Shown here: piece by piece, positions 1 through 64,000 of the stretch
Position numbering within the stretch: the stretch's first letter is position 1
Layout: every line of letters starts with the position of its first letter
Source: Stigmatella erecta
GTDB taxonomy: Bacteria > Myxococcota > Myxococcia > Myxococcales > Myxococcaceae
Length of the DNA: 64,000 nt
NCBI RefSeq assembly: GCF_900111745.1
Contig: NZ_FOIJ01000002.1
Span: forward strand, 620,001-684,000
Direction of reading: 5' to 3'
Notes under the pieces: generated by a model
Seen by the model: only the letters and a program-made list of their open reading frames with translations
Told to the model about the DNA's origin: nothing
The model's database searches: none
Made by a program: the position numbers and the translations under genes

Positions 1-908
1 TCCGCGAGGTCCACCTTGGAGCCGCTTGGCCGGCTGCTCGACGCCACGGCGGCAGGCGGCTTCGCCAGGCCTTCGGCGGACGGGCTGACCGAGCCCTGGA
101 GGCCCAGATTGTCCGCCACCCGGCGAATCAACTCCTCGGAGATGGACTCCTGGCGCGACAGGAACGCCTCGAAGAGGGCGTTGTCGCACAAGGTGTTGAT
201 GACGCGGGGGGTGCCGCCCGAGGCCTGATGGACCGCCAGCAGGGCCTCCGGTGTAAAGGGCATGCGGGGACAGCCCGCGAGCCGCAGCCGGTGCTTGATG
301 TAGGCCTCGGTGGACTCGGCGGTGAACGGCTCCAGCTTGTAGCGGAAGGCCACGCGCTGGGCGAGCGGCGGGTCCAGCTTGAGGTTCTTCTCGATCTCCG
401 GCAGCCCGAAGAACACGAAGGAGATGAGCTTGCGCTCGGGCACTTCCAGGTTCAGCAGCCCCCGGAACTCCTCCATCAGCTCCCGGGTCTCCAGCATCTG
501 CGCCTCGTCGATGAGGACGACGGCCTTCTTGCCGGACTCGTAGATCTGCAGGAGCCGCTGGTAGAGCTGGGACAGGAGCGCCAGCTTCTCCTGGGCGGGG
601 TTCTCCACGCCGAGCTGGAGGGCAATGCGGCGCAGGAGCCAGTTGGCGGTGATGCCCGAGTGGATGATGACGAGCAGCGCCGCCTCGTACTCGGCCTCCG
701 GGAGCGAATCGAGCATCCGCCGCGCCAGCGTCGTCTTCCCCGCGCCAATGTCACCGACAAGGATGGACAGGCCCTTCATGTAGCTGACGGCGTGCATCAG
801 CCGGGTGAGTGCCTGCGAGTGCTGGACGGAGTTGTAATAGAACCGGCTCACCGGCGCGTTGGAGAACGGCTCCGTCGTGAGCTCGAAGAAATCGATGTAG
901 GTCGTCAT
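1..908 (-). CDS. AAA+ ATPase, ExeA/GspA-like secretion ATPase (3' end cut by window edge)
   Basis: The reading frame starts at an ATG (906-908) and stays open to the left edge, so the C-terminus is missing. The first ~300 residues are an AAA ATPase: the N-terminus resembles the short leader of ExeA/GspA-type secretion ATPases (Phe-Phe-Glu-Leu then Glu-Pro-Phe), Walker A is GDIGAGKTTLAR near residue 60, Walker B is VVLIDEAQM near residue 140, and a C-terminal GGTPRVINTLCDNAL sensor-like stretch is also typical of that group. Such ATPases are cytoplasmic or membrane-associated and assist assembly of secretion or exopolysaccharide machinery; which one is served here cannot be read from the sequence. 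It lies 18 bp downstream of the TPR gene on the same strand and probably shares its transcript. Confidence 0.8.
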   Translation of the reverse strand, partial: MTTYIDFFELTTEPFSNAPVSRFYYNSVQHSQALTRLMHAVSYMKGLSILVGDIGAGKTTLARRMLDSLPEAEYEAALLVIIHSGITANWLLRRIALQLGVENPAQEKLALLSQLYQRLLQIYESGKKAVVLIDEAQMLETRELMEEFRGLLNLEVPERKLISFVFFGLPEIEKNLKLDPPLAQRVAFRYKLEPFTAESTEAYIKHRLRLAGCPRMPFTPEALLAVHQASGGTPRVINTLCDNALFEAFLSRQESISEELIRRVADNLGLQGSVSPSAEGLAKPPAAVASSSRPSGSKVDLA

Positions 909-926
909 AGGCTCCGCCGGACTGAA

Positions 927-3900
927 CTAAACGTAGCCTACTTTGCGCGCCTTGGGGGTGCCCACCCCGGAAGTGGCCGCTCGCGGGGGGACGGCGGCCG
1001 GAGCCGGCGTCAGCGGGTCATCCTCGGGCTCGGTCAGCTCCGCCAGCCGCGCCGCCTGAGACGAGACATCGCGGTACTTCGGGTCGAGGGCGGCCACGCG
1101 CTGGTAGTGGTAGAGCGCCTTGCCGTTCTCCCCCGTGCCCTCGTAGGCCGTGGCCAGCTCGAAGCCCAGCGCCTTGGCGGCCTCGCCCGTGGCGTGCGGA
1201 TGGGCCAGGCCCTCGCGGAAGATCTCCACCGCCTCGGTGTGCTCGCCCCGCATGCCGTGGAGCATGCCGAGCATGGTGATGCAGTCCAGCTCGCGCTTCT
1301 TGCCCACGCAGCCCTGGCGCGCCACGCGGAACTCCCCGAGCGCGTCGTCGGTGAGGCCCATTTCCTTGTAGGCGATGCCCAGATCGTAGTGGGTGTCCAC
1401 GTCCTCGGGCTTCACCACCTTCTCCAGGCCCTTCTTGAACTCGGCGAACACCTCTTCGACCGAGTACTGGAAGTCGTCCTCCGCCGCCGGGGCGGGCGTC
1501 CCGCCCAGGTTGTCGATCTCCCCGGCCAGCTCCGCCGCCAGGTCGAACGCGTCGCGCCCCTCGGACTCCTCGCCCAGCGGCTGCACGGCGGGCACCGCCG
1601 ACTCGGCCGTCTCGGTCTCCTGCGTCGTCGAGGCCTCGCCGCCCGCCTCCAGCGCCTCCAGCCGCGCCATCAGCTCGCTGGCCCGCGCGTGGCCCGGGAA
1701 GGCGATCATCACCGTCTCGAGGATCTCCCGCGCCTCCTCGGCCAGCCCCTGATCCAGGAAGAAGCTTGCCTCGTCGCACTCCTCGGACGCAGGCTCTTCC
1801 TCGGAGGCGGCCTCCGCCACGGGCTCGGCGGCAGGCGCCTCGTCCTCCGGAGCGAAGGGCTCGTCCGCGGGCGGCTCCATGGCCAGCACGGCGCCCACGA
1901 CGGTGGTGGCCTCTTCCGGCTCGTCCGGGTAGTCCAGCCCGGTGGAAACGGAGACCTCGGGCTCGCTGTCGAACGGCTCGTCGTCCAGCGGACGCGCCCC
2001 GACGCGGGTGGGCAGCGCCTCGTCGTCATCCCCCAGCAGGGGCTGCGCGGAGGCATGCTGGAGCAGATCGGCCGACGGCACGGACGGACGCGTGGGGGGC
2101 GGCTCGTCCTCGTCCCCGAGGGCCATGCCCTCCAGCCCCGTCTCGGAGACGATGGGCTCATCGTCCTCGGCGGGCTCCTCCACCAGGTACTCGGAGGACT
2201 CGGGCCTCACGTCGGCGAAGGAGGTGTCGTCCTCACTGCCCGCCAGGAGCGGCTCATCGACGAAGGTGGACGACGGCTCGTCGCCCAGCAGCACCCCACT
2301 TGCCAGCACCTCGTCGCTGGTGTCGGGGGACAGCATCTCGTCATCGGAGCCGTAGAAGGAGTCCTCTCCGGTGACGACGGTCTCGCCCACCAGCGTCTCG
2401 TCGCTGATGATCGTGGACTCGTGGCCCTCATCGACGATCTCGTCGGAGTCCACCCCCGACAGGGTGGCCAGCGCCAGATCGTCCCCGGGAGGCTGCGCGA
2501 GCGCGTCATCCGGCGGATCCGCGACGACGATCTCCTCGTCGTTGGACTCGACCAGGATGGCGTCCTCGCCCACGGACTCCACGTGAGCCGCCTGCTGCAC
2601 TTCCTGCGGCTCCAGCCGGAGCACCACGAGGAACGCGGGCACCTCCGGGTGGGAGGGGTTCTGCTGAAGGATCGTGGCCAGGTAGGGCTGCGCGCGCTGC
2701 ACGTCCGAGCGGCGCGTGCACAGCCGCAGCACGTTGAGCAGCTGCTCGGAGGCCTGCGCGGTGTTCCCCGCGGCGACGTAGATGTTGTACGCCTTCTCGT
2801 GCGCGTCGAGGTTCTCGGGATCGACGGCGAAGATCTTCCGCAGGTGCTCGAGCGCTTTGTCGTGGAGCCCGTACTTGACGTAGACGTCGGTCTCCGTGAG
2901 CAGCTTGGCGAGCTGATCCCGGGTGAGCCCCCCTGGGGGCGGTGTCGCCGGGACCGCCGCGGCGGGGGCAGGCCGGGGCACGGGGGCCGGTGTCGCGGGG
3001 GTAGGCGCGGGCGCGGCGGCCGCAGGAGCCGGGGCGCGCGCAGGCACAGGCGCCGGGGTCGGAACGGGCGCGGGCGCGGCGGCGCGCGCGGGGGCACGGG
3101 CAGGCGCCTGGGCCCGCGAGACGGCCGCGGCCTGGGCGCTCCTCGCGAGCAGCTCCGGATCCTGGGGGTCCAGCTCGGCGATCTTGTCCCAGACGCCGTT
3201 GGCCTCCTGGGCACTGCCATTGTCCTGATGGACCTTGGCCAGCTCCTTGTAGACGGAGATCGTCTTGGCGGTCTGCCCCAGGCCCTGGAACGCCTGGGCG
3301 AGCATGCTCAGCGTCTCGACGTCCCGGCCGTCGGCCTTGAAGGCCACCTGGAGCTTGGCCAGGGCACGCTTCTGGTCGCCCTTGGCGAGGTACCCGGAGG
3401 CCAGCTCCTTGGCGAGCGCGATGTTGTCGGGCTCCAGCGCGGACAGGCGCTCGGCCACGCGCTGGTAGTCATCGGCCCGGGCATTCTTCTTGAGGTACTC
3501 GGCGGCGCGGGAGAACTCCTGCACGGCCTCGGCCGTCATGTTCTCGCGCGCGTACAGCTCGGCCAGCTTGATCTTCGACGCCACGTTCTCGGGGTCGAGA
3601 TCGACCATCCGCTTGAGCGTGTCGAGCGAGGCCTTGGTATCGCCTGCCTTGTCGTGGTGATTGGCGACGATCTGGAAGTACGCCATCGCCTCGGACATCA
3701 GCCCGAGCTGCTGGTGGAGCTCCGCCAGCTTCAGGTTCACGTCCAGCAGGTTCGGATTGAGCTTGAGGACCTGCTTGTAGAGGGCGACGGCCTTCAGGAA
3801 GAAGCCATCCGAGGAGTAGCTCTCGGCGACCTTGGTGAAGAAGTGCGCGGCCTGAACGTTGTCGTTCTTCTTCTGGTACAGCTCGCCCATCTTCTGGAGG

Positions 3901-4016
3901 ACCCGCACGTCCTTCGGGTCGGCCTCCAGGACCTTCTGGTACTCCTTGATGGCCTTGTCGTAGGCGCCCTTCGCGACGAGCTTCGCGGCGGCTTCGATGA
4001 TCTTGTTCTTGTCCAT
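927..4016 (-). CDS. Large TPR-repeat protein with acidic central region
   Basis: Product of 1029 residues. Residues 1-310 are a run of tetratricopeptide repeats (first one near residues 17-50, with the alternating Ala/Gly/Tyr/Pro pattern). A Pro/Ala-rich linker of about 70 residues follows (310-375), then another TPR-like pair (375-450). Residues ~450-790 form a very acidic, Ser/Asp/Glu-rich, low-complexity region. A second TPR block (~860-980) and a Pro/Ala tail close the protein. No signal peptide or membrane segment is visible, so it should be cytoplasmic. TPR arrays act as protein-binding scaffolds; the partner is unknown. The ATG at 4014-4016 gives the best TPR start. The gene lies 179 bp downstream of accC and just upstream of the secretion-type ATPase, a possible functional pair. 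Confidence 0.85.
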   Translation of the reverse strand: MDKNKIIEAAAKLVAKGAYDKAIKEYQKVLEADPKDVRVLQKMGELYQKKNDNVQAAHFFTKVAESYSSDGFFLKAVALYKQVLKLNPNLLDVNLKLAELHQQLGLMSEAMAYFQIVANHHDKAGDTKASLDTLKRMVDLDPENVASKIKLAELYARENMTAEAVQEFSRAAEYLKKNARADDYQRVAERLSALEPDNIALAKELASGYLAKGDQKRALAKLQVAFKADGRDVETLSMLAQAFQGLGQTAKTISVYKELAKVHQDNGSAQEANGVWDKIAELDPQDPELLARSAQAAAVSRAQAPARAPARAAAPAPVPTPAPVPARAPAPAAAAPAPTPATPAPVPRPAPAAAVPATPPPGGLTRDQLAKLLTETDVYVKYGLHDKALEHLRKIFAVDPENLDAHEKAYNIYVAAGNTAQASEQLLNVLRLCTRRSDVQRAQPYLATILQQNPSHPEVPAFLVVLRLEPQEVQQAAHVESVGEDAILVESNDEEIVVADPPDDALAQPPGDDLALATLSGVDSDEIVDEGHESTIISDETLVGETVVTGEDSFYGSDDEMLSPDTSDEVLASGVLLGDEPSSTFVDEPLLAGSEDDTSFADVRPESSEYLVEEPAEDDEPIVSETGLEGMALGDEDEPPPTRPSVPSADLLQHASAQPLLGDDDEALPTRVGARPLDDEPFDSEPEVSVSTGLDYPDEPEEATTVVGAVLAMEPPADEPFAPEDEAPAAEPVAEAASEEEPASEECDEASFFLDQGLAEEAREILETVMIAFPGHARASELMARLEALEAGGEASTTQETETAESAVPAVQPLGEESEGRDAFDLAAELAGEIDNLGGTPAPAAEDDFQYSVEEVFAEFKKGLEKVVKPEDVDTHYDLGIAYKEMGLTDDALGEFRVARQGCVGKKRELDCITMLGMLHGMRGEHTEAVEIFREGLAHPHATGEAAKALGFELATAYEGTGENGKALYHYQRVAALDPKYRDVSSQAARLAELTEPEDDPLTPAPAAVPPRAATSGVGTPKARKVGYV

Positions 4017-4195
4017 CGAGCAGGGCTTCCGACCAGGCTAACCCCTTGAAACCACTTGGGGTTCCTGCACTCCAAGAGAATGAAAGGCGAGAGGAGAGGA
4101 GGCTATCGGAATCCTCCAACGCGGGTCAAGAAATCGAGCCTGCCTGCTCCAAGAAGGATCAGCAGTCTGGATGACGAGCGGGCAGGCAGGCAGGC

Positions 4196-5581
4196 CTACG
4201 GGGTCTCCTCGATGGCCTTCTTGAGGCGGTGCGTGCCCGTCTCGCTCGCCAGGAGGCGCTCCACGAAGCGCGTGTCGTAGTTGCCCTCCTGGAAGGACTC
4301 CTCCGCCAGGGCGGCCCGGTGGAAGGGGATGTTGGTGCGGATGCCCTCCACCACGTACTCCGAGAGCGCCCGCTGCATCCGGCGGATGGCCGTGGGCCGG
4401 TCCTCGGCGTGGACGATCAGCTTCGAGAGCAAGCTGTCGTAGTGCGGGAGCACCGTGTAGTTCTCGTACGCAGCGGAGTCTACCCGGACGCCGTAGCCGC
4501 CCGGGACGCTGTAGCCGGTAATCTTCCCGGGCCAGGGCGCGAAGGTGACCGGGTCCTCGGCGTTCACGCGGCACTCGATGGCCGCCCCGCGCATCTGGAT
4601 GTCCTCCTGCTTGAAGCGCAGGGGGTGGCCATAGGCCATGCGGATCTGCTCGCGCACCAGGTCCACGCCCGTGACGAGCTCCGTCACCGGGTGCTCCACC
4701 TGGATGCGGGTGTTCATTTCCATGAAATAGAACTGTCCGCGCTCATCCAGCAGGTACTCGATGGTGCCCACGTTGTTGTAGCGCAGCTTGCGCATCGCCT
4801 CGACGGAGACGCGCCCCATCTCCGCGCGCAGCTCCGGCGTGAGCGCCGGCGAGGGGCTCTCCTCGATGAGCTTCTGGTGCCGGCGCTGCACCGAGCACTC
4901 ACGCTCGCCCAGGTGGATGATGTTGCCGTGCTCGTCGGCGGCGATCTGGATCTCGATGTGGCGCGGCTTCTCCACGTACCGCTCGATGTAGAGATCGCCA
5001 TTGTTGAAGCTGGCCACCGCCTCGGCCGCCGCGGTGGAGAACGCCTGCGCCAGCACGCTCGGCTCGCGGACGATCTTCATCCCCTTGCCGCCGCCGCCCG
5101 CGGCCGCCTTGAGGATGACCGGGAAGCCAATCTCCTTGGCGAAGACCTCCGCCTCCCGGGCGTCCTTCAGCACGTGGGGGCTGCCGGGCAGCAGCGGCAT
5201 GCCCGCCTCGAGCGCGGCCTTGCGGGCCCGCACCTTGTTGCCCATGAGCCGGAGCATCTCGGGCCGGGGGCCAATGAAGCGGATCTTGCAGCTCTCGCAC
5301 ACCTCGGCGAACTCGGCGTTCTCCGAGAGGAAGCCGTAGCCCGGATGGATAGCGTCCGCCCGGGTGATTTCCGCCGCGGACAGCAGCTGGGGAATGTTGA
5401 GGTAGCTCTCCTTGGACGGCGGCGGCCCGATGCACACCGACTCGTCGGCGAAGCGCACGTGCAGCGCATTGCTATCCGCCGTGGAGTGCACCGCCACCGT
5501 GGCGATTCCCAGCTCCCGGCATGCACGGATGACCCGCAGGGCAATCTCCCCACGATTGGCGATCAGCACTTTCTTGAACAC
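4196..5581 (-). CDS. accC: Acetyl-CoA carboxylase biotin carboxylase subunit
   Basis: ATP-dependent carboxylation of the biotin on AccB, the first half-reaction of malonyl-CoA synthesis for fatty acids, in the cytoplasm. The 461-residue product has the family length and order: N-terminal [16 protein letters not shown], the ATP-grasp glycine-rich loop ([12 protein letters not shown], ~160-170), the metal/ATP region with [14 protein letters not shown] (~290) and the C-terminal biotin carboxylase domain. The start is a GTG preceded by GAGGAG at 8 bases. It lies 56 bp downstream of accB on the same strand, the usual accB-accC operon. Confidence 0.97.
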
Positions 5582-5637
5582 GCTCAGAACTCCTCGCGGC
5601 TACGCGGGGACCGGCCCTCCGGGGCCGGTCCCGAGGG

Positions 5638-6213
5638 CTACGCTGGCTCGATGCGGAAGAGCGCTTGACCGAACTCGACGGGCTGCCCGTTCTCGACCAG
5701 GATCTCCGCCACCCGGCCCGCCATCTCGGACTCGATCTCGTTCATCAACTTCATGGCCTCGACGATGCAGAGCACCTGGCCCTTCTTCACCACCGTGCCC
5801 ACCTCCGCGAAGGAGGGCTGGTCCGGGGCCGGGGTCCGGTAGAACGTCCCCACGAACGGGCTGGTGATGAGCTGGCCGGGCTTCTGCGCGGCCGCCGCGG
5901 GGGCCGCCGCCGCCGCGGGCGCCGGGGCCGAGGCCCGTGCAGGCGCCGGGTACTCCGCCGCGGGCACGGGGCTCACCGAGGGGCTCACCGGCGCCGCATG
6001 AACGATCGTGGGCGCGGGGCCATGTCCCCGGCGGATGTACAGCCGCTCATCGCCCCGCTGCCACACCAACCTCGTGACGTCCGAGGCCTCCAGCATCTCC
6101 ACGATCTGCCGGAGCGCTTCCACATCCAGGGACGTCACCGCCCCTGCTTCTCGCTCTCCACCGGCAGGCGCGGATCCGCTCTCCGACCGGGACACCTTGC
6201 GCTTCGTCGCCAT
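5638..6213 (-). CDS. accB: Acetyl-CoA carboxylase biotin carboxyl carrier protein
   Basis: Carries the biotin that shuttles CO2 from AccC to the carboxyltransferase. The 191-residue product has a short N-terminal helical region, a Pro/Ala-rich flexible linker (~70-110) and a C-terminal biotinyl domain. The domain holds the biotinylation motif EAMKLMNE with the modified Lys near residue 155, and the SPFVGTFYR strand typical of AccB. It is followed by accC and preceded, 30 bp upstream, by efp. The efp-accB-accC order is common in proteobacteria and suggests co-transcription. Confidence 0.97.
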
Positions 6214-6243
6214 GAATCCCCTCCGTCCGGAACCGTGACCGGC

Positions 6244-6822
6244 TCAGCCCGCCGTGGCCACGCGCGTGAGGTACTTGCCATCGCGCGTGTCGATTTTCAG
6301 CACGTCGCCCTCGTTGATGAAGAGCGGAACGTTGACCGAGTAGCCCGTCTCCAGCTCGGCCGGCTTCAGCGCGCCCGACACCGTGTCGCCGCGCACGCCC
6401 GGATCACACTTGGTGACCTTCAGATCCACCGAGTTGGGCAGCGTCACGCCGATGGCCTTGCCGTTGTAGAAGAGCACCGAGGCGTTGATGTTCTCCTTCA
6501 GGAAGTTCTTGGACTCGCCGAGCACCTTCTCGCTGAGGAAGGTCTGCTCGAAGCTCTTCGTGTCCATGAAGTAGTAGTCCTCGCCCTGGAGATACAGGTA
6601 CTGCATCTCCTTCTCCTCGATGTCGGGCTTGCCCACCTTCTCGCCGGACTTCAGGGTGGGCTGCAGCACGCGCCCCGTTAGCAGGCTGCGGATCGTCGTG
6701 CGCACGAACGCGGAGCCCTTGCCAGGCTTGACGTGCTGGAACTCGACGATTTCGAACGGCTCGCCGTCGATCTCGATCTTGAGGCCCTTGCGGAACTCGG
6801 AGGTATCAATGACACCGGCCAT
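6244..6822 (-). CDS. efp: Translation elongation factor P
   Basis: Relieves ribosome stalling at polyproline stretches, which matters here because many neighbouring proteins have Pro-rich linkers. The 192-residue product covers the three barrel domains: KOW-like N-terminal domain (MAGVIDTSEFRKG start), central OB domain and C-terminal OB domain (family motif NVPLFINEGDVLKIDTRDG at ~165-185). The loop tip reads HVKPGKGSAF, so the modified residue is a Lys, as in EF-P proteins that receive beta-lysine, rather than Arg. A modifying enzyme is not in the window. Confidence 0.97.
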   Translation of the reverse strand: MAGVIDTSEFRKGLKIEIDGEPFEIVEFQHVKPGKGSAFVRTTIRSLLTGRVLQPTLKSGEKVGKPDIEEKEMQYLYLQGEDYYFMDTKSFEQTFLSEKVLGESKNFLKENINASVLFYNGKAIGVTLPNSVDLKVTKCDPGVRGDTVSGALKPAELETGYSVNVPLFINEGDVLKIDTRDGKYLTRVATAG

Positions 6823-6928
6823 GGGACAGCTCCTTCGGACTACTGAAAAAGTCCGGGGTGTCTAGCCGATGGCACTCCCCTTTGGAAAGGGGAAAGCAGT
6901 GGGGCAGCGCGTCGACTGCCCGGCTGCC

Positions 6929-7291
6929 CTACAATTCGGCGCGGACCTTCGGCGCGGTGACCCGCAGCACGTAGCGGCCCTTGCCGTAGTTTCCCTCGGC
7001 CCGGAGCGCCAGGATGAGGAAATACTCCGGGGACACCATGCGGATGAGCGTCAGCACCTTGTCGCTGTTGACGCTCAGCTCCGTCACGGTGCCCGTCTTG
7101 AGCACCTCGGCGGCGTTCTTGAGCTGGGTGAGCAGGTTGGCGTACTCCACCCAGGCCCCTCCCAGCTCCAGCTCCGCCGCATCCTCCTTTTGGTAGGTCT
7201 CGACCGAAATGCCGTCGAAGCCCATCACGCTGCACGCGAGGGCCCCATCGACCTGATTGACCACCGACTCCAGGTGTGCACGGAAGGACAT
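6929..7291 (-). CDS. Roadblock/LC7 domain protein (MglB-like fold)
   Basis: A 120-residue single-domain protein. The N-terminal helix is followed by a strand with ACSVMGFDGISVETY, the pattern of Roadblock/LC7 proteins (a hydrophobic strand ending in a Gly-Asp-Gly turn). A long helix with a threonine- and valine-rich strand and a final YFLILALRAEGNYGKGRY hairpin complete the fold. In myxobacteria this fold includes MglB, the GTPase-activating partner of MglA in polarity control. This protein is a divergent relative, not MglB itself, and no small GTPase gene is adjacent. It sits between the pilQ-side lipoprotein and efp on the same strand, 107 bp upstream of efp. A link to polarity is inference. 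Confidence 0.7.
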   Translation of the reverse strand: MSFRAHLESVVNQVDGALACSVMGFDGISVETYQKEDAAELELGGAWVEYANLLTQLKNAAEVLKTGTVTELSVNSDKVLTLIRMVSPEYFLILALRAEGNYGKGRYVLRVTAPKVRAEL

Positions 7292-7320
7292 GTCAGCAGA
7301 CTTTCAGTGTTCGTGAACGG

Positions 7321-7346
7321 AAAAGGCCGCCCCTTTCAGGCGGCCT
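7321..7346 (-). terminator. Rho-independent terminator downstream of the pilMNOPQ-lipoprotein run
   Basis: A perfect 8-bp stem (AGGCCGCC with GGCGGCCT, loop of 7) is followed on the minus strand by TTTTCC. It lies 22 bp past the stop of the lipoprotein gene and before the Roadblock gene, so it probably ends the pilus-assembly transcript. Confidence 0.65.
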
Positions 7347-7367
7347 GTCCCGGGCGGGGGAGGCCCC

Positions 7368-7937
7368 TCAGCACTGCTTGGGGTTGGCGCAGGCGCCCGT
7401 GCCATCGGACGGGGAGCCCACACACGACCCGACGATCCGGATGGGGAAGGTCGCCTCGTTCGACTCCACCGTGGTGCCCCCGGACGTCTTGCCCTTGAGC
7501 TTCACGGTCACGTACAGCGTGCTGCCCTCCGCCAGGTTGGGCACCTTCGCCTTCGCGCCGCTGGCGATCAGATCCAGGACGAGCACGCTGTCGGCAGCCC
7601 CCACCTGAATGAAGAAGGAGATGGGCAGGCTCTCGTCGTCGAAGCTGATCGCGGGCTTCTGGTTCTCGGCCCGGTAGCTGAAGATGATCTCTTCGCCGTA
7701 GAAATCATTGCGCTCGCCGGAGTTGCTGGGCTTGGCCGGCAGGGACGACGCGATGGTGAAGCTCGTGACGAACCTGTCGGAGCCGGCCTGCAGGGAGCCC
7801 GTGATTGGGGCGAGATCCGTGCGCTGGGAACAGTCAGGCCCCACCGGGGTGGAACCCAGGATCATGATGGCTTCGTTCCCGTTGACACAGGCCGAGGCAC
7901 CCATCGTGAGTGCCGCGATTAGCAACAAACGCTTCAT
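7368..7937 (-). CDS. Putative lipoprotein at the end of the pilMNOPQ operon
   Basis: No family is recognised. The second Met of the frame (7937) is preferred because GGAG lies 9 bases upstream and because it gives a clean signal peptide: MKRLLLIAALTMGASAC, with a lipobox ending ASAC. The mature part (~170 residues) is mostly predicted beta strands. It has Cys residues at the start of the mature protein and at the C-terminus (three in the last ~20 residues, ending in Cys), suggesting disulfides in the periplasm or at the outer membrane. It begins 30 bp after pilQ and ends at a terminator, so it is probably co-transcribed with the secretin gene. A role as a secretin accessory (for example a pilotin-like function) is possible but not shown. 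Confidence 0.75.
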   Translation of the reverse strand: MKRLLLIAALTMGASACVNGNEAIMILGSTPVGPDCSQRTDLAPITGSLQAGSDRFVTSFTIASSLPAKPSNSGERNDFYGEEIIFSYRAENQKPAISFDDESLPISFFIQVGAADSVLVLDLIASGAKAKVPNLAEGSTLYVTVKLKGKTSGGTTVESNEATFPIRIVGSCVGSPSDGTGACANPKQC

Positions 7938-7967
7938 CGAAGTGAACTCCATGAAGAGGGCTCCCGG

Positions 7968-10673
7968 TTACAGCGACTGAGCAATGGTCTGCCGGTTGAG
8001 GATCCGGGGCGTGATGAAGATCAGCAGCTCCTGCCGGTCGTCACGCTCCAGGTTCTGGCGGAAGAAGAAACCCAACACCGGGATCTTCGAGAAGAACGGA
8101 ATCGCGGAGGTGTTCGTACCGCCCCGGCGCACATAGATACCGCCGATGACCGTGGTGTCGCCATCCTTGACGAGCACCTGCGTGTTCGCCTCCTTGCGCT
8201 GAATGGCGGGCTGGCCGTTGGCACCCGAGTTCGCCTGGTCCGGCTGGTTGTTCTGGGCCACGATGCTCATCAGGACGCTGCCATCCTGGGTGATGTGCGG
8301 GGTGACTTCCAGCGACAGCCGCGCCTCCACGAAGGTGGTGTTCGCGCCGTTGGCGGAGGTCTGGCTGAAGGGAATGGACACACCCTGGCTGATGCGCGCG
8401 GTGTTGTTGTCGAGCGTCGTCACCTTGGGCGCGGAGATGGTCTTCACATAACCCTCGGTCTCCGCGGCGGAGAGGCGCAGGTTGAGTCCCAGCGCCCCGC
8501 CGGCCGAGCCAAAGGTGAAGCCGATGGCGCCACCGCCGCCCAGACCCGTCGCCGCCGGCAGGTTGACGGCGAAGCCCGGGTCTCCCGAGAAGTTACCGGG
8601 GGCCGCGCCGCCCGCGGAGCCGAAGACGCCGAACGAGTTGGGGAAGATGAGCCCCGTGGCGTTGCCCGTGGCCGCGCTCGCCTGGCCCCGGCCACCCCAC
8701 TGCACACCGATGGACCGGGAGAACGAGGTCGTCGCCTCCACGATGCGGCTCTCGATCAGCACCTGCGGGGTCTGCGTGTCCAGGTTGCGCACGAGCGCCC
8801 GGGCCTTCTCGATGTTGGCGCGCACATCCTTCACGATGAGGACGTTGGTGCGGGCATCCACCGTCACCGAACCCCGGTCCGACAGGATGTCCTTCACCCG
8901 CGCCTGCATGTCATTGGCCACGGCGTAGTTCACCGGGATGAGGTTGACGAGCAGGTCCTCCTGCTGCTGCATCGACTTGCGGCGCTCCTGCAGCAGCCGC
9001 GCCTCCTCTTCCAGCGTCTTCAGGGGGGCGATGCGGACGATGTTGCCGACCTCCTCCTTGCCCAGGCTCTTGGTGCGCAGGATGAGGTCCAGCGCCTGAT
9101 CCCAGGGCACGTTGCGCAGGCGGATCGTCACCTTGCCGCTCACGTCGTCAGCGACCACGATGTTCTTCTTGGAGATCTCCGCGATGACGCGCAGCAGGTT
9201 CTGGATCTCGATGTCCTTGAACTCGAAGGAGACCCGCTTGCCGCGGTAGCGGGCCTGCTGGGGCGCGCCCTCGGCGGCGTAGGACGGGGCCTCGGCGGAG
9301 AAGCCTGCGGTGCGCTGGGACACGGCCACCTGCTCCGTCTTCACCCCCTGCACCGACAGGTTCCAGCTCAGCGTCCCCGAGCCCTGGGTCACCGACTCGT
9401 CGATGGCCCCATCCGCGGCCACCACCACGCGCACGCGGTGCCCCTCGCCGGGGACCGAGAAGGCGCTGATCATCTTCACCGGCGTCTCCAGCGCGCTGGT
9501 GTCCAGGCTGCGCTCGAGCCGGCGCGGAAGCTTCGCGTTCTCCAGCGTCAGCACCGCGCTGCGCGGATCCGGACGGTCCACCTTCCACGTCACGGCGCTG
9601 GACAGCTTGAGCTGCACGCGGCCACCGGCGTCGCTCTCGTCGAAGGTGAGCTCCTTGACGTCGGCCACGGCGGCCTGGGCGGCGCCCGGCGCCGCGGGGG
9701 CAGGCAGCAGGGGCGCGCTCTCGGCCAGCCGCTCCTGGGGCTCCGGCTGCGCCGCGGGGGCCGGCTTGCGCGCGACCGCCGCGCCCAGCACCACCTCCAG
9801 GCCGCGCGCGGCCCGGTCCACCCGGTAGGCCGGCATGCCCTGGCGCACATCCATCACCAGGCGGACCTTCTCGGCGTGCGCGCCCACGCGCACGGCCTTC
9901 AGGGCTCCGACGCGCACGCGCGGGGCGCGGGCCTCCAGGCCCACCCCGTACACATCCACCGCCAGCCGCGGCGGATCCGCCAGCTCCAGCACCTCGTAGC
10001 GGGAGATCTCCCCGTCGGTGCGGATGGCCAGGGTGTCCCGGGCGAAGGTGATGCCGGTGATGGCGCGGGCCGGATGGGCGACCTCGCGCTCATCCGCCTC
10101 GGCGGCCACCACGTTCTCGGCCAGCGCCGGGGCCTGGGGCTTGACCGGCTCCGCGGCGGGCGCGGGCTCCACGGCGGGCGTGGGCGCGGGGGCTTGCGCC
10201 ACGGCCGGGGCGGCCTGCGGGGCGGACGGCGCCGGGGCCACCTCGGCGGTGGCCTTCGGCTCCGAGGCCCCGTCCACCGAGATGACGACGCGGTTGCCGT
10301 CGGCGCGTACGTCGTACTGAGAGGCCTTGTCCAGGGCGACCAGGACGCGGCCCACGCTGGCGCGCTCGTCGGAGAACTGCGAGGCGACGATGCCCGTCAC
10401 GGGCCCCGTGCCATTGTGATGGCCCTTGATGCCTGTGGCGTCCGCCGAGGAGAGGTCCACCACCAGCCGCTCCGGCCCACTGAGCCGGAAGACCGTGAAG
10501 GTAGGGGGACGTGTCCCAGCAACGACCACCTGTGCTCCGGACCCTGTTTGAACGACCTTCAGGTCCCGCAGCGTGTTGAGTTCAGCGCCTTCGGCGTTGG
10601 CACCCGCGATGGCGGCCGACAGCACAGCCGCTATCACCCACTTGCCCCTCGTCACATCGCTCTTTCCGAGCAT
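7968..10673 (-). CDS. pilQ: Type IV pilus outer-membrane secretin PilQ
   Basis: Forms the outer-membrane channel through which the pilus passes. The 901-residue product has a signal peptide (cleavage after ANA near residue 27) and N-terminal AMIN-type domains near 35-130, 205-300 and 335-435, which bind peptidoglycan, separated by Pro/Ala linkers. A secretin N-domain begins with RVSFEFKDIEIQNLLRVIAE (~485), followed by the C-terminal secretin domain (~690-895) with the VKDGDTTVIGGI and PFFSKIPVLGFFF hallmarks. It is the fifth gene of pilM-N-O-P-Q, 48 bp after pilP. Multiple AMIN copies fit myxobacterial PilQ. Confidence 0.97.
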   Translation of the reverse strand: MLGKSDVTRGKWVIAAVLSAAIAGANAEGAELNTLRDLKVVQTGSGAQVVVAGTRPPTFTVFRLSGPERLVVDLSSADATGIKGHHNGTGPVTGIVASQFSDERASVGRVLVALDKASQYDVRADGNRVVISVDGASEPKATAEVAPAPSAPQAAPAVAQAPAPTPAVEPAPAAEPVKPQAPALAENVVAAEADEREVAHPARAITGITFARDTLAIRTDGEISRYEVLELADPPRLAVDVYGVGLEARAPRVRVGALKAVRVGAHAEKVRLVMDVRQGMPAYRVDRAARGLEVVLGAAVARKPAPAAQPEPQERLAESAPLLPAPAAPGAAQAAVADVKELTFDESDAGGRVQLKLSSAVTWKVDRPDPRSAVLTLENAKLPRRLERSLDTSALETPVKMISAFSVPGEGHRVRVVVAADGAIDESVTQGSGTLSWNLSVQGVKTEQVAVSQRTAGFSAEAPSYAAEGAPQQARYRGKRVSFEFKDIEIQNLLRVIAEISKKNIVVADDVSGKVTIRLRNVPWDQALDLILRTKSLGKEEVGNIVRIAPLKTLEEEARLLQERRKSMQQQEDLLVNLIPVNYAVANDMQARVKDILSDRGSVTVDARTNVLIVKDVRANIEKARALVRNLDTQTPQVLIESRIVEATTSFSRSIGVQWGGRGQASAATGNATGLIFPNSFGVFGSAGGAAPGNFSGDPGFAVNLPAATGLGGGGAIGFTFGSAGGALGLNLRLSAAETEGYVKTISAPKVTTLDNNTARISQGVSIPFSQTSANGANTTFVEARLSLEVTPHITQDGSVLMSIVAQNNQPDQANSGANGQPAIQRKEANTQVLVKDGDTTVIGGIYVRRGGTNTSAIPFFSKIPVLGFFFRQNLERDDRQELLIFITPRILNRQTIAQSL

Positions 10674-10721
10674 GCTACCCCTCTACAAGTTGTAATCGGG
10701 CCGAGCTGCCAACCCGAAGTG

Positions 10722-11288
10722 CTACTCGCCCCAGTTTCTGCCCTGCATCAGGTCATACGCTGGGTCCCGCTTATTGTCCTGCTTGAGCTGGAGGCTCACC
10801 GGGTTGGGGATGACTTTCCCCTCCGTCGGGATGTACTCGGTCACCGTCACCGAGTCCCGGAGGATCTGCGTCACCCGGCCGCCCTGGCGGCCCATGCGCG
10901 CGTTGCGCCGGACGATGTGGCCCCGGCCCACGGGGTCCTCCACCATGGCAATCGGATTGGCATCCCCGGTGACGACCGCCACCAGCTTGAGCTGGTCGAG
11001 ATCAAACGCGCACAGCGGCTCGCTGCAGGCCGAGACCTGCACGTTCTGCTGCGACGGCCCCAGCTCCTCGAGGGGGCTGCGGAACGGATCCCGCTTGCCG
11101 ACGGGGTTGTACGTATAAGTCACGGAGGACTCGATGACCGTCTCCTTCGGCGTCTCCGCCGCCGCGGCAGGAGCCGCCGCCTTGGACGCGGTGGGCTTGG
11201 CGGCCCGGGCCGGGGCACTGTCCCCGCCACATGCCACCACCGTGAGCGCCAGCGCAGCCGTGGTCATCTTGAACTTGAGCGTCTTCAT
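10722..11288 (-). CDS. pilP: Type IV pilus alignment lipoprotein PilP
   Basis: Links the PilN/PilO inner-membrane complex to PilQ in the periplasm. I chose the ATG at 11288 (MKTLKFKM) over the upstream in-frame start at 11330 because it begins a signal peptide with a plausible lipobox (VVACGG, ~residue 20) and avoids a 20-bp overlap with pilO. After an Ala-rich linker, the family homology region starts at YNPVGKRDPFRSP (~70) and continues through the beta-sandwich with IVRRNARMGRQGGRVTQI. Position between pilO and pilQ supports the call. Confidence 0.94.
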   Translation of the reverse strand: MKTLKFKMTTAALALTVVACGGDSAPARAAKPTASKAAAPAAAAETPKETVIESSVTYTYNPVGKRDPFRSPLEELGPSQQNVQVSACSEPLCAFDLDQLKLVAVVTGDANPIAMVEDPVGRGHIVRRNARMGRQGGRVTQILRDSVTVTEYIPTEGKVIPNPVSLQLKQDNKRDPAYDLMQGRNWGE

Positions 11289-11310
11289 CCTCTGGATCCT
11301 CGTTCTCGCC

Positions 11311-11940
11311 CTACTTCTTGGGCGACGCAACTTTCTTGCCCGTTTGCTTGGAATCGGCCACCGGCTTCTGCTCCACGAACCGGAAGGTGGTGGCCACGAA
11401 GGAACTCTCGAGAATGACCTTCTCGTTCTTGATCGTCGGCTTATCGAGCTTGATGCCGTTCACGTTGACGATGCGGCGCATGTTCGCGATCTCCTGCATG
11501 AACATGGCGATCTCGTGGTAGTTGCCGCTCACGGTCATCTTGAGCGGGATCCGGGCGAAGAACTCGCCGCCGCCCACGGACTCCTTGCCCGGCTCCACGC
11601 GGGAGATCTCCAGGCCGGACTTCTTGCCGATGTCGTTGATCTGGGCGAGCAGCTCGTCCAGGTCCCGCTTCTCGGGCAGCTCCGTGAGGGCCTCGGCGAG
11701 CTTCTGATCCAGCACGTCGAGTTCGCGCCGGCGCTCGTTGAGGTTCTGGGCGATCTCGCTCTTCTCGGCCAGGTCCAGATCGAGCTTCCGGCGCTGCTCC
11801 ACCTGCTTCTTGATCTGGGCCTCTGTCGGCTGAACGAGCCCGAAGTAGTTGGCCACCGTGAGGAGCACCACCACACCGGCCAGGCCGCCGTACTTCACGC
11901 CCGCCGGGGCCTTCGCAATCTTATCCAGGTACTGTTCCAT
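11311..11940 (-). CDS. pilO: Type IV pilus inner-membrane alignment protein PilO
   Basis: Bitopic membrane protein that pairs with PilN. The 209-residue product has a short cytoplasmic N-terminus, one membrane segment (~residues 16-38), a periplasmic coiled coil rich in Glu/Lys/Arg (~45-100), and a ferredoxin-like C-terminal domain containing the family-typical FFARIPLKMTVSGNYHEIAMFM. It lies 16 bp after pilN in the pilMNOPQ operon. Confidence 0.95.
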   Translation of the reverse strand: MEQYLDKIAKAPAGVKYGGLAGVVVLLTVANYFGLVQPTEAQIKKQVEQRRKLDLDLAEKSEIAQNLNERRRELDVLDQKLAEALTELPEKRDLDELLAQINDIGKKSGLEISRVEPGKESVGGGEFFARIPLKMTVSGNYHEIAMFMQEIANMRRIVNVNGIKLDKPTIKNEKVILESSFVATTFRFVEQKPVADSKQTGKKVASPKK

Positions 11941-11956
11941 GGATCGCTGATCCTCT

Positions 11957-12649
11957 TCAGATGGCGTAGTTGGCCGTGAGCATGAGGTTGAACCGGACGG
12001 TGGTCAGCGGGCTCAAATCGGAGCTGCCGCTCACCTTGGTCACCTGCTGCGTCGCGTCCTTCAGGTCGATGTTGGAGAAGAAGGGCTTGATGGAGACCAC
12101 CGGGAACTCCTCGATGGTGGCATCCGGGGTGAGCAGCTCCACGCGGGACGTCTTGGAGTCCCGGCGCTGCTCCACCAGCCGGCCCATGCCCTTGGGCGTC
12201 CACACCATGCCGCCCAGGCTGCGCATGAACTCGGCCACCTCGTCGTGGCTCACCGCGCTGCCGACGATCTTCACCCCGCCCTTGTCCTCGGTGAAGTTCT
12301 CCAGCCACAGCTTCTTGGGCATGGCCAGCGAGAGCGCGTCCAGCATGCGCACCGGCCCGGAGCGGCCGCGGCGCAGGTTGTCGAGCACCGTGAGCTTCTT
12401 CTCCACCTCGGCCTTGCGGTCGTTGATGGTGCTCACCTCACCGATGACCTTCTCCAGCTCGGTGATCTTCGCCTTCACGGCGGTGATGCCGGCCGCGTTG
12501 GCGGAGACCTCGTCGGCCAGGCGCCCGTACCACATGTAGTTGCCCACGATGGCGGCAAGAACGACGGCGGCGAAGAGGACCAGGATCTGCCGGCCCATCT
12601 CCCGTTTCTTCGCTACCCGGACGGGCAGCAGGTTGATGCGAATCATCAT
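11957..12649 (-). CDS. pilN: Type IV pilus inner-membrane alignment protein PilN
   Basis: The N-terminus MMIRINLLPVR is the PilM-binding motif (INLLP) of PilN. One membrane segment follows (~residues 24-45), then a coiled coil (~50-95) and a ferredoxin-like periplasmic domain with WLENFTEDKGGVKIVGSAVSHDEVAEFM. The protein has 230 residues, slightly longer than typical PilN of about 180-200, with a C-terminal extension of strands. It lies 29 bp after pilM. Confidence 0.95.
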   Translation of the reverse strand: MMIRINLLPVRVAKKREMGRQILVLFAAVVLAAIVGNYMWYGRLADEVSANAAGITAVKAKITELEKVIGEVSTINDRKAEVEKKLTVLDNLRRGRSGPVRMLDALSLAMPKKLWLENFTEDKGGVKIVGSAVSHDEVAEFMRSLGGMVWTPKGMGRLVEQRRDSKTSRVELLTPDATIEEFPVVSIKPFFSNIDLKDATQQVTKVSGSSDLSPLTTVRFNLMLTANYAI

Positions 12650-12678
12650 ATGCGTCGATTCCTTCAGGGAGAGGGGTA

Positions 12679-13761
12679 TCAGCTCAGCTTGTCACCGGGC
12701 TTGCGCAGGGCCAGCCCCACCGCGACGGCCGCCACGGGGGCCACGTCCATGATGAACGCGGGGTCGAACTTGCGGTTGTCCACGTCGATCTTCCGGAACG
12801 GATTGAGGATCTCCACCGGCACGCCCACGCGGGCTTCGATGGTCTTGAACAGCGCGGGAATCTTCGCCGTTCCGCCCGACAGGAAAACCTTGCTGAAATT
12901 CGCATCCGCGGCGGTGCCCGCGTAGAAGTCCAGCGAGCGCTGAATCTCGCCGGCGACCTGCTCGGCCACGCTGAGCAGCACGCGCTCCACGTCCTGGGGC
13001 ACCACGGCGTCCGCGTCCGTGCTGTTGCCGCCGATCTTCAGCGCCTCCGCCTCCTCGTAGGAGACGTTGAGCTGCTTCTGGATCTCCTCGGTGAACTGGT
13101 TGCCGCCGATCGTCACGTCGCGGGTGAAGACGGTGATGCCGTTGGCGATGATGTTGATGTTCACCACCGAGGCGCCCGCGTTGATGAGCACCACGGTCTC
13201 CTTCTCCGGCACGTCGTAGTTCGTGGAGAACATGTTCTGGACGGCGAAGGCGTCCACGTCCACCACCACCGGCTGCAGTCCCGCCTCGGAGACCACCGTG
13301 GTGTAGTCGTTGATCATGTCCTTCTTGGCCGCCACCAGCAGCACATCCATCTGCCCCGTGGCGTCATTGGCGCCCGAGTCGAGGATCTGCGTGTCGATGT
13401 TCACGTCCTTCACGTCGAAGGGGATGTACTGCTCGGCCTCCCACTGGATGCTCTCCTCGAGCTCTTCCTGGCTCATGCGGGGCATCTGGATCTTCTTGAT
13501 GATGACCGAGTGGCCGGAGACGCCGATGGCGACTTCCTTGGACTTCACCTTCAGCTCGTTCATCAGCTCCTGCACGGCCTGGACGATGGCCGTCGAGTTC
13601 ATGAGCGCGCCATCCACGATGGCCTCGGGAGGCAGCGGCTTCATGCCGAAGCTCTGCAACGCGTAGCCCACCTCGCCACGCTTGCGCTGCTCCTTGAGGA
13701 GAATCATCTTTACCGAGGTCGATCCGATATCCAGACCGAGTGCCAGTTTGCCCTTCGCCAT
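12679..13761 (-). CDS. pilM: Actin-like type IV pilus assembly ATPase PilM
   Basis: Cytoplasmic actin/FtsA-fold protein that binds the PilN N-terminus and couples the motor to the envelope complex. The 360-residue product opens with the phosphate-1 loop LALGLDIGSTSVKM and has the ATP-binding GASVVNINI and FLSGGTAKIPAL loops. It is the first gene of pilMNOPQ. The 207-bp gap upstream (13762-13968, between pilM and the end of pilR2) presumably carries its promoter, but I see no convincing consensus there. Confidence 0.96.
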   Translation of the reverse strand: MAKGKLALGLDIGSTSVKMILLKEQRKRGEVGYALQSFGMKPLPPEAIVDGALMNSTAIVQAVQELMNELKVKSKEVAIGVSGHSVIIKKIQMPRMSQEELEESIQWEAEQYIPFDVKDVNIDTQILDSGANDATGQMDVLLVAAKKDMINDYTTVVSEAGLQPVVVDVDAFAVQNMFSTNYDVPEKETVVLINAGASVVNINIIANGITVFTRDVTIGGNQFTEEIQKQLNVSYEEAEALKIGGNSTDADAVVPQDVERVLLSVAEQVAGEIQRSLDFYAGTAADANFSKVFLSGGTAKIPALFKTIEARVGVPVEILNPFRKIDVDNRKFDPAFIMDVAPVAAVAVGLALRKPGDKLS

Positions 13762-13968
13762 TCAGTACTCCCGCGCAGAGACGGCCAGCGTAGCACTGGC
13801 ACGCAACCCCGCCTAAAAGTTGACCGGCGCCCGCCCGCTCCCCAGCCGCTCGAGCGGTGGTTCCAGGCCCATCGTCCGCTCCCCTCGAGGCGAGACAGCG
13901 CTGCCGGGCCCGATTTTCCGGCCTCGGACGCTTCCCGTCAAATCCCCCCCACACGCTCCGCCGCTTGC

Positions 13969-15378
13969 TCAGCCCTTCTCGGCTTCGGCATCCGGGTCGA
14001 TTCCGTATTCCTTGATCTTGTACAGGAGCGCTCGATGGCTGATGTCCAGCACCTCGGCGGCCCGGGTCCGGTTTCCCCGGGTGCGGCGCAGGGCAGCCCG
14101 GATGTAGTTTTCTTCCAGCTCCCGCATGGCGCGCTTGAGCGACAGGTCGCCCCCAGGCTGTTGCACGGGCAAGGAGGCGTCCGAGGGTGAGGCATGCGAC
14201 CACAGCCGCTCCGGAAGGCTGGAGGGCACCAGCACGGCCCCCTCCACCAGGAGCACCGCGCGCTCCATGGCATTCTCCAGCTCGCGCACGTTGCCGGGCC
14301 ACGGGTAGGCGCACAGGAGCGCCTCGGTCTCGGGGCTGAAGCCCTCCACGGGCGGCTCGCGGTTGAACTCCCGGTTGAAGCGGGCGAGGAAGGCGCGCGC
14401 CAGCGGGAGGATGTCCTCGCGGCGCTCCCTCAGGGGCGGCACCCGCAGGTTCACCACGTTGAGGCGGTAGTAGAGATCCTCCCGGAACTCCCCCCGCTCC
14501 ACCAGCTTGCCCAGGTCCCTCAGGGTCGCGGCGATGACGCGCACGTCCACGGACTCGGGGCGGTTCTCCCCCACCGGACGGATCTCTCCCTCCTGGAGCA
14601 CGCGCAGCAGCTTCACCTGGGCCGGCAGGGGCAGCTCGCCCACCTCGTCCAGGAAGAGCGTGCCGCCGTCGGCCTCGCTGAACAGCCCCTGCTTCGCGGC
14701 CCGGGCATCGGTGAAGGCCCCCTTCGCATGGCCGAACAGCTCGCTCTCGATGAGCCCCGCGGGGATGGCCCCGCAGTTGACGGCGACGAAGGGCAGCGCC
14801 TCCCGGCGGGAGCGCTCGTGCAGCGCCCGCGCGATGAGTTCCTTGCCGGTGCCGCTCTCCCCGGTGATGAGCACCGTGGTGTTCACCGGGGCGAGCCGGT
14901 CCACCTGACGCAGCACCGCGCGCAGCCCCTCGCTCTCCCCGAGAATCCCTCCTGGCGGCACGGCGCCCGCGGTCCGCAGACGCCGGTTCTCGCGCACCAG
15001 GCGCTCGCGCTCCTCCGCCTTGCGCAGGACGAAGACGATCTCCTCGGGCTTGAAGGGCTTCTGAACGTAATCGTAGGCGCCGGCCCCCACGGCCTCGAGC
15101 GCCTGCTCCTGGGAGCCGTAGGCGCTCATCACCAGCGCGGTGAGGCCCGGGTGCTCGGCGATCGCCTGGCGCAGCACCGACAGGCCATCCCGCCGGGGCA
15201 TCCGCACATCGCACAGCAGCACGTCATAGCTGCGGGCGTTCAGCTCGCGCAGGGCCTCCTCGCCATCGGCCACGGCCCGCACCTCGTAGCCATGGTCGGT
15301 GAGCACCAGCGTGAGCACATGACGGATGGAAGGCTCGTCATCCGCGACGAGAATGGAGCGGAAAAGAGGCATGGGCAC
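13969..15378 (-). CDS. pilR2: Sigma-54-dependent response regulator PilR2
   Basis: NtrC-family regulator of 469 residues. The receiver domain (~8-120) has the acidic pair in VADDEPS, the phospho-acceptor Asp in LLCDVRMP and the Lys in YVQKPFKP. The AAA+ domain (~145-375) has Walker A GESGTGKE and Walker B GGTLFLDEVGE. The C-terminal Fis-type helix-turn-helix (~420-460) reads GNRTRAAEVLDISHRALLYKIKEYG. The sigma-54 contact loop reads GAFTDA instead of the usual GAFTGA. It lies 43 bp downstream of pilS2, its likely kinase, inside the pil cluster between pilD and pilM. Targets are not evident. Confidence 0.9.
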   Translation of the reverse strand: MPMPLFRSILVADDEPSIRHVLTLVLTDHGYEVRAVADGEEALRELNARSYDVLLCDVRMPRRDGLSVLRQAIAEHPGLTALVMSAYGSQEQALEAVGAGAYDYVQKPFKPEEIVFVLRKAEERERLVRENRRLRTAGAVPPGGILGESEGLRAVLRQVDRLAPVNTTVLITGESGTGKELIARALHERSRREALPFVAVNCGAIPAGLIESELFGHAKGAFTDARAAKQGLFSEADGGTLFLDEVGELPLPAQVKLLRVLQEGEIRPVGENRPESVDVRVIAATLRDLGKLVERGEFREDLYYRLNVVNLRVPPLRERREDILPLARAFLARFNREFNREPPVEGFSPETEALLCAYPWPGNVRELENAMERAVLLVEGAVLVPSSLPERLWSHASPSDASLPVQQPGGDLSLKRAMRELEENYIRAALRRTRGNRTRAAEVLDISHRALLYKIKEYGIDPDAEAEKG

Positions 15379-15421
15379 CGGGAATCATCCCCCAGCGTCC
15401 TGACGCAGGGTAGTTCCCGGC

Positions 15422-16540
15422 TCAGGCGGCCGTCAGACGGAGCGTGAACCGGGCCCCCCCTCCCGGAGCGTTCTCCGCGGTGAGCTTGCCTCCCATGCCC
15501 TGCGCCAGGTGGAGCGAGACGGCCAATCCCAGCCCCGTCCCCTTGCCTTCCTTCGTGGTGAAGAACGGCTCGAACAGGCGCGCCATCACCTCCGCCGTGA
15601 GGCCCGGGCCCGTGTCCTCCACCGTCAGCCACGCCTCGTTCGCCTCCCGGCGCGTGGCGACGCGCACCGTCCCCTGCCCTCCCATGGCCTGCGCGGCGTT
15701 CAGCAGGAGGTTGATGACAATCTGGGAGAGGGGCCCCGGATCCGCACGCGCCAGCAGCCCGGGCTCCAGCGCGAAGCTCACCTCCACGCGCGACAGCTCG
15801 GGCCCCGCGCGCACCAGCCTCACGCAGGTCTCCGCCACCTGGCCCAGGTCCACGGGCGCCAAGGGGCCCGAGCGCGGGCGCCCGAGATCCAGCAGTCCCC
15901 GGACGATGCCATCGATGCGGTGGACCTCATGATCAATCCGGTCCAGGAAGTCCTTCAGCTCCGCGGTGGGCGCGCGCATCCGGGCCAGCGAGAGGTACCC
16001 CAGGATTCCCGCCAGGGGATTGCCCACCTCGTGTGCCACGCCCGCGGCCAGCCGCCCCACGGTGGCCAGGCGCTCCGCGGCCACCAGCTCCGTCTGGGCC
16101 CGGGACAGCCGTGCATTGGCCTGCTGGAGTGCCTCCATCTGCGAGCGCGTCAGCGCCTGCTCCCGGCGAAGCGCCTCCGCCATCCGGTTCAGCGCGCTCT
16201 GGATGCGCGACAGGAAGGGGCCCCCCTGGGAGATGGGCGTCAGGTCCAGCTCGAGCCGCTCCAGTTGCCCCATGGCCAGCTCCGTGGCCCGCAGCGGCCG
16301 GCCCACGGTGAGCTCCAGCACGATGTACGCCAGGATGACCAGCACCAGCAGGTCCAGCCCGAGCGCGAAAGGAAGAAACCCCCGCAGCCGGGCCAGCACC
16401 GCGGCCTCCACCCCCTCGGAGGGCACCCACCGGCGCACCACGTCCATCAGATGAAGCAACGTGGGCAGCAGGGTGAGCCACGACAGCCCCGTGGCCAGCG
16501 AGCCCAGGAGAAACGCCACACTGGCGATGCGCCACTTCAT
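15422..16540 (-). CDS. pilS2: Membrane histidine kinase PilS2
   Basis: A 372-residue sensor kinase. Two membrane segments (~7-30 and ~58-80) flank a short periplasmic loop of about 28 residues. A HAMP-like/coiled-coil linker (~85-150), an H-box with the phospho-accepting His in AAGVAHEVGNPLAGI (~165) and an ATPase domain follow, with the N-box VINLLLNAAQAM, G1 VEDTGPGL, F-box FEPFFTTK and G2 GTGLGLAV. The small periplasmic loop argues for sensing in or near the membrane. It ends 43 bp before pilR2 and starts 16 bp after pilD, so pilD-pilS2-pilR2 are probably one transcript. Confidence 0.9.
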   Translation of the reverse strand: MKWRIASVAFLLGSLATGLSWLTLLPTLLHLMDVVRRWVPSEGVEAAVLARLRGFLPFALGLDLLVLVILAYIVLELTVGRPLRATELAMGQLERLELDLTPISQGGPFLSRIQSALNRMAEALRREQALTRSQMEALQQANARLSRAQTELVAAERLATVGRLAAGVAHEVGNPLAGILGYLSLARMRAPTAELKDFLDRIDHEVHRIDGIVRGLLDLGRPRSGPLAPVDLGQVAETCVRLVRAGPELSRVEVSFALEPGLLARADPGPLSQIVINLLLNAAQAMGGQGTVRVATRREANEAWLTVEDTGPGLTAEVMARLFEPFFTTKEGKGTGLGLAVSLHLAQGMGGKLTAENAPGGGARFTLRLTAA

Positions 16541-16556
16541 GCTGCCCTGAAACGCC

Positions 16557-17573
16557 TCATGGCAGGCCGCCCACGAGCAGCGCGAGGTTCGAGGGCAGGA
16601 CCCGCGTCAACCAGGGGCCCAGCAGCAGGAGCTCCAGGCCCGCCAGGGCCAACCACGGGCCGAAGGGGATGTTCGTCTTGCCCGGCACCCAGTCGATCTC
16701 CTGCCCTTGCTCGTCCTTCGGCTCATCCGGAATGGGCTGAAACAGCAAACACACCGGCGCCCAGAGCAGGCGGCGCCACAGGGGAATGCCAGGCTTGAGG
16801 AACTCCCAGGTCATCGTCAGCTCGGGCTCGGTCTCTTCCTGAGCCTCCGCGGGCGCGTCCCCCTGCCCCTCCGCCCGGGGGCCTGCCCGCCCGGTGAGCA
16901 CGATGAGGAGGATGCCCACCACCGCCCCCTGGAACGACGAGAGGAAGAGGATGCCCAGCAGCGACCGCCACGTCAGAAAGCCGCCCAGCATCGCGACCAG
17001 GTACTTGTCGCCGCCGCCCAGCGCCTCCTTCCGGAGCAGCTTCCAGCCCAGGTACTCCATCATCCGGAAGACGAGGAACCCCACCGCCGCGCCCACGGCC
17101 GCATCGCGCAGGGCCTCCACGCCCAGGAGCCCTGCCAGCCCCACCCCCAGGACAATGCCCGGCACCGTGAGCGAGAACGGGAGGATCCAATGCTCCAGAT
17201 CTATAAAGGTGAGCGGGATCAACAGCGTGATGAGCACGAGCCCCGGGAGCAACTCCCAGGAGAGGCCGAACCGGCGCCAACAGGCCAGGAACAGCAGCCC
17301 GGTGGCCAGCTCCACCAAGGGGTAGCGGATGGAGATGGGCGCCGCGCACCCGCGGCAGCGGCCCCGGAGCAACAGCCATGAGACAAGCGGGATGTTGTCG
17401 TACCAGGTAAGTGTGTATCCACACTTCGGACAGCGCGAGCGGGGCCGGACGATGCTCTGGCCCGCGGGGACCCGGGCGATGACGACGTTCAGGAAACTGC
17501 CAACGCACAGGCCCAGGACGAAGAGCCAGCTCGCCAGCAGCGCGGAAGGAAAAGGGGGAATCTCCGGGTCCAT
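16557..17573 (-). CDS. pilD: Prepilin leader peptidase / N-methyltransferase PilD
   Basis: Cleaves the prepilin leader after Gly and methylates the new N-terminal Phe; polytopic inner-membrane aspartyl protease. The 338-residue product has the N-terminal methyltransferase region with the four zinc Cys (CPKCG and CRGC, ~50-75), then the A24 peptidase with both catalytic Asp motifs, TFIDLEHWILP (~147) and GGGDKYLV (~196). About 65 residues rich in Pro, Glu and Gln (~235-300) separate the last catalytic helices from the closing IPFGPWLA motif, an insertion not usual in the family. Divergent from pilA across a 219-bp control region. Confidence 0.96.
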   Translation of the reverse strand: MDPEIPPFPSALLASWLFVLGLCVGSFLNVVIARVPAGQSIVRPRSRCPKCGYTLTWYDNIPLVSWLLLRGRCRGCAAPISIRYPLVELATGLLFLACWRRFGLSWELLPGLVLITLLIPLTFIDLEHWILPFSLTVPGIVLGVGLAGLLGVEALRDAAVGAAVGFLVFRMMEYLGWKLLRKEALGGGDKYLVAMLGGFLTWRSLLGILFLSSFQGAVVGILLIVLTGRAGPRAEGQGDAPAEAQEETEPELTMTWEFLKPGIPLWRRLLWAPVCLLFQPIPDEPKDEQGQEIDWVPGKTNIPFGPWLALAGLELLLLGPWLTRVLPSNLALLVGGLP

Positions 17574-17604
17574 GATGAGGTCCGCGAGGCTAGCCGCTCC
17601 CGTT

Positions 17605-17666
17605 CAGGTGCCCAAATTCGTCGCCAGGTGCCAAATTTTGTCGATCCCCGGGGCCCCTTTTCGTCG
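17605..17666 (+). promoter_or_regulatory. Upstream direct repeats, candidate PilR binding sites for pilA
   Basis: Two near-identical 19-bp direct repeats start at 17605 and 17625 (CAGGTGCC, then AAATT, then GTCG, period 20). A third, weaker copy (CCTTTTCGTCG) ends at 17666. They lie about 55-115 bp upstream of the -24 element of the pilA sigma-54 promoter, where enhancer-binding proteins such as PilR normally bind. The two-turn period would put repeated sites on the same DNA face. Assignment to PilR rests on position and on established pilS/pilR control of pilA. Confidence 0.6.
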
Positions 17667-17719
17667 CCCCGCCCCGCCCTGCCGAGGAGATCACAGGGAC
17701 TTAGCCCCCCTAGCGTGGA

Positions 17720-17735
17720 TGGCGCGACCTTTGCT
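17720..17735 (+). promoter_or_regulatory. Sigma-54 (-24/-12) promoter of pilA
   Basis: TGGCGCGACCTTTGCT matches the RpoN consensus (TGGCACG, four bases, TTGCW) at all but one of the fixed positions, with the invariant GG and GC at the required spacing. Transcription should start near 17746, leaving a 5' leader of about 47 bases that holds the AAGGAG ribosome site (17778-17783), 9 bases before the pilA ATG. Confidence 0.85.
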
Positions 17736-17792
17736 ATGACTTGAACCCGTCGTTCACCCCCAGTCCTCGCCGACTGTAAGGAGCATCAGATC

Positions 17793-18440
17793 ATGACCCA
17801 GACCCGTCGCAACCGTGGCTTTACCCTCATCGAGCTGATGATCGTGGTCGCCATCATCGGCATCCTGGCCGCCATCGCCATCCCGAACTTCATCCGGTTC
17901 CAGGCGCGCGCCCGCCAGTCCGAGGTGAACACCAACCTCAAGAGCCTCTTCACGGGTCTGCGCACCCAGCAGAAGATGCCCCCCCCCAGCATCCGCGCCA
18001 CCGGCTTCGCCCCCGAGCGCGGCAACCGCTACACCTACAAGGTTGGCGACTGCGGCGTGAACGTTGAAGACCGCGCCGCCATCGATGCCGTGCAGCACAA
18101 CGACGACACCTGCATCGGCGCCGACCTGTTCAAGTTCCCCACGTTCCCCCAGGCCGTGTTCGAGCACGTCACCGTGGCCGGCCAGTGGAGCGCCCGCGGC
18201 ACCAGCAACAACCTGCCCTTCGAGCCGGCCATCTCGGGCTCCAACGCCAGCTGGGACTTCCTGGCCTACGGCGCTGGCGACGTGGACAACTCGCTGGATA
18301 ACGACATGGCTGACACCTGGACGATCTCCTCCGCGGACGGCAGCCTCTCCGCGACCTGCCCGGCTTCCGCCGCGCCCGAGGCCGTCTCCGCCGGTGAGCC
18401 GTTCAACGTCGCCAACGACGTGAACTGCGGCTCGCTGTAA
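17793..18440 (+). CDS. pilA: Major type IV pilin PilA
   Basis: Structural subunit of the pilus. A 9-residue positively charged leader ends RNRG, then FTLIE begins the mature protein (cleaved by PilD after Gly, with the essential Glu5). A ~25-residue hydrophobic helix follows and the alpha1 helix continues as [18 protein letters not shown]. The globular part has the [10 protein letters not shown] stretch seen in myxobacterial pilins and four Cys; the last pair (CPAS and NDVNC near the C-terminus) would close the D-region loop. The product is 215 residues. A sigma-54 promoter and strong ribosome site precede it, and a hairpin follows, fitting high, mainly monocistronic expression. A second pilin gene lies 83 bp downstream. 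Confidence 0.95.
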
Positions 18441-18467
18441 TACCGTCTCATCACGTTTCACCTTGGG

Positions 18468-18496
18468 CAGGCCAGGATGAGTTTCATCCTGGCCTG
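18468..18496 (+). terminator. Hairpin between the two pilin genes (terminator or processing/stability element)
   Basis: A perfect 13-bp inverted repeat (CAGGCCAGGATGA with its complement, 3-base loop) lies 27 bp after the pilA stop. It is followed by TTCGCATTT rather than a clean T tract. It could terminate most pilA transcripts or protect the pilA mRNA 3' end while letting some transcription reach the second pilin, lowering its dose. Confidence 0.6.
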
Positions 18497-18523
18497 TTCG
18501 CATTTAAGGCAGGAGGGAGTCCA

Positions 18524-19159
<636 letters not shown>

Positions 19160-19236
19160 ACAGCCAGGCCTCTGGTCCTTGCCATTCAAACTGCTCGTTT
19201 CCCCCCGGCGGATTTGATTAAGGTGTGGGCACCGCA

Positions 19237-20157
19237 ATGAAGTCCCTCATCCTTCTGGCACTCCTCTGCGTGGGGCTCGGTACCGTGGCTGTCTTGTCCG
19301 AGCCGCCGCGAGAGCCCCCGCGAGGCCCCTATCAGGCCCCCCTGCTTCCCCGGATTGAGATGCTGCGCGTGCTCGGGGCAGGCCAGCGGTCGCTCGTCAC
19401 CGACTATTACTGGTTGCAGGCCATTCAGGCCGCGGGACGCGGCGGGCAGAGCCGCGAGGCCACCCGGTACCTGGACCTCTTCTACTATGCGGATCTCGTC
19501 ACGGACCTGGATCCCCAGTTCCTGAAGGTCTACCTGTACGCGGGCAACACCATCCCCACCAACCTGGGCCGCGAGACGTGGGTGAACACTTCCGAGGCGC
19601 GGAAGATCCTCGAGAAGGGCGTGAAGTACTTCCCCAACGACTCCAACCTGCGCCTGTTCCTGGCCTACAACCTGAGCTACTTCCACAACGAGCATGCGGC
19701 CGCCGCGGAGCACCTGCGCATCGCGGCCTCCCTGCCCAACGCGAACAAGTACATCCCCGAGATGGCCTCGCGCCTGCTCGCCTACAACCGCCGCTTCGAC
19801 GCGGCCCTCGCGCTGGCCGAGTCCTTCCGGGACGCGGAGGAGGACCCCGCGATGCGGCAGCTGTTCGAGGAGCGGGTCCAGGAAATCTACCGGGAGCGGG
19901 TCCTCCTCCAGGTCGACGACGCCATCAAGGCTTTCCAGGCCCGTGAGAGCCGCCTGCCCGAATCCATCGGGGAGCTGGTGGCCCGGGGAGATCTCCCCAG
20001 CGCCCCGCAGGATCCCATGGGCGGTGTCATCTACATTGGCAAGGATGGGCGCAGCGCCTCGACCTCGAGCGAGTTGCGGCTGGAGCCCGTCGATTACCGG
20101 AAGAAGATGCTCGAGAAGGAAGCAGCAGCCACCCAAGACACACCGGACGCCCCATGA
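19237..20157 (+). CDS. pilG: PilG, type IV pilus-associated membrane-anchored protein
   Basis: The ATG at 19237 is preferred over an in-frame GTG at 19225 because the hydrophobic N-terminal anchor begins there (MKSLILLALLCVGLGTVAVL). The rest of the 306-residue product is helical with TPR-like repeats (for example around residues 90-200) and is probably periplasmic. Its position pilA-pilG-pilH-pilI identifies it: in Myxococcus xanthus pilG, pilH and pilI encode an ABC-transporter-like module needed for pilus function and social motility. The stop overlaps the pilH start by four bases (ATGA), indicating translational coupling. Confidence 0.85.
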   Translation: MKSLILLALLCVGLGTVAVLSEPPREPPRGPYQAPLLPRIEMLRVLGAGQRSLVTDYYWLQAIQAAGRGGQSREATRYLDLFYYADLVTDLDPQFLKVYLYAGNTIPTNLGRETWVNTSEARKILEKGVKYFPNDSNLRLFLAYNLSYFHNEHAAAAEHLRIAASLPNANKYIPEMASRLLAYNRRFDAALALAESFRDAEEDPAMRQLFEERVQEIYRERVLLQVDDAIKAFQARESRLPESIGELVARGDLPSAPQDPMGGVIYIGKDGRSASTSSELRLEPVDYRKKMLEKEAAATQDTPDAP

Positions 20158-21122
20158 GTGCCGAGACGCTGGCCATCGAGACCCGGGATCTGTCGAAGAC
20201 GTACCGGTTGGGATTCTGGATGAACAAGCGGGTGCTGGCCCTCCAGGGCCTCACCCTCAACATCCAGCCTGGGCAGGTGTATGGACTGCTCGGTCCCAAC
20301 GGGGCCGGCAAGTCCACCACCATCAAGATCCTGATGAACCTGGTTCAGGCCACGAGCGGCTCGGCCGCCATCTTCGGGCATGCGCCCGACTCCAAGGAGG
20401 CCCGCCGCAACGTGGGCTTCCTGCCCGAGAACCCCGCCCCGTACGAGTACCTGACGGGAGAGGAGTTCGTGCGGCTGGCGGGACAGCTCGTGGGCCTGAG
20501 CGGCCAGGAGCTGGACCGGCGCGTCAAGGAGGTGCTGGGCGCGGTGGGCATGTCCCGGACCGCGGGCCTGCAGATCCGCCGCTACTCCAAGGGCATGGTG
20601 CAGCGCATCGGCCTGGCGCAGGCCATCGTGGGCCAGCCCAAGCTGCTGGTGCTCGACGAGCCCACGAGCGGGTTGGATCCGGTGGGCCGGCGCGAGATCC
20701 GGGATCTCATCCTCCAGGAGCGCGAGCGCGGCACCACGGTGCTCTTCTGCACCCACATCATTCCGGACGTGGAGGCGCTCTGTAACCGGGTCGCGGTGCT
20801 CGTCAACGGCCGGCTGGCGCGCGAGGGCAGCGTGCAGGAGCTGCTCACCACACAGGTGCCCGTGGTGGAGCTGACCATCGAGGGGCTGGCGCTGGAGTCC
20901 GTGCGGAACCTGGGGCACCCGCTCGAGCAGGCGCAGGACCTGACCAACCGCGTCCTCGTCCGCGCGGCCAACGCGCACGTGCAGCCGCTGCTCAAGAGCG
21001 TGCTGGAGGCGGGCGGCCGTGTCACGCAGCTTCAGTCGGCCCGCTTCTCGCTGGAGGACCTGTTCCTCCAGGCGATGAGCGAGGCGCGGCATGGGACCGT
21101 GGGAGGAGAAATCACATCATGA
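20154..21122 (+). CDS. pilH: PilH, ABC transporter ATP-binding protein of the pil cluster
   Basis: 322-residue ABC ATPase: Walker A GPNGAGKSTT (~residue 45), signature YSKGMVQRIGLAQA (~145), Walker B LLVLDEPTSGLDP (~165) and switch His in FCTHIIPD. A C-terminal extension of about 90 residues resembles the regulatory tail of ABC-2 type ATPases. It energises the PilI membrane partner. Start and stop both overlap neighbours by four bases (pilG and pilI), so the three products are probably made in fixed ratio. Confidence 0.92.
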   Translation: MSAETLAIETRDLSKTYRLGFWMNKRVLALQGLTLNIQPGQVYGLLGPNGAGKSTTIKILMNLVQATSGSAAIFGHAPDSKEARRNVGFLPENPAPYEYLTGEEFVRLAGQLVGLSGQELDRRVKEVLGAVGMSRTAGLQIRRYSKGMVQRIGLAQAIVGQPKLLVLDEPTSGLDPVGRREIRDLILQERERGTTVLFCTHIIPDVEALCNRVAVLVNGRLAREGSVQELLTTQVPVVELTIEGLALESVRNLGHPLEQAQDLTNRVLVRAANAHVQPLLKSVLEAGGRVTQLQSARFSLEDLFLQAMSEARHGTVGGEITS

Positions 21123-21889
21123 TGCGGCCATTCCTCGCCCTCACGCTCAATGGCTTCCGGGAGGCCCGCCGCAACCGGGTCACCGTGGTCGTGGGAGCCT
21201 TCGCGTTCGGCCTCCTGGTGGCCTCCACGCTGCTCACCAACCTGAGCGTCTCCACGTTCGACCGGGTGCTCACCGACGTGGGCCTGGGCGTCATGAGCAT
21301 CGTCCTGGTGCTGCTCGCCATCTTCCTGTCCAGCGGCATGCTGAGCCGGGAGATCGAACGCAAGACGCTGTTCCTCATCGTCTCCAAGCCCATCTCCCGC
21401 AGCCTGTTCCTCACCGCCCGCTTCGCGGGGAACATGCTCACGCTGGCCGTGCTGCTGCTGGCCATGGGCGCGCTCTTCTTCGTGCAGGTCTCCCTCTACG
21501 GCACGCTCATCACCGAGGCCCAGTTCGTGGCCATCGGCATGCTCTTCTTCGAGTTGCTGGTGCTCAGCAGCATTGGCTTCGCGATGTCCAGCTTCGCCAG
21601 CCAGATGGTGTCGGCGACGGTGACGGTGGGCGCCTTCTTCGCCGGGCACCTGAGCGGGGACATCTATGAGCTGTCGAGCAAGACGGAGAACCCCGCCTTC
21701 CAGTGGCTGGGCAAGGCCGTCTACTACGCCCTGCCCAACCTCTCGCGGCTCAACTACCGCGTCCAGGCGACGTATGAGCTGCCCACCCCCGTCTCAGAGC
21801 TCATCCCGTCCATGCTGTATGCGGTGGCCTACGCCCTGGTGATGATCCTGATCGCGGTCACCCTCTTCTCGCGCCGCGACTTCAAGTAG
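21119..21889 (+). CDS. pilI: PilI, ABC-2 type membrane permease of the pil cluster
   Basis: 256-residue integral membrane protein with about six hydrophobic segments (~24-42, 58-80, 104-130, 136-165, 168-185, 230-250). It also has the cytoplasmic SREIERKTLFLIVSKPISR coupling stretch typical of ABC-2 permeases paired with a PilH-type ATPase. The substrate is unknown; mutants of the M. xanthus counterpart are affected in pilus-based motility. It ends 25 bp from the convergent pilR stop, with a GC-rich inverted repeat in between but no T tract. Confidence 0.9.
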   Translation: MMRPFLALTLNGFREARRNRVTVVVGAFAFGLLVASTLLTNLSVSTFDRVLTDVGLGVMSIVLVLLAIFLSSGMLSREIERKTLFLIVSKPISRSLFLTARFAGNMLTLAVLLLAMGALFFVQVSLYGTLITEAQFVAIGMLFFELLVLSSIGFAMSSFASQMVSATVTVGAFFAGHLSGDIYELSSKTENPAFQWLGKAVYYALPNLSRLNYRVQATYELPTPVSELIPSMLYAVAYALVMILIAVTLFSRRDFK

Positions 21890-21914
21890 GCCCCCCAGGC
21901 CCGGCGGGCGGGCC

Positions 21915-23312
21915 CTACCCGCCGGCCGGATCGCCGCCATCCTCGCGGTCCGACAGGCCATGCTTGGCCAGCCGGTACCGGAAGGAGCGGAAGCTCAGGC
22001 CCAGCAGCTCCGCCGCGCGCGTCTTCACCCCTTCCGAGCGCTGGAGCGCGGCCACGAGGTACCGCCGCTCCGCCTCGTCCAGGTGGCGCTCGAGCGAGAA
22101 GCCCACGGGCAGCGTCACCTCGCCCGCCACCTGCGGCTCCGGCTCCCGCTCGCCCCGCAGCGCGGAGGGCAAGGTGTCCGGCCCCAGCGTGTCGCTGTCG
22201 GCGAGCGTGGCCGCGCGCTCCACGATGTTCTGGAGCTGGCGCACGTTGCCCGGGAAGGCATACCGCTCCAGCACCTGCACCGCCTCGGCGGAGAACTCCA
22301 GGTTGGGCCGCCCCAGCTCCTCGCGCATCTTCGCCAGGAAGTGCCTCGCCAGCAGGGTGATGTCGCCCTGCCGCTCCCGGAGCGGGGGCAAGTCCACGGT
22401 GATGACGTTGAGCCGGTAGAGCAGATCCTCCCGGAAGCGCCCCGCCTTCACCTCCACCTCCAGGCGCTTGTTGGTGGCGGCCACCACGCGCGCCTGGAAG
22501 GGCACCTCGGTGGAGCTGCCCACGGGCTTCACCCGCCGCTCCTGCAACACGCGCAGCAGCTTCACCTGCGTGGCGAGCGGCACCTCGCCAATCTCGTCGA
22601 GGAACACCGTGCCCTCGCCCGCCGAGACCAGGATGCCGGAGCGGTCCGACTGAGCCCCCGTGAAGGCGCCCTTCACGTGGCCGAACAGCTCGCTCTCCAG
22701 GACGCCCTCGTTCAGCGCCGCGCAGTTGACGGGCAGGAAGGGGGCCCCCGCCCGGGTGCTGCGCAGGTGGAGCGCCCGCGCCACCAGCTCCTTGCCCGTT
22801 CCACTCTCCCCGGTGATGAGGACGGTGGTCCGGCTGGGGGCCACCTTCTCCACCAGCCCCCACACCGCCTTCATCGCCTGGCTCTCGCCGACCCACAGCC
22901 CGCCCCGGCCTCCGCTCAGGGAGCGGCGCAGCTGCCGGTTCTCCTCGCGCAGCCCGCGCTTCTCCAGGGCCTTCTGGACGAGCAGCTTGAGCTCCTCGTT
23001 GTCGAAGGGCTTGCAGATGTAGTCGTAGGCGCCCGCCCGCATGGCCTCCACGGCGGCCGCCGGCGTGCCGAAGGCGGTGATGAGGACGACCTCCGGTGGG
23101 GCGGCGACGGCCCGGGCCGCCTTGAGCACGTTCAAGCCACTGCCCTGCCCCAGCTTCATGTCGGAGATGACCACGTCCACGCCGCTGCTGCTCAGCGTCT
23201 CGATGGCCGCCTTCTCATTGCCCGCGAGGCTGACGCGGTACCCCACCCGTGTCAGCAGCACCTCGAGGTACTCGCGCATCGACAGCTCGTCATCCACCAC
23301 CAGCACGTGCAC
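21915..23312 (-). CDS. pilR: Sigma-54-dependent response regulator PilR
   Basis: Activator of pilA with RpoN. The 465-residue NtrC-type product has a receiver domain (VVDDE pair, phospho-Asp in VVISDMKLG, Lys in YICKPFDN), an AAA+ domain with GESGTGKE, an intact GAFTGA sigma-54 loop and GTVFLDEIGE, and a Fis-type helix-turn-helix at the C-terminus (GVKTRAAELLGLSFRSFRYRLAKHG). The start is a GTG with GAGGAG 7 bases upstream. It overlaps the end of pilS by 23 bp, implying coupled translation of kinase and regulator. Confidence 0.95.
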   Translation of the reverse strand: MHVLVVDDELSMREYLEVLLTRVGYRVSLAGNEKAAIETLSSSGVDVVISDMKLGQGSGLNVLKAARAVAAPPEVVLITAFGTPAAAVEAMRAGAYDYICKPFDNEELKLLVQKALEKRGLREENRQLRRSLSGGRGGLWVGESQAMKAVWGLVEKVAPSRTTVLITGESGTGKELVARALHLRSTRAGAPFLPVNCAALNEGVLESELFGHVKGAFTGAQSDRSGILVSAGEGTVFLDEIGEVPLATQVKLLRVLQERRVKPVGSSTEVPFQARVVAATNKRLEVEVKAGRFREDLLYRLNVITVDLPPLRERQGDITLLARHFLAKMREELGRPNLEFSAEAVQVLERYAFPGNVRQLQNIVERAATLADSDTLGPDTLPSALRGEREPEPQVAGEVTLPVGFSLERHLDEAERRYLVAALQRSEGVKTRAAELLGLSFRSFRYRLAKHGLSDREDGGDPAGG

Positions 23313-24906
23313 CTTGCATCTCCTCGGCCACCCCCAGCGGCAGCTCGACTGTGAATTCCGTCCCCGTCTTCGGCGTGGACGTCACGTGAAGATTGCCCTC
23401 GTGGGCCCTCACGATGGAATAGGCCGTTGCAAGTCCCAGGCCCGTTCCTCCGCTGCGCGTCGTGAAGAACGGCTCGAAGATGCGTCCCAGGTGCGCCTCC
23501 GGGATGGCGCCCGCCGAGTCCCAGACGGACAGCAGCGCGTTGTTGTTCCCCGCGCCCACGGACAAGGAGACGCGCGTGCGGCCCTCGGGGCCCACCGCCT
23601 CGAAGGCGTTGCGCAGCAGGTTGATCAGCACCTGGCGCAGCTGATCCGGATCCACCTGGGCCTGGACCGGCTGCAGCTCCAGGCTCAGGTGGACGCCCCG
23701 GCGCTGCGGATCCGCCTGGAGCATCTCCACCGTGTCACGGATGAGCTCGTCCAGGCCGGTGGGCCGCCGCTGGGGCGGCGGCGGCCGGGCAAAGCGCAGG
23801 AACTCCTCCACCAGCCGCGACAGCCGGTCCGACTCGCGCAGCAGGATGTTGGTGAGCCGGGCCACGCTGGGGTCCTCCGCCCCATCCTGGGCCAGCATCT
23901 GCGCCGAGCCACGCATGGCGGCCAGCGGGTTGCGAATCTCATGGGCGAGCTGCGCCGCCAGCGTGCCCAGCGCCGCGAGCCGGTCCGCGCGCCGCAGCTC
24001 GTCCTCCGCGCGCCGCAGCGCCGTCAAGTCCTGGAAGACGATGAGCCGCGAGGACTGGCCCGCCCCCTCCAGCGGGGCGAGCGTGAGCCCGAGGATGCGC
24101 GGCCCCCGGGGCGTCTCCACCTTCAGCTCGGCCCGGGGCACCCGCTCCAGGCCCCGCAGGCCCGGCAGCAAGGACTCCACGGGCATCGCCTTCGCCGTGG
24201 CGTCATCCAGCCCCAGGATGCTCAGGGCCGCCCGGTTGATGAAGGTGATCTTCCCCTCCACCTCGCACGTCAGCAGTCCCGACGGGGTGCTGTCGAGAAT
24301 CTGCCCGTGCAGCGTGGACAGCCGCCGCAGGTCGGCCTGGCTCGCGGACAGCCGCCCACCGGCCGCCAGGAGCTGACGGCTGAGGTACCCGGCCAGCGCG
24401 GCGATGAGAAAGTGCGCCAGCACGTTGCTGGCGAAGTGGAAGCCCGTGCGCGCCAGGATGGCGGACGAGGCCGGGACCCCGAGCCGCAGCAGGTGGCTCA
24501 GCACCAGCGCGCCGTACATCCCCGAGCACGCGGCGGCCGTCACGAACGCCCCCCGCTGGGACAGGAGGATGGAGGCGCTGATGACCGCCAGCGAGTAGGT
24601 GAAGGCGAACGGCGAGTCAGCCCCGCCCGTCAGCGAGACGAGGCCCGAGGCGATGAGGATGTCGCCCGCTACCTGGACCGCCGCGGCGGACTTGCCCACC
24701 CGCCCGCGCCGCAGCCACAGCCCGTAGATAAGGGTGAGGACGTAGACAAGGCCGATGACCGCGAAGGCCAGCGAGTCCCTGTGTGACAGCTCCTGCGGGG
24801 GCGCCGCCAGCAGCCGCAGGGCGGTGACGCCCAGCAGCAGCGTGGTCGCGACTGTCCGGAAGATGGACAGCCACGTCAGCCGCACCCGCAGGTCATGCTC
24901 GCCCAA
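23290..24906 (-). CDS. pilS: Sensor histidine kinase PilS
   Basis: Kinase for PilR. The sensor region is a bundle of about six membrane helices (~residues 12-160), as in PilS proteins that sense pilin levels in the membrane. A PAS-like domain follows (~200-300, LDSTPSGLLTCEVEGKITFI), then the H-box AAQLAHEIRNPLAAMRGSAQ and an ATPase domain with INLLRNAFEAV and GGTGLGLATAYSIV. The start is uncertain. The longest frame begins at 24987 but would overlap pilC by 59 bp, so I use a TTG at 24906; a GTG at 24885 is also possible. It overlaps pilR at its end. Confidence 0.88.
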   Translation of the reverse strand: MGEHDLRVRLTWLSIFRTVATTLLLGVTALRLLAAPPQELSHRDSLAFAVIGLVYVLTLIYGLWLRRGRVGKSAAAVQVAGDILIASGLVSLTGGADSPFAFTYSLAVISASILLSQRGAFVTAAACSGMYGALVLSHLLRLGVPASSAILARTGFHFASNVLAHFLIAALAGYLSRQLLAAGGRLSASQADLRRLSTLHGQILDSTPSGLLTCEVEGKITFINRAALSILGLDDATAKAMPVESLLPGLRGLERVPRAELKVETPRGPRILGLTLAPLEGAGQSSRLIVFQDLTALRRAEDELRRADRLAALGTLAAQLAHEIRNPLAAMRGSAQMLAQDGAEDPSVARLTNILLRESDRLSRLVEEFLRFARPPPPQRRPTGLDELIRDTVEMLQADPQRRGVHLSLELQPVQAQVDPDQLRQVLINLLRNAFEAVGPEGRTRVSLSVGAGNNNALLSVWDSAGAIPEAHLGRIFEPFFTTRSGGTGLGLATAYSIVRAHEGNLHVTSTPKTGTEFTVELPLGVAEEMQGARAGGG

Positions 24907-24928
24907 CGAGAGGGCGGGCCCTGCGGCC

Positions 24929-26170
24929 CTACTTGATGGCACCGGCGATCGAGAAGATGGGCAGGTACATGGCGATGAGGAAGCCACCCACCACGCCGCC
25001 CAGGAACACCATCAGCAGCGGTTCGATCATCGCCGTGAGGCCGGCGACGGCCGCGTCCACCTCGTCGTCATAGAAGTCGGCGATCTTGTTGAGCATCGCG
25101 TCCATGGCGCCCGTGGCCTCACCCACGCCGATCATCTGCACCACCATGGAGGGGAACACGCCCGTCTCCAGCAGCGGCCCGGCGATGTTCTTGCCCTCGG
25201 CGATCTTCCCACGCACGTAGTAGATGGCCTCTTCGATGGTGCGGTTACCGGCCGTCTTCGCCGTCACGTCCAGCGCGTCGAGGATGGGCACGCCCGAGGA
25301 GATCATCGTTCCCAGGGTACGGGTGAAGCGCGCCACGGCCACCTTGCGGATGACGGGGCCAAACAGCGGCGCCATGAGGATCACCTTGTCCAGCACCTTG
25401 CGCCCCTTGGGGTGGCGGTAGGTGTAGACGACGGAGAAGATGAAGGCGGCGATGCACACCACCATGTGGATGATCCACGCCTGGAGCCAGTTGGACATGT
25501 CCACCACGAACTGGGTGGGCGCCGGCAGCTCCGAGCCGAAGTCCTTGAACATCTTCTCGAAGACGGGCGTCACCTTGAGCAGCAGCAGCGCCGTCACGCC
25601 GATGGCCACGCAGATAACGACCGAGGGGTAGGTCATCGCGCTCTTGACCTTGCCCTTGAGCTTCTCGGCCTTCTCACGGTAGGCCGCGAGCCGGTTGAGA
25701 ATGGTGTCGAGGATACCGCCCACCTCGCCCGCGGCGCACAGCTGCACGAACAGCTCGTCGAAGACCTTGGGGTGGTCCTTGAGCGCGTCGGCGAAGGTGG
25801 AGCCCTGCTCGACCTTGCCCTTGATGGCGAAGACGACCTTCTTGAAGGCCGGGTTCTCCATCTGGCTGCCCAGAATGTCCAGACACTGCACCAGGGGCAG
25901 ACCGGCATCGATCATCGTGGCGAACTGCCGCGTGAAGATGAGGATGTCCTTGCCGGTGACGCCACTGCCCAAGGAGAGATTGATCTCCATGGGCTTCTTC
26001 TTGACCTTGACGGGGTTGAGCCCCAGGGACTTCAGGCGGGCGTTGACCGCCTCGGCGTCCCCCGCCTCCATCTCTCCCTTCTTGGTCTCCCCACCCTTGG
26101 TTTTCGCCTCCCAGAGCCACTGGGTGGTCTTCTTGACCGGTGCAGCCTTCTGCAATGCTGGTGCAGCCAT
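24929..26170 (-). CDS. pilC: Type IV pilus inner-membrane platform protein PilC
   Basis: Platform on which PilB and PilT act. The 413-residue product has a cytoplasmic N-terminal region (~1-70), then two tandem GspF/T2SF domains (~75-200 and ~280-400), each followed by membrane helices (~180-205, ~230-255, ~380-405). Family motifs include FTRQFATMIDAGLPLVQCL and, in the second copy, FTRTLGTMISSGVPILDAL. The usual length for PilC is about 400. It lies 53 bp after pilT. Confidence 0.96.
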   Translation of the reverse strand: MAAPALQKAAPVKKTTQWLWEAKTKGGETKKGEMEAGDAEAVNARLKSLGLNPVKVKKKPMEINLSLGSGVTGKDILIFTRQFATMIDAGLPLVQCLDILGSQMENPAFKKVVFAIKGKVEQGSTFADALKDHPKVFDELFVQLCAAGEVGGILDTILNRLAAYREKAEKLKGKVKSAMTYPSVVICVAIGVTALLLLKVTPVFEKMFKDFGSELPAPTQFVVDMSNWLQAWIIHMVVCIAAFIFSVVYTYRHPKGRKVLDKVILMAPLFGPVIRKVAVARFTRTLGTMISSGVPILDALDVTAKTAGNRTIEEAIYYVRGKIAEGKNIAGPLLETGVFPSMVVQMIGVGEATGAMDAMLNKIADFYDDEVDAAVAGLTAMIEPLLMVFLGGVVGGFLIAMYLPIFSIAGAIK

Positions 26171-26223
26171 GCGTATCCTCCGCGGGGAGACGGCAGTCTA
26201 CCGCGCGTCAAAAATTGCCATAA

Positions 26224-27333
26224 CTAACGGCCAGGGGCTCCGCCGCCTGGCCGCTGCACGCCGCCCGGCGCACTGCCCGCCAGAATGTTGCGCAGCTCCT
26301 CGGGATCGCTGGAGCGGCCCATGGCCTCTTCCTGGCTGATGAGCCGGCGCGCCAGGAGCGCCGCCAGGGCCTGGTTGAAGGTCTGCATGCCGTACTTCGC
26401 CTGGCCCACCTGCATGGAGGAGTAGACCTGGTGCACCTTGTCCTCGCGGATGAGGTTGCGGATAGCGGGCGTGGGAATCATCACCTCCAGGGCCAGCACG
26501 CGGCCGGGGCTGCCCTGCTTGGCGACCAGCGCCTGGCTCATCACGCCTTCGAGCACGAAGGACATCTGGGCGCGCACCTGCGGCTGCTGGTACGGCGGGA
26601 ACACGTCCAGCACGCGGTTGATGGTCTGCACCGCGCTGTTGGTGTGCAGGGTGGCGTAGCAGGTGTGGCCCGTCTCGGCGATGGTGAGCGCGGCCTCGAT
26701 GGTCTCCAGGTCGCGCAGCTCGCCCACCAGCACCACGTCGGGATCCTGCCGCAGGATGTAGCGCAGCGCCGTCTTGAAGTTGCGCGTGTCGGCGCCCACC
26801 TCGCGCTGGTTGACGAGACAGTTCTTGTGCGGGTGCAGGTACTCGATCGGATCCTCGATCGTCATGATGTGCTCATGACGCTCGCTGTTGATCTTGTCGA
26901 TCATCGAGGCCAGCGTGGTGGACTTGCCCGAGCCGGTGGGGCCGGTGACGAGGATGAGGCCGCGCGGGCGCTTGATGAGCTCCGCCACCACCTGGGGCAG
27001 GCCCAGCTCATTGAAGGTGAGGATCTTGAAGGGAATGGTCCGGAAGGCCGCGGCCACCGCGCCACGCTGCATGAAGATGTTGGCGCGGAAGCGCGACAGC
27101 CCCTTCACGCCGAAGGACAGGTCCAGCTCGTTGTCCTCCTCGAACTTGTGCTTCTGGGCATCCGTGAGGATGGAGTAGCACAGCTGCTTGGTCTCCACCG
27201 GCGTGAGGGGGGCGGTCTTCAGGGGCACCAGTTCGCCGTCCACCCGGAGCTGCGGCGGAGAGCCAGTGGTGATGTGGAGGTCGGAAGCGCCCTTCTCGAC
27301 CATCGCCTTGAGGAGCTGGTGCAGGTTGGCCAC
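26224..27333 (-). CDS. pilT: Pilus retraction ATPase PilT
   Basis: Hexameric motor that depolymerises pili and drives twitching/social motility. The 369-residue product has an N-terminal PAS-like domain (SDLHITTGSPPQLRVDGEL), Walker A GPTGSGKSTTLASM (~residue 130), the Asp and His boxes, Walker B DVVLVGELRD and the PilT-specific AIRNLIRE motif near the C-terminus. The tail is Gly/Pro-rich (APGGVQRPGGGAPGR). It lies 54 bp downstream of pilB. Confidence 0.97.
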   Translation of the reverse strand: MANLHQLLKAMVEKGASDLHITTGSPPQLRVDGELVPLKTAPLTPVETKQLCYSILTDAQKHKFEEDNELDLSFGVKGLSRFRANIFMQRGAVAAAFRTIPFKILTFNELGLPQVVAELIKRPRGLILVTGPTGSGKSTTLASMIDKINSERHEHIMTIEDPIEYLHPHKNCLVNQREVGADTRNFKTALRYILRQDPDVVLVGELRDLETIEAALTIAETGHTCYATLHTNSAVQTINRVLDVFPPYQQPQVRAQMSFVLEGVMSQALVAKQGSPGRVLALEVMIPTPAIRNLIREDKVHQVYSSMQVGQAKYGMQTFNQALAALLARRLISQEEAMGRSSDPEELRNILAGSAPGGVQRPGGGAPGR

Positions 27334-27387
27334 GGTAAGGAATCCCTCGGGATGCGGTGAAAGACTGCGGAAGCGGTGGGGTGACGG

Positions 27388-29091
<1,704 letters not shown>

Positions 29092-29199
29092 TCAGGAGCC
29101 TCGTGCGATGAGAAGGGGCGAGAGGGGCCTCCCGGAGCGCGCGGCGCTGGCGGAAGGCGATCTTCAAGAGGGGGAGCGACGGGAGAAAATCCGCAAAGG

Positions 29200-29229
29200 A
29201 TTAGATGGAATGGAGCCGTGGCCTGTCAA
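29200..29229 (-). promoter_or_regulatory. Sigma-70-type promoter of the pilB operon
   Basis: On the minus strand a perfect TTGACA (29224-29229) is followed after 18 bases by TCTAAT (29200-29205), one mismatch from the -10 consensus. Transcription would start near 29193, about 100 bases before the pilB ATG. It lies in the 195-bp gap between ribF and pilB. Motor genes would then be made under a housekeeping factor while pilin is under sigma-54. Confidence 0.65.
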
Positions 29230-29286
29230 GGTAAGCGCCCAATTCGTTCAGGTGGGCCAAACCATTGAATGGACATGGGAAATTCC

Positions 29287-30213
29287 TCAGATGTCTGCCC
29301 GGGCAATCACCGTGCGAGCAGCCTCGACGTCCCGCTTGATCTGCCCGGTCAGCTCTGCCACGGAGCCAAAGCGCTGCTCGGCGCGGAGCCGCTCCAGGAA
29401 CTGGACGCGCAGCTCCTTGCCGTAGAGGTCACCGCTGAAATCCAGCAGGTGCGCCTCGATGGTCACCTCGGAGCCGCCAAAGGTGGGCTTCACGCCGATG
29501 TTGGCCGCCCCGGGGCGCCAGAGGTGGGCAGGCTCGTCCTTCAGGCGCACGCGGATGGCGTAGACGCCCGGCGCGGGCCGCAGCTCGTTCTGGGTGTCCA
29601 CGTTGGCGGTGGGAAAGCCGATGCCCCGGCCCCGCCCCGCCCCCGTCACCACCATGCCGTCGAGATCAAACGGCCGCCCCAGCAGCCGCTGCGCCGCGCC
29701 CACGCGCCCCTCCAGGATGTACTCGCGCACCCGGCTGGAGGAGGCCACGACGCCATCCACGGTGACCGGGGCCACCTTGTGCACCTGGGCCCCGCGGCGC
29801 TGCGCCGCCTGCGCCAGGGTGTCCACCGTGCCCGAGCGCTTGGCGCCGTAGGTGAAGTCGCTGCCCACCACCAGGTGCTTGACGCCGAGCCCGTCCAGCA
29901 GCGCCTCCTCGAAGGCCTCGGCGGGGGTGCGCGCATACTCCCGGGAGAAGGGCTGCACCACCGCGGCGCTCAGGCCGCAGGCCTCGAAGAGCTCCAGCTT
30001 GCGCGGCAGCTGGGTGATGAGCTTGGGGGCCAGCTCCGGCTGGAGCACCTTGCCCGGGTGGGGCTGGAAGGTGAACGCGGCGGCGGCCACGCCGTGGCGG
30101 CGGGCCTCCGCGAACAAGGCCTGGTGGCCCACATGCACCCCATCGAAATTGCCCAACGCGAGCGCCCCGCCAGCCAGCTCCCGCGCCTCCGCCACCGAGT
30201 GGAAGACCTTCAT
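29287..30213 (-). CDS. ribF: Bifunctional riboflavin kinase / FAD synthetase
   Basis: Converts riboflavin to FMN and then FAD. The 308-residue product has the N-terminal nucleotidyl-transferase domain (LGNFDGVHVGHQALF with the HxGH-type motif near residue 27, and SSRVREYILEG ~155) and the C-terminal flavokinase domain (GRGRGIGFPTANVD ~190, and GVKPTFGG). The length is typical. Minus strand, between the divergent trmB and pilB; no operon partner is evident. Confidence 0.95.
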   Translation of the reverse strand: MKVFHSVAEARELAGGALALGNFDGVHVGHQALFAEARRHGVAAAAFTFQPHPGKVLQPELAPKLITQLPRKLELFEACGLSAAVVQPFSREYARTPAEAFEEALLDGLGVKHLVVGSDFTYGAKRSGTVDTLAQAAQRRGAQVHKVAPVTVDGVVASSSRVREYILEGRVGAAQRLLGRPFDLDGMVVTGAGRGRGIGFPTANVDTQNELRPAPGVYAIRVRLKDEPAHLWRPGAANIGVKPTFGGSEVTIEAHLLDFSGDLYGKELRVQFLERLRAEQRFGSVAELTGQIKRDVEAARTVIARADI

Positions 30214-30292
30214 GCCCCCCGGTATACCCCCAACCCCGCGCTTTTGCCCTGTTCAACACCCGCGCCCTCGTGCATAGAGCGCGGCCCACGCC

Positions 30293-30913
30293 ATGGCCCG
30301 TCCCCGCCTGCTGCCCGACCCGGTCGGGCTGAAGCTCATGAACCTGGAAGCGCCCCCGGACTGGGATGCCGAATTCGGCTTCCCGGGGCCCCTGGAGCTC
30401 GAGATCGGCTCCGGCGCGGGCGGCCACGCCCTGGAGTACTGCCGCCGCAACCCCGGCGTGCGCTACGTGGCCTTCGAGTGGCGCAAGAAGTACGCCCGCG
30501 ACACCCAGGCGCGCGGGGAGAAGATGGGCCTGAAGAACCTGCGCGTGCTCGAGGCCGATGCCCGCGCGGTGGTGCCCCGCCTGTTCGCCGCGGGCTCGCT
30601 GGCCGCCATCCACCTGCAGTTCCCGGATCCCTGGTGGAAGCGCGCCCACTTCAAGCGCGCCATCATCCTGCCCGAGTTCGCCCGCCTCCTGCTGGACAAG
30701 CTCGCCCCCGGGGGCCGGTTCGACATGCGCACCGACGTGGAGGACCGGGGCCAGGCCATGCTCGCCATCCTGGAGGAGGTGGGCTTCCACAACCCCCTGG
30801 GCCTGGGCGTCTTCCACCCGTATGAGCCCGAGGAGGTGCCCTCCACCCGGGAGCGCCGCTACCTCCAGAGCGGCGAGCCCGTCTACCGGGCCCGGCTGGT
30901 CAAGCCTGGCTAA
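30293..30913 (+). CDS. trmB: tRNA (guanine-N7)-methyltransferase
   Basis: SAM-dependent methylation of G46 in tRNA. The 206-residue product has the SAM-binding motif LELEIGSGAGGHALEY (~residue 32-47), the TrmB signature LQFPDPWWKRAHFKRAII (~residue 110) and a C-terminal region typical of the family (TSTRERRYLQSGEPVYRARL-like end). Divergent from ribF across 79 bp. Confidence 0.93.
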   Translation: MARPRLLPDPVGLKLMNLEAPPDWDAEFGFPGPLELEIGSGAGGHALEYCRRNPGVRYVAFEWRKKYARDTQARGEKMGLKNLRVLEADARAVVPRLFAAGSLAAIHLQFPDPWWKRAHFKRAIILPEFARLLLDKLAPGGRFDMRTDVEDRGQAMLAILEEVGFHNPLGLGVFHPYEPEEVPSTRERRYLQSGEPVYRARLVKPG

Positions 30914-30997
30914 GTGCCCGGCAAGAGGGGAGACTTGGCATCTCCGGATTCTCCAGTGAGAATTGGAAGGCTTGCGCGGCAGGAGGGTTCTCCCAGC

Positions 30998-32041
30998 GTG
31001 ATGACGCCGGACAGTTCCAACAGGAGGACGCCCGAGGGCAACCGCCGCGCCGGGAGCGAGGGCGCGGGCCGCACCGTGCTCATCGTGGACGATGACCCCG
31101 CGCACGTGCAGCACGTGCGCGAGGGGCTGGCCCCCCAGGGCTACCGCTTCCGGGAGGCGCGCGATGGCGCCCAGGCGCTGTCGGCCATCCGCGAGCACCG
31201 GCCGGACCTCATCCTCATGGATGTGGAGATGCCGGGGCTGGGCGGGGTGGAGGTGTGCCGCATCGTCAAGGCCAACGCGGGCGAGGGCGGCTTCGGCTTC
31301 ATCCCCGTCATCCTCATGACGGCGCGCCAGGCGGCCGGCAAGGTGGAGGGGCTGGAGCTGGGGGCGGATGACTACCTGGTCAAGCCCTTCGACATGCTGG
31401 AGCTGTCGGCGCGGGTGAAGTCCATGCTGCGCCTCAAGGCGCTCCAGGACGCGCTCATCGAGAAGAACCGCGAGCTGGACCGGGCCAACAAGGAGCTGGC
31501 CCGCAAGCGCGAGGAGCTGCTGACGCTCAGCCGCACCGACCCCCTCACCAGCCTGTCCAACCGCCGCTACTTCGAGGAGCGGCTGGGCGAGGAGTTCGCC
31601 CGGGCCCGGCGCTACCGCTCGGCCCTGTCGCTGGTGATGCTGGACATCGACCACTTCAAGCGCATCAACGACACGTACGGCCACCCCTTCGGCGACGAGG
31701 TGCTGCGCGCCGTGGCCCTGGCGTCCCGGGCCCGGTTGCGGGAGGTGGACCTGCTGGCCCGCTACGGGGGAGAGGAGCTCATCGCCCTGCTGCCGGAGAC
31801 CTCCCCCGCCGACGCGCTGCGGGCGTGCGAGCGGGTGCGCGAGGCCATCGAGGCGCTCACCCTGGACTACCGCGCGAGCGACGGGACGCAGCAGACGGTG
31901 CGCTGCACGGCCTCCCTGGGGCTCGCGTCCCTGCCCAGCCCGGGACTGCAGACGGCCGAGGACCTGATGCGCGCGGCGGACGAGAGCCTCTACCGGGCCA
32001 AGGAAGCAGGCCGCAACCGTGTTCGCCAGCATGAGGAGTGA
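30998..32041 (+). CDS. Response regulator with diguanylate cyclase (GGDEF) output
   Basis: Makes c-di-GMP in response to phosphorylation. I use the GTG at 30998, 11 bases after AGGAGG; ATG 31001 is the next codon, and the longer frame from 30914 adds a low-complexity leader. The receiver domain (~27-145) has LIVDDDP, phospho-Asp in LILMDVEMPG and Lys in YLVKPFD. A coiled-coil linker (~150-180) leads to the GGDEF domain (~185-345) with DPLTSLSNRRYFEE, an active GGEEL site and an intact inhibitory RxxD (REVD) five residues before it. It should therefore be catalytically active and product-inhibited. The kinase is not adjacent. c-di-GMP affects pilus output in myxobacteria, so the position near pilB is suggestive. 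Confidence 0.9.
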   Translation: MMTPDSSNRRTPEGNRRAGSEGAGRTVLIVDDDPAHVQHVREGLAPQGYRFREARDGAQALSAIREHRPDLILMDVEMPGLGGVEVCRIVKANAGEGGFGFIPVILMTARQAAGKVEGLELGADDYLVKPFDMLELSARVKSMLRLKALQDALIEKNRELDRANKELARKREELLTLSRTDPLTSLSNRRYFEERLGEEFARARRYRSALSLVMLDIDHFKRINDTYGHPFGDEVLRAVALASRARLREVDLLARYGGEELIALLPETSPADALRACERVREAIEALTLDYRASDGTQQTVRCTASLGLASLPSPGLQTAEDLMRAADESLYRAKEAGRNRVRQHEE

Positions 32042-32088
32042 CACCATGCCGCTTTGCGCGCGGCCCGCTTTGGCCTAGATCTCCCGCC

Positions 32089-32490
32089 ATGCGACCGTCC
32101 GCGATGTCCCTGCTGCTCCTGGCCCTGCTGGCCCTCACCGGTTGTGGCCAGAACACACCCGTGACGGCCTACAAGGCTTTCCACGCCCAGGTACAGAAGC
32201 GCGACTACAAGAAGGCCTATGCGGCCCTCTCCCAGGCCACCCAGGAGCAGATCGCCGGGCAGGCCCAGGCCGTGCAGCAGGCCTCGGGGGGCGCGGTGAA
32301 GGCCGAGCCCTATGAGCTATTCTTCTCGAATTCCGCGTTGCCGCCCGATGTCACCGAGGCCACGCTGCTCCGGGAGGAGGGCGACAAGGCAACCGTGCGC
32401 GTGCTTTTCTCGGGTCAAACTCGCGAGGTCCGGCTGGTCCGGGAGGGCTCCGAGTGGAAGATTGATTTATCAGATTCCATCAAGCCATGA
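32089..32490 (+). CDS. Small lipoprotein, unknown function
   Basis: 133 residues. The ATG at 32089 gives a lipoprotein signal ([20 protein letters not shown], lipobox LTGC at ~residue 18). The mature part ([22 protein letters not shown] then strands ending in [13 protein letters not shown]) has the layout of the small NTF2-like/DUF4878-type lipoproteins, a helical start with a curved sheet. Function unknown. It follows the GGDEF gene by 47 bp on the same strand. Confidence 0.75.
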
Positions 32491-32535
32491 GCCAGGATGC
32501 TCCCCTGAGCCCTGGCTATCAGGTAACGTGAAACC

Positions 32536-33714
32536 GTGAACGATCGGAAGCCACGGCGGATAGCTCCCGCAGTCGAGGTCATCCGGCGCCCTGCTGCCAC
32601 TCCGCAGAGTGCCCCCTCGTCGACGCAGACCGCCGGCGTCAGTCCCAGTCCCTCCCCTCGCCCCGTCACGCCCCGTGCTCCCGGGGGCGCCCCGGTGGCC
32701 CCGAGCGCCCCCGTGGCGCCGAGTGCCCCCGTCACGCCCAGCACGGCGGTGGCGCCCAGCGCGCCGGTCGCGCCCAGCGCGCCGGTGACGCCGAGCGCGC
32801 CGGTGACGCCGAGCGCCTCGCCGAGCCCCCGGCCCACCGCGCCCGTGCCCCGGGTGCCGGTGGCGCCCCGGGCTCCGGGCGCCGCCCCCGGGTTCGCGCC
32901 CCGGCCCATGGGGGGCAGGCCGCCCATGCGCTCGGGCCCTCCCCGCCCGCCGCCCACCCCCGAGCAGATCCAGGCGCTGGCCCAGCGTGAGCACGTCCCG
33001 GCCCGCATCGCCAAGGGCGAGCTGGAAGGGAAGATGAAGTGCCGCATCTGGCGCAAGCTCCACGCCGAGGAGGCCAAGCGCTTCGACCAGGTGTACGCGC
33101 TGATGGGCCAGCACCCCGGCCTGTCGCTCGGCGATGGGTTCGGCGTCGTCCAGAGCGGGATGACCGTGGCCGAGTTCATGGCCCGCAAGGAGCGCACCCA
33201 GCGCAAGGCGGCCATCAAGCAGGCCCGGGGCGAGGTGGACAACGAGGCCATCTCCGCCTTCCTCGCCGCGCTCGTGGCCTCCAAGCCCGAGATGGCCGTG
33301 GTGCTCGCCGAGCGCACGGTGCTCGACTCGCTCGTGTCCGAGGAGCCCATCTCCTTCTCCTTCGAGCGGACGGGGCGGATGGAGAAGCTCCAGGTGGTGC
33401 TGCTCACCCGCCGCAGCGAGTGGGAGAAGCTGCTGCCCACCCTCGAGCGCGACTCCAAGCTGACCCAGAAGCCCGCCAACGTGGCCCGCCAGCCCGACAA
33501 GCGCCCCTACTCGGACCCGCGCCCTTTCCTTCCGCAGGTGGGCCAGAAGGTGCGGCTGGTGCTGCGCAACGGCATTACGCTGACCCAGCCCCTGCTCAAG
33601 GCAGGGCGGTTTGACCTGCTCCTGGGCCAGCCGGGCAACGAGCTCTTCGTGCCCCTCCATGCCATCCTGCGCTTCGAGCCGGCCGCCCAGGAGCCCGAGC
33701 CCGAGACGCCATGA
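32536..33714 (+). CDS. Hypothetical protein with Ala/Pro hexapeptide repeats and possible Sm/Hfq-like C-terminal domain
   Basis: 392 residues, no signal peptide. Residues 1-140 are Pro/Ala-rich and include seven tandem [12 protein letters not shown]-type repeats. Residues ~140-330 form a helical, basic region ([34 protein letters not shown]) with a strand segment after it. The last ~55 residues ([19 protein letters not shown] through [19 protein letters not shown]) read like an Sm fold: a five-stranded pattern with the NGI turn, a FDLLL strand and a closing HAI strand, all seen in Hfq. RNA binding would be inference. The stop overlaps the next start by four bases. Confidence 0.75.
32689..32814 (+). 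repeat. Seven tandem 18-bp repeats in coding sequence
   Basis: Seven contiguous 18-bp units encode APVAPS or APVTPS (one unit TAVAPS). The last two units are identical in DNA, suggesting recent expansion. The repeats stay in frame, so they lengthen a flexible linker. They are not a CRISPR array because there are no spacers. Confidence 0.85.
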
Positions 33715-34145
33715 GGCCGTCGATGCACTTCTTCTCCAAGCTCATCAAGCCCCTGCTGGCGCTCGCCGCCGCGGGGTTGATGCTCCAGGCCTCCCAGGGG
33801 TGCACGGAGGCCAAGGCCCCGGCGGCCGCGGCCCCCACCGCGGCCCCGGCCCCCAAGCCCCGCGCGCCCGGGGAGGGCCCCCGGGTCATCCCCCTGGACG
33901 TCACGGAGAAGGGCTACGAGCCCAGCCCCATCTCGCTCAACAAGGACGAGCCGGTGAAGCTGGTGGTGACCCGGAAGACGGACCACACCTGCGCCACCGA
34001 GATCATCATGAAGGACTACGGCATCAACACGCCGCTGCCGCTCGGTGAGCCGGTGGAGATCGCCTTCACGCCCAACAAGGCCGGCACCCTGACCTACGGC
34101 TGCGCCATGGGGCAGATGATCAGCGGCACCTTCCTGGTCGAGTAG
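33711..34145 (+). CDS. Cupredoxin-domain exported protein (probable copper-binding lipoprotein)
   Basis: 144 residues with an N-terminal export signal (FFSKLIKPLLALAAAGLMLQASQGC). The Cys could be lipidated, but the lipobox (SQGC) is imperfect. After an Ala/Pro linker, the domain VIPLDVTEKGYEPSPISLNKDEPVKLVV through TLTYGCAMGQMISGTFLVE has the cupredoxin-1 layout, with possible metal ligands in DHTCATE and GCAMGQM (His, Cys, Cys, Met). A role in periplasmic copper handling or electron transfer is inferred. Start overlaps the previous stop (ATGA); a second ATG at 33723 is possible. Confidence 0.8.
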   Translation: MRPSMHFFSKLIKPLLALAAAGLMLQASQGCTEAKAPAAAAPTAAPAPKPRAPGEGPRVIPLDVTEKGYEPSPISLNKDEPVKLVVTRKTDHTCATEIIMKDYGINTPLPLGEPVEIAFTPNKAGTLTYGCAMGQMISGTFLVE

Positions 34146-34165
34146 GGCCAGACCCGGCGCGTCTC

Positions 34166-37111
34166 ATGAGCCGCGCTGCGGAACTGTTCACTCGGCACGT
34201 CTTCCTGGATCTCGAAACCACGGGGCTCGACCCGCGCGTGGACGAGGTCATCGAGCTGGGGGCGCTCTTCTTCGAGCACGGCCAGGAGGTGCGCCGCCTC
34301 ACCCGGCTGTACGCGCCCTCCCGCCCCCTGCCCCTCACCATCCGCCGGCTCACGGGCATCGACGATGCGATGCTCGCCGGCAAGCCCCGCTTCGGCAGCG
34401 ACTTGGACGCGCTGCGCGAGGCGCTCACCGGCTGGACGGTGGTGGCGCACAACGCTCCTTTCGAGAAGGGCTTCCTGCCCAAGCTGCTGGGCCCCATCCG
34501 CGCCCCGGTCATCGACTCGTGCGAGCTGCTGCACTACCTGCACCCGGAGCTGTCCAGCCACTCGCTGGAGGCGATGATGCGCTGGGCGGGGCTCAAGCCG
34601 CGCAGCACCCACCGCGCGGAGACGGACTGCGAGGCCACCGCCGCGGTGCTGATGCATGCCTTGGGCGAGTGCATCCGGACCGGGCGGGCCGATGACGTCT
34701 CGGACCTGCTCGCCATCCTGGACCCGCAGGCGCGGGGCGGGCTGCGGCTCGCCCAGGTGGAGGCGGGCGAGGCCGTGGCGGAGGCCTCCCCGGAGGAGCG
34801 CCCCCTGCTCGCGCTCTTGCACCGCCTGTGGGACGCGTGCCGGACGACGGCCGTGGCCCTGACGCTGGAGCGCACCGGCGGCTTTCTCCCGGGCCAGCCC
34901 GGGCGCCTGCGCGCCGGAGGGGCCCAGGCGCTCCCCGAGCCCGAGGAGGGCACCCCCGTGCAGCCGGTGCGGGCCGAGGAGGTGCAGGCCCTGCTGGGGC
35001 CGGGCGGCGCGCTGGAGCGCTCGGTGGAGGGCTTCGCCAGCCGGCCCGCCCAGCTCGACATGGCGCAGGCGGTGGCCCGCACGCTGTCGGAAGGGGGGCG
35101 GCTCGCGGTGGAGGCGGGCACCGGCACGGGCAAGTCGCTGGCCTACCTGGCCCCGGCGGCGCTGTTCGCCGCGCGCAATGGGCGCAAGGTCGGCGTGGCC
35201 CCGCACACGAAGACGCTGCAGGACCAGCTCATCGACAAGGACCTGCCCCGGCTGCACCGCGCCACGGGTGGCGCCTTCGGCTACGCGCTGCTCAAGGGCC
35301 AGACGAACTACCTCTGCCGCCGGCGCGCGCTGGATGCCACGCTGGCCGAGCCGGGCATGCGGCACGAGGCCCGGGCCCCCCGCGCCTACCTGCGGGCCTT
35401 CCTGCGCCGCAGCCCGGACGGGGACCTGGACAAGCTGAGCCACTGGTTCCGCGAGCGCTTCCCGGTGCTGGGCGCGCTGGTGCCCTCGGTCCGCTCCGAG
35501 GCCTCCACCACGCTGGGCGAGAAGTGCCCGCACCACCGCCGCTGCTACTACCACTCGGCGGTGGCCCAGGCGCGCGCCGCCGACGTGCTCGTCATCAACC
35601 AGTCCCTCGCCTTCGCCTGGCCGCAGCGCTACCCGAAGCTGGACCACCTGGTGCTGGACGAGGCGCACGAGGTGGAGGACGTGGCCACCACCGCGCTCAC
35701 GCGGGAGCTGTCGGACACGGCCTTCGCCCGGCTCACCGAGCGGCTCCACGGCCGCGATGGGCGGCATGGCTTCTTCGCGGAGCTGCGGCGGGCGCTGGCC
35801 AGCACGCGCCGGGCCGAGGCCAAGGTGCTGATGAGCGAGGTGGAGTCCGCGCTCCACGCCGTGCTCGCCGTGGCGAGAGACCTCGGCGAGCGGGTGACCG
35901 CCCTGTGCGAGCCGGCCGCCTCCCCCTCCGAGGACTCGGACGAGACGGCCTATGCGCCGGAGCTCCGGGTGACGGCGGCCGTGAGGGCCTGGCCCACCTG
36001 GGCCCCCGTGCACGAGGGCTTGAAGGACATGGGGGAGGCCCTGAAGGAGCTTCACAAGCTGCTCGCGGTGCGCACCCTGGAGCTGCTCCCGGAGCTGGCG
36101 GCGCGGCAACCCGCGGTGGAGCGGGAGCTGTCCGGGGCCGTCTCGGAGCTGGCCGAGCTGACGGGGCTCGCGGAGGAGCTCTCCGGGGAGCCCTCCCGGA
36201 GCCGGTGCTATGCGGCCACGGCGGAGCCCCGGCGAAGCCGCTGGAGCCTGGGGGCCCAGCCGGTGGACATCTCCGCCTTCGTCTCGACGGAGTTCGCCAC
36301 GCAGAAGCGGGCCCTGGTGCTCACCTCCGCCACGCTGAGCACGGGGCCCGAGAGCCCCTTCGTCCTCAAGCGGCTGGGGCTGCTGGCGCGCGGCGAGGTG
36401 CCCGCCCCGCGGCTCCTGCGCGCCCCCTCCCCGTTCCAGCTCCGCAAGCAGGCGCTGGTGGTGCTGGTGACGGATGCGCCGCGCGCCCACGAGGAGCCGT
36501 TCATCGAGTGGGCCGCCCTGCGCATCTCCGGGCTCGCCCAGGTCATGGGCGGCCGGGTGCTGGGCCTGTTCGCCTCCACCCGGCGCCTGGAGCGCATCGC
36601 CCGGGACGTGCAGGCGCGGCTGGACCCGTGGGGCATCGAGGTGATGCGGCAGACGCGGGGGCACGGCCGCTCCCTGGCGGCCCGCCAGGAGCGGGACTCG
36701 GGCACGGTGCTCCTGGGGACCAAGAGCTTCTGGCAGGGGGTGGACATCCCCGGCCGGGGCGTGGGGTGCGTCTTCATCGACAAGCTGCCGCTGGAGCCTG
36801 CCTCCCGGCCCCTGGTGGCCGCCCGGGAGGAGACGCTGGCGCGCGGCGGCAGCGAGTACCTGGGCTTCCTCCAGTACCGGATGCCCCGGGCGCTGCTGCT
36901 GCTCCGGCAGGGCGTCGGGCGGCTCATCCGCGCCCACGCTGACCGGGGGGTGGTGGTGATCGCCGACCCGGGCCACCCGAGCTACCGCCAGCACCTGCTC
37001 GACGCGCTGGCCGGCTACCGGGTGGAGGCACTGCCCTGGGCCCAGGCCCGGCGCAAGCTGCACACGGAGCTCCAGGAGATGGGGCTCACCGTGGAGCGCC
37101 CCCGCTCCTGA
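34166..37111 (+). CDS. DinG/YoaA-family helicase with N-terminal DnaQ-like exonuclease domain
   Basis: 981 residues. Residues ~8-175 are a DnaQ-like 3'-5' exonuclease domain: ExoI FLDLETTGLD, ExoII-like AHNAPFEKGFL and ExoIII HRAETDCEA. The rest is a superfamily 2 helicase of the XPD/DinG type with Walker A EAGTGTGKSLAYL (~residue 318), DEAH in VLDEAHEVED (~500) and a C-terminal GTKSFWQGVDIPG and RQGVGRLIR motif VI. Such fusions act in DNA repair. Two oddities: ExoII has Glu where Asp is usual, and the Fe-S region has three of the four expected Cys (NYLC, then KCPHHRRC, with Thr where one more Cys is usual). The protein starts 20 bp after the cupredoxin gene. Confidence 0.9.
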   Translation: MSRAAELFTRHVFLDLETTGLDPRVDEVIELGALFFEHGQEVRRLTRLYAPSRPLPLTIRRLTGIDDAMLAGKPRFGSDLDALREALTGWTVVAHNAPFEKGFLPKLLGPIRAPVIDSCELLHYLHPELSSHSLEAMMRWAGLKPRSTHRAETDCEATAAVLMHALGECIRTGRADDVSDLLAILDPQARGGLRLAQVEAGEAVAEASPEERPLLALLHRLWDACRTTAVALTLERTGGFLPGQPGRLRAGGAQALPEPEEGTPVQPVRAEEVQALLGPGGALERSVEGFASRPAQLDMAQAVARTLSEGGRLAVEAGTGTGKSLAYLAPAALFAARNGRKVGVAPHTKTLQDQLIDKDLPRLHRATGGAFGYALLKGQTNYLCRRRALDATLAEPGMRHEARAPRAYLRAFLRRSPDGDLDKLSHWFRERFPVLGALVPSVRSEASTTLGEKCPHHRRCYYHSAVAQARAADVLVINQSLAFAWPQRYPKLDHLVLDEAHEVEDVATTALTRELSDTAFARLTERLHGRDGRHGFFAELRRALASTRRAEAKVLMSEVESALHAVLAVARDLGERVTALCEPAASPSEDSDETAYAPELRVTAAVRAWPTWAPVHEGLKDMGEALKELHKLLAVRTLELLPELAARQPAVERELSGAVSELAELTGLAEELSGEPSRSRCYAATAEPRRSRWSLGAQPVDISAFVSTEFATQKRALVLTSATLSTGPESPFVLKRLGLLARGEVPAPRLLRAPSPFQLRKQALVVLVTDAPRAHEEPFIEWAALRISGLAQVMGGRVLGLFASTRRLERIARDVQARLDPWGIEVMRQTRGHGRSLAARQERDSGTVLLGTKSFWQGVDIPGRGVGCVFIDKLPLEPASRPLVAAREETLARGGSEYLGFLQYRMPRALLLLRQGVGRLIRAHADRGVVVIADPGHPSYRQHLLDALAGYRVEALPWAQARRKLHTELQEMGLTVERPRS

Positions 37112-37138
37112 AGCCCCCGGCACCGGGGGCCCCCGGGC

Positions 37139-37867
37139 CTACAACCGGGCGCGGAACCGGCTCTCCAGGCCCTTGAGGTCCTCCACCCAGTCGCCCTGGA
37201 TGCCCTGCTGCTTCGCGCGCTCCAGCGCGTGCTGGAGCACCAGCACATCGTCCTCCTGCTGCTTGCGCAGCCCGGCGATCATGCTGCGCGTCGCATCGAA
37301 GATGTCCTTCAGCTCGTCCTTCTCGCGCAGGCCGTAGGCCGGCGGGCGGAACTGCCCCGCGGACACCTCGTTCACCATGCGCCGGATGCGCATCAGGGGC
37401 CCCGCCACCCGGTGCGTCAGCACGATGGTGGTCAGCGAAATGATGACGATGAAACCGATGAGGCACCCCACGAAGACGAGCCACATGAGCTGCTGGCGGC
37501 GCACCAGCTCCGCGCCCTGCGCGGCCACCGCGGCGCGCTCCGCCTCGTAGCGCTCGTCAATGGCCTTGGAGGTGGCCTGGAGCTGGGCCACGAACACCGG
37601 GTCCCCCATCTTCTGGAGCAGCTCGTTGGAGAGCGTGGCGTTGGACAGCTCGCGGCTGGCCTGGGCGGCGAGCGAGCGGGCATGCAGCGACGCGCTGGCC
37701 TCGTTCACCAGCGCCTGGGCGCTCTGGAAGAGGAACGCGCCCAAGAGCGCCGCCAGCACCATCGACACGGAGACCAGGTAGATGGCGAACTTGAACTGAA
37801 CGCGCGGCTCGATGAGGAAGTTGCGCCACCGGCGCTTCTTGCTGGGATCCTGGGGGTACTTGGACAT
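37139..37867 (-). CDS. Membrane HAMP-domain protein without output domain
   Basis: 242 residues. A basic N-terminus (KKRRWRNFLIEPRVQFK) precedes membrane segment 1 (~26-48), a periplasmic helical region of about 75 residues, membrane segment 2 (~127-152) and a HAMP domain (AGPLMRIRRMVNEVSAGQF, ~155-205). The protein ends with a coiled coil of about 40 residues, with no kinase, GGDEF or chemotaxis output. It may act through protein contacts or as a signal adaptor. It lies 3 bp after the HEAT-repeat gene on the same strand, so the pair is probably co-expressed. Confidence 0.8.
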   Translation of the reverse strand: MSKYPQDPSKKRRWRNFLIEPRVQFKFAIYLVSVSMVLAALLGAFLFQSAQALVNEASASLHARSLAAQASRELSNATLSNELLQKMGDPVFVAQLQATSKAIDERYEAERAAVAAQGAELVRRQQLMWLVFVGCLIGFIVIISLTTIVLTHRVAGPLMRIRRMVNEVSAGQFRPPAYGLREKDELKDIFDATRSMIAGLRKQQEDDVLVLQHALERAKQQGIQGDWVEDLKGLESRFRARL

Positions 37868-37870
37868 GAC

Positions 37871-38602
37871 TCAGGTGCTCCACTCGAAGGTTGACGCGAC
37901 CTCCTCGATGGCCTTGGGCACCAGCGCCTTGAGGAGTTCCGCGGGTTCGGCGCCGGCCGCCTGCACGTCCACCTGCCCGAGCAGTGCCAGATCCGGATAG
38001 CTGAGACAAATCAGGGCGATGCGCAGGCCCCCGTTCTCGGTGGCCTGGATCTCCGCGCTGAGCCGGTACCCGGAGATACCGTGCTTCTGGAGGACCCCCT
38101 GGGCGGCCTTCTTCGGCTCCTTCTTGGGCGCAAGCTTCGCCCCCCGCAGGATGAGCCGGCGCTTCAGACGCTCCTCCGTGGCCTTCATCAGCTCCGGAGA
38201 CAGCTTGCCCGTCGCGTCCTTCACGCTCTCCAGGGCCACGTACAGGCGCGGCGCCCGGGACTGGAATTCCTCCAGCGTCTTGATGGCATCCCGGATGGCC
38301 CCCAGGGTGGCCGCGTCCTGCTCCGGGTGCGCCTTGAGGCACTCCAACCCGGCATCCTCTTTCAAGGTGGCGAGCCCCTTGGCGGCGGCGGCCCGCACCA
38401 CCTCACTGGCGTCCTTGAGCCCGGCGCACAGCGGCCCCACGGCCTCCGGCTCCTCCGTGGCCCCGAGCACCAGCGCCGCCTGGGAGCGAACACGTGGGTC
38501 CTTGCCCTTCTCCAACTGCCGGCTCAGGAACGCCACGCGCGAATCCACCTGCGCCAGGGCAGGCAGGGACCACAGCAAGAGCGCGATGAAAAGAAACCGC
38601 AT
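37871..38602 (-). CDS. Exported HEAT-repeat protein
   Basis: 243 residues from the ATG at 38602, which begins a clear signal peptide (MRFLFIALLLWSLPALAQ, cleavage after ALA). Residues ~25-110 form two or three HEAT-type repeats (RSQAALVLGATEEPEAVGPL and VVRAAAAKGLATL). The C-terminal part is a mixed alpha/beta domain of unknown family. A longer frame runs upstream to 38941, but it lacks a signal and would overlap the alaS control region. Periplasmic protein-binding scaffold by inference; followed by the HAMP protein 3 bp on. Confidence 0.8.
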   Translation of the reverse strand: MRFLFIALLLWSLPALAQVDSRVAFLSRQLEKGKDPRVRSQAALVLGATEEPEAVGPLCAGLKDASEVVRAAAAKGLATLKEDAGLECLKAHPEQDAATLGAIRDAIKTLEEFQSRAPRLYVALESVKDATGKLSPELMKATEERLKRRLILRGAKLAPKKEPKKAAQGVLQKHGISGYRLSAEIQATENGGLRIALICLSYPDLALLGQVDVQAAGAEPAELLKALVPKAIEEVASTFEWST

Positions 38603-38780
38603 GGGTGTGCACCACTCTAGCTTGCTTGACTGCACTCGCGGTGAGGAACGCCGAGACTTCCCTACCCTTCCCGCCCCGAGGTAGCCCCCGTTCCTACCTT
38701 CACGCTTGACCGCTGGCCCCTCAAGGACGGGGGGGCCAAGAACTCCTGCGCCGCGGGCTCTTGTGGCATATACCCACACC

Positions 38781-41474
38781 ATGCCTTCCGCCCTTACCGC
38801 CTCCCAAATCCGCGAGGCGTTCCTCCACTTCTTCGAGGAGCGCGGCCACCGCCGGGTGGCCTCCTCCCCGCTGGTCCCCCAGAACGACCCGACCCTGCTC
38901 TTCACCAACGCCGGCATGGTGCAGTTCAAGGACGTCTTCACCGGCCGCGAGAAGCGCGACTACTCCCGGGCCACCACCTCCCAGAAGTGCGTGCGCGCGG
39001 GCGGCAAGCACAACGATCTCGACAACGTGGGCTACACCGCCCGCCACCATACGTTCTTCGAGATGCTCGGCAACTTCTCCTTCGGCGACTACTTCAAGGC
39101 CGAGGCCATCGCCTTCGCCTGGGAGTTCGTCACCCAGACGCTGGGGCTGCCCGTCGAGCGTCTGGCCGTCACCGTCTTCAACGGCGAGCAGGGCGTGCCC
39201 TGGGACGAGGAGGCCTTCGAGCTGTGGGCCAAGCAGGGGGTCTCGCGCGACCGCATCCTGAAGCTCGGCTACAAGGACAACTTCTGGGCCATGGGCGACA
39301 CGGGGCCGTGCGGCCCGTGCTCGGAGATCCACTTCCACCAGGGCGACGACATCCCCTGCGCCGAGGTGGCCGCAGGCAAGCCGTGCCAGGGCGTGGCGTG
39401 TGACTGCGACCGGTGGCTGGAGATCTGGAACCTGGTGTTCATGCAGTTCGAGCGCAAGGAGAAGGACGCGCCGCTCATCCCCCTGCCCAAGCCGTCCATC
39501 GACACGGGCGCGGGGCTGGAGCGCATCGCCTCGGTCGTCCAGGGCAAGCGCTCCAACTACGACACGGACCTGTTCCAGGGCATCCTCTCGCGCGTGAGCG
39601 AGCTGGTGGGCAAGCCCTACACCCAGGAGGGCGGCGCCTCCCTGCGCGTCATCGCGGACCACAGCCGCGCGGCCGCCTTCCTCATCTCCGACGGCGTGCA
39701 GCCCTCCAACGAGGGCCGCGGCTACGTGCTGCGCCGGATCATGCGCCGGGCCATCCGCCACGGCTCGCTGCTGGGCCTGAGCGAGCTGTTCTTCTTCAAG
39801 GTCGTGGACCGCGTCATCGAGCTGATGAGCGACGCCTACCCCGAGCTGCGCGAGGGCCGCACGTTCGTGCTGGAGGTCTGCCGCCACGAGGAGGAGACGT
39901 TCCGCCGCACGCTCGACCGCGGCATGAAGCTCATCGACGAGGGCATCGCCAAGCTCCAGCAGTCCGGCGAGAAGAAGCTCTCGGGCGCCGAGGTCTTCTA
40001 CCTGCACGGCACCTACGGCTTCCCGTGGGACTTGACGCAGATCATCCTGCGCGAGCGCGGCTACGACGCGGACCTGGACGGCTTCTGGAAGGAGATGGAG
40101 AAGGAGGCCGACAAGAACAAGTTCGGTGGCTCCGGCGACAAGGCCGTCAACTCCATCTACCAGACGCTCTCCGAGCGCCTGGGCCCCTCCGAGTTCCTCG
40201 GCTACGAGGGCGAGGGCCACGAGGGCGAGGGCTCCGTGCGCGCCATCCTCAAGGACGGGCACGAGGTGGGCCAGGCCACCGCGGGCGAGACGGTGGAGCT
40301 GGTGCTGGACCGCACCCCGTTCTACGGCGAGTCCGGCGGCCAGCAGGGCGACTCGGGGCAGATCACCGGCCATGGCGGCAAGGCCGTGGCGCAGGTGCTG
40401 GACGTGCAGCGCCCCGTGCCGGGCCTCATCGTCCACCACGTGCAGGTGAAGGAGGGCACCTTCCAGGTGGGCGAGATGGTGCAGGCCGGCGTGGACAACC
40501 AGCGGCGCAAGTCCATCCGCGCCAACCACTCGGCCACGCACCTCTTGCACAAGGCGCTCAAGATGGTGCTGGGCGACCACGTGAAGCAGGCCGGCTCCGT
40601 GGTGGCCCCGGACTTCCTGCGCTTCGACTTCTCGCACTTCTCGGTGCCCAGCCCCGAGCAGCTCGAGCAGGTGGAGGACATCGTCAACACGTGGGTCCGG
40701 GAGAACACCGAGGCCCAGACGCGCATCATGAAGCTGGACGAGGCGAAGAAGTCCGGCGCGGTGGCCATGTTCGGTGAGAAGTACGGCGAGACGGTGCGCG
40801 TCGTCACCGTGCACCCGCAGTCCACCGAGCTGTGCGGCGGCACGCACGTGCGGCGCAGCGGCGACATCGGGCTGTTCAAGATTCTCAGCGAGGGCGGCAT
40901 CGCCTCGGGCGTGCGGCGCATCACCGCCGTGACGGGCCTGGGCGCGCTCCAGTACCTGCGCGAGACCGAGCGCGAGCTGCGCCGCGCGGCCGACCTCCTG
41001 AAGACGAGCCCCAAGGAGCTCTCCAAGCGCGTGGAGGCCACCCAGAAGCGCGTGAAGGAGCTGGAGCGCAAGGTCGAGGAGGTGGCCGTCAAGGCCCAGA
41101 CGGCCTCCAACAAGGACGTGCTGGAGCAGGCGCGCGAGGTGAACGGCATGAAGGTGCTGGCCATCCGCGTGGACCCGGCCGACGACAAGATTTATCGCGG
41201 GCTGGCCGACCAGCTCCGGGACCGGATCCGCTCGGGCGTGGTGGCCATCGGCGGCGAGAAGGACGGCAAGGCGCTCATCCTCGTGGCCGTGACCAAGGAC
41301 GTGGTGGAGAAGGGCTTCAGCGCTGGCAACCTCGTCCGCGAGATGGCCAAGGAAGTGGGCGGCAAGGGCGGCGGCAAGGCGGACATGGCACAGGCCGGCG
41401 GTCCGGACGCGTCCAAGCTGCCCGCGGCGCTCGACAAGCTCTACGAGCTGACGAAGGGCCCGGGCGCGGCATGA
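38781..41474 (+). CDS. alaS: Alanyl-tRNA synthetase
   Basis: Charges tRNA-Ala. The ATG at 38781 is used; upstream in-frame codons to 38706 encode a non-conserved leader. The 897-residue product has the class II core starting SALTASQIREAFLHFFEERGH, the editing domain with the zinc HxxxH in NHSATHLLHKAL (~580) and the second CGGTHV motif (~690), and the C-terminal coiled coil and C-Ala domain. The length is near the usual 875. It overlaps the following lipoprotein gene by four bases, which is unusual for alaS. Confidence 0.97.
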   Translation: MPSALTASQIREAFLHFFEERGHRRVASSPLVPQNDPTLLFTNAGMVQFKDVFTGREKRDYSRATTSQKCVRAGGKHNDLDNVGYTARHHTFFEMLGNFSFGDYFKAEAIAFAWEFVTQTLGLPVERLAVTVFNGEQGVPWDEEAFELWAKQGVSRDRILKLGYKDNFWAMGDTGPCGPCSEIHFHQGDDIPCAEVAAGKPCQGVACDCDRWLEIWNLVFMQFERKEKDAPLIPLPKPSIDTGAGLERIASVVQGKRSNYDTDLFQGILSRVSELVGKPYTQEGGASLRVIADHSRAAAFLISDGVQPSNEGRGYVLRRIMRRAIRHGSLLGLSELFFFKVVDRVIELMSDAYPELREGRTFVLEVCRHEEETFRRTLDRGMKLIDEGIAKLQQSGEKKLSGAEVFYLHGTYGFPWDLTQIILRERGYDADLDGFWKEMEKEADKNKFGGSGDKAVNSIYQTLSERLGPSEFLGYEGEGHEGEGSVRAILKDGHEVGQATAGETVELVLDRTPFYGESGGQQGDSGQITGHGGKAVAQVLDVQRPVPGLIVHHVQVKEGTFQVGEMVQAGVDNQRRKSIRANHSATHLLHKALKMVLGDHVKQAGSVVAPDFLRFDFSHFSVPSPEQLEQVEDIVNTWVRENTEAQTRIMKLDEAKKSGAVAMFGEKYGETVRVVTVHPQSTELCGGTHVRRSGDIGLFKILSEGGIASGVRRITAVTGLGALQYLRETERELRRAADLLKTSPKELSKRVEATQKRVKELERKVEEVAVKAQTASNKDVLEQAREVNGMKVLAIRVDPADDKIYRGLADQLRDRIRSGVVAIGGEKDGKALILVAVTKDVVEKGFSAGNLVREMAKEVGGKGGGKADMAQAGGPDASKLPAALDKLYELTKGPGAA

Positions 41475-42109
41475 GGGTGCGCTCCCGCCTCGCGCCCCTC
41501 TTCCTGACGGCAGCCCTCGTGGGGGGCTGTCCGAAGGAGGAGGCTCCGCCCTCCGAGGACCGCACGCTCTCCAAGCTGCGCGCCGAGGTGGACCGCGTGG
41601 GGCGCGGTGGGACGCCGTCGGGGCCCCGGGGTGCGCCGTCCGCCCCCGAGGATCCCAACGCGGCCCTGGCGGGCCTGGCCTCGGGCCAGGACTACGCCCA
41701 TAAGCAGAAGCTCTTTCCCCCCGAGCCGAACGAGACCGTGCACGTGGGCTCGGTGGCCGTGAAGCTCCTGGGCCTGGAGGCCTCGCACGGCGTCCAGGGC
41801 TCCGGGAAGGTCGCGCTCACCAGCGAGGACCTGTTCCTGCGCGTTCAGCTCATCACCCAGAACGTGGGCCCCACGGCCACCTCCCTGTCCCTGGACCCCG
41901 TGAAGGTGGTGGACCCCGCGGGCCAGCTTTACGCCGTGGCCCGGGATGTTCAGATCGTCGCCGGGACGCGGCCGTTGCAGCGGACCTGGAGCCCGGACGA
42001 GCGCTCCGAAGTCATCCTCTTCTTCGAAGTTCCACCCTCGGCCCTGGGTGCTGGACTGACGCTGGTGCTTCCCTCCCCCAGCGGAGATGTCCGCCTCGCA
42101 CTCCAGTGA
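41471..42109 (+). CDS. Lipoprotein, unknown function, translationally coupled to alaS
   Basis: 212 residues. The start overlaps the alaS stop (ATGA). MRVRSRLAPLFLTAALVGGC is a lipoprotein signal with a VGGC lipobox. A Pro/Gly-rich linker precedes a ~130-residue beta-sandwich-like domain (VHVGSVAVKLLGLEA, LFLRVQLITQNVGPT, RTWSPDERSEVILFFEVP) that resembles the DUF4352-type Ig-like fold found in lipoproteins. Coupling to alaS and to the PilZ-Hsp70 gene 21 bp on suggests one operon. Confidence 0.8.
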   Translation: MRVRSRLAPLFLTAALVGGCPKEEAPPSEDRTLSKLRAEVDRVGRGGTPSGPRGAPSAPEDPNAALAGLASGQDYAHKQKLFPPEPNETVHVGSVAVKLLGLEASHGVQGSGKVALTSEDLFLRVQLITQNVGPTATSLSLDPVKVVDPAGQLYAVARDVQIVAGTRPLQRTWSPDERSEVILFFEVPPSALGAGLTLVLPSPSGDVRLALQ

Positions 42110-42130
42110 ACTCTCCGTGAGGCGGCAACG

Positions 42131-44635
42131 GTGACGGTCGCGCCCAAGCTCATCCCGCTGCGCATCCGCCTTCCGTACACCACGGACGAGGAGTTCATCG
42201 ACAAGTACGGCGCCAACGTGGCGCGCGGCGGGGTGTTCATCGCCACGCGCGCGCCCAAGGAGGAAGGCACCGCGCTGGCCTTCGAGTTCGTCCTCACCGG
42301 GGGCGCGCGCCTGCTGCGCGGCGAGGGCATCGTCGTGAAGGCGCAGCTGGACGAGGGCGGTGGGCGCTCGGGGATGACGGTGCGCTTCACGAAGCTGGAT
42401 GCCCCCAGCAAGGCCCTGCTGGACCGGGTGGTGGCCCGCCGCAGCGGTGAGCCCCTCCCGTCGCCCGAGGTCAATGCCCCCGCCGAGGAGCCTCCCCCGC
42501 AGGCTCCGGCGCCGCCTCCCCCAGCGGCCCCTGTGGCGCCCCCTCCGGGGTTGATCCGCAAGGCCTCGGTCCCGGCAGTGGCGGCTTCCCGTCCCGCGGA
42601 GCCTGCACTCTCCGCGCCCCGGACGGAGGCCCCTGCCCCGCGGCCCTCGCCCCGGGCGGAGGCCCCCGTGGAACCGGCGCCCGGGGCCCGTGTGCCCGCG
42701 CCAGGGGTCCCCACGCCCACGCCGCCCCCGGCGCCCGTGCCGCCGCCCACCGCGCCTCCGCCGGAGCCCACGACTTCCTTCCGGCCGGCGGCGCCAACGC
42801 CTGCACCGTTGACGGCCCCCGTGCCACCTCCGGCGCAGGCGCCTGTCCACGAAGTGCTTCCCGCGCCCCTTCCTTCCGAGGCACCCACTCTTGCCCGCGA
42901 GGCCCTTCCACCGCCTGCGCCCGCACAGGCCCCCGCGCCTCCTCCGGAAGCGCCTCCCGCCGGGACGCCTCTTGCGCCCGAGCCCCCTCGCAAGGGACTC
43001 GACTTCCGGAGCCGCCGCCGGAGCGTGCTCGAAGTGCCCGACCGCCTTCCGGCCGCCCCTTCCGCTCCCGAGGTCGTGCTGGGCATCGATCTGGGCACGG
43101 CGCAGTCGCGGGTCGCGGTGTTCCAGGAAGGGGAGCCCCAGCTCATTCCCGTGGGGGACACCGGGGCGTGGGCGGTTCCCTCCATGATGGGGGTGAACGC
43201 CGAGGGACAGCTGCTCTCCGGAGAGGCCGCGCAGGCCGAGGCCACCCGGGCCCCGCGCCATGCCGCCACGGGCCTCAAGCGCCTGCTGGGGCTGCGTGCC
43301 GGCTCGCCCCGGCTGCGCGGCTTCGTGGGGCTGCCGCTGACCCTCGCGGCCGACGCCTCCGGTGACGCGAGCGTCGAGCTCCATGGCCGCGTCCTCTCCC
43401 TGCGCGAGTTCGCCACCCACCTGCTCGGAGAGCTCAAGGCCACCGCCAGCGCCTTCCTCGGCCGGGACGTCACGCGCGCGGTGCTGTGCGTTCCGGCCTA
43501 CTTCGATGCCCGGCAGCGCGCGGTCCTGCGCGAGGCGGCCGAGCGCGCGGGGCTGACCGTCCCGCGCATGCTCAATGCCCCCGTGGCGGCGACGCTCGCC
43601 TACGGCCATGGCCGGGGCCTGGCGCGCAAGCGGGTCCTCGTGGTGGATCTCGGCGGCGGAGGCCTCGAAGTCTCCGTCATCCAGGTGACGGGCGATGACC
43701 TGGAGGTCGTCACCACCGGCTGGGACGCGACGCTGGGCGGCATGGACTTCGACGCACGCATCGCGGAGGCCCTGCTCGGGGAGCTGCGCGACCGGGGCTT
43801 GCCCCTGCCCGAGCACCCGCTCGACTGGAACCCCCTGCGCGCCGCCGCCGAGACCGCCAAGGTGGCCCTCAGTGAGCTGGAGGAGACGTCCGTGCCGCTG
43901 GCGCCCGGCGTCACGGCCAGCCTGAGCCGGGAGCGCCTCGAAGCGCTCACCGCGGACCTCGCGCACCGCGTGACGGAGGTCACCCGGCAGGTGCTGGAGT
44001 CGAGCGCCCTGACGCCCCAGGGCCTGGATGCCGTGGTGCTCGTGGGAGGCCAGAGCCGGGCGCCGCTGGTCCGCCGGCGGCTGGAGGAGAGCCTCGGCGT
44101 GCCGGTCCGCGCGGATGTGGACCCGCTGAGCGCCGCCGCCCAGGGCGCGGCGTTGCTGGGGCGCTCTCTGCTGGAGATCGAATCCGGCAAGCCGGGGGCC
44201 ACCATCTCGGATGTCCTCTCGGTTCCCCTGGGCGTGGCGGACCAGGGCGGCGCCTTCCGCCGGGTCTTCGAGCGCAACACCCGGCTGCCCGCGGACAAGA
44301 CGCTCGTGCTTCCCGTCGCACCCGGGCCGCTAACCCTGGCGCTCTTCCAGGGCACCTCGCTGCTCGCGCTGGAGAACGAGTACCTGGGAGAGCTCAGCTT
44401 CCCGCTCGAGCGCGCGGGAGAGGCGGAGTTCCACTTCTCGCTCTCCCAGGACGGCATCCTCTCCCTGGAGACCACCCTGCCCGGCGCGAAGCGGCAACCC
44501 GCTCCGCTGGCCTCCGGAGACCTGGACGATGCAGGAAAGGAGGCGCTCTTCGCCCGCTCGCCGCTGCCCAGCGAGCCCGAGGCGCGCCCCAGTGGTCTTT
44601 TCTCCGGACTGAAGAAGCTCTTCGGGAAGCGCTGA
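42131..44635 (+). CDS. PilZ-type domain fused to an Hsp70 (DnaK-like) ATPase domain
   Basis: 834 residues, GTG start. Residues ~1-115 match the PilZ-related domain abundant in Myxococcus (TIGR02266-type: NVARGGVFIAT, then strands ending GMTVRFTKLD). The usual RxxxR and DxSxxG c-di-GMP residues are not well kept (the loop is NVARGG). Residues ~115-300 are a Pro/Ala linker. Residues ~315-690 are an Hsp70 nucleotide-binding domain: LGIDLGTAQSRVAV, ARQRAVLREAAERAGL, VVDLGGGGLEVSVIQV and VLVGGQSRAPLV. A shortened substrate-binding-like segment follows; the helical lid is lacking. Myxobacteria have several divergent DnaK homologues, some affecting social motility; this is not evidently one of the named ones. 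Confidence 0.85.
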   Translation: MTVAPKLIPLRIRLPYTTDEEFIDKYGANVARGGVFIATRAPKEEGTALAFEFVLTGGARLLRGEGIVVKAQLDEGGGRSGMTVRFTKLDAPSKALLDRVVARRSGEPLPSPEVNAPAEEPPPQAPAPPPPAAPVAPPPGLIRKASVPAVAASRPAEPALSAPRTEAPAPRPSPRAEAPVEPAPGARVPAPGVPTPTPPPAPVPPPTAPPPEPTTSFRPAAPTPAPLTAPVPPPAQAPVHEVLPAPLPSEAPTLAREALPPPAPAQAPAPPPEAPPAGTPLAPEPPRKGLDFRSRRRSVLEVPDRLPAAPSAPEVVLGIDLGTAQSRVAVFQEGEPQLIPVGDTGAWAVPSMMGVNAEGQLLSGEAAQAEATRAPRHAATGLKRLLGLRAGSPRLRGFVGLPLTLAADASGDASVELHGRVLSLREFATHLLGELKATASAFLGRDVTRAVLCVPAYFDARQRAVLREAAERAGLTVPRMLNAPVAATLAYGHGRGLARKRVLVVDLGGGGLEVSVIQVTGDDLEVVTTGWDATLGGMDFDARIAEALLGELRDRGLPLPEHPLDWNPLRAAAETAKVALSELEETSVPLAPGVTASLSRERLEALTADLAHRVTEVTRQVLESSALTPQGLDAVVLVGGQSRAPLVRRRLEESLGVPVRADVDPLSAAAQGAALLGRSLLEIESGKPGATISDVLSVPLGVADQGGAFRRVFERNTRLPADKTLVLPVAPGPLTLALFQGTSLLALENEYLGELSFPLERAGEAEFHFSLSQDGILSLETTLPGAKRQPAPLASGDLDDAGKEALFARSPLPSEPEARPSGLFSGLKKLFGKR

Positions 44636-44636
44636 C

Positions 44637-45635
44637 ATGAGCGGAACCCGTGAGCTGCGCACCCGGTTAGAAGCCGCTCAGGCGGAGCTTCAGCGCTCCA
44701 AGGTCCACCTCGACAAGCTGCGCCAGCACCACGAACGGGAGCGGGACGCGCTCCAGCAGGAGTTGGAAGCAGCGCGGCGAGAGGTGGCGGCGCTCCAGCT
44801 CCGTCACGAAGAGGCCCTCCAGGCCCAGGCGCAGCAGAGGGCCGCTGCCCTGCAACAGGCGGTGCTCCTCCCTGCGCCCCCGCCCGTGCCGCCCTCCGCG
44901 CTCGTCGCGCTCGTCCGTCGCCCCGAACCGTTGGATCCGGCCGTGCCCGTCCTGTCGAGGCTGACCGGATTGCCTCCCGCCGATGTGCGGCTGCGGGCCG
45001 CCATGCCCCTGCCCTGCGTCATGGCACGCGTGTCCGTTTCCGAGGCAGAGGCGATGTGTCAGGCGCTTCATGCCGAGGGCTTCGCGGCGGTGAGCAGCGA
45101 GATTCCTCACCCTTCCGCCGGAGGGGTGATGACCGTGCGCCGCTTCACGCTGGAGGCACAGGCCCTTCACCTGGAGGACGCCCGGGGCCGGCGCGAGCAA
45201 CTGCCCTATGAAAGGCTGATGCTGCTGGTCCGGGGCCGCCGGCTCACCCTCTCGGTGGAGAAGCAACTGGAATGGTCCCTTCCTGAAGCCCAACCCCTGG
45301 TCGGCCGAAGGGGATTCTCCGTTCAAGAGCTGAAGGTGCAGGAGGTCAAAAAGGAAGAGCACAGCCAATTCCTGTGGGCCTATGCCGAGGGGCTCCGGAT
45401 GGTCTTTACCCAGGGCACCCAGTTCCAGGGACTGGGCGCTCGCCGGGGAGCCTCTCTGTACGAGAGCCTGCAGAATCTGACGGGCGAGCTGCATCAACGG
45501 GCGCCGCAGGCCGTCCGGGACGATCGGCTTCTGGCCCTGCCCCGCTTCAGCCTGCCCCTGGTCCACGAGGAGCGAGGCCAGGAACTCTTCGCGGAGTTGC
45601 TCTTCCAAGCGGTGAAGCAGCGGGTGTGGCCATGA
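44637..45635 (+). CDS. Coiled-coil protein of unknown function
   Basis: 332 residues, starting at the base after the Hsp70-fusion stop codon. Residues ~1-75 are a long coiled coil (RTRLEAAQAELQRSKVHL and onwards, rich in Glu/Gln/Arg). A Pro linker precedes an alpha/beta region (~100-160, VRLRAAMPLPCVMARVSVSEAEAM) and a larger mixed domain to the end. No known family is recognised. Tight spacing with the PilZ-Hsp70 gene suggests a functional link, for example as a client adaptor, but that is inference. Confidence 0.7.
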   Translation: MSGTRELRTRLEAAQAELQRSKVHLDKLRQHHERERDALQQELEAARREVAALQLRHEEALQAQAQQRAAALQQAVLLPAPPPVPPSALVALVRRPEPLDPAVPVLSRLTGLPPADVRLRAAMPLPCVMARVSVSEAEAMCQALHAEGFAAVSSEIPHPSAGGVMTVRRFTLEAQALHLEDARGRREQLPYERLMLLVRGRRLTLSVEKQLEWSLPEAQPLVGRRGFSVQELKVQEVKKEEHSQFLWAYAEGLRMVFTQGTQFQGLGARRGASLYESLQNLTGELHQRAPQAVRDDRLLALPRFSLPLVHEERGQELFAELLFQAVKQRVWP

Positions 45636-45823
45636 GCGATGCCCAGGAACTTCGCGACAAGCTGGGCGAGGTCAAGAAGGCGCTTCAGCAGCTCAGAGCC
45701 GAGATGGACCAACAGCGGGCACGGCATGCGCGCGAGCAGGAGTCTCTGCAGCGGGCCCTGGACAAAACGCGGCAGGAGGCCACCCAGCTGCGCAAGCGCA
45801 TCGAGCAATTGGAGAACCCTTAG
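45632..45823 (+). CDS. Small coiled-coil protein
   Basis: 63 residues, almost entirely coiled coil (heptad-like Leu/Gln/Glu/Arg). The start overlaps the stop of the previous gene (ATGA), as in translational coupling. Its opening (MSDAQELRDKLGEVKKAL) aligns with the first ~60 residues of the preceding protein (MSGTRELRTRLEAAQAEL), so it looks like a shortened paralogue that could pair with that coiled coil. It closes the alaS-led plus-strand run. Confidence 0.65.
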   Translation: MSDAQELRDKLGEVKKALQQLRAEMDQQRARHAREQESLQRALDKTRQEATQLRKRIEQLENP

Positions 45824-46486
45824 CGCGTATGTGTTTGCCGTGCCCCGTCCCCTGAAGTGCGCTTCCGTTCTAAAGCGGAAAGTCCAGTGAAGGGGGAAGG
45901 GAGTGCCGCTGACGCGAGCCCCCGGGCCAGGCTGTCCCTCCCAAGCTGAAACTGCCGCGCTTCCACGGCGTCTTGGCCTTGGACGCCAATCTCCAGCGAT
46001 CTTGCATCATTTTCCACCTCGAAGGCGCATCCCCCTGCGAAGGATTGCCAGCGAAATCCTGGCCACCCTTCGCGTCACCTGCCCGCTCCAGTGATTCCCG
46101 CTCAACCCGTTACGAAGGGTTTCCTTGTTGACATGGCGTCCGCTATATTGGATATCCGTCTGCCAAGACGGCCATGCCGGGGCCACGTGTGGCCTTCCTC
46201 CCGAGGGTTCTCCGTGCTCCTGTGCCCCGCACCCACCGGCGATTCGCGCCGCTCTGAAGGCGTGCTCGAACCTCATTGCCTTGCGTTCCTCGCCTGGCTG
46301 CCGCCGGCGTCCGCTATGGCGGATGACCGCAACCCAGTGCGCTCTTCCAACCCCTGTTGGGCAGACGTCACGTGACGGCCGGGCTCGCCGTGAAGGTGCT
46401 CCACGACTTGGAGGATGAGGGGCACGACGAGTTCCCCGTGCGTTCGCCATGCCCTGGTGTGTCTGGCCTCTCGATAAGGAGTCTCG
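45824..46486. other. 663-bp intergenic region, candidate promoter and structured leader before the ammonia-lyase-like gene
   Basis: I see no supported gene. Lower-GC stretches appear compared with the neighbours. A TTGACA (46128-46133) has only a weak -10 at proper spacing (GATATC). A 12-bp direct repeat GGCGTCCGCTAT occurs at 46135-46146 and 46306-46317. Short perfect hairpins (such as CCGTCT with AGACGG near 46160) suggest a structured leader of about 340 bases. AAGGAG at 46476-46481, 5 bases before the ATG, serves the next gene. Confidence 0.5.
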
Positions 46487-48130
46487 ATGTCCCAAAAAGC
46501 GCTGTACGTGCTCATCGCAGCCATGTTCCTACGCGCGGCGCCGGCCCGGGCTGACGTGACGCTTGATGGCAAATCGGCCACTCCCGAAGCGATCGCCGCC
46601 ATCGCGCAAGGCCAACCCGTGAGGATCGCCCCCGAGGCATTCAAGCGCATCGAGCAGGCGCACCGGGTGCTGCTGCAGGCCGCGGCCGAAGGCCAGACCA
46701 TCTACGGCCTGACGGTGGGCGTGGGCTTGAACAAGGACCGGGCCATGGTCGACGCGCAGGGCAAGCTCACCGAGGAAGTCATCGAGGCGTCGCGGCGCTT
46801 CCAGATCGGGCTCATCCGCGCGCACTCCGGCAGTGTCGGTCCCGATATGGATGTCCAGACGGTGCGGGCGACGATGGCGGCCAGGCTCAACACCCTGCTG
46901 GTGGGTGGGGCGGGCGTTCAACCGGAGGTCATCGACGCCTACGTGCAGTTCTTGAATCGGGGCATCGCGCCGGTCATTCCGGCGGGCGGCTCCCTGGGAG
47001 AAGCCGATATCACCATCATCAGCCATGTCGGGCTCGCGATGCTCGGTGAGGGCGAGGTCTATTACAAAGACCAGAAGACCTCCGCGGCGAAGGCGCTCCA
47101 GGCCGCGGGCGTGAAGCCGGTGAAGCTGTTCGGCAAGGACGCCCTCGCGATCCTGAGTTCGAACGCGTATTCGGCGGGCATGGCGGCGCTCGCGCTCAAC
47201 GAGCTGTCGCACCTCATCACCGTGAACAAGCTGGTGTACGCGCTCAGTCTGCAGGCGATCAACGGCAACGTGTCGCCCCTGCTCGAAGACACGCTGGCGC
47301 TGCGCCCCTTTCCCCAAACGGTCCGCGCGGGCGCGGAGCTGCGGGAGCTGCTCTCCGGCTCGAGCCTGTGGAACCAGGATGCCACGCGCCGGCTTCAGGA
47401 CCCGCTCAGCTTCCGCGACAGCGTCTATGTGCTGGGCGAAGTGACCCGCACGTACGACGAGGCACGCAGCCTGCTCAACATCCAGTTGAATTCCTCCGAC
47501 GACAACCCGGGTGTGGCGGTGAACGTGACGCCGAAGTCGCAGCGCTGGCAGGAGAAGAAGAGCTACGTGGTGGCGGCGGACATGGCGGGCGCGGTGCTGC
47601 CCAGTGCCAACTTCGAGCCGCTGCCCTGGGTCCTCGCCTTCGAGCAGCTGGGCATCGCGCTGGCGCACAACTCGCTCACCTCCGCGCAGCGCATCATCAA
47701 GCTGGACGACCCCACCATCACCGGCCTGGAGCGCTATCTCGGGACGGAGAAGACCGTGCATGCGTTCGGCGCGATGGAGAAGCCCGTGGTGGCCCTGGCG
47801 CTGGAGAACAAGGTGCTGGCGGCTCCCGTGTCCACCGAGTTCTTGCCCGTGGCGGGTGGAATCGAAGACATCGCGACGAACGCGCCCGAGGTCGTGAAGC
47901 GCGTCCAGAAGCAGGTCGACAACAGCTACGCGCTGCTCGGAATTGAGTCCATTCACAGCGCCCAGGCCATCGACCTGCGCCGGGCGAGCCGCAAGGAGTT
48001 CACGCTCGCGCCCGCGACCGCGAAGCTCTACGGCGCGGTACGGCGCAAGGTCGCGTTCCTCGATGAGGATCGTCCGTTGACACCCGACTTCCGCGCGGCC
48101 GCCGAGGTCCTGCGGAACTACCACGATTAG
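46487..48130 (+). CDS. Secreted aromatic amino acid ammonia-lyase (HAL/PAL) homologue lacking the MIO triad
   Basis: 547 residues with a signal peptide (cleavage after ARA at ~residue 22). The rest aligns along its length with the HAL/PAL/TAL fold: YGLTVGVG (substrate Tyr and Gly loop, ~75), LQDPLSFRDSVYVLG, NSSDDNPGVAV and LENKVLAAPVSTEFLPVAGGIED. In the core, where active members have Gly-Ala-Ser-Gly-Asp (the Ala-Ser-Gly cyclises to the MIO group), this protein reads GSLGEADITIISH. The triad is therefore absent and replaced by Glu-Ala with one residue fewer. It cannot make a normal MIO, so it may catalyse a different reaction or be a binding protein in the periplasm. An outer-membrane barrel gene starts 27 bp on. 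Confidence 0.85.
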   Translation: MSQKALYVLIAAMFLRAAPARADVTLDGKSATPEAIAAIAQGQPVRIAPEAFKRIEQAHRVLLQAAAEGQTIYGLTVGVGLNKDRAMVDAQGKLTEEVIEASRRFQIGLIRAHSGSVGPDMDVQTVRATMAARLNTLLVGGAGVQPEVIDAYVQFLNRGIAPVIPAGGSLGEADITIISHVGLAMLGEGEVYYKDQKTSAAKALQAAGVKPVKLFGKDALAILSSNAYSAGMAALALNELSHLITVNKLVYALSLQAINGNVSPLLEDTLALRPFPQTVRAGAELRELLSGSSLWNQDATRRLQDPLSFRDSVYVLGEVTRTYDEARSLLNIQLNSSDDNPGVAVNVTPKSQRWQEKKSYVVAADMAGAVLPSANFEPLPWVLAFEQLGIALAHNSLTSAQRIIKLDDPTITGLERYLGTEKTVHAFGAMEKPVVALALENKVLAAPVSTEFLPVAGGIEDIATNAPEVVKRVQKQVDNSYALLGIESIHSAQAIDLRRASRKEFTLAPATAKLYGAVRRKVAFLDEDRPLTPDFRAAAEVLRNYHD

Positions 48131-48157
48131 GCTGGCTTGAATTCTTCGGAGACGGCA

Positions 48158-49381
48158 ATGAGCAACACGCAAAGAAGGCCGTGTTTTCCCGCACTGATGG
48201 CGGGTGCCCTGATCATGGCCACCGGTACCGCCGCCAGGGCCGAGGATGACCCACTCGGGGTGTTCAAGCTGGGCGACGGGACTTTGAAGGTGGGTGGCGC
48301 GCTCCGCGTCCGCCTGGATGCCACGCTGGACTCGCCCAAGCCCACGAGCGGCATCTCCTGGGACGTGGCGTGGTTGAGCGCCAGGTACGACTCCCCCACG
48401 TTCTTCGGCGCCTTCCAGTACCGCTTCTACGGTGGCACCAATGCCATCGGGTACTCGGACACCACCAACCTGGGGCAGGAGAATTACCTCACGTTCGCGT
48501 ACCTGGGCTACAACCTCACCAGCGAGCAAAAGCTCACCCTGGGAATGCACCAGATACCGTTCGGCATCCTCCCCTGGGTGAGCAGCTCGTTCTACCAGAC
48601 CATGGCCAACGTCATTGGTCTGGAGGATGTGCACAACGCCGGTATCAAATACAACTATAGCAATAGCGCGCTCACCCTCGATGCGGCCTACTACCTGCGC
48701 GATGGCGGCAGCTACTTCGGCCCGACGAGGGATGCGAACCGTTACTCGATTGGCTTCGTCCGGCACGACAGCTACGTCGAGGGGGGCACCAACAGCCGGG
48801 AGCGGCACCAGTTCATCGGGCGCGCGGCCTACAAGTTCGCCCATGGCCTGGAGAGCTCGTCCGAAGTCGGCGCCTCCGGGTTGTACTCCAGGATCCAGAA
48901 CCTGGATACCCGCGAGTCCGGCGGCCGGCTGGCCACCGCGCTCCACCTCGTCGGCAATTACGGCAGGGTCCGCACCCTGATCGAGGCCGGTCTCCAGCGA
49001 ATCGACCCCCGGAACCCGGACCAAGACAACTCGCTCATCACCATGGGCGGCTTCGGCGGCTCCTTCAAGGTGGCCACCAAGGGGAAGTTCCTCTCGCTCG
49101 ACCTCAGCTACAACGTGCCGGGCTCGTGGGCCTATATCAGTGGCGTGAGGCCGTATCTGAACTACAGCGTCTTCACGAAGGATGAAGCGGCGTTCAAGAC
49201 CTCGCACCGCCTCTTCGCGGGCACCTCGTTCTCCCTGTACGACCGGTGGTGGATCGCCGCGGAGTTCCGCTTCGGCAGGAACGATCCGTACACCGGCTCG
49301 TATGTGAATGGCCTGGGCGTGGGTGGCGACGACCGGTGGCACAGGGCCTACTACATGAACGTCGGCTATTACTATCCCTAG
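48158..49381 (+). CDS. Outer-membrane beta-barrel (porin-like) protein
   Basis: 407 residues. The ATG at 48158 gives a signal peptide with cleavage after ARA (MSNTQRRPCFPALMAGAL to ATGTAARA). The mature protein is a series of ~10-residue amphipathic strands joined by short turns (VAWLSARYDSPTFFGAFQYRFYGG, QNLDTRESGGRLATALHLVG). It ends with an aromatic terminal strand (RAYYMNVGYYYP), close to the outer-membrane C-terminal signature. No family is recognised. It follows the ammonia-lyase-like gene by 27 bp, probably one operon, and could admit the ligand of that periplasmic protein. Confidence 0.8.
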   Translation: MSNTQRRPCFPALMAGALIMATGTAARAEDDPLGVFKLGDGTLKVGGALRVRLDATLDSPKPTSGISWDVAWLSARYDSPTFFGAFQYRFYGGTNAIGYSDTTNLGQENYLTFAYLGYNLTSEQKLTLGMHQIPFGILPWVSSSFYQTMANVIGLEDVHNAGIKYNYSNSALTLDAAYYLRDGGSYFGPTRDANRYSIGFVRHDSYVEGGTNSRERHQFIGRAAYKFAHGLESSSEVGASGLYSRIQNLDTRESGGRLATALHLVGNYGRVRTLIEAGLQRIDPRNPDQDNSLITMGGFGGSFKVATKGKFLSLDLSYNVPGSWAYISGVRPYLNYSVFTKDEAAFKTSHRLFAGTSFSLYDRWWIAAEFRFGRNDPYTGSYVNGLGVGGDDRWHRAYYMNVGYYYP

Positions 49382-49396
49382 CGGGAGCCCAGCCGG

Positions 49397-50728
49397 TCAG
49401 CCCTGGGAGGGGCTGACGCCCTGGGAGAGGGAGGCGCCCGGCGCGCGGCCGGGCTTGAGGCTGACGAGGGCGGGCGCCGCCAGCACCGCGGCGATGATCA
49501 CATACCAGCCGGGAGCGAAGACGCCGCCGCGCCCCGTGAGCCAGGCGAGCACCGCCGGCGCGAAGCCACTGAACAGGGTGACGGCGAGGTTGTAGCAGAC
49601 CGACACCCCGGTCGAGCGCACGCGGGCCGGAAACAACTCGGCGAGCGTCGAGGGGGCCACGCCCACGAAGCAGCCGACGCCGATGCACAGCAGGGTCTGG
49701 GCGGCGATCAGCGTGGCGAGGCCGTGCTGAGTCTGCACGAGCCAGAGCATCGGGTGGACCAGCACCACCAGCCACAGGGCCGCTGCCATCAGCACGGTCT
49801 TGCGGCCCAGGCGGTCCGAGGCAATCCCGGCGAGGACACAGATGGCCACCATGACGACGTTGCCAACCAGCGAGGCGGTGAAGGCTTCGGACGGGGTGTA
49901 GCCGAAGCTCCGCTGCACGTAGGTCGGCATGAAGATGACGAGGACGTAGCTGGAGACCGTCCAGAGGATCGACAGGCTCGAGCCCTTCAGCACCATCAGC
50001 GGGAACTCGGACAAGAGCGTCCTCAGGGGCCGGACGGGCGCGCTGCCCCGGTGCCCGGCCTCACGCTTGAACTCCGGCGTCTCGTCGAGGGTGTTGCGGA
50101 TCCACATGCCGATCGGCGCGATCAGCAGGCCAATCACGAACGGTATGCGCCAGCCAAAGCCATCCAGCTGCTCCCGGGTCAACAGCGAGGTCACTCCGAA
50201 GGCCACCAGGGCGCCCAGGATGTTCGAGGCGGCCATGCTCGCCTGGAGCCAAGAGGCGTATTCCCCGCGCCGGTGGCTGGGGGCATGCTCGATCAGGAGC
50301 GCTGCCGCCCCCCCGACCTCGCCACCGGCCGAGAACCCCTGCAGCACACGGCCCGCGAGCAGCAACAAGGGCGCGCCAACCCCAATGGCCGCATAGGTCG
50401 GCGAGACGGCGATGATCAGGGTGCCCACCGCCATCAGGCCGATGGTGGCGGTGAGCACCGCCTTGCGGCCTGCCCGGTCGCCGTAGATGCCGAGCAGCAC
50501 CGCCCCCAAGGGGCGCACCACGAAGCCCAGCCCGAAGGCGAGAAAGGCCTTCACCAACTCGATGGTCGGGTCGGAGCTGGGAAAGAAGGCCTTGGCGATG
50601 GAGAGGGCGAAGAGGGCGTAGACGGTGAAGTCGTACCACTCGAAGACGTTGCCGCTGCAGGCGGCGATGACCGCGCGGCGGCTGGTGCGCTCGTCCACCT
50701 CCAACGCTCGAACCTGACTCTCGGGCAT
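49397..50728 (-). CDS. MFS transporter, metabolite:H+ symporter (MHS) family
   Basis: 443 residues, twelve predicted membrane segments. The opening GNVFEWYDFTVYALFA and the loop GAVLLGIYGDRAGRKAVLT (MFS motif A) are typical of the MHS family, as is the RVLQGFSAGGEVGGAAA stretch. MHS members import small metabolites such as carboxylates, proline or aromatic acids with protons. It ends 15 bp from the convergent barrel gene and its start is divergent from the desaturase. Its substrate may be the same compound handled by the neighbouring secreted lyase homologue, but that is inference. Confidence 0.88.
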   Translation of the reverse strand: MPESQVRALEVDERTSRRAVIAACSGNVFEWYDFTVYALFALSIAKAFFPSSDPTIELVKAFLAFGLGFVVRPLGAVLLGIYGDRAGRKAVLTATIGLMAVGTLIIAVSPTYAAIGVGAPLLLLAGRVLQGFSAGGEVGGAAALLIEHAPSHRRGEYASWLQASMAASNILGALVAFGVTSLLTREQLDGFGWRIPFVIGLLIAPIGMWIRNTLDETPEFKREAGHRGSAPVRPLRTLLSEFPLMVLKGSSLSILWTVSSYVLVIFMPTYVQRSFGYTPSEAFTASLVGNVVMVAICVLAGIASDRLGRKTVLMAAALWLVVLVHPMLWLVQTQHGLATLIAAQTLLCIGVGCFVGVAPSTLAELFPARVRSTGVSVCYNLAVTLFSGFAPAVLAWLTGRGGVFAPGWYVIIAAVLAAPALVSLKPGRAPGASLSQGVSPSQG

Positions 50729-50788
50729 GCGGTGACGTTACGCCAAGCCCACGTGGTTGGACAGAGCGCCAGCCGTTATGATGCCGGC

Positions 50789-51793
50789 ATGGTGGCTGCT
50801 CCCCCGACCCCATCCATCGCCGATGCCGACACCCTCAGCGCTTCAACGGACTCGCGTGGCGCCGCCTGGTGGCAGCGTTGGGAGATTCCGACCTGGCTCG
50901 TCGCCGCCGCCATCTATGGCGCCTGGGCGGGGCTGGTGTTGTTCCATGCCGTGATTCCCTGGCCGCTCTTGATGCTTGCCGGCGCCTATGTACTCGCCTG
51001 GCACTTCTCGTTGCAGCACGAGGCGATCCACGGATGGCAGAGCATCCCGCCCTGGTTGCGCACGGCGCTCGTCTGGCCTCCGATTGGCGGCTGGCTGCCC
51101 TTCGCGCTCTACCGGCACAGCCATACCATCCACCACCGCAACCACCACCTGACCTATCCGGGGTTGGACACCGAGAGCGTGTATCACCGCGAAGAGGACT
51201 GGGCCCGCTATTCGAAAGCATGGCGGGCGGTCCTGATGTTCAACCAGACCCTGCTCGGGCGCATGCTGATCGGGCCCATCCTGCGCCTTCGCAAGCTGGT
51301 GCTGACAGAGGGGGCGCGGGTGCGCGCGGGCGACTTCCGCAACGGCGGCATCTGGTTGCGCTTCGCCGTGGGGCTGGCGGCGGTGCTGTGGTTCGTCTCG
51401 TCCGTTGCCCACATGCCGATCTGGAAGTACTACCTCCTCATGGTCTACCCGGCCTTCAGCCTGGGACTGGTGCGGGCCTTCATCGAGCACCGTTGGGGCG
51501 AGCATCCGGAGGAGCGGGTCGCGAGCGTCGAGAGCAACTGGGTTTTCGGCCTGCTGTTCCTGTGGAACAACCTTCACATCGTGCACCACCTGGATCCGGT
51601 CCTGCCCTGGTACGAGATCCCTGGCGCCTACCGCCGCGGCCGCGAGGAGCTGTTGCGCCGCAACGGCTCCTATGTGTTCAAGGGTTATGGGGAGATCGCG
51701 CGGCGCTGGTTGCTGAAGCCGGTGTTCATCCCCATCCACCCGCGCGGGGCACCTGGCAACGCCGTGACGCCCGCAGCGCGCCGTGGCGCCTAG
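50789..51793 (+). CDS. Fatty acid desaturase
   Basis: 334 residues from the ATG at 50789 (longer open frames upstream are antisense to the transporter). It is a membrane di-iron desaturase with all three histidine boxes, HEAIHG (~residue 78), HTIHHRNHH (~112) and NNLHIVHHLDP (~265), and four or more membrane segments. It introduces double bonds into acyl chains. Divergent from the MHS transporter across 60 bp, and its stop overlaps the convergent PhnD-like gene by four bases. Confidence 0.9.
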   Translation: MVAAPPTPSIADADTLSASTDSRGAAWWQRWEIPTWLVAAAIYGAWAGLVLFHAVIPWPLLMLAGAYVLAWHFSLQHEAIHGWQSIPPWLRTALVWPPIGGWLPFALYRHSHTIHHRNHHLTYPGLDTESVYHREEDWARYSKAWRAVLMFNQTLLGRMLIGPILRLRKLVLTEGARVRAGDFRNGGIWLRFAVGLAAVLWFVSSVAHMPIWKYYLLMVYPAFSLGLVRAFIEHRWGEHPEERVASVESNWVFGLLFLWNNLHIVHHLDPVLPWYEIPGAYRRGREELLRRNGSYVFKGYGEIARRWLLKPVFIPIHPRGAPGNAVTPAARRGA

Positions 51794-52599
51794 GCCAGAA
51801 CAGGGTAGCCCAGCTCGGCGGCCCGCCGCGCATGGTCGAGGAGGGCGCTGTACTCGGCCTGCGGCGCCGGCTCGATACGGGCGAGCCGCAAGCCGCTCAA
51901 CACGCTGGCGAAGCGAGGCTCCGCTGACATCCGGTACAGGCACCGCTGCAGCGCGGCCACGGTCGCGTCGCCGGTGCGGGCGGAGGTGACGAACGGCAGG
52001 GTGGGGCTCGGTGGCGTCTGGGCGATGACCCGGAGCTCCTCGACCAACTCCGGCTGATGGTCCTGGGAGAAGGCGTAGGTCAGGCAGTCGATCGAGGCGC
52101 AGTCGGCGCCGCCCCCGGCGACCAGCCTCATGCTGGCACCATGCCCGCCGGTCTCGAGCACCTCGCCGAAGAAGGGCTTGCCGCCGGCCACTTCCGCCAG
52201 CATCCGGCGCGGCAGGTTCATGCCCGAGTTGGAGTGAAGGCTGTTCAGGGCGAAGCGCTGACCGCGCAGGTCGGCCACCCGGCGCGCGGGCGAAGACTTC
52301 CGCGCCACGAGGAAGGCGCTGTGGGTGGAGCCGGTACAGCCCGCAGCGTCGTAGCAGGGCCGGGCCAGGAGCCGGTACTGGCCCTGGTAGACAGTCTGCA
52401 GGGGATAACCGCAGACCTGGGTGAATAGCACCTCGTCACCGATCACCTCGGGCACCGGCGGCCGTTCGAACGACAGGCTTTCGGGCACGCCTTCAATCCC
52501 CTCTTCGCGCAGCAGCCCACTCAAGGCCGTCCAGAAGGCGGTGTTCACCGCCCGCATGCCAGGGGCGTTGTACATCGGCAGGCTGGCGGTCATCGGCAT
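51790..52599 (-). CDS. PhnD-like phosphate/phosphonate-type binding protein without signal peptide
   Basis: 269 residues with the periplasmic-binding type 2 layout of PhnD-like proteins: MYNAPGMRAVNTAFW, FTQVCGYPLQT, LRGQRFALNSLHSNSGMNLPRRML and GGGADCASIDCLTYAF. There is no signal peptide at the used ATG, and the open frame does not extend upstream in a way that would add one. No ABC partner genes are adjacent. It may be a cytoplasmic ligand-binding protein. The function stays open. Confidence 0.8.
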   Translation of the reverse strand: MPMTASLPMYNAPGMRAVNTAFWTALSGLLREEGIEGVPESLSFERPPVPEVIGDEVLFTQVCGYPLQTVYQGQYRLLARPCYDAAGCTGSTHSAFLVARKSSPARRVADLRGQRFALNSLHSNSGMNLPRRMLAEVAGGKPFFGEVLETGGHGASMRLVAGGGADCASIDCLTYAFSQDHQPELVEELRVIAQTPPSPTLPFVTSARTGDATVAALQRCLYRMSAEPRFASVLSGLRLARIEPAPQAEYSALLDHARRAAELGYPVLA

Positions 52600-52771
52600 G
52601 CTCTCAGCTTATAGAACCACCCGCTGACGGTGGAGCGTGACTTCTTGGAAAAGCGGCGGCCTTCTTCGGCAAGAGACGAGCCGTCCGCCCCTCCTCCACA
52701 CCTCTGCACCAGCCCTCCCCTTCAACAGGGGCCCCAGTGACACGGCCGGGAGCCGCACGTCCAATGGCCCG

Positions 52772-53821
52772 TCACCGGCGTGGACGTTGCTCGCGGCCAT
52801 GCCCCTGCGGAAGCGCATCGCCCACCGCGGAGCGCTTCTCGTCTGTGTGTGCGAAGGGCCCGCGCCGGAACGCTGCCGGGCCCGTGCCCTGCAAGCGTTT
52901 GAACGCGCGGCTGAACGCAGGAACGCTCTCGTACCCCACGCGGCCTGCGATGGTCTCCACCTTCTCGGTGGTGTCGCGAAGCAGCTCCGCGGCCCGCGCG
53001 ATGCGCCAGCGCGCGAGGTACTGGAGCGGGGATTCGCCCACGAGCTCCGTGAAGCGCGCCGCGAACCCTGAGCGCGACATGCCCACGCGCCGCGCGAGCA
53101 TGTCGACGGTCCAAGGCTCGGCGACGCGGGCGTGCATGAGGCTCAGCGTCTCGTAAACCCGTGGGTCGGCAACGGCGGCGATGGCGCCGCGCTGACATGG
53201 GCCATTCCCCACCGTCGAGCGGAGTGCGAGCACGAACAGCACGTCGGCAAGACGCTGAAGCACGATGTTCCCCGCCGGCCGGGGCGACGCGCTCTCGGCG
53301 AGAATGAATTGAACCGCAGCGGAGATCCATGGCCCCGAGGCAGGGTCGCTCGCCGACAAGACGACGAGCGGCGGCACGCCCTGAAGGAGCACAGGCCCGC
53401 GTCCGTCGCTCAGTTCGAAGAAGCCCGCGACAATGGCGGTGGCTGCGCCGTGCCCCCCGATGCGCCGGGGCACCCAGCTGAGAGAGTAAGGTCCGTCGCA
53501 GACCGGGAGCGGCTCGCTGTCAGCCGAATCGCGCAGCACGTGGGCCGTGCCGTGTGGGACGAACCCGGCCTCTCCAGACGATAGGACGTGCGCTCGCTCC
53601 CCCTCGACCTCGAGCCGTGCGCTGCCGTGCGCGACGAGGTAAAAGCTCGCGCGATTCCGGCGGGGAATGCGAAGCCCCCACGGCGCGCGCGCCTCGATGG
53701 GGCTGTAGAGTGCGTGCCGGATCAGCGAGGCGCCGAGCACGTCGGCGACCGCGTCTCCCCGTGGATCTCGAAGCTCCAACGGCGTTGGCTTTTCAGCTAA
53801 CTGTTTTGGAGTTTTGCGCAT
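52772..53821 (-). CDS. AraC-family transcriptional regulator
   Basis: 349 residues from the ATG at 53821; a longer frame upstream to 54805 is antisense to the hydrolase gene and is not used. The N-terminal region is a cupin-like sensor of the AraC_binding_2 kind (SSGEAGFVPHGTAHVLRD). The C-terminal ~100 residues are a double helix-turn-helix (MLARRVGMSRSGFAARFTELVG, then AGRVGYESVPAFSRAFKRL). Divergent from an alpha/beta hydrolase gene, which is likely its target. The control region holds a short direct repeat. Confidence 0.9.
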   Translation of the reverse strand: MRKTPKQLAEKPTPLELRDPRGDAVADVLGASLIRHALYSPIEARAPWGLRIPRRNRASFYLVAHGSARLEVEGERAHVLSSGEAGFVPHGTAHVLRDSADSEPLPVCDGPYSLSWVPRRIGGHGAATAIVAGFFELSDGRGPVLLQGVPPLVVLSASDPASGPWISAAVQFILAESASPRPAGNIVLQRLADVLFVLALRSTVGNGPCQRGAIAAVADPRVYETLSLMHARVAEPWTVDMLARRVGMSRSGFAARFTELVGESPLQYLARWRIARAAELLRDTTEKVETIAGRVGYESVPAFSRAFKRLQGTGPAAFRRGPFAHTDEKRSAVGDALPQGHGREQRPRR

Positions 53822-53827
53822 GGAGCG

Positions 53828-53852
53828 TCCATAGCGCAGGCAGTATCCATAG
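53828..53852. promoter_or_regulatory. Direct repeat in the AraC/hydrolase divergent control region
   Basis: TCCATAG occurs twice, at 53828-53834 and 53846-53852, an 18-bp period, just upstream of the AraC-regulator start and about 100 bp from the hydrolase start. AraC-type proteins bind paired half-sites, so it is a candidate operator, but seven bases is short and chance is possible. Confidence 0.35.
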
Positions 53853-53953
53853 ACCAAGTCACACACGGGGCGTCTGCCTGGGCCGCTTGCCGGCCTCGCA
53901 CAGTGCTCGTCGTGAAGGCCGTCACGATCGCAGGACGAAAGGAGAGTGGTCCC

Positions 53954-54898
53954 ATGCTCAAGCCTATCCCTCGAACTGAAAACGGGGCCTTCGATGCGCC
54001 CGCGCCAGTGGTGTCGGTGAGTCCGGCCGTTCTGCCTGCACCGGGGCGGGGCGCGGATCTGGAAGTGCGGGTCTCCGCGCCCGTCACGGGAAGCGATTTG
54101 CCCATCATCGTTTTCGCGCACGGCCATGGGTCGTCGTCGGACGGCTATCTTCCCCTCGCGCACTATTGGGCGGCTCGTGGCTTCGTCGTGGTCCAGCCCA
54201 CCTTTCTTGATTCGAGGACGTTCGGCCTCGAACCGGATGATCCGCGGACCCCGTCGATCTGGAAACTCCGCATCGACGATGTGACGCGCGTTCTCGATCA
54301 CCTGGACGTCATCGAAGCTTCCGTTCCGGGACTCACGGGCCGCGTCGATCGCAGCCGGCTCGCCGCAGCTGGGCACTCGTTCGGGGCTCAAACAGTGGGG
54401 ATGCTGCTCGGCGCCAGAATGAGGGGGCCCGATGGCCGATTGAGTGAGGATCTGTCCGATCCTCGGATCAAAGCCGGTGTGTTGCTTTGCGCAGGGGGCC
54501 GAGGGGGCGACGCGCTGAGCCCTCTCGCGCGCGAGCATTTTCCGTATCTGAATCAGGTCTATGCCGGGATGACCACGCCGGCCCTCGTCGTCGCGGGCGA
54601 TCGGGACAATTCTCCGTTGACCGTCCGCGGTCCGGAATGGTTCACGGACGCGTACACCTTGAGCCCGGGCCCCAAGTCGCTCCTGACGCTGTCCGGAGCC
54701 GAGCATATGCTCGGTGGGATCTCCGGGGATCGCGTGACGGAAACGACCGACGAGAACCCCGCGAGAGTTGCAGCCGTCCAGCGGCTCACATGGGCGTACC
54801 TCCACACGGCGCTCTCCCCTGGCGATCGTGCTTGGCCCGTGGCGTGCGCGGAGTTGATGACGAGCCCAACCCCGCAGGGACGGGTTGAAAGCAAATAA
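53954..54898 (+). CDS. Alpha/beta hydrolase (chlorophyllase/PAF-acetylhydrolase-like)
   Basis: 314 residues from the ATG at 53954, with AAGGAG 9 bases upstream. Fold marks are LPIIVFAHGHGSSSDGY (oxyanion strand, ~residue 53), the nucleophile elbow AAGHSFGAQ (Ser ~140), a probable catalytic Asp in VAGDRDNS (~220) and a His in GAEHMLGG (~250). This arrangement suits the PAF-AH/chlorophyllase-like esterases, cytoplasmic here because no signal is present. Divergent from the AraC regulator. Confidence 0.88.
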   Translation: MLKPIPRTENGAFDAPAPVVSVSPAVLPAPGRGADLEVRVSAPVTGSDLPIIVFAHGHGSSSDGYLPLAHYWAARGFVVVQPTFLDSRTFGLEPDDPRTPSIWKLRIDDVTRVLDHLDVIEASVPGLTGRVDRSRLAAAGHSFGAQTVGMLLGARMRGPDGRLSEDLSDPRIKAGVLLCAGGRGGDALSPLAREHFPYLNQVYAGMTTPALVVAGDRDNSPLTVRGPEWFTDAYTLSPGPKSLLTLSGAEHMLGGISGDRVTETTDENPARVAAVQRLTWAYLHTALSPGDRAWPVACAELMTSPTPQGRVESK

Positions 54899-54951
54899 TT
54901 GCCGGCAGCCAATCCACCTTCCATTCGCTTCGGGCGATAAAGTGCGGCTCC

Positions 54952-56037
54952 ATGAGCCTCCGTTTCATGGCGTCCGTGATGTCCTGGTGTCTGATTTTCG
55001 GGCTCGCCGCTCCCAAAGCGCTGGCCGAGGAAGCCCCTCCCCCACGGTTCGTGATGGCGGATGTGGCCCGGGTGAGAAAGGAGCCCAAGGAGCGTGGCGC
55101 GGTGGTGGGCCTGCTGCGAATCAACGCCCGGGTCGAGCCCCTCGCCGCGGAGAACGACGGCAAGTGGCTCCCGATCTCCGTGCCTCAATCCCGCCTGAAG
55201 GGCTGGATCGCCGCGGCCTCGCTGCGCGAGTCGGAGGTCACCCAGGCCGAGGCGCGGGAGCAGCTCCTCAAGGCCTTGTCCGCTGGCGATAAGCCAGGGG
55301 CCCTCTCCTGGGCCGATCGTCTTCGGGCCCTCTCCCCCGCCCAAGAGGATGACCTGAAGCTCGCGCTCAAGGCCTACGAACGGTTTGACAGGAAGGAGCG
55401 GGCTTCTGCCGTGCGGCAGGTCCTTTCCGGCGAACAAACCCTCTACATCGCCGCGTGCCTGCCAGACAGGACTCGCTCCGTGCTAGCGCAGTTCCAATCC
55501 TCCCGGGGGCTCCAGCCGGTGGAGGACCCCGCCGCACTCATCCAGTGGATCGCGGGCTCTCCCTGGTATGTGTCCTCCACGGGAGAGCAGCAGGCCGCGC
55601 AACCGGTGGACGGAGGGCGCTTCGCCAGTCCCCGTCAAAAGCCCGAGCCCAAATCCAACCCCGATGATGAGGAGGAAGTGCACGGTGGATACGGCGAGTT
55701 GGACCGCGCCGTCCTGGAGCCCTGCGGCCAGAACTCCCAGGAGGGGCTGCTCGCGGCGACCTGGCCCTTCCAGCGGATCGGCGCAAGCGAGCGGACGCGT
55801 ACCCCCACCCCCCCGGATGCGGACAGCATCCCCTCCTCCGAGCACCCGCGGATAGAGACAGAGCGAGAGACCCTGGAACTCACCCTGGGCGGAATGCTCC
55901 ACCGCTTCGAACTCGAACTCATCTCCAAGGACGTCGGAGCGTGCGGCAGCTCCCAGTCCGCTCGCATCACGCACCACCTGAAGGACGGCAAGCCCAAGAC
56001 GCTCACCCTCATCCTCCAAGAAATCGTCACCTGCTGA
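54952..56037 (+). CDS. Exported SH3b-domain protein
   Basis: 361 residues. Signal peptide MSLRFMASVMSWCLIFGL to ALAEE. Residues ~35-100 form a bacterial SH3 domain (ADVARVRKEPKERGAVVGLL through LKGWIAAASLRES), which often binds peptidoglycan. The rest is helical, then low-complexity and acidic, then a strand-rich C-terminus with Cys residues (GACGSS, and a terminal Cys). No enzyme motif. It is the last gene before the toxin island and its stop is 49 bp from the left 284-bp repeat. Confidence 0.8.
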   Translation: MSLRFMASVMSWCLIFGLAAPKALAEEAPPPRFVMADVARVRKEPKERGAVVGLLRINARVEPLAAENDGKWLPISVPQSRLKGWIAAASLRESEVTQAEAREQLLKALSAGDKPGALSWADRLRALSPAQEDDLKLALKAYERFDRKERASAVRQVLSGEQTLYIAACLPDRTRSVLAQFQSSRGLQPVEDPAALIQWIAGSPWYVSSTGEQQAAQPVDGGRFASPRQKPEPKSNPDDEEEVHGGYGELDRAVLEPCGQNSQEGLLAATWPFQRIGASERTRTPTPPDADSIPSSEHPRIETERETLELTLGGMLHRFELELISKDVGACGSSQSARITHHLKDGKPKTLTLILQEIVTC

Positions 56038-56085
56038 AGCCTTGTGGGTTCAGTGCACGGGGAGAGCGGAGCAGGTCCATCGACC

Positions 56086-56369
56086 CCGCATCATCCCGGC
56101 TTGCCGTACCCCAGGATTTCGTCCTCCTCGAACTCCACCACCCAGCCGCCCGGCAGGGCCATCGCGGAGAGCAGCTCGGACCGGCGGCGCAGCAGCTCGA
56201 ACACCGGGAACTGCTCGGGCGGCACGCCGCTCACCGCCCCTGGGGGCATGATGAGCCAGCCGGAGTCCCCCGCTTCGGGTTCCAGCGCACGCGCCAGCGC
56301 CACCCGCTCGCTCTTCTCCCAGCCCGGCACCGCCGTCACCGTGTCGGTGAAGCGGGGGAAACGAGGCTC
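56086..56369. repeat. 284-bp direct repeat, left copy (truncated copy of the 3' end of the gene at 58788)
   Basis: Same orientation as 58783-59066, same length, about 15 substitutions and no indels (about 95% identity by eye). The matching stretch begins CCGCATCATCCC and ends GAGGCTC. It corresponds to the last ~93 codons of the gene at 58788-59372. The repeats bracket the IS fragment and toxin-immunity genes. Confidence 0.9.
56091..56369 (-). pseudogene. Truncated 3' fragment of the 58788-59372 gene
   Basis: Encodes the C-terminal ~93 residues seen in the full gene (EPRFPRFTDTVTAVPGWEKS to ILGYGKPG) with few changes and the same stop codon. The 5' part is missing and is replaced by unrelated sequence with an IS-type end at 56387. 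An open frame continues to 56426 but runs antisense into the IS fragment, so it is not a natural start. The kept reading frame suggests recent duplication or capture from a related strain. Confidence 0.8.
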
Positions 56370-56386
56370 TGAGCCTCCTCGGGTTT

Positions 56387-56512
56387 TGTGGACACCGAAG
56401 ATGAGGTGACCGAAGGATGTCCACAACGATGCCGAGAAGAGAGCGCAGAAAGTACACGCCGGAGTTCAAGGCCCGAGCGGTGAAGCTGGTACTGGAGCAG
56501 AGGCGACACGCG
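56387..56512 (+). mobile_element. IS3-type insertion sequence fragment (left end and start of transposase OrfA)
   Basis: A terminal-repeat-like TGTGGACACC at 56387 is followed by a frame from 56429 reading MPRRERRKYTPEFKARAV and KLVLEQ, the N-terminal helix-turn-helix start of IS3-family OrfA proteins. Similarity stops near 56512, so only the first ~28 codons remain. It sits at the junction of the left repeat and the toxin gene. Confidence 0.7.
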
Positions 56513-56590
56513 CATCGTGACCCTCGACGGGGGCCGCTTTCCTCGGGTTGTGCTCCCAGCGCGGGGTAAATTATGGCCAGGAGGCTACAC

Positions 56591-56778
56591 ATGTCGCGCT
56601 CGGCGGTCGTGCTGCTGTTCGTGTTGCACTCAGCGTGCAGCGCCTCAACGAGGGGTGCTGTACGCTTGGACACAGACCAGGGCGACCCCATCGTCCACAC
56701 TCCGCTCCGTGACGTGGAGCCGGTGACGGTGAGCGAAAAGCAGTTCAAGAAGGCCGTCGCGCAACATGCCCCCTCTCC
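56591..56778 (+). pseudogene. Lipoprotein leader of a SitA-like toxin, separated from the body by a frameshift
   Basis: The ATG at 56591 follows AGGAGG by 6 bases and starts a lipoprotein signal (MSRSAVVLLFVLHSACS) as in myxobacterial SitA toxins, followed by VRLDTDQGDPIVHTP and the VSEKQFKKAVAQHAPS stretch. After codon 62 (Ser, 56774-56776) the frame breaks. Skipping the two bases 56777-56778 joins it directly to the PIVERPLEYAGRLFGVPERSG body. Without a correction the frame ends at 57004 in unrelated residues. The site lies in a C-rich tract (GCCCCCTCTCC), so a sequencing error is possible. Confidence 0.75.
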
Positions 56779-58029
56779 GTGCCCATCGTGGAGCGACCTC
56801 TGGAATACGCTGGGCGGCTGTTCGGAGTGCCCGAGCGAAGCGGCTGGTACCGGTACGAGGGCCACAGCCAGCGTCTTATGGCCTCAAAGCAGGAGAGCAC
56901 CCGGAACATGCGCCTGTTGCCCGAGGACGCGGAGCTCAAGCGCCGCTACCTGCTGTGGTGTGAGCACACGTGGGGAAGCGGAGATTGCCTGCGCGTGCTG
57001 GTAGACAAATCCTTCTTGGATGGGGATGCCAAGTACGCACTGGCCATGGCGATTGCTCACAGCAAAGTACTGGGGTCCATGACGGAGGAACTCTCCCGGA
57101 TGGTGAACCCCCAGGCGGTGGTGGCCACCGTCGTGGGCGGCCTGACCCTGTACGCCATCTTGCTCACCCTGCCCGAGCCTGTGAGCAAGGGCATCGCCGC
57201 GCTGATGACGGTCGGGGCCATGGCCTACATGGGATGGGACACGGTGTGGCGCCTGATGGATGGGTGGCTGGTGCTGATGAAGGAAGTGGATCAGGCCACT
57301 ACCTTCGACGGCATCTCCGCGTCCGGCGAGAAGTTTGGGGCAACGATGGGGGAGAAGGCGGCACGCGCCTTCGTCATGCTGGGCATGGTGGCACTGGGGA
57401 GTACAACATCAGGTCTGGCGGCGAAGCTGCCGAAGTTGCCTGAGGCTGGGCAAGCGGCGGCGGTGGCCAAGGCGCAGTTGAACATCCACTTCACGGCCCC
57501 AGCACTGTCACAGGTGGAGTCAGTCGCCCTCGCTGCTGAGGGCGTCACCATCGCGCTGAGCTCCAACGCAGTCGCCATGACGGCGCACGACCTCTCAGGT
57601 GGCAAGGCTGGGGTGCAGGCTGCGCCGCCCAGCGCCGATGGGCCGGGGGGATGGGTCCAGGTGGACGAATCCATGTCCGAGAGCGCCCGAACCTATCAAG
57701 CCCAGAGGACTGGAACCCCCAAGGGCTACGCCTACCGCGTGAAATCGGGTGGCGAGCAAGTGGACTTCGATGGCTTCGACCAAGGGGTGCTGCTGGAGGT
57801 CAAGGGTCCGGGCTACGCGCAGTGGATCACCCAGAAACTGGAGTTTCTGCCGATCTTCAAGGGACGCCTCAAATTGCTGGAACAAGCACGGCGCCAGTTC
57901 GAAGTTGCCAACGGAACCCCCGTCCGGTGGATCGTCGCTGAGGAGAAACTCGCAGGCGCACTCAAGAAGGTGTTCAAGGGGGCTGGCCTCGACGAGATCG
58001 AAGTCATCCATGTTCCACTCGCCCCATGA
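56779..58029 (+). CDS. SitA-like polymorphic toxin body with C-terminal Tox-REase-5 nuclease domain
   Basis: Reads through 416 residues from a GTG at 56779. Residues ~90-150 hold hydrophobic segments (VVATVVGGLTLYAILLTL and IAALMTVGAMAYMG) shared by SitA-type proteins. The C-terminal ~100 residues (from YAYRVKSGGEQVDFDGF) match the Tox-REase-5 fold, with the PD-(D/E)xK-type signature DFDGFDQGVLLEVKG, the LLEQARRQFEVANG helix and the RWIVAEEKL strand. SitA lipoproteins are delivered to kin by TraA/TraB outer-membrane exchange. Here the leader lies in another frame, so export is doubtful unless the frameshift is an error or is bypassed. An Imm52-type gene follows. Confidence 0.8.
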   Translation: MPIVERPLEYAGRLFGVPERSGWYRYEGHSQRLMASKQESTRNMRLLPEDAELKRRYLLWCEHTWGSGDCLRVLVDKSFLDGDAKYALAMAIAHSKVLGSMTEELSRMVNPQAVVATVVGGLTLYAILLTLPEPVSKGIAALMTVGAMAYMGWDTVWRLMDGWLVLMKEVDQATTFDGISASGEKFGATMGEKAARAFVMLGMVALGSTTSGLAAKLPKLPEAGQAAAVAKAQLNIHFTAPALSQVESVALAAEGVTIALSSNAVAMTAHDLSGGKAGVQAAPPSADGPGGWVQVDESMSESARTYQAQRTGTPKGYAYRVKSGGEQVDFDGFDQGVLLEVKGPGYAQWITQKLEFLPIFKGRLKLLEQARRQFEVANGTPVRWIVAEEKLAGALKKVFKGAGLDEIEVIHVPLAP

Positions 58030-58043
58030 GGAATAGCCATCCG

Positions 58044-58763
58044 ATGAGCGAACCGTATTACGCTGGCTCCTACTGGCTCTCCCGGCCTGAATCCGATGAG
58101 GCTTGCGCACACCGCGCGGAGCGGTTCTTTCACCTCCTGGGCCACTGTGACCTGGCGTGGACCCGCTGGTATGAGGCGGCAGACTCCTTTGAACAGGCGC
58201 GCAAACTCCAGTTCGCGACAGATGCGGCGAATTTCCAGAAGATGTTCGCGCGGAAGGAGAATCATTTCGGTGACCGCTTCTCGTTCCACTTGTGGACGGG
58301 CGACAACCTGGATGAGTGGTCCAGCGTTGACGGCAACTGCGGTTCATCTTCTCTGCGGGTTCCGTCCACCTGCGTGCTCAAGCCATACGACGAGGGGATC
58401 CCCGGAGAGCGGGTGCTGACCACTCCCGTCATGACCGAAGTGATGCGCGCCATGGCCCTGGCTTGGGACCCCGAATGGGGACTGGCGACATCCGAGGCGC
58501 ATCGCGACAGCGTCACGGAGAGAGCGAAACCGGGCACCTTCGTGGGTTGGGTGATGTACTTTTCACGGCTGCGCGGCACAGTGCCCCCTCTGCCTGCCCC
58601 CGTGCGCATCGAGCCTGTGGAAGACAAAGGCACCCTCGTCATTCTCACTCCCGAGAGGTTCACCGCGTCCAGCCCAGATCACGTCGCGCTGGCTGCTCGC
58701 GTTCATGAACTGCTGGATCGGGCTGGGTTGCTGAGGCCATTGCAGCCTTGGCCAGCAGGTTGA
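58044..58763 (+). CDS. Imm52-family immunity protein for the SitA-like toxin
   Basis: 239 residues. The ATG at 58044 (MSEPYYAGSYW) is preferred; GAGGAA lies 10 bases upstream and Imm52 proteins usually start this way. An ATG at 58026 overlaps the toxin stop and is possible. Marks of the family: AERFFHLLGHCDLAWTRWYE, then VLTTPVMTEVMRAMALAWDPEWG and GTFVGWVMYFSRLRGTVPPLP. It would protect the cell from the cognate Tox-REase-5 nuclease. The gene is intact although the toxin is broken, as expected if neighbours still deliver it. Confidence 0.85.
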   Translation: MSEPYYAGSYWLSRPESDEACAHRAERFFHLLGHCDLAWTRWYEAADSFEQARKLQFATDAANFQKMFARKENHFGDRFSFHLWTGDNLDEWSSVDGNCGSSSLRVPSTCVLKPYDEGIPGERVLTTPVMTEVMRAMALAWDPEWGLATSEAHRDSVTERAKPGTFVGWVMYFSRLRGTVPPLPAPVRIEPVEDKGTLVILTPERFTASSPDHVALAARVHELLDRAGLLRPLQPWPAG

Positions 58764-58782
58764 CTGCATGGCCGTTGAGAAG

Positions 58783-59066
58783 CCGCATCATCCCGGCTTG
58801 CCGTAGCCCAGGATTTCGTCCCCTTCGAACTCCACCACCCAGCCGCCCGGCAGGGCCATCGCGGAGAGCAGCTCGGAGCGTCGGCGCAGCAGCTCGAACA
58901 CCGGGAACTGCTCGGGCGGCACGGTGCTCAACGCCCCCGGGGGCATGATGAGCCAGCCGGAGTCCCCTGCTTCGGGGGCCAGCGCACGCGCCAGCGCCAC
59001 CCGCTCGCTCTTCTCCCAGCCCGGCACCGCCGTTACGGTGTCGGTGAAGCGGGGGAAGCGAGGCTC
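58783..59066. repeat. 284-bp direct repeat, right copy (3' end of the intact gene)
   Basis: Identical in length and orientation to the left copy (56086-56369), about 95% identical. This copy is continuous with the full-length gene. The arrangement (truncated copy, IS fragment, cassette, full copy) suggests that the cassette arrived by recombination at the 3' end of this gene. Confidence 0.9.
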
Positions 59067-59372
59067 GGCGTCCACCCCCTGCGCCGTCTCCAACATGCTG
59101 CCCTGCACCTGCAGCGTCACCGTGACGTCATCGCGCCAGGCGTTCAGCGGGTTCCCGTCGAAGTCGGGCTCGGTCACCACCAGGGCGCCGCCCCGCGGAT
59201 CCAGCCGGATGGAGGACCAGCCGAAGCGCAGCGTACGCCCGGGAATCAGCCCCCCGGCCGGCAGCTTCGCGAGCACCTCCATCACCCACTCGCCCTGCTC
59301 CTCCGCGCCGTCCTCGCACGTCAGCACCACGTGCACGCCGTGCAGGTTCCGCTCCAGCCGCGACAACCCCAT
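58788..59372 (-). CDS. Hypothetical protein, 3' end duplicated across the toxin island
   Basis: 194 residues from the second ATG (59372), which has GAGGG 6 bases upstream; the first ATG at 59378 lies against that site. No known family. The strands HVVLTCEDGAEEQGEWVMEVL and GWSSIRLDPRGGALVVTEPDFDG, then EPRFPRFTDTVTAV and a closing FPVFELLRRRSELLSAMALPGG helix, suggest a compact alpha/beta protein with no signal peptide. It lies 31 bp after the glutamate-cysteine ligase gene on the same strand and may be co-transcribed with it. Confidence 0.75.
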   Translation of the reverse strand: MGLSRLERNLHGVHVVLTCEDGAEEQGEWVMEVLAKLPAGGLIPGRTLRFGWSSIRLDPRGGALVVTEPDFDGNPLNAWRDDVTVTLQVQGSMLETAQGVDAEPRFPRFTDTVTAVPGWEKSERVALARALAPEAGDSGWLIMPPGALSTVPPEQFPVFELLRRRSELLSAMALPGGWVVEFEGDEILGYGKPG

Positions 59373-59402
59373 GGTCATCCCTCGTTCCCGCCACTGCGGG
59401 GG

Positions 59403-60743
59403 TTAGAGCGTGAAGCGTGAGAGCAGCGCCTCGGGCCGGGGGTCCTTCTCCCAGGCCTCCAGCACCGCCACGGCGGGAGAGCGGCCCGAGGCGGCCACCT
59501 GCTCCAGCGGCGCCAGCAACGGCACATCCTCGGGGTCCAGGCGCTGCAAGCCCCGGCGGGCCATCGCCACCATCTCTCCGGCGAGCCGGTGCAGCTCCTG
59601 CCCGTTCAGGCGCCCCGCGAGCCCCTCCCGGCGCGACGTCTCGTGGAAGGCGCGGTGCTCGGCGAGGCTCAGCTTCGGCAGCAGCCGCTCGGCCTCCTCC
59701 GTCGCCGCCGCGTCGTACAGCAGCCCGCGCCACAGCGCGCCCAGCGCCCCGGTCATCTCCGCCGAGGCACAGTCGGCCCCGCGCACCTCGATGACCTTCT
59801 TGAGGCGCACCTCCGGGAAGAGCGTGGACAGGTGGTCGGTCCAGTCCCCCATGTCCGGCGGCTGCCCCTCGAAGCCCTCCTTCAGGAGCTGGCGGAAGGA
59901 GAGCTTCGGATAGAGGTACTGCCCGCGCCGGCGCAGGAAGAGCAGCGGCGCGTCCAGCGCCCACTCCACATAGGCCCGGTAGGAGAAGGAGCCATCGAAG
60001 AAGGCCGGGATGTAGCCACAGCGCGTGGGGTCCACCTCGTCCCAGACGCGGCTGCGGTAGGACATGAACCCCGAGGGCTTGCCCTCGACGATGGGGCTGT
60101 TGGCGTAGAGCGCCACCATCAGGGGCGACAGCCGGGCCACCAGCACCGTCTTGCGCACACAGTCCGCCTCGTCCGCCCAGTCGAAGGAGGCCTGCCCGGT
60201 ACACGTCATCAACATCATGTTCAGCGCCAGACGTCCCCGCTCCGGCAACGTGCGCCGCATCATCTTGTAGCGCGTCTTGGGCATCCACGGCGTGTCCGCC
60301 GTCGTGCCGAAGGGCCGGTACCCCAGCGCCACCAGCTGCAACCCCAGCTCGCCCCCGGCGGCCTTCACCTCGGCGAGGTGCCGCAGGTTCTCCGCGTGGG
60401 CCTCGCGCGCGGTGCGGAAGGGGCTGCCCGACAGCTCGAGCTGGCCTCCCGGCTCCAGGGAGATGGTCTCGATGCCCCGCTGGAGCGCGATGACGGGCGC
60501 ATCCGGCGTCTCCCGGAACAGGCTGTAGCCCCCCGCCGGGCCAATCTTCTCCAGCAAGGCGCCAATTCCGGACGGTCCCTCGTAGGGCACGGGGCGCGCG
60601 GTCCCCACCGGATGGACGAGCTTCTCGTGCTCGAGCCCCAGCAAGTGCCCCTCGCGCGGCCTCTCCGCGGCCCGGAAGCCCTCCAGGAGCATGTCGATGG
60701 AAGCAATGGGTTCAACGGCGGCGCGTTTGAGGTCCAGGGACAT
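59403..60743 (-). CDS. gshA: Glutamate-cysteine ligase (proteobacterial/plant-type)
   Basis: First step of glutathione synthesis, or of a related thiol. The 446-residue product has the GCS2/plant-type layout: GLEHEKLVHPV (~residue 38), LQRGIETISLEPGGQLELSG (~residue 92) and PWMPKTRYKMM (~residue 163). It also has the MLMTCTGQASFDWADE and KKVIEVRGADC motifs. The gene is divergent from the EI24-type gene. No gshB is in the window, and I cannot tell from one gene whether glutathione itself is the final product. Confidence 0.9.
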   Translation of the reverse strand: MSLDLKRAAVEPIASIDMLLEGFRAAERPREGHLLGLEHEKLVHPVGTARPVPYEGPSGIGALLEKIGPAGGYSLFRETPDAPVIALQRGIETISLEPGGQLELSGSPFRTAREAHAENLRHLAEVKAAGGELGLQLVALGYRPFGTTADTPWMPKTRYKMMRRTLPERGRLALNMMLMTCTGQASFDWADEADCVRKTVLVARLSPLMVALYANSPIVEGKPSGFMSYRSRVWDEVDPTRCGYIPAFFDGSFSYRAYVEWALDAPLLFLRRRGQYLYPKLSFRQLLKEGFEGQPPDMGDWTDHLSTLFPEVRLKKVIEVRGADCASAEMTGALGALWRGLLYDAAATEEAERLLPKLSLAEHRAFHETSRREGLAGRLNGQELHRLAGEMVAMARRGLQRLDPEDVPLLAPLEQVAASGRSPAVAVLEAWEKDPRPEALLSRFTL

Positions 60744-60790
60744 GGCGGCGCCTATATAACGATGATTGACCCCGCCGCTCTCAATTGCGC

Positions 60791-61612
60791 ATGGTACCGC
60801 GGATGATTCGCTCCTCCCCCGTGCCCGACCTCCCGCCCCGGTCCAGCGTTTCGGACTTTGTTCAGGGGGTGTCCTTGCTAGGCCGCGCCCTGGGGCTCAT
60901 CTTCCGTGCCCCCAAGCTCCTGGCGCTCTCGTCGCTGTGCGCGCTCGTCACCCTGGTGAGCCTGGTGGCGCTGGTGTGGCTCATCGGGCACTACACCCCG
61001 CAGCTCGTCGGGGTCCTGTTCCCCCGCCCGGAGGCCTGGTACGGCCAGGTCCTCTGGTACCTCGTCCTGGCGCTCACCTTCGTGGTGCTCCTCGTGGTGG
61101 GGGTCAACACCCTGCCCCCCCTCTTGCTCGCCCCCCTCATGGACCCCCTCTCGGAGACCACCGAGGAGCTGTGCGGCGGCTATACCTCTCCGCCCTTCAC
61201 CCTGGGGGCTTTCTTCCGGGGCCTGGTGACGGGGGTCGGCCACACCCTGGCCCGCGTCTTCTTCCTCGCGCTGGGGCTCACCGTGCTCCTGCCCCTGCAC
61301 CTCATCCCCGGGCTGGGCAGCGTGCTGTGGACGGTGCTGGGCAGCCTGTGGGCGATGATCTGGATGGCCGGCGAGCACCTGGCCGCCCCCATGACGCGCC
61401 ACCTGTACCCTTTCGCCGAGGTCCGCCGCATGCTCCGCGAGCGGCGGGCGCTCTGCCTGGGCCTGGGCGCGGGCATCTACCTGATGCTGTGGGTTCCGGT
61501 GCTGAACACTTTTTTCCTCCCCGTGGCGGTGGTCGCCGGGACCCTGCTCTACCGGGGGCTGATCGCCGCCGGGAGCCTGCCGCCCCCTCCGGCTCCGGGC
61601 GCCCTGAAATAA
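60791..61612 (+). CDS. EI24/CysZ-like integral membrane protein
   Basis: 273 residues. Starts at ATG 60791 or 60803 are both possible (MVPRMIRSS). Several membrane helices (~40-65, 85-115, 140-175, 180-205, 230-260) and the EI24-type amphipathic pattern (LGAFFRGLVTGVGHTLARVFF, VLLPLHLIPGLGSVL). In gammaproteobacteria the EI24 fold includes CysZ, a sulfate transporter; function here is unknown. Divergent from gshA by about 50 bp. The link of sulfate to cysteine to glutathione is suggestive only. Confidence 0.8.
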   Translation: MVPRMIRSSPVPDLPPRSSVSDFVQGVSLLGRALGLIFRAPKLLALSSLCALVTLVSLVALVWLIGHYTPQLVGVLFPRPEAWYGQVLWYLVLALTFVVLLVVGVNTLPPLLLAPLMDPLSETTEELCGGYTSPPFTLGAFFRGLVTGVGHTLARVFFLALGLTVLLPLHLIPGLGSVLWTVLGSLWAMIWMAGEHLAAPMTRHLYPFAEVRRMLRERRALCLGLGAGIYLMLWVPVLNTFFLPVAVVAGTLLYRGLIAAGSLPPPPAPGALK

Positions 61613-61629
61613 ACACCCGCCCTGGGTGT
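61613..61629 (+). terminator. Weak hairpin after the EI24-type gene
   Basis: ACACCC pairs with GGGTGT over a 5-base loop right after the stop codon, followed by CTTCCCC rather than a T run. Possible terminator, low confidence. The rest of the gap to 61848 shows no supported gene. Confidence 0.3.
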
Positions 61630-61848
61630 CTTCCCCCTCACAGGCCCTGAGGCTGGGGGACGGGAACGCATTGCTTTCCAGGAACGTTCCTCAACGACGC
61701 AGAAGAGAGGACGCCTTGAAGCACCTGAAGACCGTGATTAGGCTTGCCCGGCTGCTCACTGCCCGCTGCGTCCTCAACAACCACCCGAATTCAAAGAGCT
61801 TTTCACGCAGCCCCCCGGGGTGCCCGTCACCCCAGCTTGGATGAACCC

Positions 61849-64000
61849 ATGCCGCGAATGCTTCGCCGGATCATCGCAGTCGCAGTCCTGCTCGGCGCCT
61901 GGGCCCTCGTGGGCGGTGACCGCGCCCCGATCCCCCTCACGATGGGGGCCGCTCAAGCCGCCAACCAGGGCTGGGACGGCACCGCCGCCCAGAAGGGGGA
62001 CAAGGGCTCGCACGAGCTGTCCTCCCGCATCTTCACGAAGGTCATCCTCTACGTGAAGGACAACTACGTCGACCCCAAGCGCGTCCGTCCCAAGGAGATG
62101 ATGATCGCCTCCTTGGAGTATGTGGAGAAGAGCGTTCCGGACGTGCTCGTCGAGGGCAACGCGGAGACGGGGAAGATCAACCTCAACGTGAACGGCAAGC
62201 AGCAGGAGTTCGACATCAGCCACGTCGACTCGCTGTGGAAGATGTCCTTCACGCTCAAGGACATCTTCGACTTCATCTCCAAGAACATGCGCCGCATCGA
62301 GGACACGCGCGACATCGAGTACGCGGCGGTCAACGGCGCGCTCTCGACGTTGGATCCGCACTCGGTGCTGCTGCGCCCGGAGCTGTACCGGGAGATGAAG
62401 CTGTCCACCAAGGGTGAGTTCGGCGGCCTGGGCTTCGTCATCCAGATGCGCGAGGGCAACCTCACCGTCGTGCGGGTGCTGCCCAAGACGCCGGCGCACC
62501 GCGCGGGCATCCAGAAGGACGACCAGATCAAGAAGATCGGCGAGGAGTCCACGGTCAGCATGGACCTCAACGAGGCGGTCTCCAAGCTGCGCGGCGCGGT
62601 GGACAGCAAGATCGTCATCACCGTGGAGCGCAAGGGCTGGGACAAGCCCCGGGTGATGACGCTCGCCCGCGCGATGATCTCCATCGAGAGCGTGCAGCAC
62701 AAGCTGCTCGCGCAGAACGTGGGCTACGTGCGGCTGAAGAACTTCCAGGGCAACACCACGCGTGACTTGGAGTCGGCGCTGGCGGACCTGCGCAAGCAGT
62801 CCGAGCAGAAGGGCGGCCCGATGAAGGGGCTGGTGCTCGACATGCGCGGCAACCCCGGCGGCCTGCTGGAGCAGGCCATCCAGGTGTCCGACACGTTCCT
62901 GTCCAGCGGCGTCATCGTCGCGACGGTGGGCCTGTCCGACAAGCTGCGCGAGGAGAAGCGGGCCCGGCCCACCGAGGGCGAGGACACCTACCCCATCGCG
63001 GTGCTGGTGAACGCCGGCAGCGCCAGCGCGTCGGAGATCGTCGCGGGCGCGCTCAAGAACCTCAACCGCGCCACCATCATCGGCCGGCAGACCTTCGGCA
63101 AGGGCAGCGTGCAGGTGCTGTACGACTTCCCGGATGACAGCGCGCTGAAGCTGACCATCGCCAAGTACCTCACCCCCGGGGACGTCTCCATCCAGGAGGT
63201 GGGCATTGTGCCGGACATCCAGCTGGTGCCCACGCGCGTCACCGACGAGCGCATCGACGTGTTCGCCCCGCGCCGCTCCATCGGCGAGGCGGACCTGGAC
63301 CAGCACTTCGGCAACCCGGACTCCTCCACGGTGGCCAAGAAGCGCGAGGACGTGCTCAACCGCGAGAAGCCCTGGGAGAGCCTCAAGTACCTGAAGGTGG
63401 ACCCGAAGCAGCAGGCCGCCCAGGCCGCCAAGGAGGCCAAGGACGAGGAGAAGGCCGCCCCCAAGGTCGCCCAGAAGGACGCGAAGCACGGCGAGAAGGA
63501 CCCGCTCATCGACGTGGACGTGGCCGGCCAGAGCGAGGACCTGGACGACCAGCTCGACGCGGAGAGCCAGGACGAAATCAAGGAGGACTTCGAGGTCACC
63601 TTCGCGCGGGAGTTCGTGCTGCGCGCCCCGGCGACCACTCGCAAGGAGCAGCTCCAGCAGGGCAAGGCCTTCGTGGACCAGAAGCGGGCCGAGGAGGAGC
63701 AGCGCATCAACGCGGCCCTCGCCGCGCTGGGCACCGACTGGAGCCCGGGCCCCACGCCCAAGAACGTGCAGCTGGAGGCCACCTTCTCGCCCTCCGCGGA
63801 CCAGGCGGTCCACGCCGGCCAGGAGCTGGAGATGGTGCTGACGGCCGAGAACAAGGGCGCCGAGCCGCTCAAGCGCGTCCGGGCCTGGAGCGAGAGCGAC
63901 AACGCGTTCCTGGACCGCCGGGAGTTCATCCTGGGCGCCATCAACCCCGGAGAGAAGAAGTCCTGGAAGGTGAAGGTGCGCCTGCCCAAGGACCTCACGT
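61849..64000 (+). CDS. S41-family C-terminal processing protease with PDZ domain (3' end beyond window)
   Basis: The ATG at 61849 opens a frame that runs to the right edge (717 codons seen). Signal peptide at ~1-38 (cleavage after AQA, preceding NQGWDG). Residues ~180-260 form a PDZ domain (GLGFVIQMREGNLTVVRVLPK). The peptidase core has the catalytic Ser in NAGSASASEIVAGAL (~390) and the catalytic Lys in GRQTFGKGSVQVLYD (~420). The C-terminal ~200 residues are an acidic coiled linker (rich in Lys, Glu, Asp, Ala) followed by a beta-sandwich-like domain (ATFSPSADQAVHAGQELEMVL) not standard in CtpA. It is a periplasmic protease that processes or degrades envelope proteins. Confidence 0.93.
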   Translation, partial: MPRMLRRIIAVAVLLGAWALVGGDRAPIPLTMGAAQAANQGWDGTAAQKGDKGSHELSSRIFTKVILYVKDNYVDPKRVRPKEMMIASLEYVEKSVPDVLVEGNAETGKINLNVNGKQQEFDISHVDSLWKMSFTLKDIFDFISKNMRRIEDTRDIEYAAVNGALSTLDPHSVLLRPELYREMKLSTKGEFGGLGFVIQMREGNLTVVRVLPKTPAHRAGIQKDDQIKKIGEESTVSMDLNEAVSKLRGAVDSKIVITVERKGWDKPRVMTLARAMISIESVQHKLLAQNVGYVRLKNFQGNTTRDLESALADLRKQSEQKGGPMKGLVLDMRGNPGGLLEQAIQVSDTFLSSGVIVATVGLSDKLREEKRARPTEGEDTYPIAVLVNAGSASASEIVAGALKNLNRATIIGRQTFGKGSVQVLYDFPDDSALKLTIAKYLTPGDVSIQEVGIVPDIQLVPTRVTDERIDVFAPRRSIGEADLDQHFGNPDSSTVAKKREDVLNREKPWESLKYLKVDPKQQAAQAAKEAKDEEKAAPKVAQKDAKHGEKDPLIDVDVAGQSEDLDDQLDAESQDEIKEDFEVTFAREFVLRAPATTRKEQLQQGKAFVDQKRAEEEQRINAALAALGTDWSPGPTPKNVQLEATFSPSADQAVHAGQELEMVLTAENKGAEPLKRVRAWSESDNAFLDRREFILGAINPGEKKSWKVKVRLPKDLT

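Follow-up and report, generated by a model that had tools for sequence, protein, structure and literature searches.

What does a protein with the fold of histidine and phenylalanine ammonia-lyases (HAL/PAL) do when the Ala-Ser-Gly triad that forms the MIO prosthetic group is missing and its N-terminus resembles an export signal? The question is raised by a gene at 46487-48130 of a 64,000-nucleotide stretch of Stigmatella erecta DNA (contig NZ_FOIJ01000002.1, positions 620,001 to 684,000), referred to here as the window; its product is termed the window lyase. A first-pass annotation proposed an undescribed activity for this protein. Our analysis makes it quite probable that the gene encodes an exported, periplasmic ergothionase, with a predicted activity that yields thiourocanate and trimethylamine (Table 1). 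The undescribed activity was not borne out, since the MIO-less HAL fold is that of the known ergothionase family and all the compared residues that distinguish ergothionases are kept. The same annotation was nearer the mark in suggesting chemistry unlike that of the ammonia-lyases, an imidazole amino-acid derivative as substrate and a place outside the cytoplasm, all of which are supported at the sequence level, with an ergothionase as the closest solved relative. As judged by its sequence, the window lyase is a member of a known family, and what deserves further attention is its likely exported location, the presence of ergothioneine-synthesis genes in the same genome and the absence of recognisable downstream enzymes.

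Table 1. Features of the window at and around the predicted ergothionase gene
Feature	Position	Strand	Evidence and remarks
Exported ergothionase (ergothioneine trimethylamine-lyase; predicted), MIO-less HAL/PAL fold, 547 aa	46487..48130	+	PF00221 408.7 bits; best PDB relative 6s7j; AlphaFold2 fold; tree
Putative Sec signal peptide, residues 1-22 (MSQKALYVLIAAMFLRAAPARA)	46487..46552	+	By eye, hydrophobicity, conservation
Loop at the MIO triad position, residues 168-174, GSLGEAD instead of GSVGASGD	46988..47008	+	Alignments
Cassette, about 95.7% identical in two congeners	46088..52652		46476-52652 plus upstream piece 46088-46407; flanks unrelated in each genome
Putative outer-membrane barrel/porin, signal-like N-terminus, probable ATG 48158	48137..49381	+	No Pfam or usable PDB match
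MFS metabolite:H+ symporter family transporter	49397..50728	-	TIGR00883 358.7 bits, under its cut-off of 443
Fatty-acid-desaturase-family membrane protein, in cassette	50789..51793	+	PF00487 98.8 bits; conserved in L012 and L013
PhnD/AioX-like substrate-binding protein, in cassette	51790..52599	-	PF12974 102.7 bits; AioX/PtxB-like in the PDB

The coordinates, strand and frame of the open reading frame were verified, with ATG at 46487, a stop at 48130 and 547 codons. The Pfam Lyase_aromatic model spans residues 32-519 of the product at a cut-off of 27.3 bits, and this match, together with structure comparison, confirmed the HAL/PAL fold. In every alignment, the loop P-A-G-G-S-L-G-E-A-D-I-T stands against P-x-x-G-S-V-G-A-S-G-D-L of HAL, so that Glu-Ala replaces Ala-Ser-Gly with one residue fewer (GSLG-EA-D versus GSVG-ASG-D), exactly as the first-pass annotation had read it. 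Its statement that the substrate-side Tyr is kept holds for Tyr73, at the HAL Tyr53 position, but fails for HAL Tyr280 ('QDPYSLR'), where the window lyase has Leu307 as in ergothionase. GASGD is retained in the two other PF00221 proteins of the host and in the true HutH of P. saliphilus.

A phmmer search of the PDB gave Treponema denticola ergothionase 6s7j as the top match (302.8 bits, 5.5e-89), followed by a HAL (199.7 bits, 9.7e-58). An AlphaFold2 model of the window lyase, for which alignment rows from the plasmid collection were left out, had a mean pLDDT of 90.1. With this model, 6s7j was the top hit in Foldseek, at E 6e-36 with the runner-up enzyme at 5e-29, and again in the ranking by structural Z-score, at 44.0 versus 41.6. 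The T. denticola loop reads SIGEGDIT and shares the one-residue gap, and ergothionase has been described as resembling HAL yet lacking MIO (PMC13405746, citing Maurer et al. 2019). The window lyase lacks the triad because it belongs to ergothionase, a known MIO-less HAL-fold family (PDB 6s7j/6s7q), and its Glu-Ala loop is, by alignment, normal ergothionase sequence. The T. denticola enzyme further shares the fold and the NKD motif, has Leu where HAL has Tyr280 and carries counterparts of Lys430 and Glu460; it differs in being only about 38% identical, in the absence of a signal peptide from the solved sequence and in being shorter around window residues 343-370. HutH and the PAL/TAL/aminomutases share with the window lyase the PF00221 fold, the Tyr53 position and the Glu-Asp motif at 460-461, but they carry Ala-Ser-Gly and Tyr280, release ammonia rather than trimethylamine and, in those compared, have no signal peptide. 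No NCBIfam model names the window protein an ergothionase.

The signal peptide noticed in the first pass is plausible: by eye and by hydrophobicity, the 22-residue N-terminal extension MSQKALYVLIAAMFLRAAPARA, followed by Asp, is Sec-like, and export is graded likely on these grounds rather than proven. T. denticola ergothionase has almost nothing ahead of the position equivalent to window residue 26. A Sec-like hydrophobic N-terminal stretch was found in 82 of 86 homologues under a loose rule by which 27% of internal Met stretches qualify as well, and the position and the AxA-like end of the extension recur across phyla. Barrel-like proteins accompany the homologues at some loci. No description of an exported ergothionase was found in the literature searched, which is weak evidence of absence.

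A homologue scan in which each species was represented by one genome found 80 related loci. Addition of plasmid loci and congeners brought these to 86, which were aligned with the window lyase and the T. denticola enzyme (88 sequences). In a tree of the MIO-less homologues and HALs, the MIO-less group was separated from the HALs with a support of 100; the position of T. denticola ergothionase is uncertain because of long branches. The window lyase lies in a clade of 38 rows (support 98) with enzymes of Burkholderia, Caballeronia, Cupriavidus, Serratia and Pseudomonas gingeri. It is 60-73% identical to the Burkholderia, Caballeronia and Serratia enzymes beside which the tree places it, and its nearest relative outside the congeners is a Holophagaceae protein (73%). 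Annotated homologue records are labelled histidine or aromatic amino acid ammonia-lyase. A 2026 survey described ergothionase as rare, though it allowed that poorly annotated homologues might be missed (PMC13405746). The reassignment of a supposed new activity to a known family suggests that the ergothionase family is larger than annotation shows.

Two kinds of genomic context recur among the homologues. A HutU-like urocanase is present at 27 of the 86 loci and an orthologue of the window MFS transporter (about 54-59% identical) at 24. In Burkholderia arboris, neighbouring gene products score above the NCBIfam equivalog thresholds of three ergothioneine-utilisation enzymes, namely thiourocanate hydratase (1050/930), thiohydantoin desulfurase (608/440) and hydantoin-5-propionate amidohydrolase (ErtD, 694/600). 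The Burkholderia-type ergothionases compared here, of the kind known from Burkholderia sp. HME13, are about 70% identical to the window lyase and share its signal-peptide-like N-terminus, the same inspected residues and the adjoining orthologous MFS transporter and porin. Unlike these operons, the window locus has no adjoining thiourocanate hydratase, thiohydantoin desulfurase, ErtD or LysR, and a desaturase and a PhnD-like protein are present instead.

At 35 of the 86 loci, different from those of the HutU/MFS type, a flavocytochrome c or FAD_binding_2-type flavoprotein lies near the lyase, and one such flavoprotein compared with the PDB had urocanate reductase as its best solved relative. 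Taxa with this pair include Shewanella, Ferrimonas, Campylobacter, Parasutterella and enterics. Lyase homologues with signal-like N-termini lie near urocanate-reductase-like flavoproteins at loci L043-L093 (e.g., L078:8334-11587 and L061:9914-13192). Both the thiourocanate-operon context and the flavoprotein context are consistent with a (thio)urocanate as the lyase product. The pairing suggests extracytoplasmic respiration on ergothioneine-derived thiourocanate. Such a urocanate reductase (UrdA)-like flavoprotein is absent from the neighbourhood of the window gene. A host UrdA was also considered as a partner and rejected; no close UrdA was found in the host genome, where the weak matches were to other flavoproteins.

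The host carries egtB (410.8 bits, cut-off 360) and egtD (368.7 bits, cut-off 291) side by side, which indicates that ergothioneine is probably made in its cytosol and that synthesis and breakdown are probably separated by compartment. Its sole urocanase is canonical HutU, with 947 bits for TIGR01228 and only 701 of the required 930 for the thiourocanate hydratase model. This model (NF058530) was not matched above cut-off in the host or in the two cassette-carrying congeners, which have canonical HutU only, and thiohydantoin desulfurase (NF058529) had no match in the same three genomes (G000, G004 and G005). In two control genomes, NF058529 gave weak matches, none over the cut-off. Without these two enzymes, the rest of the known ergothioneine-utilisation (Ert) pathway is missing from the host.

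A mechanism can be proposed for the exported enzyme. Ergothioneine would enter via the neighbouring putative outer-membrane barrel and would be cleaved outside the cytoplasm, in the periplasm. The ergothionase would take the C-beta proton of ergothioneine and expel trimethylamine by an acid/base-catalysed beta-elimination, leaving thiourocanate. With a quaternary amine as the leaving group, an electrophilic MIO would not be needed. The neighbouring MFS transporter may then import thiourocanate or another product, and export of the lyase would protect the cytosolic ergothioneine of the host. If most homologues are exported, ergothioneine could be broken down without an inner-membrane ergothioneine importer, which runs contrary to the implication of a review (PMC7653990). 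One organism could also make ergothioneine inside and destroy it outside.

The remaining genes of the cassette may bear on the missing steps. At some Shewanella and Ferrimonas loci, proteins encoded 2-5 kb away from the lyase homologue are 24-27% similar to the putative barrel, and Burkholderia homologues are also flanked by porins. The desaturase and PhnD-like genes adjoin each other on a Methylosinus plasmid beside a sulfite dehydrogenase (soxC) and on a Rhizobium plasmid near a flavin-dependent oxidoreductase, and the desaturase gene of Variovorax adjoins a rhodanese-domain gene. That this pair handles the sulfur of ergothioneine is a guess. A wider reading, which we hold only tentatively and consider unlikely as a whole, is that the host cassette is a different catabolic route for ergothioneine (or hercynine), in which the exported lyase would cut the betaine beyond the inner membrane while the desaturase and the PhnD-like protein replace thiourocanate hydratase and thiohydantoin desulfurase for the thione sulfur, and that, more widely, an exported lyase with a urocanate-reductase-like flavoprotein would allow extracytoplasmic respiration on ergothioneine in one cell.

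The main rival to ergothioneine as substrate is a related trimethylammonium compound. The window lyase could be a trimethylamine-lyase of hercynine, giving urocanate usable by the HutU/HutI of the host, or of ergothioneine sulfonate. The host EgtD makes hercynine, canonical hutU-hutI is present and the two thiourocanate-pathway enzymes are missing, all of which would suit such a substrate. In Paracoccus, a hut cluster includes a related lyase, with a gene of the sulfate-exporter family close by, and the loss of the Lys430 equivalent in rhizobial relatives makes substrate changes within the family plausible. However, the closest relatives of the window lyase lie in thiourocanate operons, and it is identical at 16 of 16 inspected positions to the Burkholderia and C. 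neocaledonicus proteins. Both organisms are named sources of ergothionase (PMC13405746), although the loci meant there may differ from those compared here. The related betaine is therefore given a rather low probability, and ergothioneine is preferred.

The residues common to ergothionases and absent from HutH are all present in the window lyase (Asn82, Lys83, Ser224, Asn226, Leu307, Asp338 and Lys430); Lys83 is also found in one non-HutH paralogue (HAL_own2). Tyr73, Asn82, Lys83, Asp84 and Glu460 are invariant across the aligned MIO-less homologues, and the HAL Tyr280 position is Leu in every homologue with sequence there. Tyr73, Lys83, Lys430 and Glu460 are presumably the acid/base and binding groups, in line with the residue roles in the T. 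denticola enzyme. Lys430 is kept in most homologues and is replaced by Ala in a rhizobial clade and by Asp in the Parasutterella group. On pSymA of S. meliloti (L008, 9932-11569), the MIO-less lyase has Ala for Lys430 and Gln for Glu172, so its substrate may differ, and a DMSP-lyase-like cupin is encoded close to it.

The first-pass annotation had also considered a receptor. The loss of the MIO triad and the signal-peptide-like N-terminus would be expected of a periplasmic receptor or an otherwise non-catalytic protein, but the ergothionase residues Tyr73, Asn82, Lys83, Asp84, His113, Glu172, Lys430 and Glu460 are all intact and the homologues sit within catabolic or respiratory operons, which makes such a role very improbable. 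An MIO-type ammonia-lyase with its triad misplaced by the alignment would share the overall HAL fold, but the chance of this is negligible, since none of the 88 aligned MIO-less sequences has ASG in the loop and the solved ergothionase with the same loop is described as MIO-less. These sequences include the 96-97% identical copies in two congeners, so neither sequencing errors nor a wrong frame account for the triad loss. A missed or misaligned triad in the window lyase was likewise ruled out by alignments against HAL and ergothionase.

Finally, the ergothionase gene appears to be part of a mobile block. Of six congeners, two carry the 6-kb stretch 46476-52652 at 95.7% identity, and the threshold applied gave no copy of the lyase in the remaining four. 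The flanks differ in every genome, and an upstream backbone stretch is 76% identical in the two cassette-carrying congeners. A five-gene block that is about 96% identical at unrelated sites, against a backbone of 76%, points to horizontal movement, which is likely for 46088-52652 on this sequence comparison. The AraC gene and the hydrolase beyond 52652 are outside the conserved block. Congener G005 departs from the window after the position matching 45825 and rejoins it some 340 bases later at the position matching 58785, so about 13 kb of the window (45825-58785) may be an insertion. A direct repeat of 284 nt, 95% identical, occupies 56086-56369 and 58783-59066. A stretch of about 33 bases at 45825-45858 is found again close to the ends of three further contigs of the host genome, and this repeat may interrupt the assembly. 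Contig C35 has a second, partial copy of 44906-45825. Further upstream, 42131-44635 encodes an Hsp70-family protein with a weak N-terminal PilZ match just under the cut-off.
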